From NCBI GenBank assembly GCA_951799425.1, contig OX637391.1:28267701-28331700 (forward strand): 64,000 nucleotides of DNA. The letters are read 5' to 3'. A program made the position numbers and the translations under genes. Under the pieces are notes generated by a model. It saw only the letters and a program-made list of their open reading frames with translations, was not told where the DNA came from and made no database searches. Position 1 is the first letter of the stretch. Each line of letters opens with the position of its first letter. Shown in pieces: positions 1 to 64,000 of the stretch. Origin of the DNA: Ilex aquifolium (taxonomy: Eukaryota > Streptophyta > Magnoliopsida > Aquifoliales > Aquifoliaceae).

Positions 1-8
1 ATTTAAAT

Positions 9-680
9 GTGAATGCATGTCCCAATCTGGCCCCTTTTCCAAATCGTTTGAAGCCACCCATGAAGGTGGCTAACTATTATGATATCATTGAGATGTTCAA
101 GCAGGTTAAGATCAACATCCCACTTGTCGATGCCATAAAGCAAATCACGTCATGTGCCAAGATCTTGAAGGACTTGTGCACATTGAAGAGGAAACTAAAT
201 GTGCACAAGAAGGCATTCCTCACCGAGCAGGTGAGCTCAATCTTGAGGACCAACACACCACCAAAGTTCAAAGACCTCGGCTGCCCTACCATTGCAATTA
301 CAATAGGGAATTTTTGGGTGGAGCAAGCACTTCTTGATTTGGGGGCAAGTGTCAACCTCCTGCCCTACTCGGTGTATCAACAACTCCAACTTGAAGAGTT
401 GAAGCCAACTCCAATCACTCTTCAATTGGCGGACCGAAGCATTGGAACACAAAGGGGAGTAGTTGAGGATGTTTTAGTCCAAGTTGATAATTTTTATTTC
501 CCTGTTGATTTTATTGTGCTTGAAACTCACTCGGTTGCTAACCCTAGTTCAAAAAATTCCGTCATATTAGGTAGATCGTTCCTTGCTACTTCTAATGTTG
601 TGATTAATTGTAGGAATGAACTTATGAAACTTACTTTTGGGAATATGACAATGGACTTCAATGTTTTCAACTTGACTTAA
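9..680 (+). pseudogene. Element A: Gag end and aspartic protease fragment
   Basis: This is the end of an Athila-type Gag-protease polyprotein cut by the window start. Residues 110-114 are DLGAS, the form the retropepsin catalytic motif takes in this lineage, followed by [12 protein letters not shown] and later VILGRSFLATSN, the conserved second half of the protease fold. The wording is close to the same region of element B (minus strand, around 22.5 kb). The protease would cut the polyprotein inside the virus-like particle. Part of a fossil element; no complete gene is present here. Confidence 0.85.
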
Positions 681-798
681 TAACTAATCTTCCTTCACCT
701 AAAACTGTAAAAGATGTTCGATCTTTTTTAGGTCATGCTGGATTTTATTGAAGATTTATCAAAAACTTTAGTTCAATAGCAAGACCAATCTGTAATCT
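681..798 (+). pseudogene. Element A: reverse transcriptase thumb fragment
   Basis: A short stretch encodes the end of the reverse transcriptase domain: the segment [15 protein letters not shown] is recognisable and matches residues 318-332 of the pol protein of element B. It lies immediately left of the Tekay solo LTR, which inserted here. Fossil. Confidence 0.7.
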
Positions 799-2816
799 TG
801 TAACACCCCAAAACACACCCTGGACGGCATTACATTCTAAGACCATTCACAACATGAGAGCACTAATATAATTTCATCAATAAGAGAAATTTTCCATTCA
901 TCCTCCATAAAACTTACAATATCATCCCAAAAGAATAAGCCAAGCTATGGCCTTTACATTTCAAAAATCAACTAATGTAGCGCAGTGGAAATAACAAAAG
1001 AAAACTAGACATCACAAGGTTCAAAATGAATATCCTAGTCTAGAACAAAAGTAAGCGACATCTCTAGAGGTCCCACTCGGGATCCAAGTATCCCTCTAGT
1101 GAAGCCTCTCCATGGCCCAGCTCATTAGCACCGAGCTCATTCTCTGGCACCAAATCTGAAAAATGTTCAACTGTAGGGGGTGAGCACAAAGCTCTGTAGA
1201 AAAATCCTCCCAAACCCAAACAAGGTTTAGAAAAGTATATAAAACAAGTCGGTCTCATTTCACAATTAACATATATAAGATTTGAAGTAAAAACAAGGAC
1301 ATTTAAACAATTCTCAAGTTTAAGCCGTAACAATAATCCAGTGAAAGGTTGTATATTGGTTCATCCCCGTACCATGTATGTTGATTGCTTCTCATGAATC
1401 TACCCAACGATTATACCTAGTCCACCAATCACTATCACAATCACCAACATTTTAGGAAAGGGCGTCTACCATCCCAATGGCAGTGACGAGTCCCTTCCCA
1501 GGAAAAGTATACCATCCCTTGTTCGAACTCCAGTGAACGATAGTGGTCCCATTACCAAATGACAACCCACTACAAGTGTTAGGAAACCATCTCACCCCCA
1601 CTGGGATAGACTAACATCTAACACTCTACGGCATCTCTCGATGACAATCCAAGTCCATCACAACAACCATACCAATGAGGAAACCAAAATATTCTCATTT
1701 TACAAGCATTTCTCAAAAATCCCCAAATTTAGAATGAGACAATTTCAATAACCCATTTTAAGAAAAATACAAGAGATCATTCCACATCATTTTATCACTC
1801 AACACAAAGCACTATAGTTTCGAAATCAATAATAAAGGAAGAAATTTGGAAGAAAATTCATCCCTCTCCAAAACTAGGGTTTTAAAGCAAGTAAAGAGAT
1901 TTCATGGGTATTCAACCCTCACTTTGTTTAAATCATGTAATCTTTACAAAAAGACTAAGAGAGGATGATTTCATATCATATATATATCATTTAGGGCAAA
2001 ACATACATATATAAATAAGCCCTAAGCCTCAATGAAAGAATTTGAGAAGAACCCCCTACCTTGCTTCTTTAGTTTTTGAGTGAAGAAGATGAAGATTGGA
2101 TCTTCTTCAATATGCAAATCTACCCTTGATCTTGTGTTTTCCCTTTCTTTCTTCCTCTCTAAACCTTTCTAGGGTTTTAAATGTTGAAATGGGGCTTATA
2201 AGAGTGTCCTTAAGTATTTATAGGGGAAGAATTGGCCTCCTGTGCGCGATTCTAAAGTTCAGAATTCGCAAGTCACGTTCGAACGTCATTGGCGTTCGAA
2301 CGTTCGTCACTCCCAGTACTTTTGTTTTTCCATCAAACAAAGAGTACTGGGATGCACTTTCGTTCGAACGTCATTGGCGTTCGAACGTCACTAGTGCAAA
2401 TTATTGATTCACGTTCGAACGTTATCCCAGTTTCTGCTTAAACTTTCAGTGAAGTTTTGGCCTATTTAGAGATTGATTTGGAAAATTTCCATGAAATACA
2501 CTTTTGTAGCCCTGGATGTCTACTATCTACTGTCAAAATTTCAGATCAATTGGAAGTCAGGATAAAAAGTTATGATCCAAACACTAAGGCAGTGTCTAAA
2601 ATTCTTCTACCTAAAATATCTCTCAAATGCGATTTCACTCCAAAATACTTCCAACTTCCTACGACATACACTATTACCTCCACTAACCTTTTATTTCTAC
2701 TCTTATCATCTACGTAGCTCATGCATACATCATTACATATATATTCGCATTTCAAAAACATAATTACGTTACTATATATCTATATACATATATAAAAGAA
2801 AATGCGGGGTGTTACA
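799..2816 (-). mobile_element. Solo LTR, Tekay-like chromovirus (copy 1)
   Basis: On the plus strand it starts tgtaacaccccaaaac and ends gcggggtgttaca, the inverted TG...CA ends of a 2.0 kb LTR. It is flanked by near-identical 5-bp sequences (aatct, 794-798; gatct, 2817-2821) and interrupts element A between its reverse transcriptase tail and RNase H. The minus orientation follows from copy 3 (58549-60743), where the purine tract and chromodomain lie on its right. A TATA box (tatttata, 2215-2222) reads on the minus strand. With no internal region, this is a solo LTR left by LTR-LTR recombination. Confidence 0.88.
2215..2424 (-). promoter_or_regulatory. Tekay LTR promoter: TATA box and upstream GTTCGAAC palindromes
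   Basis: The TATA box at 2215-2222 (TATAAATA on the minus strand) is preceded, in the sense of transcription, by five copies of the perfect palindrome GTTCGAAC at 2277, 2294, 2362, 2379 and 2413. A block reading cccagtactttt, then a spacer, then agtactgg lies between the pairs. The same arrangement occurs in the other two Tekay LTRs and inside element B at 17421-17742. A regulatory role is inferred from position only. Confidence 0.6.
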
Positions 2817-4645
2817 GATCTTCTATGCCATGATATAATATTTGAATGGAACAATGCATGTCAATTAGCATTTGATAAATTAAAAAATATGCTTATTTCT
2901 GCGCCTATCATGCAACCTCCTGACTGGTCCTTACCTTTCGAGTTAATGTGTGATGCAAGTGATTATGCAGTAGGAGCTGTATTAGGTCAAAGAAAAGATA
3001 AAAAAAACCATATGTTATTTACTATGCAAGCAAAACTCTAAATGATGCACAAATGAACTATTCAACCACAGAAAAAGAATTACTTGCTGTTGTGTTCGCA
3101 TTAGATAAATTCCGATCATATTTGGTTGGATCGTCAATTGTTGTATTTACAGATCATGCAGCTTTAAAATATTTACTTACTAAAAAAGATGCGAAGCCAC
3201 GTCTCCTGCGTTGGATTTTGTTACTTCAAGAATTTGATCTTAGAATTAAAGATAAGAAGGGAGTAGAAAATGTGGTAGCAGATCACTTGTCAAGGTTAGA
3301 TTATGATATAAAGGAAGAACCAACTCCAATTAGAGAAACCTTTCCAGATGAACAACTATTTGCAATAACCGAAGTACCATGGTATGCTGATATAGCCAAT
3401 TATTTAGCTACTGGTACTATTCCTTCTAACTATACCTGGACTGATAAAAATAAGTTCCTAAGTGAGGTACGTATTTTTTTCTGGGAAGATCCTTATGTGT
3501 TTAAATATTGTAAAGATCAAATAATAAGACGTTGTGTGCCTAATCATGAAATCAGTCAGGTTATTCAGTTTTGTCACTCTAAAGCTTGCGGAGGTCATTT
3601 TGCTTCAAAGAAAACCGCTGCTAAAATTATGCAGTGTGGATTTTACTGGCCAACTCTTTTTAAAGATGTTTATATCTTTTGTTTAAACTGTGACAGATGT
3701 CAAAGAATGGGGAATATTTCGAAAAGAAATATGATGCATTTAAACCCTATTTTAGTTATTGAAATTTTTGATTGCTGGGGCATCGATTTTATGGGACCAT
3801 TTCCCCCATCCTTTGGATATCTATATATTTTGGTTGCAGTTGACTATGTTTCTAAATGGGTAGAGGCAATCCCATGTAGAAATAATGATCACAGAACAGT
3901 GATCAAGTTTTTAAAAGAAAATATTTTATCCATATTTGGGATTCCTCGAACAATCATCAGTGATGGTGGATTACATTTTTGTAATAAATTTTTTGAAAAC
4001 CTGATGAAAAAATACTTGATTTCTCATAAAATATCCACCCCGTATCATCCGCAGACAAATGGACAAGCTGAATTAGCTAATAGGGAGATAAAATACATTT
4101 TAGAAAAAACAGTAAATCCTGATCGTAAAGATTGGCCTTTAAGATTAACGGATGCACTGTGGGCTTACCGTACTGCGTATAAAACTATTCTAGGAATGTC
4201 TCCTTATCGGTTATTTTATGGTAAACCATGTCATTTGCCTATAGAATTAGAGCATAAAGCATATTGGGCAATCAAAATGATGAATCTTGATATAGATGAA
4301 GCTGGAATAGCACGGAAATTGTAAATAAATGAAGTAGAAGAATTAAGAAATGAAGCCTATGAAAACGCAAAGATTGCTAAATCAAGAACAAAAGTTTTTC
4401 ATGATAAAAATATCATGAGAAAATCTTTTGAACCATCTCAAAAAGTTCTACTGTATAATGCTAAACTTCGTTTATTCCCTGGAAAATTAAGATCTAGATG
4501 GACAGGACCTTATATAGTTAAGCAAGTTTTTGACTATGGGGCAATTGAAATTGAAAATCCATTAACTGGAAATATTTTCAAAGTAAACGGGCAAAGACTT
4601 AAACCTTATTATAATGGATTCACTCAAGATGTAACTTCTGTGTAA
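2817..4645 (+). pseudogene. Element A: RNase H and integrase region of pol
   Basis: Recognisable parts in order are: RNase H ([19 protein letters not shown], then [23 protein letters not shown] and VADHLSRL); the integrase zinc-binding HHCC region ([10 protein letters not shown] ... CDRCQRMGN); the DDE core ([28 protein letters not shown]); and the C-terminal end [13 protein letters not shown]. RNase H removes the RNA template and integrase joins the cDNA to the host chromosome. The order and wording match B's pol protein throughout. This is a broken fossil with a few breaks. Confidence 0.85.
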
Positions 4646-4999
4646 CTTTTTGATCCAGTCTATGTGTGTTAATTGTTATTTAAATAATATAACTAATTAT
4701 TTGTAATTTATTTGACAGATTAAATCTCCTAAGTGAAAGCCAGATATCTTAATCGTTGAACGACAACAAATTGCTGGTTTTTCTCAATGCTGCTTATTAC
4801 TGTTTTAACATTACAAATAGAATTTAATTTAAGTTGGGGAGATCGGAGTGTGAATTTACTCATTGTTTTTAGCATAATAATTTTTATTTAAAAATTCAGT
4901 TCGTCTTTGTGACAGGCAGACGTAAAAGAATCGGATAGTAAGTCAACTTTTAATAATTTTTGAGTAAATTTTTTTCTTTTCTTTCTTAAAAGTTAAAAA
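4646..4999 (+). other. Element A: non-coding spacer with an internal purine tract
   Basis: No ORF is evident. The short purine-rich stretch aagttgggga at 4831-4840 resembles the 3' polypurine tract of these elements but lies between pol and the next ORF. Equivalent tracts occur after pol in B (18609-18623) and D (43693-43705). Confidence 0.5.
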
Positions 5000-5404
5000 A
5001 TGGACGAAAAATTATTTTGGTTAAGTTTAATAATATTACGTCATTTTCCAAAAGATATACATATGTTGATCATGCAAAAAGCTAGACATGTTAGAAATTT
5101 AGAAATATTCGAAAATCAAGCAAGACCCTTGTGTGGAAAAAGTACATATGCTAAACACCGACGAGCAAATCGTCTCTGTGCTTGTGTAAGATGTGGTCGT
5201 ACAGAACATTTGAGACAATATAATCAGTGTGCGGAACCAATTTTAGGTCGAGCATCAGATCGTTTACGGTGGATTAGGTATGGGCAGAGTAAGGATTTTC
5301 CTGAGGCGCCATCCTATTCTACCCCAATGTTAACAAGATACGTGAGAACTAAAGTTAACCGCGTCACTGGTGTTGTTGATCCAGATAGTTCTGATACTGA
5401 CTAA
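5000..5404 (+). CDS. Element A: small cysteine-rich, carlavirus-CRP-like protein
   Basis: A 134-residue basic protein encoded between pol and the env-position ORF. It is colinear with the minus-strand protein at 18000-18410 in element B: both begin with a hydrophobic stretch (MDEKLFWLSL here), then PLCG(K/R)S, a basic run (YAKHRRANRL here) and a C-x2-C-x4-H-x6-C cluster (CVRCGRTEHLRQYNQC), ending in an acidic tail. From recall, this order resembles the cysteine-rich nucleic-acid-binding proteins of carlaviruses (G-x-S-x-Y-A-R-R-R-R-A followed by C-x2-C). A role in nucleic-acid binding is inferred; silencing suppression would be speculation. The start at 5000 is chosen because it aligns with B. 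It could also be a divergent Gag-type zinc knuckle. Confidence 0.65.
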   Translation: MDEKLFWLSLIILRHFPKDIHMLIMQKARHVRNLEIFENQARPLCGKSTYAKHRRANRLCACVRCGRTEHLRQYNQCAEPILGRASDRLRWIRYGQSKDFPEAPSYSTPMLTRYVRTKVNRVTGVVDPDSSDTD

Positions 5405-5604
5405 ATATGATCAACAAGATGTGGAATTTTGGAAATAATTGTACATAGCTGTAAATAAATGTAAATAACTATAGAATAAGTAGAAAAACCAGTAAATAAA
5501 AAATAGCAAATAAAGAAATAATAAAACCAATTCTTTGAAACAAAAAAAAAAGAGTGGTTAGCAAAGTTTTGTAGAATATATGGAGTGGTATTTAATTTTA
5601 TAAC
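5405..5604 (+). other. Element A: spacer ending in a possible splice acceptor
   Basis: This AT-rich spacer shows no ORF. It ends with tttataacttgcag, about 10 bases before the first ATG of the following ORF, which fits a plant 3' splice site. Spliced expression of the env-position ORF is described for Athila relatives, so a subgenomic spliced RNA is plausible. I could not identify the donor. Confidence 0.3.
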
Positions 5605-6768
5605 TTGCAGGAGCAGAATTGCAGAAATTCAGAGAGACAATTTGCAGTTACAAATCAGGAACCAGTCAAAAATATGGATGCAAGAAAACGAACAAGAAGG
5701 TCTTCTAGCCGAGCACAAAATGATCAATCTCCATCACCTCAGGCACCTCCACAACAACCTCATCCAGGAAACATCTATGATGAGGTGATGTTTGAAAATC
5801 TTGAACAACAGGTCTGGTATGATGCAAACTTTATCTCTAAAACCATCATTGTGGAACGACCGGTTATTTACGAAGATTTTACAAATATAGGAATCAAACA
5901 AATTCTAGATGCAAGAGGATGGTTACATTATATCAGAATATATGTTCCTGCCTATGACTGCCTAGTGCGAGAATTTTATAGTAATGCTGACATAATTGGA
6001 AAAAGACAATTACGTGTTTTCGTCCGAGGTGTTGTTTTTCAAGTTACACCGGCTACTATAGCCGAATTTTTTCATTCCATGCAAAAACCACCCCACCCAC
6101 AATATCCCTACACTGAACTACCTGATTTGCATGAAGTAAGGAGAGAATTGACAAGAAATCCAAGACTTGTTTGGGGATGCCCAAAGAACTACATAAAACA
6201 AGGGGACCTAACAGACAAATACAAAATTCTCAGTTTAATAACAACATACAGTTTACTACCTCGTGCTCCAAAGAATCTACTTTATACTGAGCAAGCTTAT
6301 TTTCTATATGCATTAGGGATGGGACACACCATCGACCTGCCAAACTTAATTATGGACCAAATGTTACTTACAGTCAATAGAAAGAAACTCTCACTCCCAT
6401 ATGCTATGTTAGTTTCTGAGTTATGCCGGGACAAAGGTGTGATCACTAATCCGACATGGAAAACAGTGGAACCTCTTGGAGCATTGGACAAAACTTCATT
6501 AAAGAAAAGTCATGGAGTACGAATGAAAAACCAACCTGAAGCATCACCTGAACCACAAGAAGAACCATTCCAAGTACCTGAGGAATTCATATCATTGACA
6601 CCACAAGAAAATCAACCATACATATCAAGGGACGACAGAACGGATAGACAAATTTTACTAGAGATGGAAGCCAATATTACTCAGATCAACAGACGCCTGG
6701 AGGAATATGAGCAAAATCAAGTACAGTTCTTTAGAGAATGTTTCGAAGCAGGATCTTCTGCTTCCTAA
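5605..6768 (+). CDS. Element A: env-position ORF, plant transposon protein domain
   Basis: A 387-residue protein in the env-like third position. The core (about residues 55-310) contains VREFYSNADI, VFVRGVVFQVTPATIAEFF, LTDKYKILSLI and FLYALGMGHTIDLPNLI. This pattern matches, from recall, the 'putative plant transposon protein' / Athila ORF-1 type domain. The N-terminus is basic (RKRTRRSSSRAQ) and could act in nuclear targeting; the C-terminus (ILLEMEANITQINRRLEEYEQNQ) looks like a coiled coil. I see no signal peptide or transmembrane segment, so an envelope function is not supported. B (16244-17203) and D (46619-47923) carry homologues. The reading frame looks whole; its function is unknown. 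Confidence 0.75.
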   Translation: MQEQNCRNSERQFAVTNQEPVKNMDARKRTRRSSSRAQNDQSPSPQAPPQQPHPGNIYDEVMFENLEQQVWYDANFISKTIIVERPVIYEDFTNIGIKQILDARGWLHYIRIYVPAYDCLVREFYSNADIIGKRQLRVFVRGVVFQVTPATIAEFFHSMQKPPHPQYPYTELPDLHEVRRELTRNPRLVWGCPKNYIKQGDLTDKYKILSLITTYSLLPRAPKNLLYTEQAYFLYALGMGHTIDLPNLIMDQMLLTVNRKKLSLPYAMLVSELCRDKGVITNPTWKTVEPLGALDKTSLKKSHGVRMKNQPEASPEPQEEPFQVPEEFISLTPQENQPYISRDDRTDRQILLEMEANITQINRRLEEYEQNQVQFFRECFEAGSSAS

Positions 6769-7283
6769 GCAGACTGAAGATTCTACAAAATAATTTGCTT
6801 TTTTTCACTCATCTTTTACATTATGCGCTTTTATTTTATGCACTTAAATTATAAATTACTTTATATTTTAAATTATGCTGTTTGTTTTAAACTTGCTTAT
6901 GTTTAACTAATTTTTGATAATTAATATGGACTTCATGTTAATTCCGTTAGGAGGATTATTTTATATACTTTACAATTGAATTAGGTTAATATTCCTATGT
7001 TTTGTGAAAATAATCTTAATCTGATCACGTGGGATTTTCATATTTTAGTTGTATATTATCTTAATATTTTTATTTGAACTTATTCTATTATAGCACAAAT
7101 AGATTTCTTTATTTCAGAAACCTTGTGAAATATTACACTCTTTACATATTTAGTGAAGATGTATGACCAATTGAAGATTTTGAGCCAATCCTCCTTGGAG
7201 AGATATTCTACATCTTCGATTCTATGGTAAACTTTCTTTCAATAATCTCATTAATTTTGTCTTGATTAGCATTTGTTAGATTA
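6769..7283 (+). other. Element A: 3' non-coding region, first part
   Basis: AT-rich DNA after the env-position ORF, with no ORF or RNA gene seen. It runs directly into the Helitron at 7284 and resumes at 9520. Confidence 0.5.
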
Positions 7284-9519
7284 CTAGTCATAACCCGTGC
7301 CTGAAGGCACGATAGAACAAAAAATTCGAGTCCTAAAAAATCGATATTACTATATTAAATAATAATTTTTCTTTCCTTCATTTTGATTAAATCATTTAAA
7401 ATTTATTTTTACCCATTATTTTCTTAAAAATATTGACAAAATTTTCTCAAAATATGTAATTTGATAAAAAAAAATTAACAGATCTATATTATCGTGTATG
7501 GATAATATCTGAAATAAAAATTATTTTAAATTAAAAATTAATCAAATATTAAATGGTTGAACATGTGATAGAAATAAGTGATGTGATGATTTTGGGAGGG
7601 GAGAAATGTATAGAGGATAAAATTCAACTTCCTATTTGTTTTATTATATAGATTTGTATAGATATAAGGAAAAATTTCATCTAAATCCCCTATAGTTAGG
7701 TCTAAATTCAATGACACCTCCTTCCGATTTTGAAATTTCACTGTCACTCTCTGTTAGTGATTGTCGGGTTACACCATTAATGGCGACGGTTGATTTATAG
7801 AAATATCCCCGAGTATTTTATAGGGTAAATTTTATCCACACCCCTTATAAATAAACCTAACTTTAATAACACCCCTTGTAAATAGACTTAACTTTAACAA
7901 CACTCTTTCTTGATTCTGAAATTTCATTGCACTCCCTTTTAGTTCTATTATATTAGCCTTTATTTTGATCAATTTAATATTCAATTTTATCAAATTAATT
8001 TTCTTTATTTAATTTAAACTAAATTAACATTTCATTTCATCAAATCAACACAAAATTGATATTTAATTTTATCAAATTAGCATTTAGTTATATTAATTTA
8101 ATATTTCATTTCATCAAATTAATATTATTTCTTTAATTTAATATTAATTTATTATTTATTTTTATCAAATCAACATCAAATTGAAATTCAATTTTATTAA
8201 ATTAAACTATTTAATTTATTAAATAGAATATTAAATTTCAGTAATTTAAAATTTAACCTTATCAAATCAATGTCATTTCTTTAATTTAGCATCAAATGAA
8301 CATTCAATTTTATTAAAACAACATTCAAATTTATTCAATTAACATTAAATTCAATCAAATTAATACTAAATTAATATTTAATTTTATCAAATTAAAACTA
8401 AATTAATATTTAAATTTATCAAAATTAAGATCAAAGTTATTCAATTAATATTAAATTTTATTAAATAATTTTAAATTTTATATATGAAGTATAATGTGTG
8501 AGGAGCGGTTGTGCGACGTTGTGGAAGACATATGATAGCAGAGGAATTAGAAATGGATGAGATTTTGACATTGACTTTATCAATTGTAATTTTTATTATA
8601 GAAAAATCATTTTTCACTATAAAAATTATTATGATAAAATATATAAAAATTATAAAAACTTGATTATGTAACCAAATGAATGATAATATGATGACTAATA
8701 TTATAACAAAATTATAATACAACGTTTTAAAATAAAAAATTCATTGGAATAATATAATGATTGAAATTACGTTTGTTGGTTGGTTAGCGCATATATAATG
8801 GGGAAAGAATTGATGACATTTTAGTCTATTTACATAATAAAGGGTAATTTTAGTATTTTCACAAAATATATAGTTAAATCATTATTTTATCTATTGATAG
8901 AGACAAAAGATATTGTTATAGCGGTTGTTATTGAATTTAGACTCAACTACATGGTGTTTAGATGAAACTTTCCCTAGATATAACATGTAGATATAGTATA
9001 TCTTCGATCTTTGTACTATATATATGTACAGTAAAGATGTGTGTGTGATATGAACAGTAAAGATGGAGAACAACTGCATTAGGATAGAATTTTGGGGAGA
9101 CGTGTCTCAGTTTGGAAAGAGAATTATGAAAGATGAGAGTGTGAGAGACAGTCAATGTCTCAGTATAGAAAGTGATCCCTTAACATAGGAAATAAAATCA
9201 GGGAAATAATGATAAGAGTTGTAATCTATATTTTAGGGAGAGAGAGACAAAGTTGAGGAATGAGAGATCGCTTAATTTCCGGATTTGATTGGGTTGGAGA
9301 ATTAAATTTAGGAATGTTAATTTTAGAAACTAAAAGTTTTGAGCGGCAAAAATTTTTAAGAACTAATATGGTACATCGGATCGAAACGATCTGAGACGTC
9401 AATAGCTTGAGACAGTTTGAAATATCGTCGGCCGTTGGATGATGCATTTTTTGGTCTCGAAACGATCTGAACAATTATTTGTCTCTTGAATTCAAAATCG
9501 TTCTACTTTATTATATAGA
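7284..9519 (-). mobile_element. Non-autonomous Helitron, minus orientation
   Basis: Read on the minus strand the element starts TCTATATAATAAAG (ending at 9519). It finishes with a 7-bp-stem hairpin (cgtgcct, 2-base loop, aggcacg; 7296-7311) followed by CTAG at 7284-7287. The flanking bases are A (7283) and T (9520), the A|T target expected for Helitrons, with no target duplication. The interior is very AT-rich, with degenerate repeats of atcaaattaa type around 7960-8470. No Rep/helicase coding is seen, so it depended on a helper. It inserted in A's 3' non-coding region. Confidence 0.72.
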
Positions 9520-10427
9520 TATTATTAGCATTATCCTTAAAATTCTTTTAGATGAGATTCATATAGATGAATAATTTCTGGAAAATGATCTTAGGCCATT
9601 TTTCATTATCTTTAAGCTTTGACCATTTCTTTTACAAAATTATATCCTTAGTCAACCATAATTGAGCCTAAAAGAGTAAAAATTCCTTTCATGAAACCCA
9701 AAAAAATACCCGAGCCACATGAAAATAGATTAAACTCACCTTTTGCTATCTAATTTTCTTACATCCTCTTTTAAATCAGTATGATACAGAAAAGAAAGAA
9801 AAAAGGTGGAAAAGAGAAAATAAAAGGGTATTGGCTATTCAAAGAAAAGAAAAAACAGAAAGAAAATAGCCAAGAAAGTGAAAAATGGAAAAATAAAAAG
9901 GATAAATATTCAAAGTCTTGGAAAGTTAAAAAGAGGTATACCACAATACAAAGAAAGGGTAGCTTTTGAATCCCATAGACGTCATTTCTTAAACCCTAAA
10001 CCAATGACCACATTACAACCTAAAGAAAGTCCTTTTTGATTCCAGAAATTGTGTATCTATATTAATCCTATCTATATATCCATAGAAGGAAAATGTTAAT
10101 AATATGTCTAATATAATGTTAATATCCGATCATGAGATTATGTCAAATTTCAATTCTATTCAAATACCCGTTCTTCAGAAATGTTACATGTGATATTATT
10201 TTCTTCATTAACAATATTCTAATCACATGTAACTATTGAGAGAATAGTCACTATAACGAATATGTATTATTTGCTGAGTGTATTTCAGGAAAGGATTGAC
10301 ATCAAAACTACTATAAGAGATGGTAATATTTCAGGAGCAATTTTTGAAACAAAAGAAATCAGCACACACACACACACACAAGTTTTTATAAAAATATATA
10401 GATAATGTTACAACTAATGTGTGTTAC
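9520..10427 (+). other. Element A: conserved non-coding 3' domain with GA-rich tract
   Basis: This stretch holds the block atgatcttaggccat near 9588, followed by a pyrimidine run and attgagcct near 9660, and then a long purine-rich tract at about 9781-9965. The same order occurs in B (minus, 13160-13560), D (44860-45300) and E (minus, 51290-51740). The short ORF covering the purine tract is low-complexity and not credible. A short (CA)n run lies at about 10365-10380. Element B inserted at 10427/10428. Confidence 0.6.
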
Positions 10428-12382
10428 TGATGGCTTGATCCAAATGTATACACCCAAGTGCAGGCGGTCAAGCTGTAGTAATAATCCGGTTTGAGTCCGG
10501 AGTCGAATCCACAGGGAACTTTTGTTGATATTTCTAAGGCAAGCAGTGGTAAATACCTTTTGATTGTAACCTTTTTGATTTGCTGTGAGATATGGGTTTT
10601 GCTGGACAGAATACAAGATTCTTTCCAGAAAGATTTTCTTAACAAAATAAGAGATGAATGCTAATTAAAAAGAGTCACCCTTTAGTGCAAGGATCTGGAC
10701 ATGTAGTTAGTTATCCGGTTTGTCATAATTGTGCTTGATAACTCAATTAACTCCCGTGTCAACAGCAAGTTAATCGGAAGATAAAGATGGATTGTGAGAA
10801 TTAAGAACATGATTCCGATGTCTTTCTAGAAGTTTACAAGAATTGCCTGTGCGGAGACTTAACCCGTCTACAAACAAGCAAGTGTTTCTACAAGACATCC
10901 AATCATGATATTAATAGTCCATTCTTTAAATGAAGTACATTAAGGGGAGAGATTGAAGGGTAGTCATGAGGATCTAGCCGGGGTACTTGCCTTGAACTGA
11001 TGAGTCTTTCTATGCAGGAGTCATCCATGTCATAGAAAGAGCTCACAATTATACAAAGTACCTTAGCTTTGCAAGATGCAATCAATCATCCGATAACAAG
11101 AAGAAATAAACGTTAAGCATAAAAGAACATTGCACAAATATGATTCCCGGATAACTTGTACATGCCTTTCTCCTCTCACTAAAGAGTGAATGAGAAATTA
11201 CTCACTCTTCATGGCTTGGGTAAAGCTAGAAAAGTGAGTGATGCTCATCCCTCCAAGTGGAGAACTTTAAAAGATAAAGTAACAACAAACGCGGAGCGAA
11301 TCTTCCACAAAGAATGAGTGAATCACGTTCCACCCTTCACAGCTTTAATCAAGCTCTAGAAAAGTGGAAGAATTTCACTCTTCTAAGAAAGAAGGAAACT
11401 CAAGCAATGAAAGTGAAATGCATGAACAATAAAAGTAGAAGAAAGCTAGTCACATTTGGAGGGTGGCTTCCTCAACCAAAGATTGGAGGGTTGCTTCCTC
11501 AACCAAGATGGGAGCTATTTCTCTTCTATGCATGAGAAATGAAAGCATAAACATAAGCATAAGCATAAAACTACTGTTATAACAAGCAAGAGATGTTGGG
11601 CTAAAGCCAAACTAATCTCTAAAATAAAGACTTCATAAGGAAAATGAACTAACTACAATGAGAGTGGGAGTCTAAGCCTCCATCACTATCTACTTCCTAC
11701 TATGCTCTCCTTTTAGCTCTCCAACAAGGGGAGTATTTATAGGCAAGAGGAGGAGGTAGGGGGGGTGAAAGAATAGTGTTTGCCGCCCAAGTCCAAGTGA
11801 ACAGTCAACAACTCTACTGCCAGTCTGTGGATAACGTTCGAACGTGAATTGGCGTTCGAACGTTCTTTCTATTTTTGCACTGAGGGCGTTCGAACGTTGA
11901 CTGCCGTTCGAACGTTTCTTCTTGTTTTGGCACTAAGGGCGTTCGAACGCCAGCTTTGCTCTGACCCTTTTCACTCGAGTGATCTGTGGTCTTGTGTGGA
12001 GTTCAGTTCCAACTCTCTGCAGTGGTCTGGTCTTCCATCAACTCAAGTGCACGTTCGAACGTGAGTTGGCGTTCGAACGTGCACTCAAGTACTTCAGAGC
12101 TCCAGTCTTCTTTCCTAACTGCAACACGCCTTCTCTTCAGCAGTTGAGTCTGCTACAGTGTATTGTGGACGTTCGAACGTGAGTTGGCGTTCGAACGTTC
12201 TGGCTGTGCTCCAAGCTTCTCCAATTTTGGGCTCTAATGTACTGGTGCTGCATCCAAGTGTGGTACTTGTTGTTCTTGGGTCCTTGTTCAGTTTAGGGCC
12301 TGAAATGACATCACTTAAACTCCATTAAAGTACCATTAGTCTTAAAATGTCATAATAATATGTCAACTTTAAGTACTAATCA
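10428..12382 (-). repeat. Element B 3' LTR
   Basis: It begins on the plus strand tgatggcttgatccaa and ends aagtactaatca, and is nearly identical to 26509-28463. It is followed on the right by the purine tract (minus reading TAGGTTGGGGAGTG), so it is the 3' LTR of the minus-strand element. Short ORFs inside it are LTR sequence and not genes. Confidence 0.92.
11734..12196 (-). promoter_or_regulatory. Element B 3' LTR promoter module: TATA plus GTTCGAAC array
   Basis: The TATA box (tatttata, 11734-11741) reads TATAAATA on the minus strand. Upstream of it in the transcription direction lie nine copies of GTTCGAAC between 11836 and 12196. Several are paired as gttcgaacgtga(g/a)ttggcgttcgaac, so two palindromes sit about 18 bases apart. 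The 5' LTR has the same module at 27815-28275 and would drive the genomic RNA. Confidence 0.6.
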
Positions 12383-12399
12383 CACTCCCCAACCTAAAT
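12383..12399 (-). promoter_or_regulatory. Element B polypurine tract
   Basis: The minus strand reads ATTTAGGTTGGGGAGTG directly before the LTR start TGATTAG. This is the plus-strand DNA primer position for reverse transcription. An actagagactag stretch just upstream is also kept in A, D and E. Confidence 0.8.
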
Positions 12400-12454
12400 A
12401 TTGCTAGTCTCTAGTAATATGAAAAAGAAAATTCTACTCCTAATGCCATTTTCG

Positions 12455-12575
12455 TAGGTCATCCGGTTGCATTTAGCTTATGCAACAAGCCGTTGAACCA
12501 CTAGGTTTACCCTAGCGGACGAGTGTTGTCTCGTGAGGGTTTCCAGAGAAGTTACCCACAAACTTCAGTCGAACA
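12455..12575 (-). ncRNA. Element B: conserved three-hairpin block upstream of the purine tract
   Basis: Read on the minus strand, three adjacent short stems can form: ACGAG/CTCGT (12519-12534), CTAGG/CCTAG (12501-12515) and GTTGCAT/ATGCAAC (12466-12486). The same three stems occur at the same distance from the purine tract in A (28600-28668) and E (50599-50667). Base-pair-preserving differences occur in stems 2 and 3. It is probably an RNA structure in the element's 3' untranslated region; its role is unknown. Confidence 0.6.
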
Positions 12576-14210
12576 TATGTACATAGGAGAATGCTGTCTC
12601 AAGTAAATTAGCATCATGGTCGTTGAGACACCAGATTTTCAACTTTGACTTATGTCTCACACGTCCTTATTTCACAGGTATTCATTCTATGCAAAAAATA
12701 TCATTTGTTACATTGGTATTTGAAATTCTCAATGCAGTAGGAATGATCATTCAAGCAATAGGAATTGTTATGTAACAAATACTCCCTTTTATCACCTTCC
12801 ATGGATAGTTTCGATTTCACAAACCTCACATAGTATACTCTCAGCAAAGGTTCACTCTGATTATAGTGACTTGTTTCTCACAGATCATGTGATCAGAAGA
12901 TGGCCAATCGAAAAAATCACATGCACCATTTAAGAAAGGAGTGAAATTTTAAATAAGCAACTACTTATGTTTGGCATGATCTCATGAAAGAATATTAACG
13001 CAATTTAAAAGGAACGCTATTTACCATATCCCAATTGTGATTAACAACACATGCATGTAACATATTTGAGATCAATTAGGGCTTTTCATGGGTTGTAGCA
13101 TGGCTAGAGGTCAGTGGCTAACGAAACGACGTCAGGGATTTTCAAAAGCTATCTGCTGTTTGTGTAGCACACATCTTTCTAACTTCTTGATATTTTGCCG
13201 AGAGATGACATTTCTCTCTTTCATTTTTCTCATTTTTTCACTTTCTTGGCAAGTTCTTGCCTTTTTGCTTCTGTTTTGTTTCAATTGTTCCAATCAACTC
13301 TTCTTGGATGATAATCTCGAATGCTCCTTTTTCTTTTCCTTTTTCCGTATCATCTTACAAAGAGGATGTAAGAAAATTAGATAGCCAAGGTATGTCAAAT
13401 ATGTTTTCCTGTGGATTGGTAATCATGTAGGTTTATCAAAGAAAACTTTATACATTGATGGCTCAAACATGGCTAACGAAGGATAAAAAATTTTCAAAGA
13501 AAAGTCTAAGGCTCAATATTATATCAAAGATGGCCTAAGATCATTTCTCAAGCATGTGCACCTGTATGTGTCGTATGCGATGATTTCGTGTGGGATATGT
13601 CAATAGATCACTTTTAAATGCGTCAATCAAAGCAAGGTTAATGAGATCATTCAAAAAATGGAGATTTGAAAAGAATTTGCTTGAGTAAATATTGATTGTC
13701 TCTCGAAAGTATTGTTAAGTTCGAAACTCACCCTGGTGTTCTTTGTTATCTCCACTGTGTATGTCAGGTTTTCCAGGGGGTATCGGTTATATACCAATTC
13801 CATTTGCAAGTCAGATCCTCCTGTACTTTTAAAATAACAAATATCGATGTACATGTGACAATTTAAGTATAGAGAGAATACCAATTTTTTCAAGAAATGT
13901 GGTTTTAAGTTTCGGTTGATAAATTGAGGTGTCAAACCGATCATGTGCATATTTACTCTAGCAAGCATTTTTATCATCCACATTTGTTCCTTCACCTTTT
14001 AATTTTTATGCTAAATCTACAAATGCATTAAAACAAATAAAAGTGATAAATGGAACCATTCATTTCAAAATATCATCTTTTAATATCAACGGTTCGATTC
14101 ATTCACAACCACACAAAAACTTACAACTATCAAAGAAGAAATTCATACAAAGAAGCACTTTAAACAAACATAAAAACAAGACAAAGAACAGAAATAGAAG
14201 TCCCTCTCTC
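12576..14210 (-). other. Element B: non-coding 3' domain
   Basis: No credible gene is seen. It contains the conserved block (minus reading atgatcttaggccat, near 13540) and a purine-rich tract (a pyrimidine run at 13160-13350 on the plus strand) also found in A, D and E. The short ORFs here are low-complexity or lack relatives. Confidence 0.6.
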
Positions 14211-14333
14211 TCACTCTCCTCCTTGGCCACTAGCTCCACCATGTCCACCCCTCAGATACCTAAGGATCTCATCTTGCTTAGCTTCAATGCAAAGCATGAT
14301 GTCCCGTAATGAGCGTCGGGTGCTGGTGCTGGT
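14211..14333 (-). pseudogene. Element B: C-terminal piece of the env-position ORF
   Basis: The minus strand encodes RRSLRDIMLCIEAKQDEILR followed by a glycine-rich end, which fits the coiled-coil-like tail of the env-position ORF. It is separated from the rest of that ORF (16244-17203) by a solo LTR that inserted here. Fossil piece. Confidence 0.5.
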
Positions 14334-16243
14334 TAATGAGAGCAAAATATTGCATATTTGATGGCCTCATTATATGCATTTTAACTCAACTTTTGCATTT
14401 AAGTACTTAGTGTTAGCCAAAGTTGTGAATAATGTTGATATTTTGATGTTGCATGTTTTGATAGCTTAAATGATGGATTTTAGGACTTTGCAACTATGTT
14501 GGATGTGAGGTGAAGTGGTGGACTCATGAAATGAGGATTGAGAGGCTTGGAAGGTAAAGAAATCAAGAAAAATGCATTTTGGATGAAGACCTTCCGGAAG
14601 GTTTATGAAGACCTTCCGGAAGGTTTAGCCCACTGGAATTTCGTAATTTTGACACTGTACCACTGTTTTTCTAAATTTTTACCATGATCTACTTCGAATT
14701 TGAAAAAGTACAAAACATGAAAGTTGTAGATATGGATGTCCTTTTTATTGTGTCAAAATTTCAGCTCAATCCAAAGGTTGGATCAAAATTTATTATTTTT
14801 CTACCAAAACTGGTCCAGAGCTGTCACCAGATTCCAGTAGGTTAAACCTTCCGGAAGGTTGTCATCGTTCTTCCGGAAGGTCTTGCCCAGAATGCGAAAA
14901 ACAGCCTGCAACTCAACTTTGCGGCTTGGGGGTCCCACCTAATCCTCTCCCACTTGCTCCCCAACATTATCTTACACAAGCACATGCTTCCCTTACACAT
15001 TTGGAGGACTTTTGAGGCTTTGCATTGAAGAAGGCATGGGAGGGAAGTGGGCTACCATGGGGGTGTTGTCCTAGCTTGTCCAAGGCAATCAACTCAGCCC
15101 CTCTTTGGTGTAAGACCTGCACACACCTAGGGGGACCCTCCATGGACGAAATTCAAGGCTTTCACTCTCCATTATACATTCAACATTCAACACACAAGAA
15201 AAGGGGTTGGCTACCTAAGCTTAGGATTAGATATAGAAAGCTCCAAGGGGGAAGATGATGAATAGTGCTCAAAGTGACGTTTTTGCATTTTTCTTCCACT
15301 CTTTCACTTGTAGTTTAATGTAAGAACCTTGTAAGCTTCGTTTATTGTCTTTAATCTCATTTATTTCAAGTACTTTGCAAGTTTCAATACACCATTTACA
15401 TTTCACCATTGTTGCTCAAGTTCTTCATTTTTCAAGCTTAAAATGGGTATTGAATATTTTTCTCCTTAGTTTAAGATTTCTTGCTTTGAGTTAAGTTTCA
15501 TGCTTCATGCTTCATGTCTTCATTATATCCATTTACATTATTATGCTTGTCTTTCATTTTACCATGAGTAGTTAGATTTAAGTTGGTAAATCCAAGGGAA
15601 AATTTCTCTTGGGGATTCCATTTTAACTCATTCTCCTCCCTCCCTTAAGAGTCCAATGGTTCGGTTTGACGGGGTTGAGAGTGGATGAATTGGTGCCTTT
15701 GATATTCCGTAGACTTGTCACGGTTTATTCTTAGATCATCACCAACCTCATCCCTAGCTTCCCCCGAATCAATTGTTCATTCATGCTCTATCGGAGTTAA
15801 GGAGGGATTGGAGTTGAAATGGTAGTCCTATTGGAGTGACTTCCTTTGGATTAGCCAACATTGTTTTCTTGCATTTTCCATACATAAACACAACCACAAA
15901 ACACAAATACAAGATTTTACACTTTCTTTTCACTTTTGCAAAATCACTTTCACAAAACTCCCTTTCCTTCCCTGAGGAGACGACCTTGGAATATTTTCCA
16001 AGTAAAACACATGACCACAAAAGACTCCTTTCGATTGGGGAGCGCTTTTGTTCACATACCCGCATTTCATTCCATCTATTTTGTTCATCATATTTCCATT
16101 CACATCCATTTTGTTGTTGTTTCCTAATCTTTTGCATCATCTGGAGGGAGAGTGACACTCCCCCATCACTATAAGCCACATACACACATTGAGGGTGAGG
16201 GTGATGTTACGAGATTAGGAACGACGTAATTATCAATCAATCA
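14334..16243 (+). mobile_element. Solo LTR of the E/D-related Athila family (copy H1)
   Basis: A 1,910-bp sequence ending atcaatcaatca, flanked by perfect 5-bp duplications ctggt (14329-14333 and 16244-16248). It is homologous to 24393-26231 and 63196-64000, and more distantly to the LTRs of E, whose primer site and purine tract give the orientation. It carries four TTCCGGAA palindromes (near 14589, 14611, 14849 and 14872). It interrupts the env-position ORF of B. The ORFs inside it are not genes. Confidence 0.87.
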
Positions 16244-17203
16244 CTGGTGCTAGGTCTCTCACCTGCTGGCTGATCTCCTTCTCCTCCCATCTCTCTCTCC
16301 ATCTCATCAAGCTCCTTGGGCCGGGGGCTCTTCTTGCCTTGCCGCCGGGACGCCACTATGACTTTGGCTTCTCCGGAATGAAGCCTTGTTCAATGGCCCC
16401 ATTGGCTTCTGGATTTCCATCTCAGGCTTTACCCTTACCCCATGCTCCGTGCACATTTCAGTCACCAAAGTCGCAAAAGGGAGTGGATTCCTTTTTACAT
16501 CACATCCCTTCTTCATTTCACTCAAGATGAGAGAGGGAAGGTCAATGCTATGTCCCTTGCCAATGGCATACAGAAGTCGGGCCATATCAGGTAGAATCTC
16601 ATTCTTTCTTCCTAAGGGAGCGAAGTTGGACACCGTAATCAAATTCAACATCTTATACTTGTCAGTGAGCTCCCCTTGCTTAAAAAATTTCCTCCCTACC
16701 CATGAAAAGTCAGCTATCCCTATCAACTCCTTTCCTACCACAGTCATTGCTACATTCTTCTTTGGTGGGTAGGTAGGGTTTTGCACCCGGGGTATTTCTT
16801 CCCTTATTTCCCCAATGTATGCTTCGTCCACGTCAATGTGGGTACCCCTAACATATGTCTGTATTACGCCGTTGATTATCTCAGCGTCGGAGTAAAACTC
16901 CTGCACCAATTCAACAATGGCGTCTCCACCATTTCTCAAATACCATACTCACTCCCTCCTCTCCATTTCTTGCTTTATACCAATCTCAGCAAAATCATCA
17001 ATCACAACATCCATCTCACAGACAATAGCATGCTTACGGTAAAAATTTTCATACCTCTCAGCCTTCAAGGCATTAGGAAATCTGGTTCTGTCATACGTCT
17101 TGGTCCTTTGCCTTCCTCCCCTTTCTTCAATCACTTCTTCTACCATGTTTGGGTCTTGATTCACTGGTGGAACACGCCTGGCAGGAAGTTTCATCCTTGG
17201 CAT
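16244..17203 (-). pseudogene. Element B: env-position ORF, main part
   Basis: This is the homologue of the env-position ORF of element A (5605-6768). Shared wording includes EFYSDAEII, QTYVRGTHIDVDEA, QGELTDKYKMLNLIT, LLYAIGKGHSIDLPSLI and LPFATLVTEMC, the plant-transposon-protein type core. The N-terminal part is basic (MPRMKLPARRVPPVNQDP). A TATA box and a palindrome array lie 220-540 bases upstream (17421-17742). The solo LTR at 14334-16243 separates it from its C-terminal tail. It is a broken fossil with a few breaks. Confidence 0.7.
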
Positions 17204-17420
17204 GGCGTTCGAACGTGAGTTTGATTTGGGAGGGTCCTGAAAAGTTCTGGAACTTAGGGTTCAAGGTCTGGGATTGATGATTTTGATGTGGGGAGGAGTT
17301 AGGGAAGGTCGAATTTGGATATTCTTGGGGAATGAGGGCAAGTTGAGGTCTGTGGGGTGAGAATGAGATCTAGGGTTTTGGAAAAAATTGGGGATTTTGG
17401 CTGAAAACTACGAACCAGGC

Positions 17421-17742
17421 TTTTATAGCCTGAGTTGTAACGTTCGAACGTTGGTGACGTTCGAACGTTGGTAGAAGGAATTTAAAAAGATCGTTCGAAC
17501 GTGGTCTGACGTTCGAACGTGATGAGCTCCCAGTACTTTTGAGTTTCTGTCAGAGGCCAAAGTACTGTAAATACTCTTCGTTCGAACGGTCTATTGGCGT
17601 TCGAACGTTAATCTAGTTCGAACGGTCTATTGGCGTTCGAACGGACTCAGCTCCCAGTACTTTCAAGTTTCTGCAGAAGCTTCATCAGAGGCTGAGTACT
17701 GTAAGCTTTCAACGTTCGAACGTTACCTGGCGTTCGAACGTT
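17421..17742 (-). promoter_or_regulatory. Element B internal promoter-like module before the env-position ORF
   Basis: On the minus strand a TATA box (CTATAAAAGCC, around 17421-17430) lies about 220 bases upstream of the ORF start at 17203. It is preceded by ten GTTCGAAC palindromes between 17442 and 17739 and by two blocks built as cccagtacttt ... agtactg. This is the same layout as the LTR promoters of B and of the Tekay elements, so I infer a second, internal promoter. Confidence 0.55.
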
Positions 17743-17999
17743 GAACCACAAATTAAAATTTTCTCTATTGCACTATATACAATCAAAGAAGACAAAACAC
17801 ACCAATTTAATTCAAAAACTACGGCGTCTCAGGATGAACCCCTACCCACGCTTCAGGTTGGTATTTTGGGGCATTCCTTACTCGGCCCATATTTTCATTT
17901 TAGTCAAAAAGAAATTTATACAAACATAATTTTACAACAAATTCGGACCTTTGGCATTCACTCCCCCAACGAAAGTACACATTTCCTACAGAAAATTAT
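17743..17999 (-). other. Element B: spacer
   Basis: AT-rich spacer between the palindrome array and the small cysteine-rich ORF. No ORF or motif was recognised. Confidence 0.4.
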
Positions 18000-18410
18000 C
18001 TAATTTGAATCTCCCTCTGTGTCTGTGTAAAATGGACAACCAGTAACTCTCCCAACTTCCTCTCTCACAAATCGGTTAAGCACAGTACCGGAATAGCATG
18101 GCGTATCAGGGTAATCCTTACTCAGCTCATTCACTATCCAGTCTAATCGATCAAGTGCGCGACCAGAAATTGGTTCAGAACACTGGTTGTACCTTTTTTC
18201 GTGAAAGTATCTGCCACACTGTTTACAGGCACCAAGCCTTTTTGCACGACGGCGTTTGGCAAAGCTACTTCTGCCACAGAGGGGTTTCGCTTGTTTTTCT
18301 TTGATTTCAGCCTTCCTTACTAATCTTGCTTTTCTCATGATCATGGTATGTACATCAGATGGAAAAGTACGTAAGACTCCTAGGCTAAACCAAAAAAGAT
18401 TTACATCCAT
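18000..18410 (-). CDS. Element B: small cysteine-rich, carlavirus-CRP-like protein
   Basis: A basic protein of about 136 residues, homologous along its length to the one at 5000-5404 in A. The start at 18410 (MDVNLFWFSL) is chosen because it aligns with A; a further ATG lies five codons upstream. The centre reads AKPLCGRSSFAKRRRAKRLG, then CKQCGRYFHEKRYNQC (C-x2-C-x4-H-x6-C) and SEPISGRALDRLDWI. By recall, the order PL-G-x-S-x-F-A-K-R-R-R-A, C-x2-C-x-R, then I-S matches carlavirus cysteine-rich proteins such as the potato virus M 11-kDa protein. Those bind nucleic acid and affect host silencing or transcription; a similar role here is only inferred. The frame looks whole. Confidence 0.68.
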   Translation of the reverse strand: MDVNLFWFSLGVLRTFPSDVHTMIMRKARLVRKAEIKEKQAKPLCGRSSFAKRRRAKRLGACKQCGRYFHEKRYNQCSEPISGRALDRLDWIVNELSKDYPDTPCYSGTVLNRFVREEVGRVTGCPFYTDTEGDSN

Positions 18411-18995
18411 GATTGCTAGACTCACTATCTGGTTCTTTAACGTCTGCCAGTCACAAAGACGATTGAGGCTTATTTATAAGCATAATCAATTTATACAATC
18501 AATGGTCAAACATAATCAACAATGACAATAAATTTTTTTTTAAAAAAATTGCGAAAATTATGAACGAAAATTAACTGAACGATAATGAACTAACTGATGA
18601 ACTGATCATACCCCCCAACCTAAACTGAACATTGTCCCCAATGTTTCGAATTTACCGGTTCATGGAGTGTGGAGACGAGGTTGAATGGTAGAGATCTGTT
18701 CACCACTGAGACCTACAAATAAAAACACCAAAAATTACTCATCTGTGCGCAGATCTGGATTTCGGGTAGGCTGAAAATCCTTATGTGTGAGTGCGAACAA
18801 GAGAAGAACACCCGTGAGCAAATATAAGATTAAAATGCTAAACAGGAAGCAAAATATCGTGTTTGTGGAGTGTGTGGTCATGGGTGTTTTCTCGGGTAAC
18901 AGAGACTCGAAGACTAACAGAAGAAGAAGAAAAGAAGAAGAAGAAGAACAAAAGGGGGAGGGCCAACTGCGGCGGCTGGGGAACACGTGGGCGCC
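18411..18995 (-). other. Element B: spacer with internal purine tract
   Basis: Non-coding DNA between pol and the small ORF. The minus strand carries TAGGTTGGGGGGT (18609-18623) shortly after CATTGGGGACAATG, the same pair of motifs found in D (43665-43705) and E (52555-52590). This could be a second start site for plus-strand DNA synthesis. Confidence 0.5.
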
Positions 18996-21968
18996 TTATA
19001 AAGGCGCCCCAGTGGGTCGGGTTGGAGTAGATATTTCCTGACCCGATCCACTGGAGTGTCGGCAGGCGCGAATTTCGGAGGAGTACTCTGGTTCCATTAA
19101 AAGAATGGTTTCCACATTTCTAACAAAATCCTCCAAAAATGGTTTTAACCTCTGACCATTAACAGTAAAATTATTACCGTTTGCTGGGTTTTCCACTTCA
19201 ACTGCTCCGTGTTCAAACACCTTTTTCAGAATGTAAGGCCCAGCCCATCTTGATTTCAACTTACCAGGGAAGAGGCGGAGTCTTGAATTGAATAGCAAGA
19301 CTTTTTGAGATGGCTCAAAAGATTTCCGCACAATGTGTTTGTCATGAAAGATTTTCATCCTGGTTTTAGCAATCTTAGCATTTTCATATGCTTCATTTCT
19401 CAATTCCTCCAATTCATTTATCTGAAGTTTCCTTGTTAGCCCAGCCTTGTCTAAGTCAAAATTCATTGCTTTAATGGCCCAGTATGCCCTATGTTTCAAT
19501 TCCACAGGCAAGTGACATGACTTTCCATAGACTAATCGATAAGGAGACATGCCCAAAATTGTTTTAAAAGCAGTTCGGTATGCCCAGAGTGCATCAGTCA
19601 GTCTTAATGACCAATCTTTGCGATCTGGGTTCACCGTTTTTTCCAAAATTAATTTGATCTCCCGATTAGCTAACTCAGCTTGTCCACTGGTCTGTGGGTG
19701 ATAAGGGGTTGCAATTTTGTGAAAAATCAAGTATTTTTTCATTAAATTCCAGAAGGGACGATTGCAAAAATGAGCACCCCCATCGCTTATGATTGACTTC
19801 GGAATTCCAAATCGGGACAAAATATTTTCTTTTAAAAATTTGATCACTGTTTTGTGATCATTGTTTCGGCATGGAATTGATTCAACCCATTTGGATACAT
19901 AGTATACAACCACTAAAATGTATAGATAGCCAAAGGAAGGGGGAAATGGTCCCATAAAATCGATGCCCCAACAGTCAAAAATTTCAATTACCAGAATGGG
20001 GTTTAAGGGCATCATATTTCTTTTAGAAATGTTTCCCAACCTTTGACACCTATCACAAGTTAAACAAAAGGCATGGACATCTTTGAAAAGTGTGGGCCAG
20101 TAAAATCCACACTGCAATATTTTTGCAGCTGTTTTTCTTGATGAAAAGTGGCCACCACATGCTTCAGAATGACAAAAAGTTATTACCTGGCTACTTTCAT
20201 GAGCAGGGATGCAACGTCTTATGATTTGATCTTTACAGTATTTGAATACGTAAGGATCCTCCCAAAAGAAGTTACGTACCTCCCTCAGAAATTTCTTTTT
20301 GTCCAACATGGTAAAAGATGGAGGGAGTGTATCAGTAGCAAGAAAGTTAGCAATGTCTGCATACCATGGTGTCTTATCAATCATGAACAGTTGTTCATCG
20401 GGGAATTTCTCATTGATTGGTAGTCCATCCTCATGAAATTCATAGGTTAGTCTGGATAGATGATCTGCCACCACATTCTCGACGCCTTTCTTGTCCTTAA
20501 TGACAAGATCAAACTCTTGGAGCAAAAGTATCCATCTCAAGAGTCTCGGTTTGGCGTCCTTCTTTGTGAGCAAAAATTTTAGAGCTGCATGGTCAGTGAA
20601 TACAGTAACAGAAGAACCAACAAGATAAGAACGGAATTTTTCCAGTGCAAAAACTACAGCAAGCAATTCTTTCTCAGTTGTTGAATAATTCATTTGGGCA
20701 TCATTCAAAGTTTTACTTGCATAGTAAATCACATGGGGTTTCATATCTTTTCTTTGTCCCAATACAACACCTACAGCAAAATCACTTGCATCACACATTA
20801 GTTCAAAAGGAAGATTCCAGTCAGGAGGTTGCATTATTGGTGCAGAAATTAACATGTCTTTTAGCTTGTCAAAGGCTTTTTGGCATGCTTCATTCCAATC
20901 AAATATTACATCCTGACTTAGGAGGTGACACATTGGTTTTGCTATGGTACTGAAATCTTTTATGAATCTCCTGTAGAACCCTGCATGACCTAGGAATGAT
21001 CGAACATCTTCTACAGTCTTAGGGGCAGGCAAATTTCCAATCAAATCAATTTTTGCCTTGTCAACTTTCATGCCTTCAGACAACACGATGTGACCAAGAA
21101 CAATGCCCTGTGTTACCATAAAATGACATTTTTCCCAATTGAGCACTAGGTTGGCTTCCTTACATCTGATCAGTACTTTCTCCAGATTGGTTAAACACAA
21201 GTCGAAGGAATCACCATAAACAGAGAAGTCATCCATAAATACTTCCAAAAAATTTTCAACCATATCACTGAACAAGCTTAGCATACATCTTTGGAATGTT
21301 GCAAGAGCGTTACAAAGTCCAAATGGCATCCTTTTGAATGCAAAGGTGTCAAAGGGGCATGTGAAGGTTGTTTTCTCCTGATCATCTAAGGCTATCTCAA
21401 TTTGGTTATACCCTGAATATCCATCCAGGAAACAGTAAAATGCATGGCCAGCAATTCTCTCTAGGACTTGGTCAAGAAATGGGAGAGGAAAATGATCTTT
21501 TCTAGTGACTAAATTGAGCTTTCGATAATCAATGCACATTCGCCATCCTGTGACGACTCGAGTTGGTACTAGTTCATTTGCATCATTTTTTACCACTGTG
21601 ACCCCAGATTTTTTTGGCACAACCTGGGTTGGACTGACCCATTTACTATCTGAGATAGGGAAGATTATCCCTGCATCTAAGAGTTTGAGTACCTCAATTC
21701 TCACAACTTCCTTCATGTGAGGATTCAATCGTCGCTGTATTTGACGAGAGGGTTTTGAGTCCTCTTCAAGGTATATGGCATGATTGCAGATTAACGGGCT
21801 TATACCTTTCAAGTCAGCGATGGTCCATCCAATGGTACTTTTATGACTTCGAAGAACTTCAAGCAATTTAGACTCTTGCAAGTCTGTGAGTTTAGATGAA
21901 ATTACCACTGGGTATGACTCATTCTTTCCTAAGAATGCATATTTGAGGTCAGATGGGAGAGGTTTCAA
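18996..21968 (-). CDS. Element B: pol (reverse transcriptase, RNase H, integrase)
   Basis: A 990-residue Athila-type Pol. Reverse transcriptase spans about residues 75-345, with MCIDYRKLN (144-152), [11 protein letters not shown] (180-190) and the active-site FMDD (244-247). RNase H spans about 385-505, with likely catalytic D393, E433, D459 and D502. Integrase follows: the zinc-binding region (H600, H607, C638, C641), the DDE core with D670, D729 and E765, and a C-terminal part ending [13 protein letters not shown]. No chromodomain is present, as expected for Athila. It copies the RNA to cDNA and inserts it. The ORF is open throughout; it follows gag-protease directly. Confidence 0.9.
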
Positions 21969-24392
21969 TTCAGGCTTTGGTGGGCTAACACTTGATGAGA
22001 CTGGCTTTGTGCCACTTGGTGAAATTCTTCGAATTTGAGTGCCCAGGTCTCAACAGTATGAGTAGGGTCACTTGGTGGTTTTGGGTCATCATCTGTTATT
22101 TCTGATGAGATGAGTTCTAACAGAGATGATTCAGCAGGATCCTCACAGAATGTATCATCCAGATGTTCCTGTATCAAAGATTCTATGGAGTGTACTTCCC
22201 TTTCTTCCTTTTCCTCTTCTGGATGTTTAGCAATATTGAAAATGTTCATTTCGAGAGTCATATTCCCAAAAGTTAATTTCATGACTCCATTCCTGCAATT
22301 GATTAAAGCATTGGAAGTTGCTAGGAATGGTCGACCAAGAATGACGGGAATTTGGTTCTCCGAATTTATTGCTGGTTGAGTATCCAGAACAATGAAGTCA
22401 ACAGGGAAGACAAAACTATCTACTTGGACAAGTACATCTTCAATAATCCCTCTGGGGATTTTGACAGATCTGTCAGCCAACTGGAGTGTGACACAAGTGG
22501 GTTTAAGTTCTCCCAAACCCAACTGTTGATACACAGAATAGGGTAGCAGATTAACGCTGGCTCCAAGGTCTAACAAGGCTTGTTCAATTCTGAAGTTTCC
22601 AATGATACATGAGACAGTCGGACATCCTGGGTCTTTGTATTTTGGAAGGGTTTTCTGTTGGAGAAGAGCACTAGCTTGTTCCGTTAGGAAAGCTCTTTTT
22701 TGGACTTTCTGGCTTCTCTTGACTGTGCACAAGTCTTTTAGAAACTTGGTATAAGGCGGGACTTGTTTGATTGCATCCAGAAGTGGGATGTTGATATTTA
22801 CTTGCTTAAAAAGCTCGTAAATTTCAGGCTGATTTTTCACTTTCTGTTTGGCTCTGTGTCGATGAGGAAATGGAGCCGGAACGGGATACGAAGGTTCCTT
22901 TTTCTCAGAAGGTTCTGACTCTTGTTCAATCACAGGCTCAGGGTCTTTCTCAATTGGTTCAGGTTCAGATGATGGATTGACTGGGCTTGACTCAGGTCTT
23001 GGCTTGGGAATGAGTATGTCTCTGATTGTTTTGTCAATCACTTTGCCACTTCTTAGGGTCGTGACAGCTTGGGCTTGGTCTTGGGTGTTTCCTGTTGTTG
23101 AAGGGTTTCCTACATGGAATTGGCCTTGTGGTTGTTTTGGTTGAGCAGGAAATTTTCCTTTTTCGTGTGTGACCATGGATTGAGTCAACTTTTGGATGTG
23201 GCTTTTAAGATCCTCAAAAGATTGAGTGGTCTGGGTTTTGAAATCAGTGAAAGCCTGTGTGGAATTATTGTTATAATTCATTTGGCTTTGCATGAACTGA
23301 TTTAATGTGTCCTCAAGGTTCCTCTTTTGTGGTGGTTGGTATGGTTGATATGCAGGAGGTCCTTGAGGTGGTGGGTATGGCCCTTGGTGTTGGTTCATGG
23401 GTATTGGTTGTGTGTTCTTCCAACTGAAGTTAGGGTGATTTCGCCATCCTGGATTGTATGTTTCAGAATATGGGTTGGAGTAAGGCTTGTTGAAGTTGGA
23501 AACTGCATGTGTTTGTTCTAACAAGACTTCTTTGAATGCTGGGATGGTGGGACACTCCCCAGTAGGGTGTCCTGTTAGCGCACAGATTCCACACACTTGC
23601 TCAGTGGAAGGGCTAACATCAACTTGATGGACTTTCTTCATCTCTAAAGCTTCGAGCTTTCGAGACAATGTGGACATTTTTGCTCTCAAGTCATCATCCT
23701 CTCTCAAGACATATTTTCCTCCTTGGGAATTAGATGGTCTGGCTTCTACAGTGGTAGGGGAGGCTGAGTCCCACATCTGAGAACTGTCAGATATGGTGTC
23801 GAAGAAATTGAATGCCTCCTCCGGACTTTTTCCCATGAATTCTCCTTGGGCCATCATTTCGACAAACTGACGTAGTCTAGAGGGTAAGGAGTCATAGAAA
23901 AATCCTACCAAAGTCCAATTTTCAAAAGCATGATGTGGGCAAGATTGGAGTAGATCTTTGAATCTCTCCCAACTTTGATAAAAAATTTCTCCTTCTTTGA
24001 CCGCAAAATTCATGATTTGCCTTTTTAATGCATTTGTGCGATGTAAAGGGAAAAACTTTCTAAAAAATTCATTTTGCAATGCTTGCCAATTGGGTATTGA
24101 AAAAGCCTTTAAAGAAGTCAACCATTGTTTGGCTCTATCCCTCAAAGAGAAAGAAAACAATTTCATTTTTGCCAATTCAGAATTGTCTTGAAATGTTCCA
24201 CACACTTCTTCGAAATCTTTGATATGCAGATATGGATTTTCTGCATCCAATCCATGAAACATGGGCAATAACTGCACTGTCCCCGGCTTTACAGTAAAGA
24301 GGGGAGCATTTTCAGGAAAAATAAAACAAGAGGGGACACTATTTCTTGTGGGATTCAAGTAATCCCGCAAAGTTCGGATGTTAGGGACTTCC
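21965..24392 (-). CDS. Element B: gag-protease polyprotein, main part
   Basis: The Retrotrans_gag domain ([18 protein letters not shown] ... [18 protein letters not shown]) is followed by a CCHC zinc knuckle ([14 protein letters not shown]), a long proline- and glutamine-rich linker, and an aspartic protease with [19 protein letters not shown] and [12 protein letters not shown]. An acidic tail follows. Gag forms the particle, and the protease processes it. The solo LTR at 24393-26231 inserted into the early part of gag, so the first residues of the longest ORF come from that LTR; the original start is at 26391. Confidence 0.88.
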
Positions 24393-26231
24393 TGATGAGC
24401 GCATAATATTGCATATTTGAAGGGCTCATTACATGCATTATAACTCAACTTTTGCATTTAAATACTTAGTGTTAGCCAAAATTGTCTATAATGTTGATAT
24501 TTTGATGTTGCAACCTTTTATAGCTTAAATGATTGATTTTAGGACATTGCAACCTTGATGGATGTGTGGTGAAGGCATGGACACAATACATGAAGAATTG
24601 GAGGCTTAAAAGTGAAGAAATCAAGAAGGCATTGGTGCTTGGGAACAAGGGCACCAGCTGCAGCAATAATTGGAAGCACTGCCTCGGAATTCCTCCATTT
24701 TGACCATGATCTACTCAGAATTTGGAAAAGTTAAAAACATGAAAGTTGTAGATATGGGTGTCTTCTGTTTGGTGTCAAAATTTCAGTCCAATCTAACGGT
24801 TAGATCAAGAGTTATGTCGATTCTACCGAAGGTGGTCCAGTGCAGAAAAACAGTACCGGTACCAAATGGTACCGGTACCTAGTACCGGTACTCCGGACCT
24901 TCTGGTCGCGAAAACAGCCTGTAACTCAACTTTGAGGCTTGGGGGTCCCACCTACACTTCTCCCACGCCTATCCCAACATTTCCTTACACATTTACAGGC
25001 CTCCTACACTCAAGTGGAAGACTTTAAAGGCCAATGCATTAAAGGAGGAATGGGGAGAAGTGGGCTGCCAGGGCTATGATCTCCTAGCCTGTCAAGCCAT
25101 CCATTCAGCCCTCTCTTGATGGGAGCTCGTTCACACAGCTAGGGGGGAGCCTCTTGGACGTTTTGGCATGTCTCTACACTCCATATATTTCAGCATTCAC
25201 AACACATTGGAGGGTTGGCTACCTAAGCTTAGGAGTAGAGATAGAAAGCTCCAAGGAGGAAGATGATGAATAGTATTTTCGTTTTTGAAATTTTCTTCTC
25301 CGTTTTTGTCGTAGTAAGCTTTCATACTCTTGTAATTCTTAATCCTTGCACTTTAATCTCATCTATTTCATGTTCATTTCAAGTTTAGCCTTGCACTTTA
25401 CTTTTCACCATTGTTATGCTTTCAAGTTCTTCATTTTTAGCTTAAAATGGGTTTTGAATATTTCTCTTCATAGCTTTAGATTTCTTGTTGTAAGTTAATT
25501 TTCATGCTTCATGTCTTCATTATATGTCTTTACATTATGCTTGTCTTTCTTTTATGCATGAGTAGCTAGCTTTTAAGTTGGTTAGTCCAAGGGTGAATTC
25601 CATTTGGGGATTCCATTCCAACTCTCGTTCATTCCTTCTCTCGGTGTATGTTGGCTCGGTTTGATTGGGTTGAGGGTGGATAAATTGATGAGTCTTTGAT
25701 ATTCCGTAGGCCTAGTCACGGTTTATGCTTGGATACTCACCATTTTATCCCTAGCTTCCCATGAATCAATCGTACTTCTAGGCACCATTGGAGGAAGGCT
25801 TTGAGTTGATTTGGTATTCCCATTGGAATGAACCCTTTGGATTAGCCAACACTTGCTTTATTTGCATTTTCATTCACAAACCAAACACAAAACTCAAATA
25901 CAAGATTTTACACTTTCTTTTCACTTTTGCAAAATCACTTTCATAAAACTCCCTTTCCTTCCCTGAGGAGACGACCTTGGAATATTTTCCAAGTAAAACA
26001 CACGACCACAAAAGACTCCTTTCGATTGGGGAGCATTTTTGTGCACACCGCATCTCATTCCATCTATTTTGTTCATCACATTTCCATTCACATCCATTTT
26101 GTTGTTGTTTCCTATCTTCTTGCATCATCCGGAGGGAGAGTGACACTCCCCCATCACTATAAGCCACATACACACATTGAGGGTGAGGGTGATGTTACGA
26201 GGTTAGGAACGACGTAATTACCAATCAATCA
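24393..26231 (+). mobile_element. Solo LTR of the E/D-related Athila family (copy H2)
   Basis: A 1,839-bp LTR from tgatgagcgcataat to ccaatcaatca, with perfect 5-bp duplications cttcc at 24388-24392 and 26232-26236. It is inserted in B's gag. It is homologous to 14334-16243 and 63196-64000, but in the shared palindrome slot it carries TACCGGTA words (three copies in 24853-24891) instead of TTCCGGAA. Confidence 0.9.
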
Positions 26232-26391
26232 CTTCCTCCTCTCTCATTGGGACTTCTCCATTTCTTTCATTATTTGCCATACTACCATCACAAGAGTCTG
26301 CTACTGATCTAGGTGAATTAGGTTCAGGCTGATTCACGGACTCACACGATTCTGCCGGCAAATTTTGGAAGTGAGGAGTGCCCTCAGTCAT
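26232..26391 (-). pseudogene. Element B: N-terminal piece of gag
   Basis: The minus strand opens with an ATG at 26391 (MTEGTPHFQNLPAESCESVN) and continues to the edge of the inserted LTR at 26232. It lies about 95 bases downstream of the primer site, as expected for gag. Fossil piece separated from the main gag region by the LTR. Confidence 0.6.
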
Positions 26392-26484
26392 AAAGAAAAT
26401 AAAACAAAGTTATTTACAGTAAAACAAAATATACACAATGTTGAAGGTCTTTTTACCTTTTACCTTAAAGCACCTTTCAAAGGT

Positions 26485-26502
26485 TCCCCGGCAACGGCGC
26501 CA
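26485..26502 (-). promoter_or_regulatory. Element B primer binding site (tRNA-Asp)
   Basis: The minus strand reads TGGCGCCGTTGCCGGGGA, complementary to the 3' end of plant tRNA-Asp (ending ...CCCCGGCAACGGCGCCA). It lies 6 bases inside the 5' LTR edge. This is the primer site reported for Athila/Calypso-type elements. Confidence 0.9.
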
Positions 26503-26508
26503 AAAACT

Positions 26509-28463
26509 TGATGGCTTGATCCAAATGTATACACCCAAGTGCAGGCGGTCAAGCTGTAGTAATAATCCGGTTTGAGTCCGGAGTCGAATCCACATGGAAC
26601 TTTTGTTGATATGTCTAAGGCAAGCAGTGGTAGAGACCTTTTGATTGTAACCTTTTTGATTTGCTGCGAGATATGGGTTTTGCTGGACAGAATACAAGAT
26701 TCTTTCCAGAAAGATTTTCTTAACAAAATAGGAGATGAATGCTAATTAAAAAGAGTCACCCTTTAGTGCAAGGATCTGGACATGTAGTTAGTTATCCGGT
26801 TTGTCATAATTGTGCTTGATAACTCAATTAAATCCCGTGTCAACAGCAAGTTAATCGGAAGATAAAGATGGATTGTGAAAATTAAGAACATGATTCCGAT
26901 GTCTTTCTAGAAGCTTACAAGAATTGCCTGTGCCGAGACTTAACCCTTCTACAAACAAGCAAGTGTTTCTACAAGACATCCAATCATGATATTAATAGTC
27001 CATTCTTTAAATGAAGTACATTAAGGGGGGAGATTGAAGGGTAGTCATGAGGATCTAGTCGGGGTACTTGCCTTGAACTGATGAGTCTTTCTATGCAGGA
27101 GTCATCCATGTCATAGAAAGAGCTCACAATTATACAAAGTACCTTAGCTTTGCTAGATGCAATCAATCATCCGATAACAAGAAAAAATAAACGTTAAGCA
27201 TAAAAGAACATTGCACAAATATGATTCCCGGATAACTTGTACATGCCTTTCTCCTCTCACTAAAGAGTGAATGAGAAACTACTCACTCTTCATGGCTTGG
27301 GTAAAGCTAGAAAAGTGAGTGATGCTCATCACTTCAAGTGGAGAACTTTAAAAGATAAAGTAACAACAAACGCGGAGCGAATCTTCCACAAAGAATGAGT
27401 GAATCACGTTCCACCCTTCACGGCTTTAATCAAGCTCTAGAAAAGTGGAAGAGTTTTACTCTTCTAAGAAAGAAGGAAGCTCAAGCAATGGAAGTGAAAT
27501 GCATGAACAATAAAAGTAGAAGAAAGCTAGTCACATTTGGAGGGTGGCTTCCTCAACCAAAGATTGGAGGGTTGCTTCCTCAACCAAGATGGGAGCTATT
27601 TCTCTTCTATGCATGAGAAATGAAAGCATAAACATAAGCATAAGCATAAAACTACTGTTATAACAAGCAAGAGATGTTGGGCTAAAGCCAAACTAATCTC
27701 TAAAATAAAGACTTCATAAGGAAAATGAACTAACTACAATGACAGTGGGAGTCTAAGCCTCCATCACTATCTACTTCCTACTATGCTCTCCTTTTAGCTC
27801 TCCAACAAGGGGAGTATTTATAGGCAAGAGGAGGAGGCAGGGGGGGTGAAAGAATAGTGTTTGCCGCCCAAGTCCAAGTGAACAGTCAACAACTCTGCTG
27901 CCAGTCTATGGATAACGTTCGAACGTGAGTTGGCGTTCGAACGTTCTTTCTGTTTTTGCACTGAGGGCGTTCGAACGTTGACTGCCGTTCGAACGTTTCT
28001 TCTTGTTTTGGCACTAAGGGCGTTCGAACGCTAGCTTTGCTCTGACCCCTTTCACTCGAGTGATTTGTGGTCTTCTGTGAAGTTCAGTTCCAACTCTCTG
28101 CAGTGGTCTGGTCTTCCATCAACTCAAGTGCACGTTCGAACGTGAGTTGGCGTTCGAACGTGCACTCAAGTACTTCAGAGCTCCAGTCTTCTTTCCTAAC
28201 TGCAACACGCCTTCTCTTCAGCAGTTGAGTCTGCTACAGTGTATTGTGGACGTTCGAACGTGAGTTGGCGTTCGAACGTTCTGGCTGTGCTCCAAGCTTC
28301 TCCAATTTTGGGCTCTAATGTACTGGTGCTGCATCCAAGTGTGGTACTTGTTGTTCTTGGGTCCTTGTTCAGTTTAGGACCTGAAATGACATCACTTAAA
28401 CTCCATTAAAGTACCATTAGTCTTAAAATGTCATAATAATATGTCAACTTTAAGTACTAATCA
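26509..28463 (-). repeat. Element B 5' LTR
   Basis: 1,955 bp, TG...CA ends, paired with 10428-12382. It carries the TATA box at 27815-27822 and nine GTTCGAAC palindromes between about 27916 and 28276. Confidence 0.92.
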
Positions 28464-28774
28464 GTTATTCTTGTAGTGATCAGAAAAAAAGAAGTATTTT
28501 AGCAATGCACAGGAATATTGATTTAATTTTGATTGTAAAAAGTATAAGTTATAAACTCCTAACTACTAAAGTTTGTAGGCAGCTTTACTGAAAACCTTCA
28601 CGAGACAAAACTCGTCCATTAGGGATCACCTAGGGGTTTAACGGCTTATTGCATATGCTAAATGCAATCGTGAAAAAATCTACGAAAATGATTTTACCTC
28701 TGTTATGTTATTTTGTGAAATAATTTCTATAATTTGTGTTTACTAGGGACTAGTAAAATTTAAGTTGGGGGGTG
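28464..28774 (+). ncRNA. Element A: three-hairpin block and 3' polypurine tract
   Basis: A's internal 3' end resumes after element B. Three short stems can form: ACGAG/CTCGT (28600-28615), TTAGG/CCTAG (28619-28633, one wobble pair) and ATTGCAT/ATGCAAT (28648-28668). They correspond to the stems in B and E. After ctagggactagtaaaatt comes the purine tract aagttggggggtg at 28762-28774, immediately before the LTR start TGATTAAC. Confidence 0.65.
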
Positions 28775-30808
28775 TGATTAACCTTAATTAGTGTATAAAT
28801 TAGAATGATTAAGTAATCAATTTTGTAAGATAAGACAATTAAATATTACGAATTATAGTTTGTGCTTAAATTAAAGTTTTTAATACTTTATGTTTAAAGT
28901 TCAGGGTCAAATGCAGAAATATTGAAGAATACAAGACAAATGTGCAATGCTTGAAGTCACCAAGGACCAAGGTGCAATAAAAAAACTTGGACCAATAAAA
29001 AGCTGACAAGTGGCAGCCCAAGAAGACGGCACCTAGCACCACTACAAGATACCAACCTTCCGGAAGGTTAAGGAAGATGGTTAGGACCCTGACAAGTGGC
29101 AGTCCAAGAAGAATGACACCTAGGAGCCCTACTGCAAGGCATAACCTTTTGGAAGGTTAGGAAGATGGTTGGGACCACCCTCCTTGGCCGAATACCCCTC
29201 CCCCTCTATAAATAGGGGTGCCTTGTTCATTTTTCAAGCAATTCCTTCCAAGCCTTCCAAACACCTCTCCAAGACAAATTCTTCATCCTTTGGCCGGCCA
29301 CCCTTGAAGCCAAGAGAGTTTTTCAAAGCTAGAAAGAAATAAAGAAAGAGAGAAAGGAAAAGTAAGGGAGAGTTCAATACATAGCCTGTCTGTGATACAC
29401 TTTTATTTGTTACTCTGTATTTCTACATTTCTATTGTATCTTTCTATTCGGATAGTTGAACTACTGCCACTTTTGTGTCTTAAATGATAATAAAGGTGGT
29501 TGTGTTTCAATTGTTCCTTGTGGAAGAAGTTGTACAATTTACTGTTTAATTTTAGTTGTAATGACGAATAGTCACACTCCTTGTTTGTCTGTAGCAATGG
29601 AACGTGAGTAGTCGTTTTATACCCTTCTAACTAGGGTAAACATATGTATAATATTGGTTAGATTATGGAAATGCTGATGTTTTATTTCTATGTTTATTTA
29701 TATATGTATTATATGCTTAATGCATGATATAGTGATGTACGTAATTCTGGTGCTGTGCCTGGAATTATGTCATCAGTGTATCATAAGACCATCCAGTTAA
29801 AGATTCACGATGTTCCTACCGGTATGGCTTGTCCTCCATTGGAACGTTGAGGATTTTCTACTGATGTGTGGTACAAAACCTAAATGATCCTCATGAATGG
29901 CTTGTCCTTCTAGGTTATTAGGATTTCTTTACTTATTATATATCTAACTATACTGACAGTCTAACAACCACGGTGTTCCTACTGGTATGGCTTGTCCTCC
30001 GATGGAATACTGAGGATGTTTAACTGGCATGCATAAATATATATATATATGTATACATATATCACAGATGACCTATTGGGTAATTCAAGTATTCCTCATG
30101 AATGGCTTGTCCTTCTAGTTCACTTGAATTAGTTAATTGGTACGTCTATAACCAGCTTTCCTAAGAAGTTGCTGTGTTATGTTATATTACCACCAGTTAA
30201 CCTAAGAAGTGGCTGTGTTATGGTTTAATCTTTATGTACTTGCTATCAAGAGATCAATTGAATAACTCAAGTAATCCTCATGAATGGCTTGTCCTTCTGG
30301 TTTTCTTGGGTTAATCAATTGATGTGAATATAACCAGCTTTCCTAAGAAGTTGCTGCGTTATAATTTATTACTACCAGTTAGCCTAAGAAGCGGTTGTGT
30401 TATAGTTTATATACATCAGACCTGCCGATTGACTTTCCAGTAAAATGGAAATTAATTGTTGTGAGGTAGCATTTCCAGTAATCAACCAATATAAAGCATA
30501 TGGATCCCTAAATTGAAGCGTATCTTTTATATTGTTATCATTTATACGCTTTACTTACGCATTTTATTATTTCCGCACTTTATTTCCGCAGTGTATTTAA
30601 ATTAAACTAGTTATCAATCTAAGCTCACATCACAAGCGATCAAACATCATACTACTTCAAACAACAACTTTACTGTTTTTATTTTATTTTTTTATTTTAA
30701 AATCTAAATTATTAAAACTCTTCGTGGGATCGATACTTGGACTTAAAACCGAGAAAACTACAATTTGACCACTTATACTTGGGTGTATAATTAATATAAT
30801 TCAGATCA
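28775..30808 (+). repeat. Element A 3' LTR
   Basis: A 2,034-bp LTR from tgattaacctt to attcagatca. It has a clear TATA box (ctctataaatag, 29205-29216). Upstream lie a perfect TTCCGGAA palindrome (near 29057) and a decayed one (near 29147). The interior 29790-30430 carries repeated phrases (ggcttgtcctccgatgg, cagctttcctaagaag), which look like a degenerate internal repeat. Its 5' partner is outside the window. Confidence 0.82.
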
Positions 30809-30825
30809 CAAAAAGTGGCGAATCA

Positions 30826-30841
30826 CTTCCCCTCTTAAAAG
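30826..30841 (-). promoter_or_regulatory. Element C polypurine tract
   Basis: The minus strand reads CTTTTAAGAGGGGAAG, preceded by a cggggacgaaattc motif that commonly precedes the purine tract in plant chromoviruses. The LTR edge follows 15 bases on. Confidence 0.75.
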
Positions 30842-30917
30842 AATTTCGTCCCCGAAATTCACACACACACATACATGCAAGCCCATGCATATGCTACAGT
30901 CATGTAATAGTAAATGA

Positions 30918-31461
30918 CTATAAAAATGTACCTCTATCCTCAAACAAGAAAGGATAATTGGCACGTACGGTGTCCTCGCGCTCCCATGTCGCCTCTTCCA
31001 CTCCCCGGTGCTGCCACAACACTTTCACTAGCCTTACGGTCTTGCCTCGTAAACCCTGATCTCGGTTATCCATGATACGCACCGGTCCCTCCTCGAAGGT
31101 CCCATCCGCATCAACAACAAGCTCGCCCCAATCCACCACATGAGTCGGATCTGGGGTGTATTTCCGGAGCATAGAGACATGGAATACCGCATGAACACCC
31201 GATAAATTTGGCAGTAACGCCAACCGATAAGCAACTGTACCCACCATCTCGAGTACCTCGAAGGGTCCGATGTATCTCGGCGACAGTTTCCCCCGCTTAC
31301 CAAACCGGACCACTCCTCTTTTAGGCATAACCTTCAAGAAGACATGATCTCCCACCTCAAACTCTAGAGGTCGTCGTCGTCTATCAGCATAACTCTTCTG
31401 TCGACTCTGAGCCGTGAGAAGACGCTTCCGAATCAAGTCCACCTTTTCCGAGGTGTCTTTT
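30918..31461 (-). pseudogene. Element C: integrase C-terminus with chromodomain
   Basis: The GPY/F module (GKLSPRYIGPFEVLEMVGTVAYRLALP, quoted here as GKLSPRYIGPFEVLEMVG) is followed by LSGVHAVFHVSMLRKY and a chromodomain ending VKVLWQHRGVEEATWE. Chromodomains steer integration toward marked chromatin. The first residues of the longest ORF come from the adjacent solo LTR. Fossil. Confidence 0.82.
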
Positions 31462-33611
31462 TGTAACGCCCCAAATACCACCCTAGACGACATTACATTC
31501 TAAAACATTCACATCATGAGAGCACTAAAATAATCCATCAATAAATAAGACTTCATAAAGTCATCCATAAAATTTACAGCATTATCCCAAAGGAATAGAC
31601 CCATTTTGGCCTTTACATTCCAAAAATCAACTAATGTAGCGCAGCGGAAATAACAAAAGAAAAACTAGACTTTACAAGGTTCAAAATGAATATCCTAGTC
31701 TAGAAGAAAAGAAAGTGTCGCTCTAGGCGTCCACCTCGGGATCCACGCTCCCGTCTATCGGAGTCTCCCAGTGTGCGGGCTCCTCGACTCCCAGCTCTTC
31801 CTCGAGAGAGTAATCTGAAAAGGTTGTTAAGTAGGGGGTGAGCACGAAGCTCTGTAGGAAAATTCTTCCAAACCCGAACAAGGTTTAGAAAACATGTAAA
31901 GCAAGTCGGTCTTATTTCACAAATATCATATATAACTTTTGAAGTAAAACGAGGACATTTTAAATAGATCTCAAGTTTAAGCCGTAACAATAATCAAGTG
32001 AAAGGTTAAGATAAATTTCATAACCATATACCATTTCCAACTTTTAGCCATTTAGGAAGGGCGCCTTCCGATGCATTGTCCCATACCAATGCACCGGCTA
32101 AGGCGGTCCAATCCATCATCTCCTTTATATTGGTTCATCCTCGTACCCTGTATGTTGATTGCTTCTCATGAATCTACCCAACGATTATACCTAGTCCACC
32201 AATCACAATCACAATCACAAACATTTTAGGAAATGGCGTCTACCATCCTAATGGCAGTGACGAGTCCCTTCCCAGTAAAAGTATATCATCCCTTGTTCGA
32301 ACTCCAGTGAACGATAGTGGTCGCATTACCAAATGACAACCTACTACAAGTGTTAGGAAACCATCTCACCCCCACTGGGATAGACTAACCTCTAACACTC
32401 TACGACATCTCTCGAAGGCAATCCAAGTCTATCACAACAACCATACAAATGAGGAAACCAAAATATTCTCAATTCACCAACAATTCCAAATAACTACAAA
32501 ATCCACAATTTCTCATTTTATAAGCATATCTCAAAATCCCCAAATTAAGCATGTGACATTTTCAATAACCAACCAAGAAAAATGCAAGAGATCACAACAA
32601 TATCATTTTATTACTCAACACAAAACACTATGATTTTGAAATCAAGAATAAAGGAAGAGTTCAAGAGGAAAACCCATCACTCTTGAAAACTAGGGTTTTT
32701 CAAACAAAAGAGGGATTTCATGGGTATACAACCCTAACCTTGTGTAAAACATGTTAACAATTGCAAGAGAACCAAGAAACAATGAACCCATAGCAAATAC
32801 ATATGATTAGGAGTCAAAACATATATATATAATAACCCTAACATCAATGAACAAGAATGGAAGAAAACCCCTACCTTTCTTCTTCCTATGTGTTCTTGAA
32901 AACTTGAAGTTTTGATCTTCTTCAAGGTGAAAATCCTCCTTTGATCTTGTGTTTTCCCCTTCTTTCCTCCTCTCTAAGTCTTCCTAGGGTTTGAAATGTT
33001 GAAATGGGACTAATGGAGATGTCCTTATGTATTTATAGGGTGAGAAATGGCCTCCTGTGCGCGATTCTGAAACCCAGAATTCGCAAGTCACGTTCGAACG
33101 TCATTGGCGTTCAAACGTTTGTCACTCCCAGTACTTTTGTTTTTCCATCAGACAAGAGTACTGGAACGCACTTTCGTTCGAACGTTTATTCACGTTCGAA
33201 CGTCGATTCACGTTCGAACGGAATTCCTGTTTCTGCTGCAACTTCCAATGAAGTTTTGGCCTATTTGGAGATTGATTTGGAAATTTTTCGTGAAATACTC
33301 TTTTGTAGCCCTGGAAGTATGCTATCTACTGTAAAAATTTCAGAGCCAACGGACATTAGAATAAAAATTTAGGATCAAAATACTAGGAAGTGTCCAAAAT
33401 ACTTTCTACCCAAGTTTTCTCTTAAATGTGCTTTCATTCCGAAAATCTTCCTAGCTTCTAATACATACCCTATTACACCGCCTAACATTTTTATTTCTAC
33501 TTTTCCAATCTACCAAATTCAAACACACATCACTACGCATATCCCCATTTTTACAACAATTATTTACTATATATCTATATACATATACAAAAGAAAATGC
33601 GGGGTGTTACA
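31462..33611 (-). mobile_element. Solo LTR, Tekay-like chromovirus (copy 2)
   Basis: 2,150 bp from tgtaacgccccaaatac to gcggggtgttaca, flanked by ctttt (31457-31461) and cttct (33612-33616), a 5-bp duplication with one mismatch. It splits the integrase region of C. Homologous to 799-2816 and 58549-60743. Confidence 0.88.
33030..33225 (-). promoter_or_regulatory. Tekay LTR copy 2 promoter module
   Basis: TATA box tatttata at 33030-33037 on the minus strand. Upstream, GTTCGAAC palindromes lie between about 33092 and 33221 (one copy changed by a base), with cccagtactttt and agtactgg between them, as in copies 1 and 3. Confidence 0.55.
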
Positions 33612-34131
33612 CTTCTACCAATTCCGGACCCGTAGAAGACCTCTCTCCTACCTCCGTCCAACAGACCGGAGAACGACATGATCTCCCGTACAATGCCTTA
33701 TAGGGTGCCATCTGTATACTTGCCTCATAACTATTGTTATAGGCGAACTCCACCAAGGGCAAGTGATCTTCCCAGCTACCCTTGAGATCTAAGACGCATG
33801 CCCGCAGCATGTCCTCTAAGGTCTGGATAGTCCTCTCCGACTGACCATCCATCTGAGGATGAAAAACAGTGCTCATCATCAACTGTGTCCCCATGGCTCG
33901 CTGGAAACTCTCCCAAAACTGAGCCGTAAACCTGGGATCTCGATCCGATACTATAGATACGGGTACCCCATGCAACCGGACAATCTCCCGTATGTACAAC
34001 CTGCAGAATTCCTCCAGTGTGAAGGTTATCCGCAGTGCCATAAAATGTGCTGACTTGGTAAGCCGGTCCACTATCACCCACACCGCATCATGCCCCCGCG
34101 ATGTCCGTGGCAGATGGGTCAAAAAATCCAT
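33612..34131 (-). pseudogene. Element C: integrase core
   Basis: MDFLTHLPRTSRGHDAVWVI, then VDRLTKSAHF, IVSDRDPRFTAQFWESF and FHPQMDGQSERTIQTLEDML give the D, D and E of the DDE integrase core. The ending YKALYGRSCRSP is typical of chromoviruses. Fossil. Confidence 0.85.
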
Positions 34132-34143
34132 CGTGATATGCTC

Positions 34144-35295
34144 CTACTTCCACTCAGCTACCTCCAAAGGCTGGAGTAATCCTGCTGGTCTCTGGTGCTC
34201 AGCCTTAACTTGCTGACAGGTGAGACATCGTCTGACAAAATCTCCAACATCTCTCTTCATCCCGCTCCAATAATACTGGCGACGAAGATCATGATACATC
34301 TTCGTGCCACCTGGGTGCACAGCAAATCGGGAACAATGAAACTCTTTGAGAATCTCCTCTCTGAGCTCCGTAGACTGGGGAACCACAATTCGTCCCCTGA
34401 ACCGAAGACTACCATCTATGTGAATGGCCCAGCCTTCATCACCCGTACCCAATCGTACTCGGTCCCTGATGGACACTAACTCAGTATCCTGTCCCTGGGA
34501 CTCAATAACCCTGCTCAGTAGGGAAGGTGTAGCCATCAAGCTCCCCAAAGTACCCTGAATATAATCAGCGTAATGTAGCCCGAACTGTCCCACAGTCTTG
34601 AGCATCTGCCACTCTCGAGAAGCCACACTAGCCACAACTCCCCGTGACTTTCGGCTGAGTGCATCAGCCACCACATTTGCCTTACCGGGATGGTAATGCA
34701 ACGTGAAATCGTAGTCCTCGAGGTACTCCATCCACCTGAGTTGCCTCATGTTGAGGTCCCGCTGTGTAAAAATGTATTTCAGACTCTTGTGGTCCGAAAA
34801 CACTTCAAACTGCTCGCCATACAGGTAGTGACGCCAAGCCTTCAAGGTAAAGACAATGGCCGCCAATTCCATATCATGTGTGGGGTAATTCTGCTCGTGG
34901 TTCTTTAACTGCCGAGAACCATAAGTCACCACCCTCCCAGACTGCATCAAGACACATCCAAGGCCGTCCTTCGAGGCATCACAATAAACTGTATACCTCT
35001 GTCCCCTTTCCGGGACTATCAAGATAGGAGCTGAAGTAAGCCTTCTCTTTAACTCCTGGAATGCCTTCTCGCAAGAATCATTCCACTCGAACTTGACCTC
35101 TTTCCGAGTCAACCTAGTCATAGGTGCAGCCAGCCGAGAGAAATCTTCAATAAACCGTCGGCAATACCCTGCCAATCCCAAGAAACTGCGTATCTCGAAG
35201 ATTGACTTCGGTCTCTCCCAATTCATAATTGCCTCGACCTTCTCCGGGTCCACAGATACACCCGAAGCCGACACTACATGCCCCAAGAATTTCAC
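34144..35295 (-). pseudogene. Element C: reverse transcriptase end, RNase H, integrase zinc region
   Basis: [21 protein letters not shown] and [20 protein letters not shown] are the end of reverse transcriptase. RNase H shows [46 protein letters not shown] and VADALSRKS. The end is the integrase zinc-binding region ([20 protein letters not shown] ... [12 protein letters not shown]). Fossil. Confidence 0.87.
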
Positions 35296-35304
35296 CTCAG
35301 TCAG

Positions 35305-36048
35305 CTAAAATTCACACTTGCTGAACTTGGCGTACAACTGGTGGTCTCTCAAGACCTGGAGAACAATCCTCAAGTGACCCTCATGCTCCTCCTCAGACTT
35401 GGAGTAGATCAAAATGGCGTCAACAAAGACCACGACGAACTGATCAAGGTAGGGTTGGAACACCCTATTCATGAGATCCATGAATGCCGCCGGGGCGTTT
35501 GTCAATCTGAATGGCATCACTGTGAACTCGAAATGCCCATACCGCGTTCTGAACGCCGTCTTAGGGATATCTGCTTCCCTAACCCTCAACTGATGGTAAC
35601 CGGTGCGGAAATTTATCTTGGAGTAGACCCGCGCCCCTCTCAGCTGATCAAACAAGTCATCAATCCTCAGCAAAGGGTACCTATTCTTGATAGTAACCCT
35701 ATTCAACTGCCGGTAATCTATGCATAGTCGAAGGGTTTTGTCCTTCTTCTTTGCAAATAACACCGGAGCGCCCCAAGGTGAGGTACTCGGTCTAATGAAC
35801 CCCCTGTCCAACAATTCCTGCAATTGGACCTTGAGTTCTTGCAACTCAGCAGGCGCCATCCTATGTGGAGTCATAGAAATGGGCGATGTACCTGGATGTA
35901 ACTCAATAGTGAAGTCTACATCCCTATGTGGAGGTAATCCCGGTAGTTCATCCGAAAAAACATCCTCATAATTACACACAACCCGAGGTAGACCCAACTT
36001 CTGTCTCGCCTCGTCCTCTAGGGTAAGGCTTGCTAGCCAACCCATCAA
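35305..36048 (-). pseudogene. Element C: reverse transcriptase
   Basis: Recognisable stretches are [28 protein letters not shown]-type wording ([20 protein letters not shown]), [20 protein letters not shown] and [18 protein letters not shown], the standard order of a Ty3/gypsy chromovirus reverse transcriptase. Fossil. Confidence 0.87.
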
Positions 36049-36057
36049 CTGCCCGTG

Positions 36058-36975
36058 TCATCTAGAGTCGTACACGGCTTGGGGTAAAACATCATGCTTA
36101 TCCCCTTGAAACATGAAACAAACCCCATCCGGTGTGTAAGCAGTGACCCACTTCCGATCACAATCAATGACGACTCGGTGTGCCGCCAACCAATCCATCC
36201 CAAGGATTACATCGAACTCCGACATGTCCATAACCCGAAGGTCCACGGTGAGTAGAATCCCTGAGATCTCTAACTCACACCCCCGACATATCTGATCAAC
36301 CCTCACCCCAGCACCTAGGGGAGAACTCACGTGCAAAGGCTCTTCTAAGGTCTCAACCTCTAAACCCCAGTCTTTCACACAAGATGCAGCAATAAATGAA
36401 TGCGATGCACCAGAATCAAACAATACATTAGCCCATAAGCGGGAAAGTAGAAATGTACCCTGTATCATCGACGGATCTGTCGACTCAGTTTGTGGTATCA
36501 TGGCGTAGACACGCCCTTGAGTCCCTGAAGTCCCGGCTTGTGAGCCCTGGCCTCGTCCCCGACCCATGCCTTGGCCCATCTGGCCAGCTTGCGGTGTCCC
36601 CGCACATGAAGTGGTAGGGCCTTGTGCAGCACCCTGGTACTGATACTGACTCCCCCGGCCCATGGTAGGGTAGTGAAGAGTATACTGGGTCTGTGGTTGC
36701 CCCGCCGAAGTCTGGGACCGTGACGATCCGTAGCTTTGGGATCCTTGCCGCTGAGGACAATCCCGTTTCACGTGACCCGGCTGGCGGCAATGGAAACATG
36801 TTTTCTGCCCCGCCTGATATGTAGTCCCCGGGTTTCCCCCACCTTGGGAGGATCGACCGTGGCCTTGGCCTTGATGGCTACGGCCTTGTCCTTGTTGCCC
36901 TTGCGGAGGAAAAGTCCTCTGCCTCTTTCCAGAACTAGAAGAAGAGGATTGGCCCTCCTTATTCTTGTCCTTCAC
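36058..36975 (-). pseudogene. Element C: Gag zinc knuckle and protease
   Basis: A glutamine/glycine-rich linker precedes the knuckle CFHCRQPGHVKRDCP (C-x2-C-x4-H-x4-C). A second low-complexity linker leads to the aspartic protease FDSGASHSFIAASCVKDWGL and VILGMDWLAAHRVVIDC. Fossil. Confidence 0.87.
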
Positions 36976-36984
36976 ACCCGCCTC

Positions 36985-37686
36985 CTAGATGTTTCTTGCA
37001 TCATCCACTTCTCTCTCAATGGCCATGGCTGTCTGGACCATCAAGTCGAAGTCTTGTAGGAGAAGACCCACAATCTTACCCCGGATGGATAACTTCAGCC
37101 CATCCTCAAACTTTCTGACTTTGGCTGTATCTGTGGCCACGTAGTCATCGGCGAAACGTGCTAATTCGGTGAATTTAGCAACGTACTCCATCACCGTCAT
37201 GGTGCCTTGTCTCAAATCCAGGAATTCTCGGGCCTTTGCATGTTTTGCTGCGGCCGGGAAGTACTTTCCCATAAAGAGTTCCTTGAACTCAATCCACGTC
37301 ATAGCCTCCAAGTCCTTGGAGTCTTTCACCCAATCCCACCACACCAGGGATTCCCCCTCCAGCTGAAATGTAGCTAGAGTTATCTTGGTGGCGTCGGAGG
37401 TGATCTCCATAGCCCTCAAAACCCTATCCACTTGCCGGAACCAATGGTCAGCTACCATAGGGACCGCTCCTCCCATGAAGATCGGAGGCTGATGTGCCTT
37501 GAACTTCTGGAGATGACTGGAGCCTCCTTGGCCCCCACCTGCACCCGTCTGTGTGAGTGTGGTAACCACTGTACCAAGAGCCTCTATGAAGGTTTGTTGG
37601 TCAGTAGTAGGTGGTGGTGGGTTGTTCCGCCCACCGCCTCGGCCTCGGCCTCGGCCGCGTCCTCTTCCTCTTCCTCTATTTTCCAT
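36985..37686 (-). pseudogene. Element C: Gag N-terminal part
   Basis: An arginine/glycine-rich start (MENRGRGRGRGRG) is followed by the Retrotrans_gag domain: FMGGAVPMVADHWFRQVDRV, VWWDWVKDSKDLEAMTWIEF, FMGKYFPAAAKHAKAREFLD and YVAKFTELARFADDYV. Fossil. Confidence 0.86.
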
Positions 37687-38043
37687 CTACACACACATCA
37701 GATAGCAATAGACTAACAATTTAGTACCCCAAAGTTAGGGATCAAATACAAATGTTGAGAATTCTCTCATTGTCCCCCCTAGTAGAACATATGTCACATA
37801 CTAGTAGACGTTTAACCCTTGAACTATCCCGTTCATCCCTTTTCCAAAACCAATGTTATGTTTTCTAACCCTAGTGTTCCTCCTTTCCATATACATTCTA
37901 CCATGTATATAATTCACACAACAAGTAACACATAACATGTAGCAAGTAGAGCACACAACATGAAATGCGTATGGAATGCAATGGTCTAGACCCATGCCCC
38001 TCAAGCCTTAGGTAAATCGTATACCTAAGCTTTGATACCAAGC
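37687..38043 (-). other. Element C leader with initiator tRNA-Met primer site
   Basis: The untranslated leader holds no gene. At 38029-38040 the minus strand reads TGGTATCAAAGC, one base from the usual tRNA-iMet primer site TGGTATCAGAGC, three bases from the LTR edge. Confidence 0.82.
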
Positions 38044-40263
38044 TGTGATGCCCCAAAATCCGGGGGTCCATTGATTACCCATCAACCCGCGGAATACTCG
38101 TGGATACCGAGTAACTCGATATCACACAGTCATGCCCCATTTACTGGGGTCCTTAATTTTAATGAAATTCGGGCAGAGTCTCCTTTGTACGGGGAGCTCT
38201 ACCCAAAACACAACCTGTGCAGTATACATTAACATGACTCATCCGAAGCCCAATATAACACAATGACCACACAGGGTCCATTTATAAGTAAAACTTGACC
38301 GCACCGGGTCCATTTATCAATACTTATATCAAAACATGCAATATTAGTTTAACAATAGCCCATATAAGTTCTATTACATTTATTCATGAAAACTTTACAA
38401 GTCAAAACCATGTTAATCAAAAGGTTTACAAAATCATGCACTAAGACCACAGGTCGGCCTCCTTCACCCTTGATGCTCTACATGGGAGCCATCCGCCGGT
38501 GCAAACCCCACACCTGAAATTGTTTCCCGTATAGGGTGAGCCTCGCTCAGTAGAAAATTCCCTACAGAGGCTACTCCCCACCTAGATGCACATGGAATGC
38601 TCATATGCAATACTCAATTATCCACAACAATTCTAATCATGTTTATGCAACTCAGATATGAAATTTCTAATGACATGTCATGCAACGAGGTGAGACTCAT
38701 TCATGCACTCAATCCGAGCCCTTCCCGGCTCCCCAACACACGCAAGTGTCAATGTGTGAATCCGTCATTTATGTTACACATCAATGACATTTTACAAAAC
38801 TAGGGTCTTTCTTGGGGTGGGCATTCATGGACTTACACCAACGGCACCCAACCGACACGGAATTTCAGGACTTCAACCCACGGTTCCGCGTATACCGACA
38901 CACTTTATGGCCTTTTACACCAACGGAGTGCGAATCCTATCAACAAGTCTTTCACCCGAGGGATATTCTAGCCCTTCTTGCTAACCCCGACCCAATTTAT
39001 CTCTCATGCAATTATACGACTCAACGGGATCTTCGATCCCTTCCTTCCGAGTCCCTTGTCAAATACCAAGAGTGGCATTTGATTAACCATGCACACACAC
39101 ATACACCCACACCCATGACTTACACCCATGAATGTGATGTCATGACCATGCCCAATATGCAATTGATGCCATATGAGCAATACAAACCATATATCATCAT
39201 ATTCCATGAAACTTTATATCACATGCATATAAATTTCATAATTCATCATGCTCAACATATCAACAACATATTCAAACATGTTATTCCAATGGCATCAAAC
39301 AACCGTTTAAATCAAGTAAGGCATTTTCTCAAACACCTTCAAGGCACAACTTATAAATCACATAGCATGCCTCAAATTTCCCTAAGTTACAATAACAATC
39401 ACATGTAACTTCAATATATCGAAATCAAGCTAGAAGCTAGCCTAAGCCATTTCTATGCTCACTCTTCCACTTCCATAACCATAGACATATGTATAGATCA
39501 TATGTATATGCATACATAACCCAAGAATTTCCTAGAAGCATTCTAGACTAGGAATCAACCCAAGTAGGAAACCCCTACCTCAATCGGAGTGTAGAAAACT
39601 CCTATAACACCAAAACAACTCAAGAACTCTTGATTTCCCAAATCTTCACTTTTGAATCTTCGGTGAAATCTCTTTTTTTTCGTACGTACGCGTAGCCCTT
39701 GTCGAGGAGATGAACTTTGCCTCTTGGATCGACGGATTCCGACCGACGAAACTCTCGGAATCGGAGCGGGAAGGTTGAAGAATTTTTTTTTTTTCTCTTT
39801 GGTCTTGGCCGGCTGCTTGCAGCTAAGGAATGATATTTTTTTGTCCCAAAAAGCTGATTTAAGAGGGTATATATAGGCAAAAATGTGCGGTCCACATCGC
39901 ACCGCATATTTTCGACTTCCGGGTCCATTTTTCGTCCTGAAACGATTCATTATACCTCGGATTAAGTTCAAATTAATTTTATTTGAACTTTAACTTAATT
40001 TTAAGGAAATTTTATAAAATCCATTATTGGGGACCTTTAAAATGTCATTCGCCACGCAGTCGCCTCAAACGACGTGCAAAAATATGACTATCTCCGAATT
40101 CGACGAAATTTGACAGGGTGACTAGATTTCGCGATACGAATCCAACGGTGAACTCTGTTTCCTCATCTGAGGTCTAGAGTATGAGTATTTCAAATGAGCA
40201 TTAGGATGGCAAATGACCATTGTGCCCTTATTCACAAAAAATCAAATTTACCCGGGTTTCACA
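38044..40263 (-). repeat. Element C 5' LTR
   Basis: 2,220 bp; on the plus strand tgtgatgccccaaaatcc to cccgggtttcaca. It is in inverted orientation to the homologous solo LTR at 40422-43460, with only 158 bases between them. The ORFs inside it are not genes. Confidence 0.88.
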
Positions 40264-40421
40264 GCCTACCCCAATAGGGCTGTGGAAGTCGCAAACCCCA
40301 AAGATGACAAGAAATTCAAGGTCAATGGCCAAAGACTTAAGCCATTCTTTGAAGGGTTTGAAGGTCAAGGGGTGGAGGAAGAATTGGTGGATTCGGTTTA
40401 CCCGGACTTGTTGGAGGATTA
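40264..40421 (+). pseudogene. Element D: C-terminal end of integrase
   Basis: It encodes [20 protein letters not shown] followed by KPFFEGFEGQG, matching the integrase end of B ([20 protein letters not shown]). It is squeezed between chromovirus C and the solo LTR at 40422. Fossil piece. Confidence 0.82.
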
Positions 40422-43400
40422 TGTAAAACCCGGAAAAATTTGAACTTTTTCTGAAAAAGGGCAAAATGGTAATTCTCCACCCTTATGCGTATTTGAAATA
40501 ATCATGTTCTAGAACTCGGATGAGGAAACGGAATGCGCCATTGGATTCGCAACGCGAAATCTAGTAATCACTAGAAATTTCGTCGAATTCCGAGATAGTC
40601 GGATTTTTGCACGTCGTTCGAGGCGACTGCGTGGCGAATGTAATTTTAAAGGTCCCCAATAATGGATTTTATAAAATTTCCTTATAATTGGATTAAAGTT
40701 CCAATAAAATTAATTTGGACTTAATCCGGGACTTAATGAATCGTTTCGGGAAGAAAAACGGATCCGAAAGTCGAAAATATGTGGTGCGATGTGGACCGCT
40801 CATTTGCGACTATAAATATCGGAAAATATCTGATTTTTTAGCCAAAAAATGGCTCAAAACCAGTGTGTCTTCAGTGCTGGACGTTGGGGAGAAAAGAGAA
40901 AGAAAAATTTTGATCTCCAAGCTTCCCGCTCCGATTCCGGGAGTTCCGTCCGTCGGAATTCGTCGATTCAAAAGGCAAAGTTTATCTACGCGACGAGGGC
41001 TACGCGTGGGTACCAAAAACAACAAGTTTCACCGAAGGTGAACGGGTGGGGGTGTACGAAAATCAAGATTCGAGTTGTATTTCTTTGCTCGGATTCCGTC
41101 GAGCTAGAAGGGAGAAGTGATCACGTCGACGAGGGCTACGCGTGGATACCAAAAATGAAGATTTTCACCGAAGGTGAAAAATCGGGATTTGGAAAAATCA
41201 AGCTTCGAGTTGGGTTTTCGGGTCTTGGGAGCTTCCTACGGGATTCTCACGCTACAAGAGGTAGGGGTTCTCCTACTTGGGTTGATTTCTTACCTAGAAA
41301 TGCCTATGATAAATGGGCTGGATATATATATATATAGATATATATATCTATATATATTGCCCTATGTATACATATATTTATATGTATATGGTTATGGAAT
41401 AATGAGGTAAATGGATAGTTTGTTAGAAAATTTCACTTGCCCATTGGTGGAATTTAGGTAAAATAATTTTATCCTAAATGAGTATGTAGAAATTGCCTAT
41501 TGGGATTTCTTGAATTATGTGAAAGCTACGTGAAAATTGGGCATAATATGTGTTACCATGTTGTTTGCCTTGAAGGTGTTTGATTAAATGTCTTGGTTGA
41601 TGTAAATGTTGTTATTTGATGAAATTGAGATAACATGTTTAAGTGTGTTGAGGTACGTGAACTTATGCACTATGATATGCCAATATATGCTCTTTGATGT
41701 ATTGACATGGTTAAGAAATATGGTAGTTATATGCTATTGATATAATTGCCATGAATTTGAACATGTGAAGTTGTGAATTAAATTGTCCATATGACATTCA
41801 CTCCATATGGGACATGACATGGATATGCAATGGTGCATCACATTGCATTTGCACGGCATCATTCATTTCATGGGTGAGTGCATGGTTGACGTCGACACCA
41901 GGCTTGGTGATTGACGCGAGGAGTAGTCCAAGTTGCATACATTGCATATGGGACATGGTGAGGCATCACATTCATGGGATGTTAGCATGGGTGTGGGTGT
42001 GATTGTGCATGGATGATTGTACCACAATCTATGTGGTATTAAATGCATGTGGTTACAGGAATTGCTCATTGGCATTATCGCATATAGAGCATGACAGTGG
42101 TAACTCCATTCATGAATATTAGCCGTGAGTGGAAGCATGTGTGGTTGGTGCATGGTTAAATCAACACCTTGTTTGGTGCTTGATATGGGGACTCAGGAGA
42201 AAAGTGGATCGACGATCCTTTTTGAGTCGCATGGTTGCATTGCATAAGTAAAACTTGTGTCTGGGTATAGCAAGAAGGGGCATGGCGACTTCCTCAGGTG
42301 AAAGACCCGGAATCACTTGGTTCAGTCACTCCCCTGAGGTGAAATTCCGGAAAAGTGACATGGTGTACGGAACCAGCGGTGTGACTCCGAGAATCCGTTG
42401 CCCAACAAAGACACAAGAGTTTTGATTTATAAATGGTCGTTGAATGTATAACATCAACGGCGGATTTTACAACACACTGACATCTCATTGTGTGTGTGGG
42501 AGCCGGGAGGGCTCGGGTTGTGTTATATGATTGAGTCTCATCTCACTCATGGCATGTTATACACATTGACATTACATTGTGTTGTCGAGCCGGGAAGGGC
42601 TCGGGGTGAGTGCATAAATGAGTCACATCTCATTTCATGATACATCAAACACGTTGGCATTAGCATTGTGTTGAGGAGCCAGGGAGGGCTCGGTTGAGTA
42701 CATGAGTCTCATCTCATTCATGGGGCTTAAGTAGCCCGGTTTAACATACATGGCATTGACATGTAAAGGGAGTTAGAGTGGACTCGGGTTGAGTGCACAT
42801 GGGTGGGTCTCACCTCATTCATGGCATGACATTATAGCATTACATCATTTAATTGTATATTATTTGATGGAATGGTTACGGATTTATGGATGTTGCATGT
42901 GAACATTTCATATGCATATAGGTTGAGGAGTAGCCTCTGTAGGAAATACTCTACTGGGCGTTGGCTCACCCTATACGGGAACACATTTCAGGTGGGAGAG
43001 ATACACCGGCGGATGGCTCCATTTTGGACCCTCATGCTTGAAGAAAGCCGCATGTGGCTTTACTTAATGTTTTGTGTAATTACATGTTAGAAACTATATT
43101 TTGGGGCATGTAATGCGTAAAATAATTGTAATAGAACTTATAAAGACTATTGTTAGATTAGCCTTTCATGTTTTGATTTAAGTATGGTTAATTGGACCCA
43201 GTGTGGCCAATGTTTACTTATACATGGACCCGGTGCGGCCATTGCTTTATATTTGACCTCGGATGGGTCTGGTAATTGTGTATTGCACAGGTTGGGTATT
43301 GGGAAGAGCTCCCCATACAAAGGAGACTCTGCCCAAATTTCGTTAAGTTATGGACCCCGGTAAATGGGGCATAACAGTGTGATATCGAGATACTAGGTAT

Positions 43401-43460
43401 CTACAGGTATTCCGCGGGTTGATGGGTAATCAACGGACCCCCGGATTTTGTGGTGTCACA
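40422..43460 (+). mobile_element. Solo LTR of the element C family (F)
   Basis: 3,039 bp from tgtaaaacccgg to tggtgtcaca, with perfect 5-bp duplications gatta at 40417-40421 and 43461-43465. It is homologous to C's 5' LTR (38044-40263) in opposite orientation. It is longer because of internal duplications: a segment with cgacgagggctacgcgtgg occurs twice (near 40990 and 41128), and a minisatellite lies at 42470-42840. A (TA)n run lies at 41322-41360. Confidence 0.88.
42470..42840 (+). repeat. Minisatellite in solo LTR F
   Basis: About four degenerate units of 75-95 bases, each containing a cattg-rich start, gagccgggagggctcgg or a variant, and gagtctcatctcattcatgg or a variant. C's LTR has a single equivalent unit near 38665-38760 (opposite strand), so the array arose by tandem expansion within this LTR copy or its source. 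Confidence 0.7.
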
Positions 43461-43829
43461 GATTAACTGCCCATGTAGTTTCTAGTGTATAGTTGCTTTC
43501 TTTTATCATTTACTTTTCAAGTTTTCTTGTTACTTATCTTATCTTTGTGTATATTGTTGTCTTTCTTAGTTGCAGAGATTAGTGTTTTTTTCAAAGTTCA
43601 AGTGCGAGGTGTTCTCTAACCCTACTCATCTTTTTACAGTCCTTCACTGCATATCATATTTTTTTTGTTGCATTGAGGACAATGTATGAATCAAGTTGGG
43701 GGGTGAGGTGCACCATTTGTAGGATACATCAATGTTTGTGGTGAAAATTCACCTTCACATATCATACAGATTTTTGTTTACAATAGTTGCAAATTATGTG
43801 AAAATATCTTAATGTTGATCTATATTCCC
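43461..43829 (+). other. Element D: spacer with internal purine tract
   Basis: Non-coding DNA after pol. tgcattgaggacaatg (about 43665-43685) is followed by aagttggggggtg at 43693-43705, the same pair as in B (18609-18645) and E (52555-52590). Confidence 0.55.
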
Positions 43830-44482
43830 CTATGAAGCACGGATACAGATACGGGATACGAGTATGATACGATACGGATACGGTGATACGACAAAATCTA
43901 AAAAAGAAGGATACAGGTACGGTCAAGATACGGCTATAATAAAATATATTTATTATTTTTATTATTTTCAATCAACATAATACTTATATATTTTTGTAGT
44001 TCTTTAACACAATAAGGAAAATTAGTAATTCTTTTTAGTTTGAAGAAAATATATATTGTATCACTATGGTATATTCACAAAATGAAGTGATTAATTAAAG
44101 AATCAAAGCTAACATTTACCGTGTCGGTTTATTTAGAAGTAATTTTTGCTAAAACTATAATGTAATAGATTTATTTTATGCTCTTTTGACATGTAATTGT
44201 AGATAATACTTAAAAAATACTCATGTGTCTTTGAAGTAGTATGAATTTTTGTAAATGTATTGTATGGTATGTGAATTCGAAAGAAAATGTTAAAAATTCA
44301 ACTCAAAAATTATATATATTACTTGAACACAAAAGTATCCGTGAAGTATCCTAATATTTAATTATTATCGGATACGTAGGAGGTGTATCTGATATATATC
44401 CTCGAGTATCCAACGAGTATCGTATCCGATAAAGTATCCAATACGGATACGCCGACCTCAACAAAGTATCCGTGCTTCATAG
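43830..44482 (+). mobile_element. Non-autonomous DNA transposon, hAT-like (653 bp)
   Basis: Perfect 17-bp terminal inverted repeats (ctatgaagcacggatac at 43830-43846, its complement at 44466-44482) are flanked by perfect 8-bp duplications atattccc (43822-43829 and 44483-44490). The ends are rich in ggatac/gatacg repeats. There is no coding capacity. An 8-bp duplication suggests hAT; the strand is arbitrary. Element E keeps the corresponding empty site near 52105. Confidence 0.82.
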
Positions 44483-46182
44483 ATATTCCCTTATTAAGAG
44501 TGTTATGGGTCGTTGATATGTTGATCTTTGCATTGAACCTTGAATACATGAGCACATTATAGAAGTTCATCCTATACTTGAGTATCACATATGTGTTTGC
44601 TTTTGAACTCAACCTTAAGTGCACATTGAATGAGTAATTTTGGCAATTTACGGATTGAGTTCACATTTTAGTGTTTGACATGAATAGTGGAGGTGAATAA
44701 GGACTAATGAGAGCTTTAGTGCCAATCCTTGTCGGAGGGAACTTACATTTACTCAATGAACAATTTTTCAAATTCCAAATGTGTTAAATAATCTCATTAT
44801 GCTTGTTTTGGTTCGGTGCATTTAGATAGTTGATTGACTTTGTCTTGATATGTACAATGCTCTCCCATGCCTATCTAGAAATGATCTTAGGCCATCCTTG
44901 TGTTGTTTTGAGCCTTTGCCTTTTTCTTGTGAAAATTTTATCCCTAGTGCCGTGATTGAGCCTTGTTGAAAATTCGTTTACATGTCACACATTTAACCAA
45001 GTCAGTGCAAAATGATAAAAAGTTACCACACCTTGGTTGTTCCGAGAGCTGACCATGATTGAACATGAAAGAGAAGGAATGGTGATGTGGAAACCCAACA
45101 AAAGGGATGATGAACGTTGAATTCAAAGAGTTGAACGGAAAAGAATGAAAATCCAAGAAAAAGAGAAAAAGGGGGTGAAGGAAGAAAGAATGATAAAAAA
45201 TAAAAGGAAAATGTTAAGGAAAAGAAAGAAAAGAAACAAAGAGTGCAGTGATGGTGTTAGACTAAAAATCCCATGAAAAGATAGATGTTTTTGAAATAAA
45301 AGTCATTCACTCGGAACAACCCTCTTTGTTATCCTATATCCTTCATTTCATTTGCCTCAATATCACCTCAAGGCCCCATTATAACTTTTGAAAGTCCTAA
45401 ATGATCTAGAAAAAAAGCATGAGGGATAGCATATTTTTAAAGAAAAAGAGAAGTTGGTTTTGCTATCTAATGCCCTAGCATTCATTTCATGAGATTATGC
45501 CAAGGTTGTTTCATTTTCATGCATGAACTTCATTTTTGGATTATATGTGAGCATACTTTGTTTTGTGCACAAGATTCCATCTCACATATACACATGGAGA
45601 GCATGCCAAGATAACTAGAGTGTGATTCATTGTTGAGAGACATCCTTGGTGAGGTTGCATCGAAGCTTAATTTGGATAGCCAAAGTGAATGTGAATTCCG
45701 TTGTGTGAATGCTTAAATTACATGTCCATTGCACACACACATGAGTTTGAAAATGAATGTGTAGGTGCATACTCTAGACTAGCATTTAAAGTCATACTGA
45801 TGCTCATGTGTGCTTGGTTGGGTCATTTGAACGATGTGTTATGTAGCCCTATGCTTGCGGGATAGGGAATATTGCTTAACTTTCGATATTTGATAAGATT
45901 TAGTAATGCCCTTGTTATTTGAATCTATGTTTCGCATTTTGGGTATTCCTTTTGGTAGTTAAAATTAGAAATCCATGTCTTGTACTTTGAAAACATCAAA
46001 ATTTTAAATCATGTTGCAATTTCGGAAATGACTTTCGGCATGATCAATCAGTTTTGGTTCATATGTGTGGTTCAAGTTTTTGGTAAGTTAGATGTCATAG
46101 ATAGGGTGTTAAAATTTTTTGGAGTTGAGGAAAGTTGGTTTGGATGTGAGTTTTGGAGCAAATGAATGGTTTTGCAGCAAAG
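44483..46182 (+). other. Element D: conserved non-coding domain
   Basis: No credible gene. It aligns along most of its length with E (minus strand, about 50706-52110). Shared stretches include cggattgagttcacatttta (44653), atgatcttaggccat (44882) and a purine-rich tract at 45120-45250. The same landmarks occur in A and B. Confidence 0.65.
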
Positions 46183-46352
46183 GTAAAACCTTCCAGAAGG
46201 TTTGGTTATAAACCTTTTGGAAGGTTCTGTCCAGTGTGCAAAACCTTTCGGAAGGTTTTCATTACTGGACAGTGGTGCCCCAACAGTAAGCAAAACCTTC
46301 CAGAAGGTTTTGATCGACCTTCCAAAAGGTCTTGCCCAAAAGCCTAAAAAGA
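46183..46352 (+). promoter_or_regulatory. Element D: decayed TTCCGGAA-type palindrome cluster before the env-position ORF
   Basis: Six imperfect versions of accttccggaaggt (such as accttccagaaggt and accttttggaaggt) lie 280-440 bases upstream of the ORF region, ending near a weak TATA-like cctaaaaagag at about 46341. The position corresponds to the array before the same ORF in B. Confidence 0.45.
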
Positions 46353-46618
46353 GGGTTTTAAGTTAGAATTTGTTGAGAAACTCTTCACATTTCCTCCAAA
46401 TCTCAAGCTCCCAAGCTCTCTCCTCTCCTTCTAATCTCTTCCAAGCTCCAAAATACTTCACCCAAGCTTCAAATTCTTACTTTTCTCTTGATTAGGGTTG
46501 AGTATTGAGTTGATTTTGTCGAAAATCATGGTGCTTTTCACAAAACCCTAGTTTCTCAAGTTTTTCCCGCAATCTCAAATCACCCTTAGGGTTCCTTCAA
46601 ACCTTCAACTATTTTGCC

Positions 46619-47923
46619 ATGGCACGTATGAGTGGAATGTCCGTTGATGTTTTTGAGCCTATGGAGAGGCTACTTTGGGTGATTTTGACACTTCTTGGTA
46701 TAGGGGCACTGTTGGCCCTCATGACCCGCACTAAGAGGATGGGCCCTGAGACCCCACCACCTGCGGGCACTAGCTCCTGCAAGAGGACCAGAGAAGGCCC
46801 TAGTAGCCAAGATCGGGAATAGAGAAGGACTAAGGCAAAGCACGACGCACGTAGACAAAGAATAGATGAAAAAAATGTCACATGCGAGAGGTATGTGGAT
46901 AAAATCTCTCTTGGGCCAAATGATAAAGTTGTGAAGGTGATCAAGGTACGTGGGATGAATCTTTGGTTTGATGAGGTGAAGGGCTACAATTTGGGGTTAT
47001 GCAGAGAGTTTTACAAGAAATTAGCAGTGTTAGGTGAGGATGGGATCGTGTTAAGGACCAATGTGCGAGGAAAGACATTCGAGGTGACCCCCGACATGAT
47101 TGCCACTGTGATGGGATATGAGAGGCCTCCCCCTACTACCCCGGTCTACCCACATAATGTTGAAGGGGGTAGGACTCTCGCTGACTATGTTGGGTTCACC
47201 TATGAGGACCCGACCACTTTTAAGGGGACAACCCTTGTCGAGGGCCTCAAGCATGCCTATGGGGTAATGAACAAGGTATTGTACTATAATTTGATGCCAC
47301 AAGGGTCCGAAAAGAGCCCAAACATCGAGAAGCTTGCCCTCTTCCACGCTTTTATGATGGGGAAGGCAATTGACGTGGCATTACTGATATGGGAGGAGAT
47401 GAGGGAGTTCGCCAAGGCTGCAAAGCCGAAGGCGAATCTCCCCTTCGGCAGCCTCGTCACACGATTGTGCTCTCACGCCAAGGAGAAGTCCTACGCTCAT
47501 GACACGCTGCTTCCCCCTGAGATTGGTGCCATTGGGAGGTCGAGCAGTAGTAAGAGGGCAGCCAGGACAGAGGGAGAGAGACCCAGGGCACTGGGACTAG
47601 AGCCATCTACAGCAAGGCCATCCTCATCAGCACCTTCTATGTCTGCCGTAGCCTGCACCATATCACAGCGTATGGATGCCCTGAGGTCCACTATGCACGG
47701 GCTGTTGATGATGGTGACGAGCTTATTCCAGCATACATTCCCGAGTGAGCCCATCCCCGGTGGACCTCTGCCACCTCCAGCTGGACCATCGACCTCATCT
47801 CCTATACCTTCTACGACTGTGGAGGTGGGTGAGACCGATGAGGATGATGATGATGAGGAGAGTGAGTCTGAGAGTGGCACAGAGGATGAGGACGCCTTTG
47901 ATGATGACGGTGATGGGGGGTGA
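46619..47923 (+). pseudogene. Element D: env-position ORF, plant transposon protein domain
   Basis: The main part encodes WFDEVKGYNLGLCREFYKKL, VLRTNVRGKTFEVTPDMIAT, LALFHAFMMGKAIDVALLIW and LPFGSLVTRLC, the same core as the ORFs at 5605-6768 and 16244-17203 but clearly divergent. A hydrophobic stretch (LLWVILTLLGIGALLALM) lies near the start of the region. The C-terminus is serine/proline-rich and ends in a very acidic run (DEDDDDEESESESGTEDEDA). Function unknown. It looks like a fossil with about one break. Confidence 0.7.
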
Positions 47924-48235
47924 TTAGGATGACTTGTGTGTTTTGTGTCTTTTGATTTTAGGTCGTACAATTAGGGTTAGTTCCTCGGCCTAGTAGAAGT
48001 GTCTCTAGGATGTTTGGCCATTTTGTTTTTGAACACTAACTCATTGTACTTAACTTTTGAGAATAATCAATGAAAATACCACAGTTGTTACATTTTACCA
48101 TTGCCCAAGTCTATTTTTAATTGCGATGTGATTTTTGCATTTTGAGTGTTTGAATATTTACTTGTATGAATGGATGTTGTCATAGTTTTATTTCTTGCGG
48201 TTTGAAATGAAGTTTGCTTTGGACTAGCAAAACTC

Positions 48236-48273
48236 AAGTTGGGGGGTGTGATTAGCACAAAATATTGCATATA
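48236..48273 (+). repeat. Element D purine tract and 3' LTR start
   Basis: aagttggggggtg (48236-48248) is followed by the LTR start tgattagcacaaaatattgc, whose wording matches the start of the solo LTR at 14334. The LTR is cut off by the Helitron end at 48274. Confidence 0.7.
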
Positions 48274-48492
48274 CTAGTAAGTGCCTGTGCCTAAAGGCAC
48301 TGCGTAACAAAAAATTAAATTAAAACTCGAAGAATACTACATTACCTACAGACTCTTTGCAACCTAAAACAACCTGTCAATTTGTAATCAAGGTAGTCCA
48401 TACTATCATCCATAAATTTTGGCAAAATTTTCTCTAAATATAGGAACCCATAAAAATCTAAACCTTTCTACAAAACTTACAATCATACATAA
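48274..48492 (-). mobile_element. Helitron 3' end (second Helitron)
   Basis: Read on the minus strand, a 6-bp-stem hairpin (gtgcct, 2-base loop, aggcac; 48287-48300) is followed by CTAG at 48274-48277, with A on the plus-strand left flank and T following the element on the minus strand. The interior continues to 48492, where element E inserted, and resumes at 56015. The opposite Helitron end was not found. Confidence 0.55.
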
Positions 48493-50514
48493 TGATTGTC
48501 ACAAAAACCGTGTTGTGTTCCCTAACCCCTAAACATCACCCTCACCCTCAATGTGTGTATGTGGCTAATAGTGATGGGGGAGAGTCACTCTCCCTCCGGA
48601 TAATGCAAGAGATATAGGAGCAACAACAAATGTGAATGGAAATATGGAATGAACAAAATGTATGGAATGAAATGTGGAATGGAATGCGTGTGAACAAAAG
48701 TGCTCCCCAATCGTAAGGAGTCTCTTGTTGTCGGTGTTTTACTTGGAAAAGTATTCCAAGGTCGTCTCCTCAGGGAAGGAAAGGGAGTTTTGTGAAAGTG
48801 ATTTTGCAAAAGTGAAAAGAAAATGTAAAATCTTTTGTTTGAGTTTTGTGTTTGATTTGTAAATGAAAATGCAAATAAAGCAAGTGTTGGCTAATCCAAA
48901 GGGTTCATTCCAATGGGAATACCAAATCAACTCAAAGCCTTCCTCCGATTGAGCATGAATGAACGATTGATTCGGGGGAAGCTAGGGACGAGATTGGTGA
49001 GTATCTAAGCATAAACCGTGACTAGGCCTACGGAATATCAAAGGCTCACCAACTCATCCACTCTCAACCCCGTCAAACCGAACCATTTGACTCTAAAGGG
49101 AGGAATGAAGAAGAGTTGAAAATGGTATTCCAAAGAGGAATTTTCCCTTGGATTAACCAACTTAAATCCTAGCTACTCATATTAAAAATGCAAGACAAGC
49201 ATAAAGGAAATGGACATGGAAGAGAAATGGAGATTTGAACTTGTAGAAATTGCAAGAAAAGAGCTAAGGTGAAAGAGAAATAACATTCATGAACATAATA
49301 CACATATTGAAACAAATACCCAAATGTAAAACTTGAAAATTAAAGAACTTGAAAACATAAATGGTTAAAGCTAGAACAAAGGATTAAACTTGCAATGAAC
49401 TTGAAATAGATGAGATTAAAGTGCAAGGATTAAGGAATACAAGAAGTTTAAAGCTTACAGCACTTGCAATGGAAAGGAAATGCAAAAAATGAAAATTACT
49501 ATTCATCTTCTTCCTTAGAGCTTTCTATCTCTCTCCTAAGCTTAGGTAGCCAACTCCCTTTACAAATGAATGGAATGCTGAATATAATGGTGTGAGAGAG
49601 TTTCATTTTCGTCCATGGTGGTCCCCCATAGCCTGTGGTAGGTCTTACACAAAAAGGGGGCTGAGTTGATGGGTCTTGACAGGCTAGCTTGCAACCCCAT
49701 ATGGCAGCCCACTTCTCTCTCCTCTTCATTCCATGCCAAGCCTCCAAAGTCTTCCAATAGGGTATAGGAGGGATGTGGTTGTGTAAGGGATGTCAGGAAG
49801 CATGTAGGAGAAGTGCATGTGGGACCCTCCAAGTCGCAAAGTTGAGTTACAGGCTGTCTGGAGAAAAGTGCAAAAACCTTCCGGAAGGTCGACATACACC
49901 TACCGGAAGGTCTCTGAAAGAACAGTTAAATGAGAAGAATCAAATGCAAGAACTTCCGGAAGGTCGACATCAGTAGCAAAAATCTTCCGGAAGGTTCATT
50001 CCAGTAGCCAAAACCTTCCGGAAGGTTCATTCCAGAAAACAAAACCTTCCGGAAGATTTTGGCAGTCAAAAAGAAACCCAAGGCAAAACCTTCCGGAAGG
50101 TCCATTCCAGTAGACAAGTCCTTCCGGAAGGTTTTACTCCAGTAGCTAAAATCTTCCGGAAGGTTCATTCCAGTGGCCAAAACCTTCCGGAAGGTATTAG
50201 CTGTGAACAAGGCATCCAGGGTTTTTAACAAAACCTTCCGGAAGGACGACATACACCTTCCGGAAGGTTTTCAGACTGTGAGCAAAAATTGGATTTCTTT
50301 CCCCACCAAACCATCCTTAAAGCTACCCCATACACTCCATTAGCCTCATATAACACCATGGGGGTTTAAATCATGTCATTTACATCATTTTACATGCATT
50401 CACCCAAAATTCCATCAAGCCACAATCAAAACCAAAACACTCCCATTTATTGACAAAAAAGGTGAAACAAAAGCACATTAGCACACCATACATGTCATTG
50501 CTATGTGCTAATCA
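48493..50514 (-). repeat. Element E 3' LTR
   Basis: 2,022 bp with TG...CA ends. It contains eleven perfect TTCCGGAA palindromes in 49878-50266 and a TATA-like tatacc near 49765 (minus strand). It is paired with 53996-56014. Confidence 0.93.
49876..50268 (-). promoter_or_regulatory. Array of CTTCCGGAAG palindromes in the element E LTR
   Basis: Eleven exact palindromes plus one variant, spaced irregularly by about 30-50 bases. Several are separated by near-identical phrases (gttcattccagtagc). Each contains TTC-CG-GAA, which has the inverted nTTCnnGAAn form of a plant heat-shock element. The same array lies at 55376-55768 in the other LTR. The regulatory role is inferred. Confidence 0.55.
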
Positions 50515-50710
50515 CACCCCCCAACTTGCGCTTTGCTAGTCCCTAGCAAACAAAATGTAAAAGCAAGCAAACAAAAATAAACTTATACTAATTCCGCAAT
50601 TGCATTTAGCACATGCAACAAGCCTTTAAACCCCTAGGTGATCCCTAGATGATGAGTTTTGTCTCTTGAAGGTTTCCAGTGAAGGTACCTACAAACTTCT
50701 TTTGCTAATA
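50515..50710 (-). ncRNA. Element E: purine tract and three-hairpin block
   Basis: The minus strand has AAGTTGGGGGGTG (50515-50527) preceded by the stems ATGAG/CTCTT (50652-50667, one mismatch), CTAGG/CCTAG (50634-50648) and, in RNA sense, GTTGCAT/ATGCAAT (50599-50619, one G-U pair). They correspond to the stems in A and B. Confidence 0.6.
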
Positions 50711-52150
50711 TCCAATATTTAAAGCATATTCCCCTATCTTAACTAGCAATGGGATTTCAAAAATAGCTTTGTTCAAAAAACCCGAACTAAAAACAAATGA
50801 AACACATTATAGCTTTAAATGCTATTCTAGAGTATTCACCAACACATTCATTTTCAAACTCGTGTGTGTGTGGAATGAACATGTAATTTAAGCATTTACT
50901 CAACGTAATTCACATTCACATGGCTATCCAAATTAAGCTTCGATGCAAAAACTCACCAAGGGTGTTCTCTCAACAATGAATCACTCATGATTATCCTAGC
51001 ATGCTCTCCATGTGTATATGTGAGATAGAATCTTGTGCTCAAAACAAAGTGCTCACATATAATCCAAAAATGAAGCACATGTATACAAATGAAACAACCT
51101 TGGCATAATCTCATGAAAGGAATGCTAGGACATTAGATAGCAAAATTAACTTTACTTTTTCTTTAAAAGTGTGCCTTCCCCATGCTTCTCTAGATCATTT
51201 AGGACTTTCAAGGGTTATAATGGGGCCTTGGGGTGGTATCTAGGTAGGTGAAATGAAGGGTATAGGATAACAAAGAGGGTTGTTCCGAGTGAGAAACTTT
51301 AAATCTTGGGCAAACACTTCCCTTTTCATGGGATTTTGATTCTCACACCATCACCAATTCTTTGTTTCTTTTCTTTTCTTTTCTTTTCCTTATCATTCTT
51401 TTCTTTTTTTTTCTTCTTTCACCCATTTTTCTCCTTCTCTTGTATTTTATCATTCTTTTCCGTTTGAACTCTTTGAGTTCCAACATCATTCATCCTTTTT
51501 GTTTGAGTTTCCACACCATACTTCCTTCTCTTTTATGATTACTCATACTTAGCTCTAGGAACAACCAAGGTAAGGTAGATATTTATCATTTTCATTGGCT
51601 TGGTCAAATGTATGGCATAGAAACGAATTCAATTAGGCTCAACCATGGCACCAGGGATAAATTTTTCACAAGAAAAAGGCTAAGGCTCAAAGCAAATCAA
51701 AGATGGCCTAAGATCATTTCTAGATAGGCATGGGAGAGCACATTGCATTTCAAGACAAAGTCAATCAACTACACAAATGCACCTAACCAAAACAAGCATA
51801 ATGAGATTATTGAGCAAATGTGAAATTTGAAAAATTGTTCCTTGAGTACATGTAAGTTCCCTCCAACAAGAATTGGCACTAAAGCTCACATGGGTTCTTA
51901 CTCATCTCCACTATTCATGTCAAGCACTAAAATGTGAACTCAATCCGTAAATTACCAAAATTACAAGTTCATGGTGCACTATGGTTAAGTTTGAAAGAAA
52001 ACACATATGTGATACTCAAGCATAGGATAAACTTCTATAATGTGCTCATGTATTCAAAGTTAAAAATGAAGATCAAGTAATCACAAATCCCATAACCATT
52101 AGGATAGAGGAATATAGTTCAATATTGAATATTTTTATTGTTAGGGCAAA
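50711..52150 (-). other. Element E: conserved non-coding domain
   Basis: No gene is seen. It aligns with D 44483-45970 and contains the purine-rich tract (a pyrimidine run at 51355-51480 on the plus strand) and the atgatcttaggccat block near 51705. Near 52105 it carries the uninterrupted version of the site where the hAT-like element sits in D. Confidence 0.65.
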
Positions 52151-52880
52151 GTGAGAGGCCCAATGGTGGGACCCCCAGAGTTACAGGGCTTGAGTTACAT
52201 GATTTGGGCATATCAGGCAATTACTACCGGTAGCTCGTGGAATTACTACCGGTAGTCATGACTCCAGTAGCCAATGAATACCGGTAGTCATGAGGTAGCT
52301 TCAGGTCCAGTAGCCAACGACTACCGGTAGTTACTACCGGTAGCTTTTTCCTTGTGCTGCAAAATCCCTGGTTCCTTCACCCTCAAAGCTACCATCAAGC
52401 CACCACCTCATCACCAATCACCTCAAGCACCATGATAGGGTCTACAAGCACCACTTAAACCCTTTTTCGCCAGAAATTTTTCAAATTTTTTCAAAATTTT
52501 CACATTTCCCATTATTCTATACAAAAAGTGGTGGAAAATGTAAATGGTGCATCTCACCCCCCAACTTAAACCATGCATTGTCCTCAATGCACAAGGAATC
52601 ATGCAAATGAGAAAAACGAAAGTAAATTGGGAAATGAGATACACCTTTTTTTTTTTTTTATATGTACATTAATAAAACACAAAAAGCTTGTTTACACCCC
52701 CCAACTTAGACTAAAACATGATATTGAATGAGTTTGTCTATGATGATGCTCAAAATGAAATGAGTCCAAATTAGGGAGAGGTAAACAACTTCTACACTAC
52801 AACATCAAGAAAAGAAAAATATAACAGTTAAAAGAAATCTAACTACTATATACATCGAAACAAAGCAAAAAGGGCTCATA
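52151..52880 (-). other. Element E: TACCGGTA palindromes and two internal purine tracts
   Basis: Five TACCGGTA palindromes lie at about 52225-52345. Two internal tracts reading AAGTTGGGGGGTG on the minus strand lie at 52555-52567 and 52695-52707, the first just after gcattgaggacaatg. No ORF of interest. Confidence 0.5.
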
Positions 52881-53321
52881 TCAATCCGACTTCAATTCGG
52901 ATATGACCTTGCGCCCATGATTTTTTTTGATTTTAAAATTTTTGTGTTGTATAAATGCCCTTTCTATCCAATCTATCCAACCATACAAGGGATAATAATT
53001 CAAAAATCTCAACCGAACCAAGATGTATGCGAGTTTATGCAATGCAACAAATGGAATATGCAATTTCTCATTAAGAACACTTGACTCCATTTCAATGCCC
53101 TCCCCAAGTTGAGAAATGTGAATCTCAACACCACTCAAAGATGAAAAAATGACCTTGGGCTCATTAGCCTCATGTGAGATAATAACTTCATTAAATGTTT
53201 CACAATCTAGAGTGGTGGGAGATTCAACATCAATATGCATTTCAATGGGGGGATCATTCTCAATACATTGATTATGCTCAAGGTGTTGTTCTTCATGCAT
53301 AACAATTATAGCATTAGTCAA
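52881..53321 (-). CDS. Element E: ORF of unknown function (146 aa)
   Basis: A 146-residue protein directly downstream of the zinc-knuckle ORF. It is acidic and histidine-rich at first (MTNAIIVMHEEQHLEHNQCI) and ends with an aromatic and basic stretch (YYPLYGWIDWIERAFIQHKN). I do not recognise a domain. It could be a remnant of a longer polyprotein of the parent Athila element or a separate small protein; the two ORFs may once have been continuous. Confidence 0.4.
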   Translation of the reverse strand: MTNAIIVMHEEQHLEHNQCIENDPPIEMHIDVESPTTLDCETFNEVIISHEANEPKVIFSSLSGVEIHISQLGEGIEMESSVLNEKLHIPFVALHKLAYILVRLRFLNYYPLYGWIDWIERAFIQHKNFKIKKNHGRKVISELKSD

Positions 53322-53333
53322 TGTATCAAGTTG

Positions 53334-53867
53334 TTAAGTTATTTGGGCATTGAATTCCATTTGGCTTTGCATAAACTCGCCTAATTGGGCATTGAATTCC
53401 AATTGGCATTGCATAAACTCGCAAAAAGTATTTTCCAATGCTTGTTCGGTTAAGTCCTCATACGTTGGATAATGGCAAAATTCATTTGGTGGTGTGAGAT
53501 TGGATGGAAAATTATACGGTTCATTCTCCCAACCATAACTCGGATAACTCGGTGAAACATAATGGTTGGGGTAAAAGTTTTCGCATGCAAAGTCTTGAAC
53601 CGGATAATTTATTGGGCATTCACTATTGAGGTGTCCATTCTCACCACAAATCTCGCAAACATATTCAAAATAAGGGGCATTTATTGGGCACTCACTAGTG
53701 ATGTGTCCATACTCACCACAAATCTTGCATACGTTTTCAAAATAAGAGGCCATTCTTGGGCACTCACTAGAAATATGCCCATACTCATCACAAATCTTAC
53801 ACATATTTTGAAAATTTTGGGCATTTGATACATTATCATAAAAATTATAAGACATTATATAAAACAC
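53334..53867 (-). CDS. Element E: Gag-like protein with three CCHC zinc knuckles
   Basis: A 177-residue protein starting about 110 bases after the primer site. Three C-x2-C-x4-H-x4-C knuckles at residues 23-36, 47-60 and 71-84 are spaced exactly 24 residues apart (CKICDEYGHISSEC, CKICGEYGHITSEC, CEICGENGHLNSEC), showing tandem duplication of a 72-base unit. The C-terminal FMQSQMEFNAQ recalls [10 protein letters not shown] in the Gag linker of B. The Retrotrans_gag core is absent, so it would bind RNA but not by itself form a particle. Frame open. Confidence 0.7.
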   Translation of the reverse strand: MFYIMSYNFYDNVSNAQNFQNMCKICDEYGHISSECPRMASYFENVCKICGEYGHITSECPINAPYFEYVCEICGENGHLNSECPINYPVQDFACENFYPNHYVSPSYPSYGWENEPYNFPSNLTPPNEFCHYPTYEDLTEQALENTFCEFMQCQLEFNAQLGEFMQSQMEFNAQIT

Positions 53868-53975
53868 AAACTAAAACAAAATATATACAAAAGAGACGAC
53901 ATACCTTGGCCCGTGATGAAAATCACGAGACATACCATGTCGTCCAAAATCACCCTCGAACTCAACACTTGCCTT

Positions 53976-53992
53976 CCCCGGCAACGGCGCCA
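53976..53992 (-). promoter_or_regulatory. Element E primer binding site (tRNA-Asp)
   Basis: The minus strand reads TGGCGCCGTTGCCGGGG, complementary to the 3' end of tRNA-Asp, three bases inside the 5' LTR edge. It is the same site as in B, tying E to the Athila lineage. Confidence 0.9.
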
Positions 53993-53995
53993 AAA

Positions 53996-56014
53996 TGATT
54001 GTCACAAAAACCGTGTTGTGTTCCCTAACCCCTAAACATCACCCTCACCCTCAATGTGTGTATGTGGCTTATAGTGATGGGGGAGTGTCACTCTCCCTCC
54101 GGATAATGCAAGAGATATAGGAGCAACAACAAATGTGAATGGAAATGTGGAATGAACAAAATGTATGGAATGAAATGTGGAATGGAATGCGTGTGAACAA
54201 AAGTGCTCCCCAATCGTAAGGAGTCTCTTGTTGTCGGTGTTTTACTTGGAAAAGTATTCCAAGGTCGTCTCCTCAGGGAAGGAAAGGGAGTTTTGTGAAA
54301 GTGATTTTGCAAAAGTGAAAAGAAAATGTAAAATCTTTTGTTTGAGTTTTGTATTTGATTTGTAAATGAAAATGCAAATAAAGCAAGTGTTGGCTAATCC
54401 AAAGGGTTCATTCCAATGGGAATACCAAATCAACTCAAAGCCTTCCTCCGATTGAGCATGAATGAACGATTGATTCGGGGGAAGCTAGGGACGAGATTGG
54501 TGAGTATCTAAGCATAAACCGTGACTAGGCCTACGGAATATCAAAGGCTCACCAACTCATCCACTCTCAACCCCGTCAAACCGAACCATTTGACTCTAAA
54601 GGGAGGAATGAAGAGTTGAAAATGGTATTCCCAAGAGGAATTTTCCCTTGGATTAACCAACTTAAATCCTAGCTACTCATATTAAAAATGCAAGACAAGC
54701 ATAAAGGAAATGGACATGGAAGAGAAATGGAGATTTGAACTTGTAGAAATTGCAAGAAAAGAGCAAAGGTGAAAGAGAAATAACATTCATGAACATAATA
54801 CACATATTGAAACAAATACCCAAATGTAAAACTTGAAAATTAAAGAACTTGAAAACATAAATGGTTAAAGCTAGAACAAAGGATTAAACTTGCAATGAAC
54901 TTGAAATAGATGAGATTAAAGTGCAAGGATTAAGGAATACAAGAAGTTTAAAGCTTACAGCACTTGCAATGGAAAGGAAATGCAAAAAATGAAAATTACT
55001 ATTCATCTTCTTCCTTAGAGCTTTCTATCTCTCTCCTAAGCTTAGGTAGCCAACTCCCTTTACAAATGAATGGAATGCTGAATATAATGGTGTGAGAGAG
55101 TTTCATTTTCGTCCATGGTGGTCCCCCATAGCCTGTGGTAGGTCTTACACAAAAAGGGGGCTGAGTTGATGGGTCTTGACAGGCTAGCCTGCAACCCCAT
55201 ATGGCAGCCCACTTCTCTCTCCTCTTCATTCCATGCCAAGCCTCCAAAGTCTTCCAATAGGGTGTAGGAGGGATGTGGTTGTGTAAGGGATGTCAGGAAG
55301 CATGTAGGAGAAGTGTATGTGGGACCCTCCAAGCCGCAAAGTTGAGTTACAGGCTGTCTGTAGAAAAGTGCAAAAACCTTCCAGAAGGTCGACATACACC
55401 TACCGGAAGGTCGCTGAAAGAACAGTTAAATGAGAAGAATCAAATGCAAGAACTTCCGGAAGGTCGACATCAGTAGCAAAAATCTTCCGGAAGGTTCATT
55501 CCAGTAGCCAAAACCTTCCGGAAGGTTCATTCCAGAAAACAAAACCTTCCGGAAGATTTTGGCAGTCAAAAAGAAACCCAAGGCAAAACCTTCCGGAAGG
55601 TCCATTCCAGTAGACAAGTCCTTCCGGAAGGTTTTACTCCAGTAGCTAAAATCTTCCGGAAGGTTCATTCCAGTGGCCAAAACCTTCCGGAAGGTATTAG
55701 CTGTGAACAAGGCATCCAGGGTTTTTAACAAAACCTTCCGGAAGGACGACATACACCTTCCGGAAGGTTTTCAGACTGTGAGCAAAAATTGGATTTCTTT
55801 CCCCTCCAAACCATCCTTAAAGCTACCCCATACACTCCATTAGCCTCATATAACACCATGGGGGTTTAAATCATGTCATTTACATCATTTTACATGCATT
55901 CACCCAAAATTCCATCAAGCCACAATCAAAACCAAAACACTCCCATTTATTGACAAAAAAGGTGAAACAAAAGCACATTAGCACACCATACATGTCATTG
56001 CTATGTGCTAATCA
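53996..56014 (-). repeat. Element E 5' LTR
   Basis: 2,019 bp, nearly identical to 48493-50514, with the palindrome array at 55376-55768. Followed by the right copy of the target duplication cataa. Confidence 0.93.
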
Positions 56015-58548
56015 CATAACAATCATCATAATTCAACATACCACCACATAATCAATACATATCTAATCATCAGTGTAGGTTTGGCAAAATTCCCAATCAT
56101 AATTCATCATACCACCACAACCCGTGCCTGATGGCACTGTATAATACAAAGAAAATTGAGCATTAGTTGTATGAAGATTTAAAATCAATCTAAGGACACT
56201 ATTTTTTAAAAAAAAAAAATTGGCAAAATTCCCTCTAAAAATAGTACACAAAAAAAAAAAAAACCTACATAATTTATATATTTTGTACTCGTATCCAAAA
56301 ACCTGTAGTTAACTTCAACTCCGAAATGTGAATAAAATTGAAAGTTTTTATTTATACAATCATATATTACCAGATTAAAGTAAGTGAGATTCATATCAAT
56401 CTAATGATAGAGATAACAAATAAAAACTTAACTACTATGAGAGACCACATCTTAGTCGCATTATTCACATACATAGAACTAGAATGCTCAGAAAAATGTT
56501 GGTACCAATATTATAAGCTTGTTGAAATGGGTTTCAAGATACTAAAAAAATATAGCAACACAACCACTACTCATTTCTCTCAATCATTTAAAACTAAAGT
56601 GCATCGAAATTCTATCAATCATTCAAAGATTCAAAAAACCTTGACAGAATGAAAAAATAATACATCAAAATTTTATGAAAAAACGAGTTTTAAATCGAGA
56701 GCAAAATGACAGCTTACAATTTTGTGATTGAAAGAACTAATGCGAATAGTTCATTGTCGATCCTACTCTTATATCTACACAAGTGTGTGGAACATATCAA
56801 AATTAATATCAATAATATGCCTGATATGCATTGATTTCCATGACAACAATATTCCATTCCTACATGTACATATTCATTCACATTCAAAGCAAAAGAAAGC
56901 ATTCTCCTTCTCATACCCACTATTTAATTACACCTTGAGTTGTTGACTGTGGCCAAACAACAATCAGTAAGAGCTAAAACACATGCCCAAAATTATGTTC
57001 AAGCAAACAAAACTCAACTCTTTAATTCATTGTAGGAGCAAAAACTATAGCCACAACCAATAAATGCATATACACACATCCCCAAGATATTCAATCTAAG
57101 TAATACAATTAGGATTAAGATTTGGATTTGGATTCGAAGAAAGTTACATAACTATTGGTGGAGTTGGGAAGCGCTGGCGGTTTACTTTGATAGGTTGAGG
57201 TGATGGTGGCTGGGCAGCAACGTAAGAGATATGGGGTACTCTATTTTGTCCGGTAATTATATGCTATGCCTTTGTTCTAAGCAGTGGAAGAATTGAGGAA
57301 GATCAACATGGTCAAAATTCCACATATTCCAATGTCAATGTTAACCATTAATCTGCACAAATTGCTCAATCCTGACAAAAGTCAGAGGGAATGAAAAGGA
57401 AGAGATTTGTGTTTCTATTTATTATAACATCATAATTCTCTCAAACAAAATCAAAGTCTTAGTAATAAGGGTTGTATCATAGAAAGAGTTACCCTTAATT
57501 ACTTTAAGCACTCTTCGAATTCATCTTACTCCATGAGAATTGTTTCAGCTGATTAAAAAGATTTGCATTAGACCAAAACCAATGAAATGAAAAATTATAA
57601 TATTCCAATACCAAGCCGAACCAACAATCCATTTCTAAGTAAGCTCTCTATGGGTATTAAGAAGACATTATACGACTAAACAAAGCAAGTAGTATCTCAC
57701 ATTTAACTTGTCGTATGTATGACGATATTTAGCTAGGCAAGTGTTTCCATCTTTTTTTTCTAAACATTAAACCTTTATTATTTTCTTGCAAAGCTTGTGC
57801 AATTAAACCAAGAGAAAATCATAACCATGCAAGTCAAAAAAGAAAATCCTACCCGAGGACATGGCGTTAAAAGCTTTCTCCATGCAACCTCAACGTTTGA
57901 TTTTAATTGTTGTTAATTCTGCCAATGCAACACCCTGCAATTTGGTTTCGCTTTTTTATCCTATCTCCTATCACCACTTTTCATAAAGTACCCAAATAGA
58001 AAAATGAATATAAAACAAATAACCAACAAAGTTAACTGAGCAATGAAAGATCCAAAACCCATTAATGACACATGGGCAATGAACACAACATGGTAGAACC
58101 ATACCTATACCACACTCGTTTCTTCCCTTTATCTTTCTCTCACACTGCCAACATCTCACAACCCCTTCGAAACCACAACTGCTTCATTGCCTACAACATT
58201 CACACACACCACTCCATCACCCAATTCAACCAAAAACAAGCAAATAAAAAATTAACATTGAATAAAAGATCAAAAATGTAAAATCAAAAAAAGTAGCCAA
58301 AACTTGAGAATTAAGTATCTTAGATCTCAATGTGGTCCATGAATTTGTGAATTATTAGAAGTTACCAATAACTTGATCAAGGCGTATGACATATTCATTA
58401 GATCGAAAATCAGAATCAAAGCTTCACATATTTTTTCAATCACATAATATTAATCACAATCAATTACCCAACAAAATTCCAACATACGATCTCAATCATT
58501 ACACACATAATCTTAATCATAATAATCCTAAAAATCTTATTGCATGAA
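56015..58548. other. Unassigned AT-rich DNA, probably Helitron body
   Basis: No credible ORF is seen. A second Helitron-like hairpin (cccgtgcc tgat ggcac, 56121-56137) lies near the left edge, and the phrase ggcaaaatt(c/t)ctcta is shared with 48420-48440, suggesting a related Helitron body. A phrase containing ataccaccaca occurs twice (about 56038 and 56109). No Helitron 5' end or continuation of D's LTR could be found. Confidence 0.35.
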
Positions 58549-60743
58549 TGTAACACCCCAAAACACACCCTGGACGGCATTACATTCTAAAACCATTTAC
58601 ATAATGAGAGCACTAAGATAATCCATCAATAAGAAAATTTTTCCATTCATCATCCATAGAATTTACAATATCATCCCAAAAGAATAAGCCAAGCTATGGC
58701 CACAATATCAAAAAAATATGTCAAACTATGACATTTACATCTCAAAGGATCAAACGTAACTTAGTAGCGGAATAACAAAAGAAAACTAAACTTCACATGA
58801 TTTCAAAATAAATTCTCAAGTCTAGTGTAAAAGAAGCTATGTCTCTACAGGTCCACCTCGAGATCTAGATTCCCCTCGGGTGGGGCCTCCCAATACCCCG
58901 GCTCGTCAACTCCGAGATTCTCCTCTAGCACCAAATCTGAAAATGTTTAACTGTAGGGGGTGAGCACTAAGCTCTGTAGCAACATTCTTCCCAAACTCGA
59001 ACAAGGTTTATAAAAGCATATAAAATGGCCGGTCTCATTTCACAAATAGCATATATAATCTTTGAAGTAAAACAGAGACATTTTAGAATGGATCTCAAGT
59101 TTAAGTAACAACAATAATTTAAATGAACAGTAAAAGAAACCAAGATCCAACACATATCAATTTTCCAAAATATAAACCATTTTCCCACAAGACCTTGTGG
59201 AATCCCATACTCCCACAAGTGCTTGTAGGTAACCATTTTTCACAATAATCCAATAATCCATAACTTGAATATCCCACAATCATATGTATATGTATCTCAA
59301 ACATGATGTGAGACAAACCCCAGGAATCAACACATTGAGTAATATCTAGCCCACACACACCCACACAAATCTTATCAAAGATATCCATCCTTTAGGAAGG
59401 GCGTATGCCATACCAATGGCAGTGACGTATCCAACCCAGGTATTAGTATACTAACCCTCTGACACGGCACCCGTGAGCAATAGCGGTTTAGTCTTACCAA
59501 AGCACTAACCCCACTACGAGTGGTAGGAAAAATGCCAACCCACACGGAGCAAGCAACACGCCTACCCACTCTACGATATCTCGTCAAAGGCCACCCATGG
59601 TCATCCCACACTCATAAGAGATACAATACCAAACCCAATTTCACAATTTACAAGTATATCTTAAAAACCCCCAAATTTATCACATGACAATTTCAATAAA
59701 CAATTACAAAAATACAAGAGATCACCACAACATCATTTTATTACTCAACACCAAGCACTATGATTTCAAAATCAATAATAAAGGAAGAATTTAAGAAGAA
59801 AACCATCACTCTCCAATAACTAGGGTTTTGAAACACAAAAAGAGATTTCATGGGTATTCAACCCTAACTTTGTTAAAAACATGTAATCTTTGCCCAAAAG
59901 ACTAAGAGATGATGATTTCATATCATATATATAACATTTAGAGCAAAACATACTTATATACATAAGTCATAACCTCAATGTAAGAGAAAGAGAAGAAATC
60001 CCCTACCTTTCTTCTTCCTATGTGTTCTTGAAAACTTGAAGTTTTGATCTTCTTCAAGGTGCAAATCCTCCTTTGATCTTGTGTTTTCCCCTTCTTTCCT
60101 CCTCTCTAAGTCTTCCTAGGATTTGAAATGTTGAAATGGGACTAATGGAGGCATCCTTATGTATTTATAGGGTGAGAAATGGCCTCATGTGCGCGATTCT
60201 GAAACCCAGAATTCGCAAGTCACGTTCGAACGTCATTGGCGTTCGAACGTTCGTCACTCCCAGTACTTTTTTTTTTCCATCAGACAAGAGTACTGGAACG
60301 CACTTTCGTTCGAACGTTTATTCACGTTCAAACGTCGATTCACGTTCGAACGGAATTCCTGTTTCTACTGAAACTTCCAGTGAAGTTTTGGCCTATTTAG
60401 AGATTGATTTGGAAATTTTTCGTGAAATACTCTTTTGTAGCCCTGGAAGTATTCTATCTACTGTCAAAATTTCAGAGCCAACGGAAATTAGAATAAAAAT
60501 TTATGATCAAAATACTAGGAAGTGTCCAAAATCCTTTCTACCCAAGTTTTCTCTTAAATGTGCTTTCATTCCGAAAATCTTCCTAGCTTCTAATACATAC
60601 CCTATGACACCGCCTAACATTTTTATTGCTACTTTTCCAATCTACCAAATTCAAACACACATCACTACGCATATCCCCATTTTTACAATATTTGTTTACT
60701 ATATATCTATATACATATATAAAAGAAAATGTGGGGTGTTACA
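58549..60743 (-). repeat. Element G 3' LTR (Tekay copy 3)
   Basis: 2,195 bp from tgtaacaccccaaaaca to gtggggtgttaca, homologous to 799-2816 and 31462-33611. The promoter module is at 60162-60358: TATA box tatttata 60162-60169, with GTTCGAAC palindromes (one changed by a base) and the agtact block upstream. Confidence 0.88.
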
Positions 60744-60745
60744 AT

Positions 60746-60760
60746 CCACCCCCCTTAAAG
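60746..60760 (-). promoter_or_regulatory. Element G polypurine tract
   Basis: The minus strand reads CTTTAAGGGGGGTGG, two bases before the LTR start TGTAACACC and after a tcgaggacgaaac motif. This is the classic plant chromovirus 3' arrangement. Confidence 0.85.
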
Positions 60761-60779
60761 AAAGTTTCGTCCTCGAAAC

Positions 60780-61330
60780 TTACCTCAAGTAGCGAACAAA
60801 TATGGATACTTCTCCCGCATTTCTTGCTCTGGTTCCCATGTAGCTTCCTCCACTCCATGGTGTTGTCACAACACCTTCACTAGTCGGATGACTTTGTTAC
60901 GGAGCACCTTCTCTTTGGCGTCGAGAATCTTCCCCGGTTGTTCTTCATAGGTTGCTCCATCTTGAATTTCAATATCTTCCAAGTTCACGACTGGAGTTGC
61001 ATCCGAGTGACACCTTCTCAACATGGACACGTGGAACTCGTCATGTACTCCGGATAGCTGGGCTGGTAGTCGAAGTTGATATGCCGCCTTGCCTACCGCT
61101 TTGATTACCTCAAACGGTCTGGTATATCTTGGCGCTAACTTGCCCTTCTTGCCGAATCGAAACACGCCCTTCTTGTGTGACACCTTGGGAAACATGTAAT
61201 CTCCCACTTTGAATTCCAAGGATCTTCGGCTGTGGTCCGCATAGCTCTTTTGTCTACTTTGCGCCGTGCGTAGCCTCTCTCGGATGAGTTGAATCTTCTC
61301 CGTAGTTTCCCCATTGTAGTCCTTATTCCG
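60780..61330 (-). pseudogene. Element G: integrase C-terminus and chromodomain
   Basis: Recognisable are MEFKVGDYMFPKVSHKKGVF, GKLAPRYTRPFEVIKAVGKA (GPY/F module), LSGVHDEFHVSMLRR and the start of a chromodomain (NKVIRLVKVL), with its end encoded just downstream. Fossil. Confidence 0.78.
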
Positions 61331-62398
61331 TTAGTTCGCTGCGCACTCTGATATAAATTACAATCCACCAAACGTTACAGTTGAAACCTAACCAGACTTG
61401 TCCTCCCATTTTAGCTTCCAAATACATATACATTTTTTTTTTCAACGAAATAATTTAAGAAAATTAACATAATATCATCGAAAATACCATTTTAGTGGTC
61501 ACTACCAATCACTAGAGTTTTGAATTCATGAGCAAATAAATAATCAAGCTTTGGAATCAAGAATAAATGGCTATCAAGTTTGGAAATCAATAACAAAAGA
61601 ACAAGCAAGGTTTGAAATTAATAACAAACGAATCTCAAGTTTTTTTGGAATCCAAAATAAAGGAACAATCAAGTCTCGAATTCCATAACAAACCCATATC
61701 AAGCTTTGGAATCAAAATGAGAAACAATCAAGGCTTGAAATCAAGAACAAAGTAACAATCGAATCTTGGAGTCAATAACAAAGACATATCAAACTTTGTA
61801 ATCAGGAACTAATAAGTCTCAAGTTTCGAACTCAAAAACAAAGAGTAATCAAGTATTGAAATCAATAATAAACGAATATCAAGTTTTGGAACCGAGAACG
61901 AAGGAATATCAAGTATTGAAGTCAAGAGCAATTGAATGTCAAATCTTGAAATCAATAACCAATAAATATCAAGTATTGAATATCGAAAATAATTGAATCA
62001 CAAGGGTAGAATCAATAACAAACGAATATCGAATTTAGATACCAAGAACAAATGGATCATTAAGCTTAGGAAATTAAGGACAAGGAAACAATCAAGTCTC
62101 GAGATCAATAACAACGGATATCAAGCTTGGAATCAGAGATAAAGTAACAATCATATATTGGAATCGATAACAAACGACTATCAAGGTTTGAAATCAATGA
62201 CAAATGCAAGATAAAGAGAAAACACCTCTCCCTTGAAAACTAGGATTTCAAGGGCATCCCAAAAGGATTTGGTGGTCACCCACCCATAACATAGCTTAGA
62301 ACAAATAATATTTAAGTTCGGGAATCAAGAGCAAAGGAGAAATCAAGAGAAAAACACATCTCCTTTGTAAACTAGGGTTTGAAGGCATAAGAAAAGAT
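61331..62398. repeat. Degenerate minisatellite, about 30-38-base units
   Basis: From about 61540 to 62240 the phrase aatcaataacaaacgaatat followed by caag(t/c)ttt(g)gaa recurs roughly twenty times with much variation. A similar single phrase (gaaatcaataataaagga) occurs in the Tekay LTRs (1823, 32638, 59768), so the array may have grown from LTR sequence. It lies where most of pol would be expected. No ORF. Confidence 0.6.
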
Positions 62399-62872
62399 TT
62401 AGGGTTTACCCAACCATAATATATTTGAGAACAAGGTAGTGTTATCCAGAATGGCAAGACATGATGATTCCCTAGCAAGTAGATATAAATTAGAGTCAAA
62501 GATTACATATAAATAAACCCTACTGGTATCCCCTTGTTTTCCCGTAGGCAAGTTAACATATACAGTAAGTTCTATTTCCTCGAAACTCAATCTCAATTCC
62601 ACAGCGTACACAATACGTAGAAAAGAATAAGTCGCATAGGAATCAAATATAATTCGGGCCCAAAAATTGTAGAGAAGAGCAATACCTTCCACCACGGCGT
62701 TGGAGGCATCTTCCTCCGGTTGAGTCAAAGCAAAAACCCTTCCTTGATTGGCGCCGCCGGGGGCTTGAGCTTGTAACGGTATCTGTGGTGGTAGTGACTG
62801 TCGTAGCGGTGGCCTGTTTCCATTCACTCGCCAGTTGCTTGGTTGGTCTTGGTGGAAAGCAATGGACAATTA
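62399..62872 (-). pseudogene. Element G: Gag end and protease
   Basis: A glutamine/proline-rich linker leads to NQGRVFALTQPEEDASNAVV and LYNFWARIIFDSYATYSF, the typical chromovirus sequence before and around the protease active site. Fossil. Confidence 0.75.
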
Positions 62873-63195
62873 TCATTGAAGTGCCCAACACCTCCACAGG
62901 CAAAACATCGGCGTGCATCCGTGCCTACTCTCTCTGGTACGCCTCCCGCTCCTCGAGCTATCTGAGGTCTCTGCTGTTCTGGCCTTTGTAGAGGTAGCTG
63001 GTTTGCTGGTACTTGCTCGGTTGCTTATTTGGTCCTTGGGGGAAACAAGGGGCATCTATGTTTGAAGTGCCCATACTCTCCGCATGCAAAGCATTGGCGC
63101 GGGTCAGTGCTTGTTCTATTCTGAGTCACTTCATCTCCTCGAGCTGTCAGAAGTCTCTGTCCACCTGCCTGGTCTGGACTTCGGTATGGTGCTGC
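62873..63195 (-). pseudogene. Element G: Gag zinc-knuckle region
   Basis: Two CCHC knuckles can be read: CFACGEYGHFKHRCP (near 63060-63105) and a second, partly decayed one near 62870-62915. The region is cut at 63195 by the LTR insertion. Fossil. Confidence 0.7.
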
Positions 63196-64000
63196 TGATG
63201 AGCGCATAATATTGCATATTTGAAGGGCTCATTACATGCATTATAACTCAACTTTTGCATTTAAATATTTAGTGTTAGCCAAAATTGTCAATAATGTTGA
63301 TATTTTGATGTTGCATGTTTTTATACCTTAAATCATGTATTTTATAACCTTGCAACTATGATGGATGTGTGGTGAAGGAATAGACACAATACATGAAGAA
63401 TTGGAGGCTTAAAAGTGAAGAAATCAATAAGGCATTGGTGCTTGGGAACAAGGGCATCAACAGCCACATCATTTGGAAGCACTTCCTTGGTTTTCCTCCA
63501 TTTTGGCCATGATCTACTCAGAATCAGGAAAAGTTCAAAACATGAAAGTTGTAGATCTGGATGTCTTCTATATTTTTTCGAAATTTCAGCTCAATCGGAT
63601 GGTTGGATCAAAAGTTATGCCAATTCTACGACAACTGGTCCAGAGCAGACAACTACCGGAAATACCTACCGGTAGTTAGCACTCCAGTAGCAAATGACTA
63701 CCGGTAGTTATCACTCCAGTAGCTAATAACTACCGGTAGTCACTACCGGTAGGTCGTCCAGAAGTGCCCAGAACGACTTCTTTCTTGCTCCACTTGCTTG
63801 GGGGTCCCACCTACACTTCTCCCACGCCTAGCCTGACATTTTATCCCTACAACCATGCCTCCCTTACACAAATGGAAGACTTTGGAGGCTTGGCATTGAA
63901 TGAAGAGGAGAGAGAAGTGGGCTGCCATATGGGGTTGCAGGCTAGCCTGTCGAGACTCATCAACTCAGCCCCCTCTTGATGGGAGGCTTTGCACACACCT
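63196..64000 (+). mobile_element. LTR of the E/D-related Athila family (copy H3), runs off the window
   Basis: It starts tgatgagcgcataat, identical for its first 30-odd bases to the LTR start at 24393. The palindrome slot at about 63655-63755 holds four TACCGGTA words and a variant. The right end and target duplication are outside the window; the left flank is gctgc. Whether it is a solo LTR or part of a longer element cannot be told. Confidence 0.83.

Follow-up and report, generated by a model that had tools for sequence, protein, structure and literature searches.

Two retrotransposons in a 64,000-nucleotide stretch of DNA (the window) carry, between pol and the ORF in env position, a small gene whose product is near certainly homologous to the nucleic acid-binding protein (NABP) of the Betaflexiviridae, a protein also called CRP or RNA silencing suppressor. 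In the element that we call B the ORF lies at 18000..18410 on the minus strand, stop included (coding 18410-18003, stop 18000-18002), and encodes 136 amino acids; in a second element, A, diverged from B, it lies at 5000..5404 on the plus strand, stop included (coding 5000-5401), and encodes 134. Both ORFs are intact and open, and their proteins are 56% identical. We put at about 60% the probability of the reading developed here, in which the ORF would be an accessory gene of Athila elements that is homologous to the betaflexivirus NABP, has spread by exchange, is expressed by splicing and acts against silencing. A first-pass annotation of the DNA had already likened the ORF of B to carlavirus cysteine-rich proteins and proposed an exchange between an RNA virus and a retrotransposon; as a whole that reading is supported, with the amendments given below.

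Host elements and position of the ORF

By its content the window seems to be plant DNA, with abundant LTR retrotransposons. Element B (10428-28463, minus strand) is bounded by LTRs of 1955 bp with TG..CA termini, the 3' LTR at 10428..12382 and the 5' LTR at 26509..28463 (both minus), which are 98.2% identical; their 35 differences (25 transitions and 10 transversions of 1955) give a K2P distance of 0.018, and by this distance the element is young. Its flanks, GTTAC and GTTAT, resemble a 5-bp target duplication with one change. The primer binding site TGGCGCCGTTGCC, which we take to be of the tRNA-Asp type, is found at 26490..26502 (minus), 6 nt inside from the 5' LTR, and the polypurine-like tract TTTAGGTTGGGG adjoins the 3' LTR at 12387..12398 (minus) and occurs a second time at 18613..18624 (minus), between pol and NABP. 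From LTR to LTR the order is leader, gag-protease, pol, NABP, env-position ORF and 3' region. The gag-protease ORF (21965..24457, minus; Retrotrans_gag 4.1e-15, Asp_protease_2 2.9e-6) contains at 23552-23593 (minus) a CX2CX4HX4C motif, a knuckle by pattern only; the pol ORF (RT, RNase H and integrase; 18996..22049, minus, counted from the preceding stop) is open, and the env-position ORF (Transposase_32, PF20167, 1.5e-22; 16307..17260, minus) is broken by a single in-frame stop at 16949-16951.

The order in A is gag-protease, pol, NABP and env-position ORF. The gag-protease part (1..680, plus) is cut by the window start, and pol is split by a 2-kb insertion (~798-2816), behind which its end (RNase H and integrase) lies at 2796..4645 (plus). 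A polypurine-like tract, TTTAAGTTGGGG, stands between pol and NABP at 4828..4839 (plus), and the env-position ORF (Transposase_32, PF20167, 1.4e-28; 5605..6768, plus) is open and preceded by what reads as a 3' splice-like sequence, TAACTTGCAG, at 5601..5610 (plus). The DNA match of the A and B NABP genes begins at the ATG.

By gene content we class the host elements as Athila-type Ty3/gypsy retrotransposons: B has gag, a PR-RT-RH-INT pol between LTRs and a tRNA-type primer binding site, and both A and B have, towards the 3' end, an additional ORF of Transposase_32/ATHILA ORF-1 type. The accessible part of PMC11728184 ties Transposase_32 to Athila ORF1, and that of PMC6317226 gives tRNA-Asp as one of the primers of non-chromoviruses; PF03078 itself had no match at E<=1 in the Pfam scan of the window ORFs.

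Homology to viral nucleic acid-binding proteins

The ORF of B reads PLCGRSSFAKRRRAKRLG, then C-x2-C, then EPISGRA, as first described. PF05515 (Viral_NABP, curated cut-off 23 bits) is matched by B with an E-value of 1.7e-9 (38.4 bits) and by A with 7.9e-10 (39.5 bits), and PF01623 (Carla_C4, curated cut-off 20.9 bits) by B with 8.1e-6 (26.2 bits) and by A with 6.6e-6 (26.4 bits), both ORFs thus reaching the curated score of the viral NABP/CRP family. The PF05515 match spans ~97 residues and so is not confined to the basic run; the weaker Carla_C4 match spans 31-33 residues, namely the basic run and the first cysteine pair. The same scan found no further family at E<=10 in either ORF, gag zinc knuckles included. 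A gag zinc knuckle was considered for the cysteine cluster and rejected, because zf-CCHC did not match at E<=10 and a knuckle pattern is already present in the gag of B. The resemblance to viral CRPs noticed in the first-pass annotation is therefore real on these scores and on the clean controls described below: its significance extends across basic run and cysteine cluster alike, a gag knuckle is not a better match, and the same holds for the counterpart ORF of A. The GRY that the annotation took as conserved is not, since CGR occurs in 12 of 13 aligned relatives and the following residue varies (GRT in A).

In B an Arg-rich run is followed by a CCHC-type module, CX2CX4HX6C behind RRRAKR, for which zinc binding is predicted and which recurs in 14 of the 16 relatives of the 136-aa family examined (zinc-motif counts, here and for the second family below, leave out the fragments P0015 and P0016 and three viruses). 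Behind the module DRLxWI is found in all 13 aligned relatives, and the similarity to the viral proteins takes in this stretch as well as a helix ahead. A search with the B protein alone gave 11 relatives among 23 candidates, on ENA or JGI contigs of 528-2941 bases; both Pfam domains are precomputed for all 11, and two are automatically annotated "Viral nucleic acid binding". The databases have noticed the domain, and a description of the element itself is, as far as we have seen, absent.

A profile of 13 plant-type ORFs retrieved 21 proteins at E<=10 among 5.8 billion sequences and finds the proteins of Caucasus prunus virus (1.4e-12), apricot vein clearing associated virus (6.7e-11) and grapevine virus H (1.2e-6). 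An HMM built from the three virus proteins only was run against the 694 window ORFs (stop-to-stop, at least 40 aa) and matched B at 4.5e-21 and A at 1e-19 (E-values for the 694-ORF set), with no other ORF of the 694 at E<=10; none of the 694 reversed ORFs and none of 2000 shuffled copies matched at that threshold. Among 70 relatives that we chose from 137, the three virus proteins included, 68 match PF05515 and 66 match PF01623 at 1e-3. Over residues 17-68, which hold the helix, the basic run and the first cysteines, B is identical to the Caucasus prunus virus protein at 31/52 positions and to A at 32/52; over residues 17-100 the counts are 34/83 and 51/84, respectively.

The pruneviruses, like the Athila ORF, have a helix of the form KAxLVRKxEIxEEQAxPLCG and then the Arg-rich run and the first cysteines in the same order, and grapevine virus H likewise has an Arg-rich run, a zinc module with His and a DRLDW tail at the place of DRLxWI. 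At the level of sequence, the homology shown here covers the helix, the Arg-rich run, the zinc module and the DRLxWI-type tail. The spacing of the zinc ligands differs, being CX2CX4HX6C in the 136-aa family, CX2CX4CX3C in the 182-aa family described below, CX1CX4HX4C in grapevine virus H and CX2CX12CX4C in the two pruneviruses. In Prunevirus and Vitivirus the NABP gene is the last one, behind the coat protein (PMC4472227, in its accessible part), whereas here it stands between pol and the env-position ORF. Viral NABP genes occupy the 3' end of positive-strand RNA genomes, and those described here sit in LTR retrotransposons; because of this location we treat the ORF as a homologue and not as a virus gene. 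The kinship with carlaviruses first proposed holds in so far as the Carla_C4 cut-off is passed over the basic run and the first cysteines, a comparison made by profile only. The nearest viruses found are pruneviruses and one vitivirus and not carlaviruses as such, with three named virus proteins in hand; the named sequence matches are these prunevirus and vitivirus proteins, and the same three are the virus members of the tree discussed below.

AlphaFold models were poor (pLDDT 47.4 for the first; pLDDT 60.6 and pTM 0.30 for the second), so that no fold is shown. With the second model as Foldseek query against viral models, a single match of 51 reached E<=0.001; it is a prunevirus suppressor and ranked first, at 5.8e-5. 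Of the 20 best matches, 16 come from plant viruses and bear the name silencing suppressor or nucleic-acid/RNA-binding protein; query TM-scores in those viral matches are 0.16-0.29. We take this as weak, sequence-like support from modelling and give it little weight.

Spread of the gene and direction of exchange

From 1967 candidates, a profile with virus and plant members retrieved 854 proteins at E<=10. Among the 120 matches listed of the 854, 115 fall by our grouping into a second family, mostly of ~182 aa, in which the named sources of 182-aa proteins are Populus x canadensis, Populus alba, Xanthoceras sorbifolium, Acer yangbiense, Orobanche hederae and Orobanche gracilis; single clusters among these listed matches stand for up to 566 member sequences. 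Of 116 second-family sequences examined, 112 have the zinc module CX2CX4CX3C, and a profile comparison of the 136-aa and 182-aa families gave a probability of 97.8% (E 1.3e-12, 87 columns). The 182-aa family suggests that the NABP gene is widespread in plants and not the curiosity of one genome.

The one locus with a 182-aa ORF that could be read, L001 (3330 bases), has an Athila-like pol end and, directly behind it, the ORF at 1799-2344. Its pol is 73% identical to that of B over 495 aa and 75% to that of A over 380. The ORF scores 34.2 bits against PF05515, above the cut-off, and 19.8 against Carla_C4, just below the 20.9 needed. A polypurine-like tract lies at 2595-2606, behind the gene, whereas in A and B it lies ahead of NABP, and by reading a Transposase_32 ORF is not evident in the remaining 1 kb. 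The gene is not the property of a single odd element, as this locus and the second family show. L001 lies in a record titled as a Candidatus Nomurabacteria MAG, where it is probably plant contamination of a public genome. Searches of IMG/VR with queries A1, A4, A5, P0020 and the pol of B yielded no loci, those of bacterial and archaeal genomes gave none with query A1 and one contig with query A4, and those of plasmids with the NABP of B and of phages with the pol of B gave none. A 182-type NABP of 272 aa from Orobanche gracilis (P0117) carries a further precomputed domain, PF03641, presumably the LOG/lysine decarboxylase family. Athila-like elements are reported to carry LOG-like genes among their extra ORFs.

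Taken at the level of sequence, these matches imply a gene exchange between betaflexiviruses and retrotransposons, in either direction and in one or more events, in line with what was first proposed. An unrooted tree of 37 sequences separates the 136-aa family (94/91) from the 182-aa family (100/98) and places the three viruses between them. Its bootstrap is unsettled, and the topology test does not reject a placement of the viruses on one side (p-AU 0.47 with core columns, 0.26 with all columns). The tree called for at the outset, with three virus sequences, fits either direction.

It is possible, though we rate it as clearly the less probable course, that the direction was the reverse of a viral gift: the gene would be old in Athila, a counter-defence gene ancestral to the prunevirus and vitivirus proteins, which betaflexiviruses would have acquired from a 136-aa-type retrotransposon. 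This bears on the gene's origin rather than on its function, and it is compatible with our best explanation. The position of the viruses between the two retroelement families agrees with it, as does the identity over residues 17-68 (at most 52 positions), where pruneviruses resemble the 136-aa family more closely (mean 55%) than the 182-aa family does (mean 38%); over residues 17-100 the same comparison leaves a small gap, 38% against 32%. The viral gene, moreover, is present or absent even within a genus of Betaflexiviridae (PMC4472227, as excerpted). NABP divergence also grows with pol divergence (residues 17-100 of NABP: A-B 51/84 with pol at 84%, B-L001 28/83 with pol at 73%, A-L001 24/83 with pol at 75%). 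As NABP diverges somewhat more quickly than proportionality with pol would give, the argument for descent within Athila is weak, and the growth fits either such descent followed by transfer to the viruses or two captures from viruses. Against the reversed direction stand the viruses-on-one-side tree already mentioned, the unsettled bootstrap, the small sample of three virus sequences with one on a long branch, and a warning of the topology-test program that long branches meet (the pruneviruses with the 182-aa family). The different order of the polypurine tract in A and B and in L001 fits two captures equally well. If the reversed direction were true, an important group of plant viruses would have received a weapon that had evolved in plant retrotransposons.

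The AlkB demethylase domain, with which this exchange may be compared, also occurs in cells. An orchid Ty3/gypsy element carries an AlkB/2-ODD accessory domain that is also found in Alpha- and Betaflexiviridae (PMC9289625, in part), likewise in a plant gypsy element; unlike that case, the NABP relatives named outside plants are virus proteins. The env of lokiretroviruses, which resembles mononegavirus glycoproteins (accessible part of PMC9040795), also reflects an exchange between a retroelement and an unrelated virus, but it is an entry gene, whereas ours is a small gene of nucleic-acid-binding/suppressor type shared with plant positive-strand RNA viruses. The aORF/eORF of Athila/Tat elements (Transposase_32/ATHILA ORF-1) is likewise an extra gene 3' of pol (PMC11728184 and PMC6317226, in part), but the portions at hand state no kinship to an RNA virus protein, and the NABP ORF is separate from Transposase_32. 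The present case offers an example of gene exchange between a positive-strand RNA virus and an LTR retrotransposon, and a lead to the ancestry of an accessory gene that varies even within virus genera (PMC4472227, in part).

Steinbauerova and others are said to have surveyed the extra ORFs of plant Ty3/gypsy elements. Most such ORFs are without known conserved domains (PMC9289625, in the part available); here one of them has clear relatives of studied role. No description of an NABP in a retrotransposon was found in the open-access literature searched, a corpus that most subscription papers and preprints lie outside, which agrees with the first-pass annotation, where none was known. The terms Viral_NABP, PF05515 and Carla_C4 had no matches in that literature, and the accessible portions of PMC7264820, PMC11728184, PMC9040795, PMC9289625, PMC3136472, PMC12786186, PMC3276544, PMC11963269, PMC6317226 and PMC4472227 mention no retrotransposon NABP.

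Selection, splice-like signals and proposed role

Comparison of A and B over 134 codons gives pS 0.625 and pN 0.311 for NABP, a dN/dS of ~0.30 (Fisher p 2.9e-7 on rounded site counts), which shows that the gene is under purifying selection. In the compared stretches of the other genes, pN between A and B is 0.10 for pol, 0.23 for gag-protease and 0.42 for the env-position ORF; silent sites are saturated.

Just 5' of the NABP ORF a noncoding block of 44 nt is conserved, at 18419..18462 (minus) in B and 4901..4944 (plus) in A, with 38/44 positions identical and a local score of 63, where the best of 500 shuffles reached 43. Its GGCAG resembles a 3' splice site and, 18 nt on, GTRAGTC after ATA resembles a 5' splice site (ATA/GTGAGTC in B and ATA/GTAAGTC in A, the junction after ATA). 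The spacer ahead of the block aligns no better than chance between A and B (144/500 shuffles equal), and the spacers behind NABP show nothing (490/500). An RNA structure for the block was considered and rejected, as 150/200 and 169/200 shuffles fold at least as well, which leans towards splice signals as its role; Rfam gave 0 matches on window positions 10000-29000. The block was not found in L001, and for that reason the splice model is not supported as a general one beyond A and B. Comparison of the spacers of A and B with L001 gave nothing clear (64/500 and 5/500 shuffles equal, the latter a pyrimidine-rich run).

We suggest that the NABP message would come from a spliced subgenomic RNA for which the 44-nt block serves as acceptor, and that the block may also be the donor for a further splice yielding the env-position message; this model is a reading of the sequence. 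The basic run would carry the protein into the nucleus, where it would bind element RNA or siRNA and blunt RNA silencing or RdDM, and the genomic RNA would thereby survive until packaging, as viral RNA does with the help of viral proteins. By analogy with the viral relatives, protection of element RNA from silencing is the most likely role of the Athila NABP. In the excerpted literature the protein is the silencing suppressor of grapevine virus A and, in vitiviruses, carlaviruses and some trichoviruses, is RNA-binding with a zinc-ribbon motif (both PMC4472227); the CRPs of potato virus M (PVM), chrysanthemum virus B (CVB) and sweet potato chlorotic fleck virus (SPCFV) suppress silencing (PMC12172455), and an Arg-rich NLS and CCCC or CCHC zinc fingers are features of CRPs from viti- and carlaviruses among others (PMC11213338). 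The shared gene may be an aid by which both kinds of element escape the same defence, and whether plant retrotransposons possess silencing suppressors of their own becomes a question directly testable with one small gene.

The main rival to the anti-silencing role is that the homologue handles RNA as retroviral Rev or nucleocapsid does, in export of unspliced RNA, in packaging or as a chaperone of reverse transcription, which we consider unlikely though far from negligible. The gene lies between pol and the env-position ORF, beside splice-like signals, and its protein is basic with a zinc module. Small regulatory genes of complex retroviruses occupy such positions. Set against this, the gag of B already has its CX2CX4HX4C pattern, and a third Transposase_32 ORF in env position, at 46895-47920, has no NABP match upstream, by which the gene seems dispensable for some elements, though this copy may be decayed; the viral relatives, too, are known as silencing suppressors (PMC12172455 and PMC4472227, in part).

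Two further readings have only a very slight chance and are already refuted, the first of them at the level of sequence comparison. A chance or convergent pairing of a basic run with a C-x2-C pair draws on the commonness of both features, on the naming of P0005 as "ribosomal protein L37AE/L43A" by one source and on weak phmmer matches to the ribosomal zinc proteins eL43/eL37 (9 chains at E<=1, best 0.026), but the E-values, the common order of segments and the clean reversed and shuffled controls oppose it, and the ribosomal zinc ribbon was rejected as a candidate since its matches vanish with the family profile, which hits no ribosomal protein at E<=1 (its two other matches are weak, 0.35 and 0.55). 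A single recent integration of viral cDNA into one element, leaving a functionless endogenous viral fragment, has a precedent in flexivirus-like sequence in a cucumber chromosome (PMC3136472, in part), but two diverged elements carry the gene at one place, its relatives are many, A and B are under purifying selection and no other virus gene lies beside NABP among the Pfam-scanned ORFs.

Several repeats accompany the elements. A 1.9-kb internal direct repeat of B, in the leader (24395-26233) and the 3' region (14336-16245), is 78% identical overall and 95-96% in parts; its copies were considered as the LTRs of B and rejected, the primer binding site being absent after them and the outer pair having both primer binding site and polypurine tract. 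Inverted, this repeat resembles the 99%-identical LTRs of another element (48488-50516 and 53991-56016). That pair, spanning 48488-56016, is 99.1% identical with only ~3.5 kb between, and the primer site TGGCGCCGTTGCC recurs at the inner edge of one of its LTRs (53980-53992, minus); the element is likely a non-autonomous relative. A 2-kb repeat family is represented at 798-2816, the copy within pol of A, and at 31461-33617 and 58549-60743. The palindrome CGTTCGAACG occurs 41 times against ~0.06 expected by simple 4^-10 counting, often paired at a distance of 17-19 bp, and may be a shared regulatory site. It lies in the two LTRs of B, in the stretch from the NABP to the env-position ORF of that element, and in three members of the 2-kb repeat family (regions 2276-2412, 11835-12188, 17206-17731, 27916-28269, 33091-33211 and 60223-60343).
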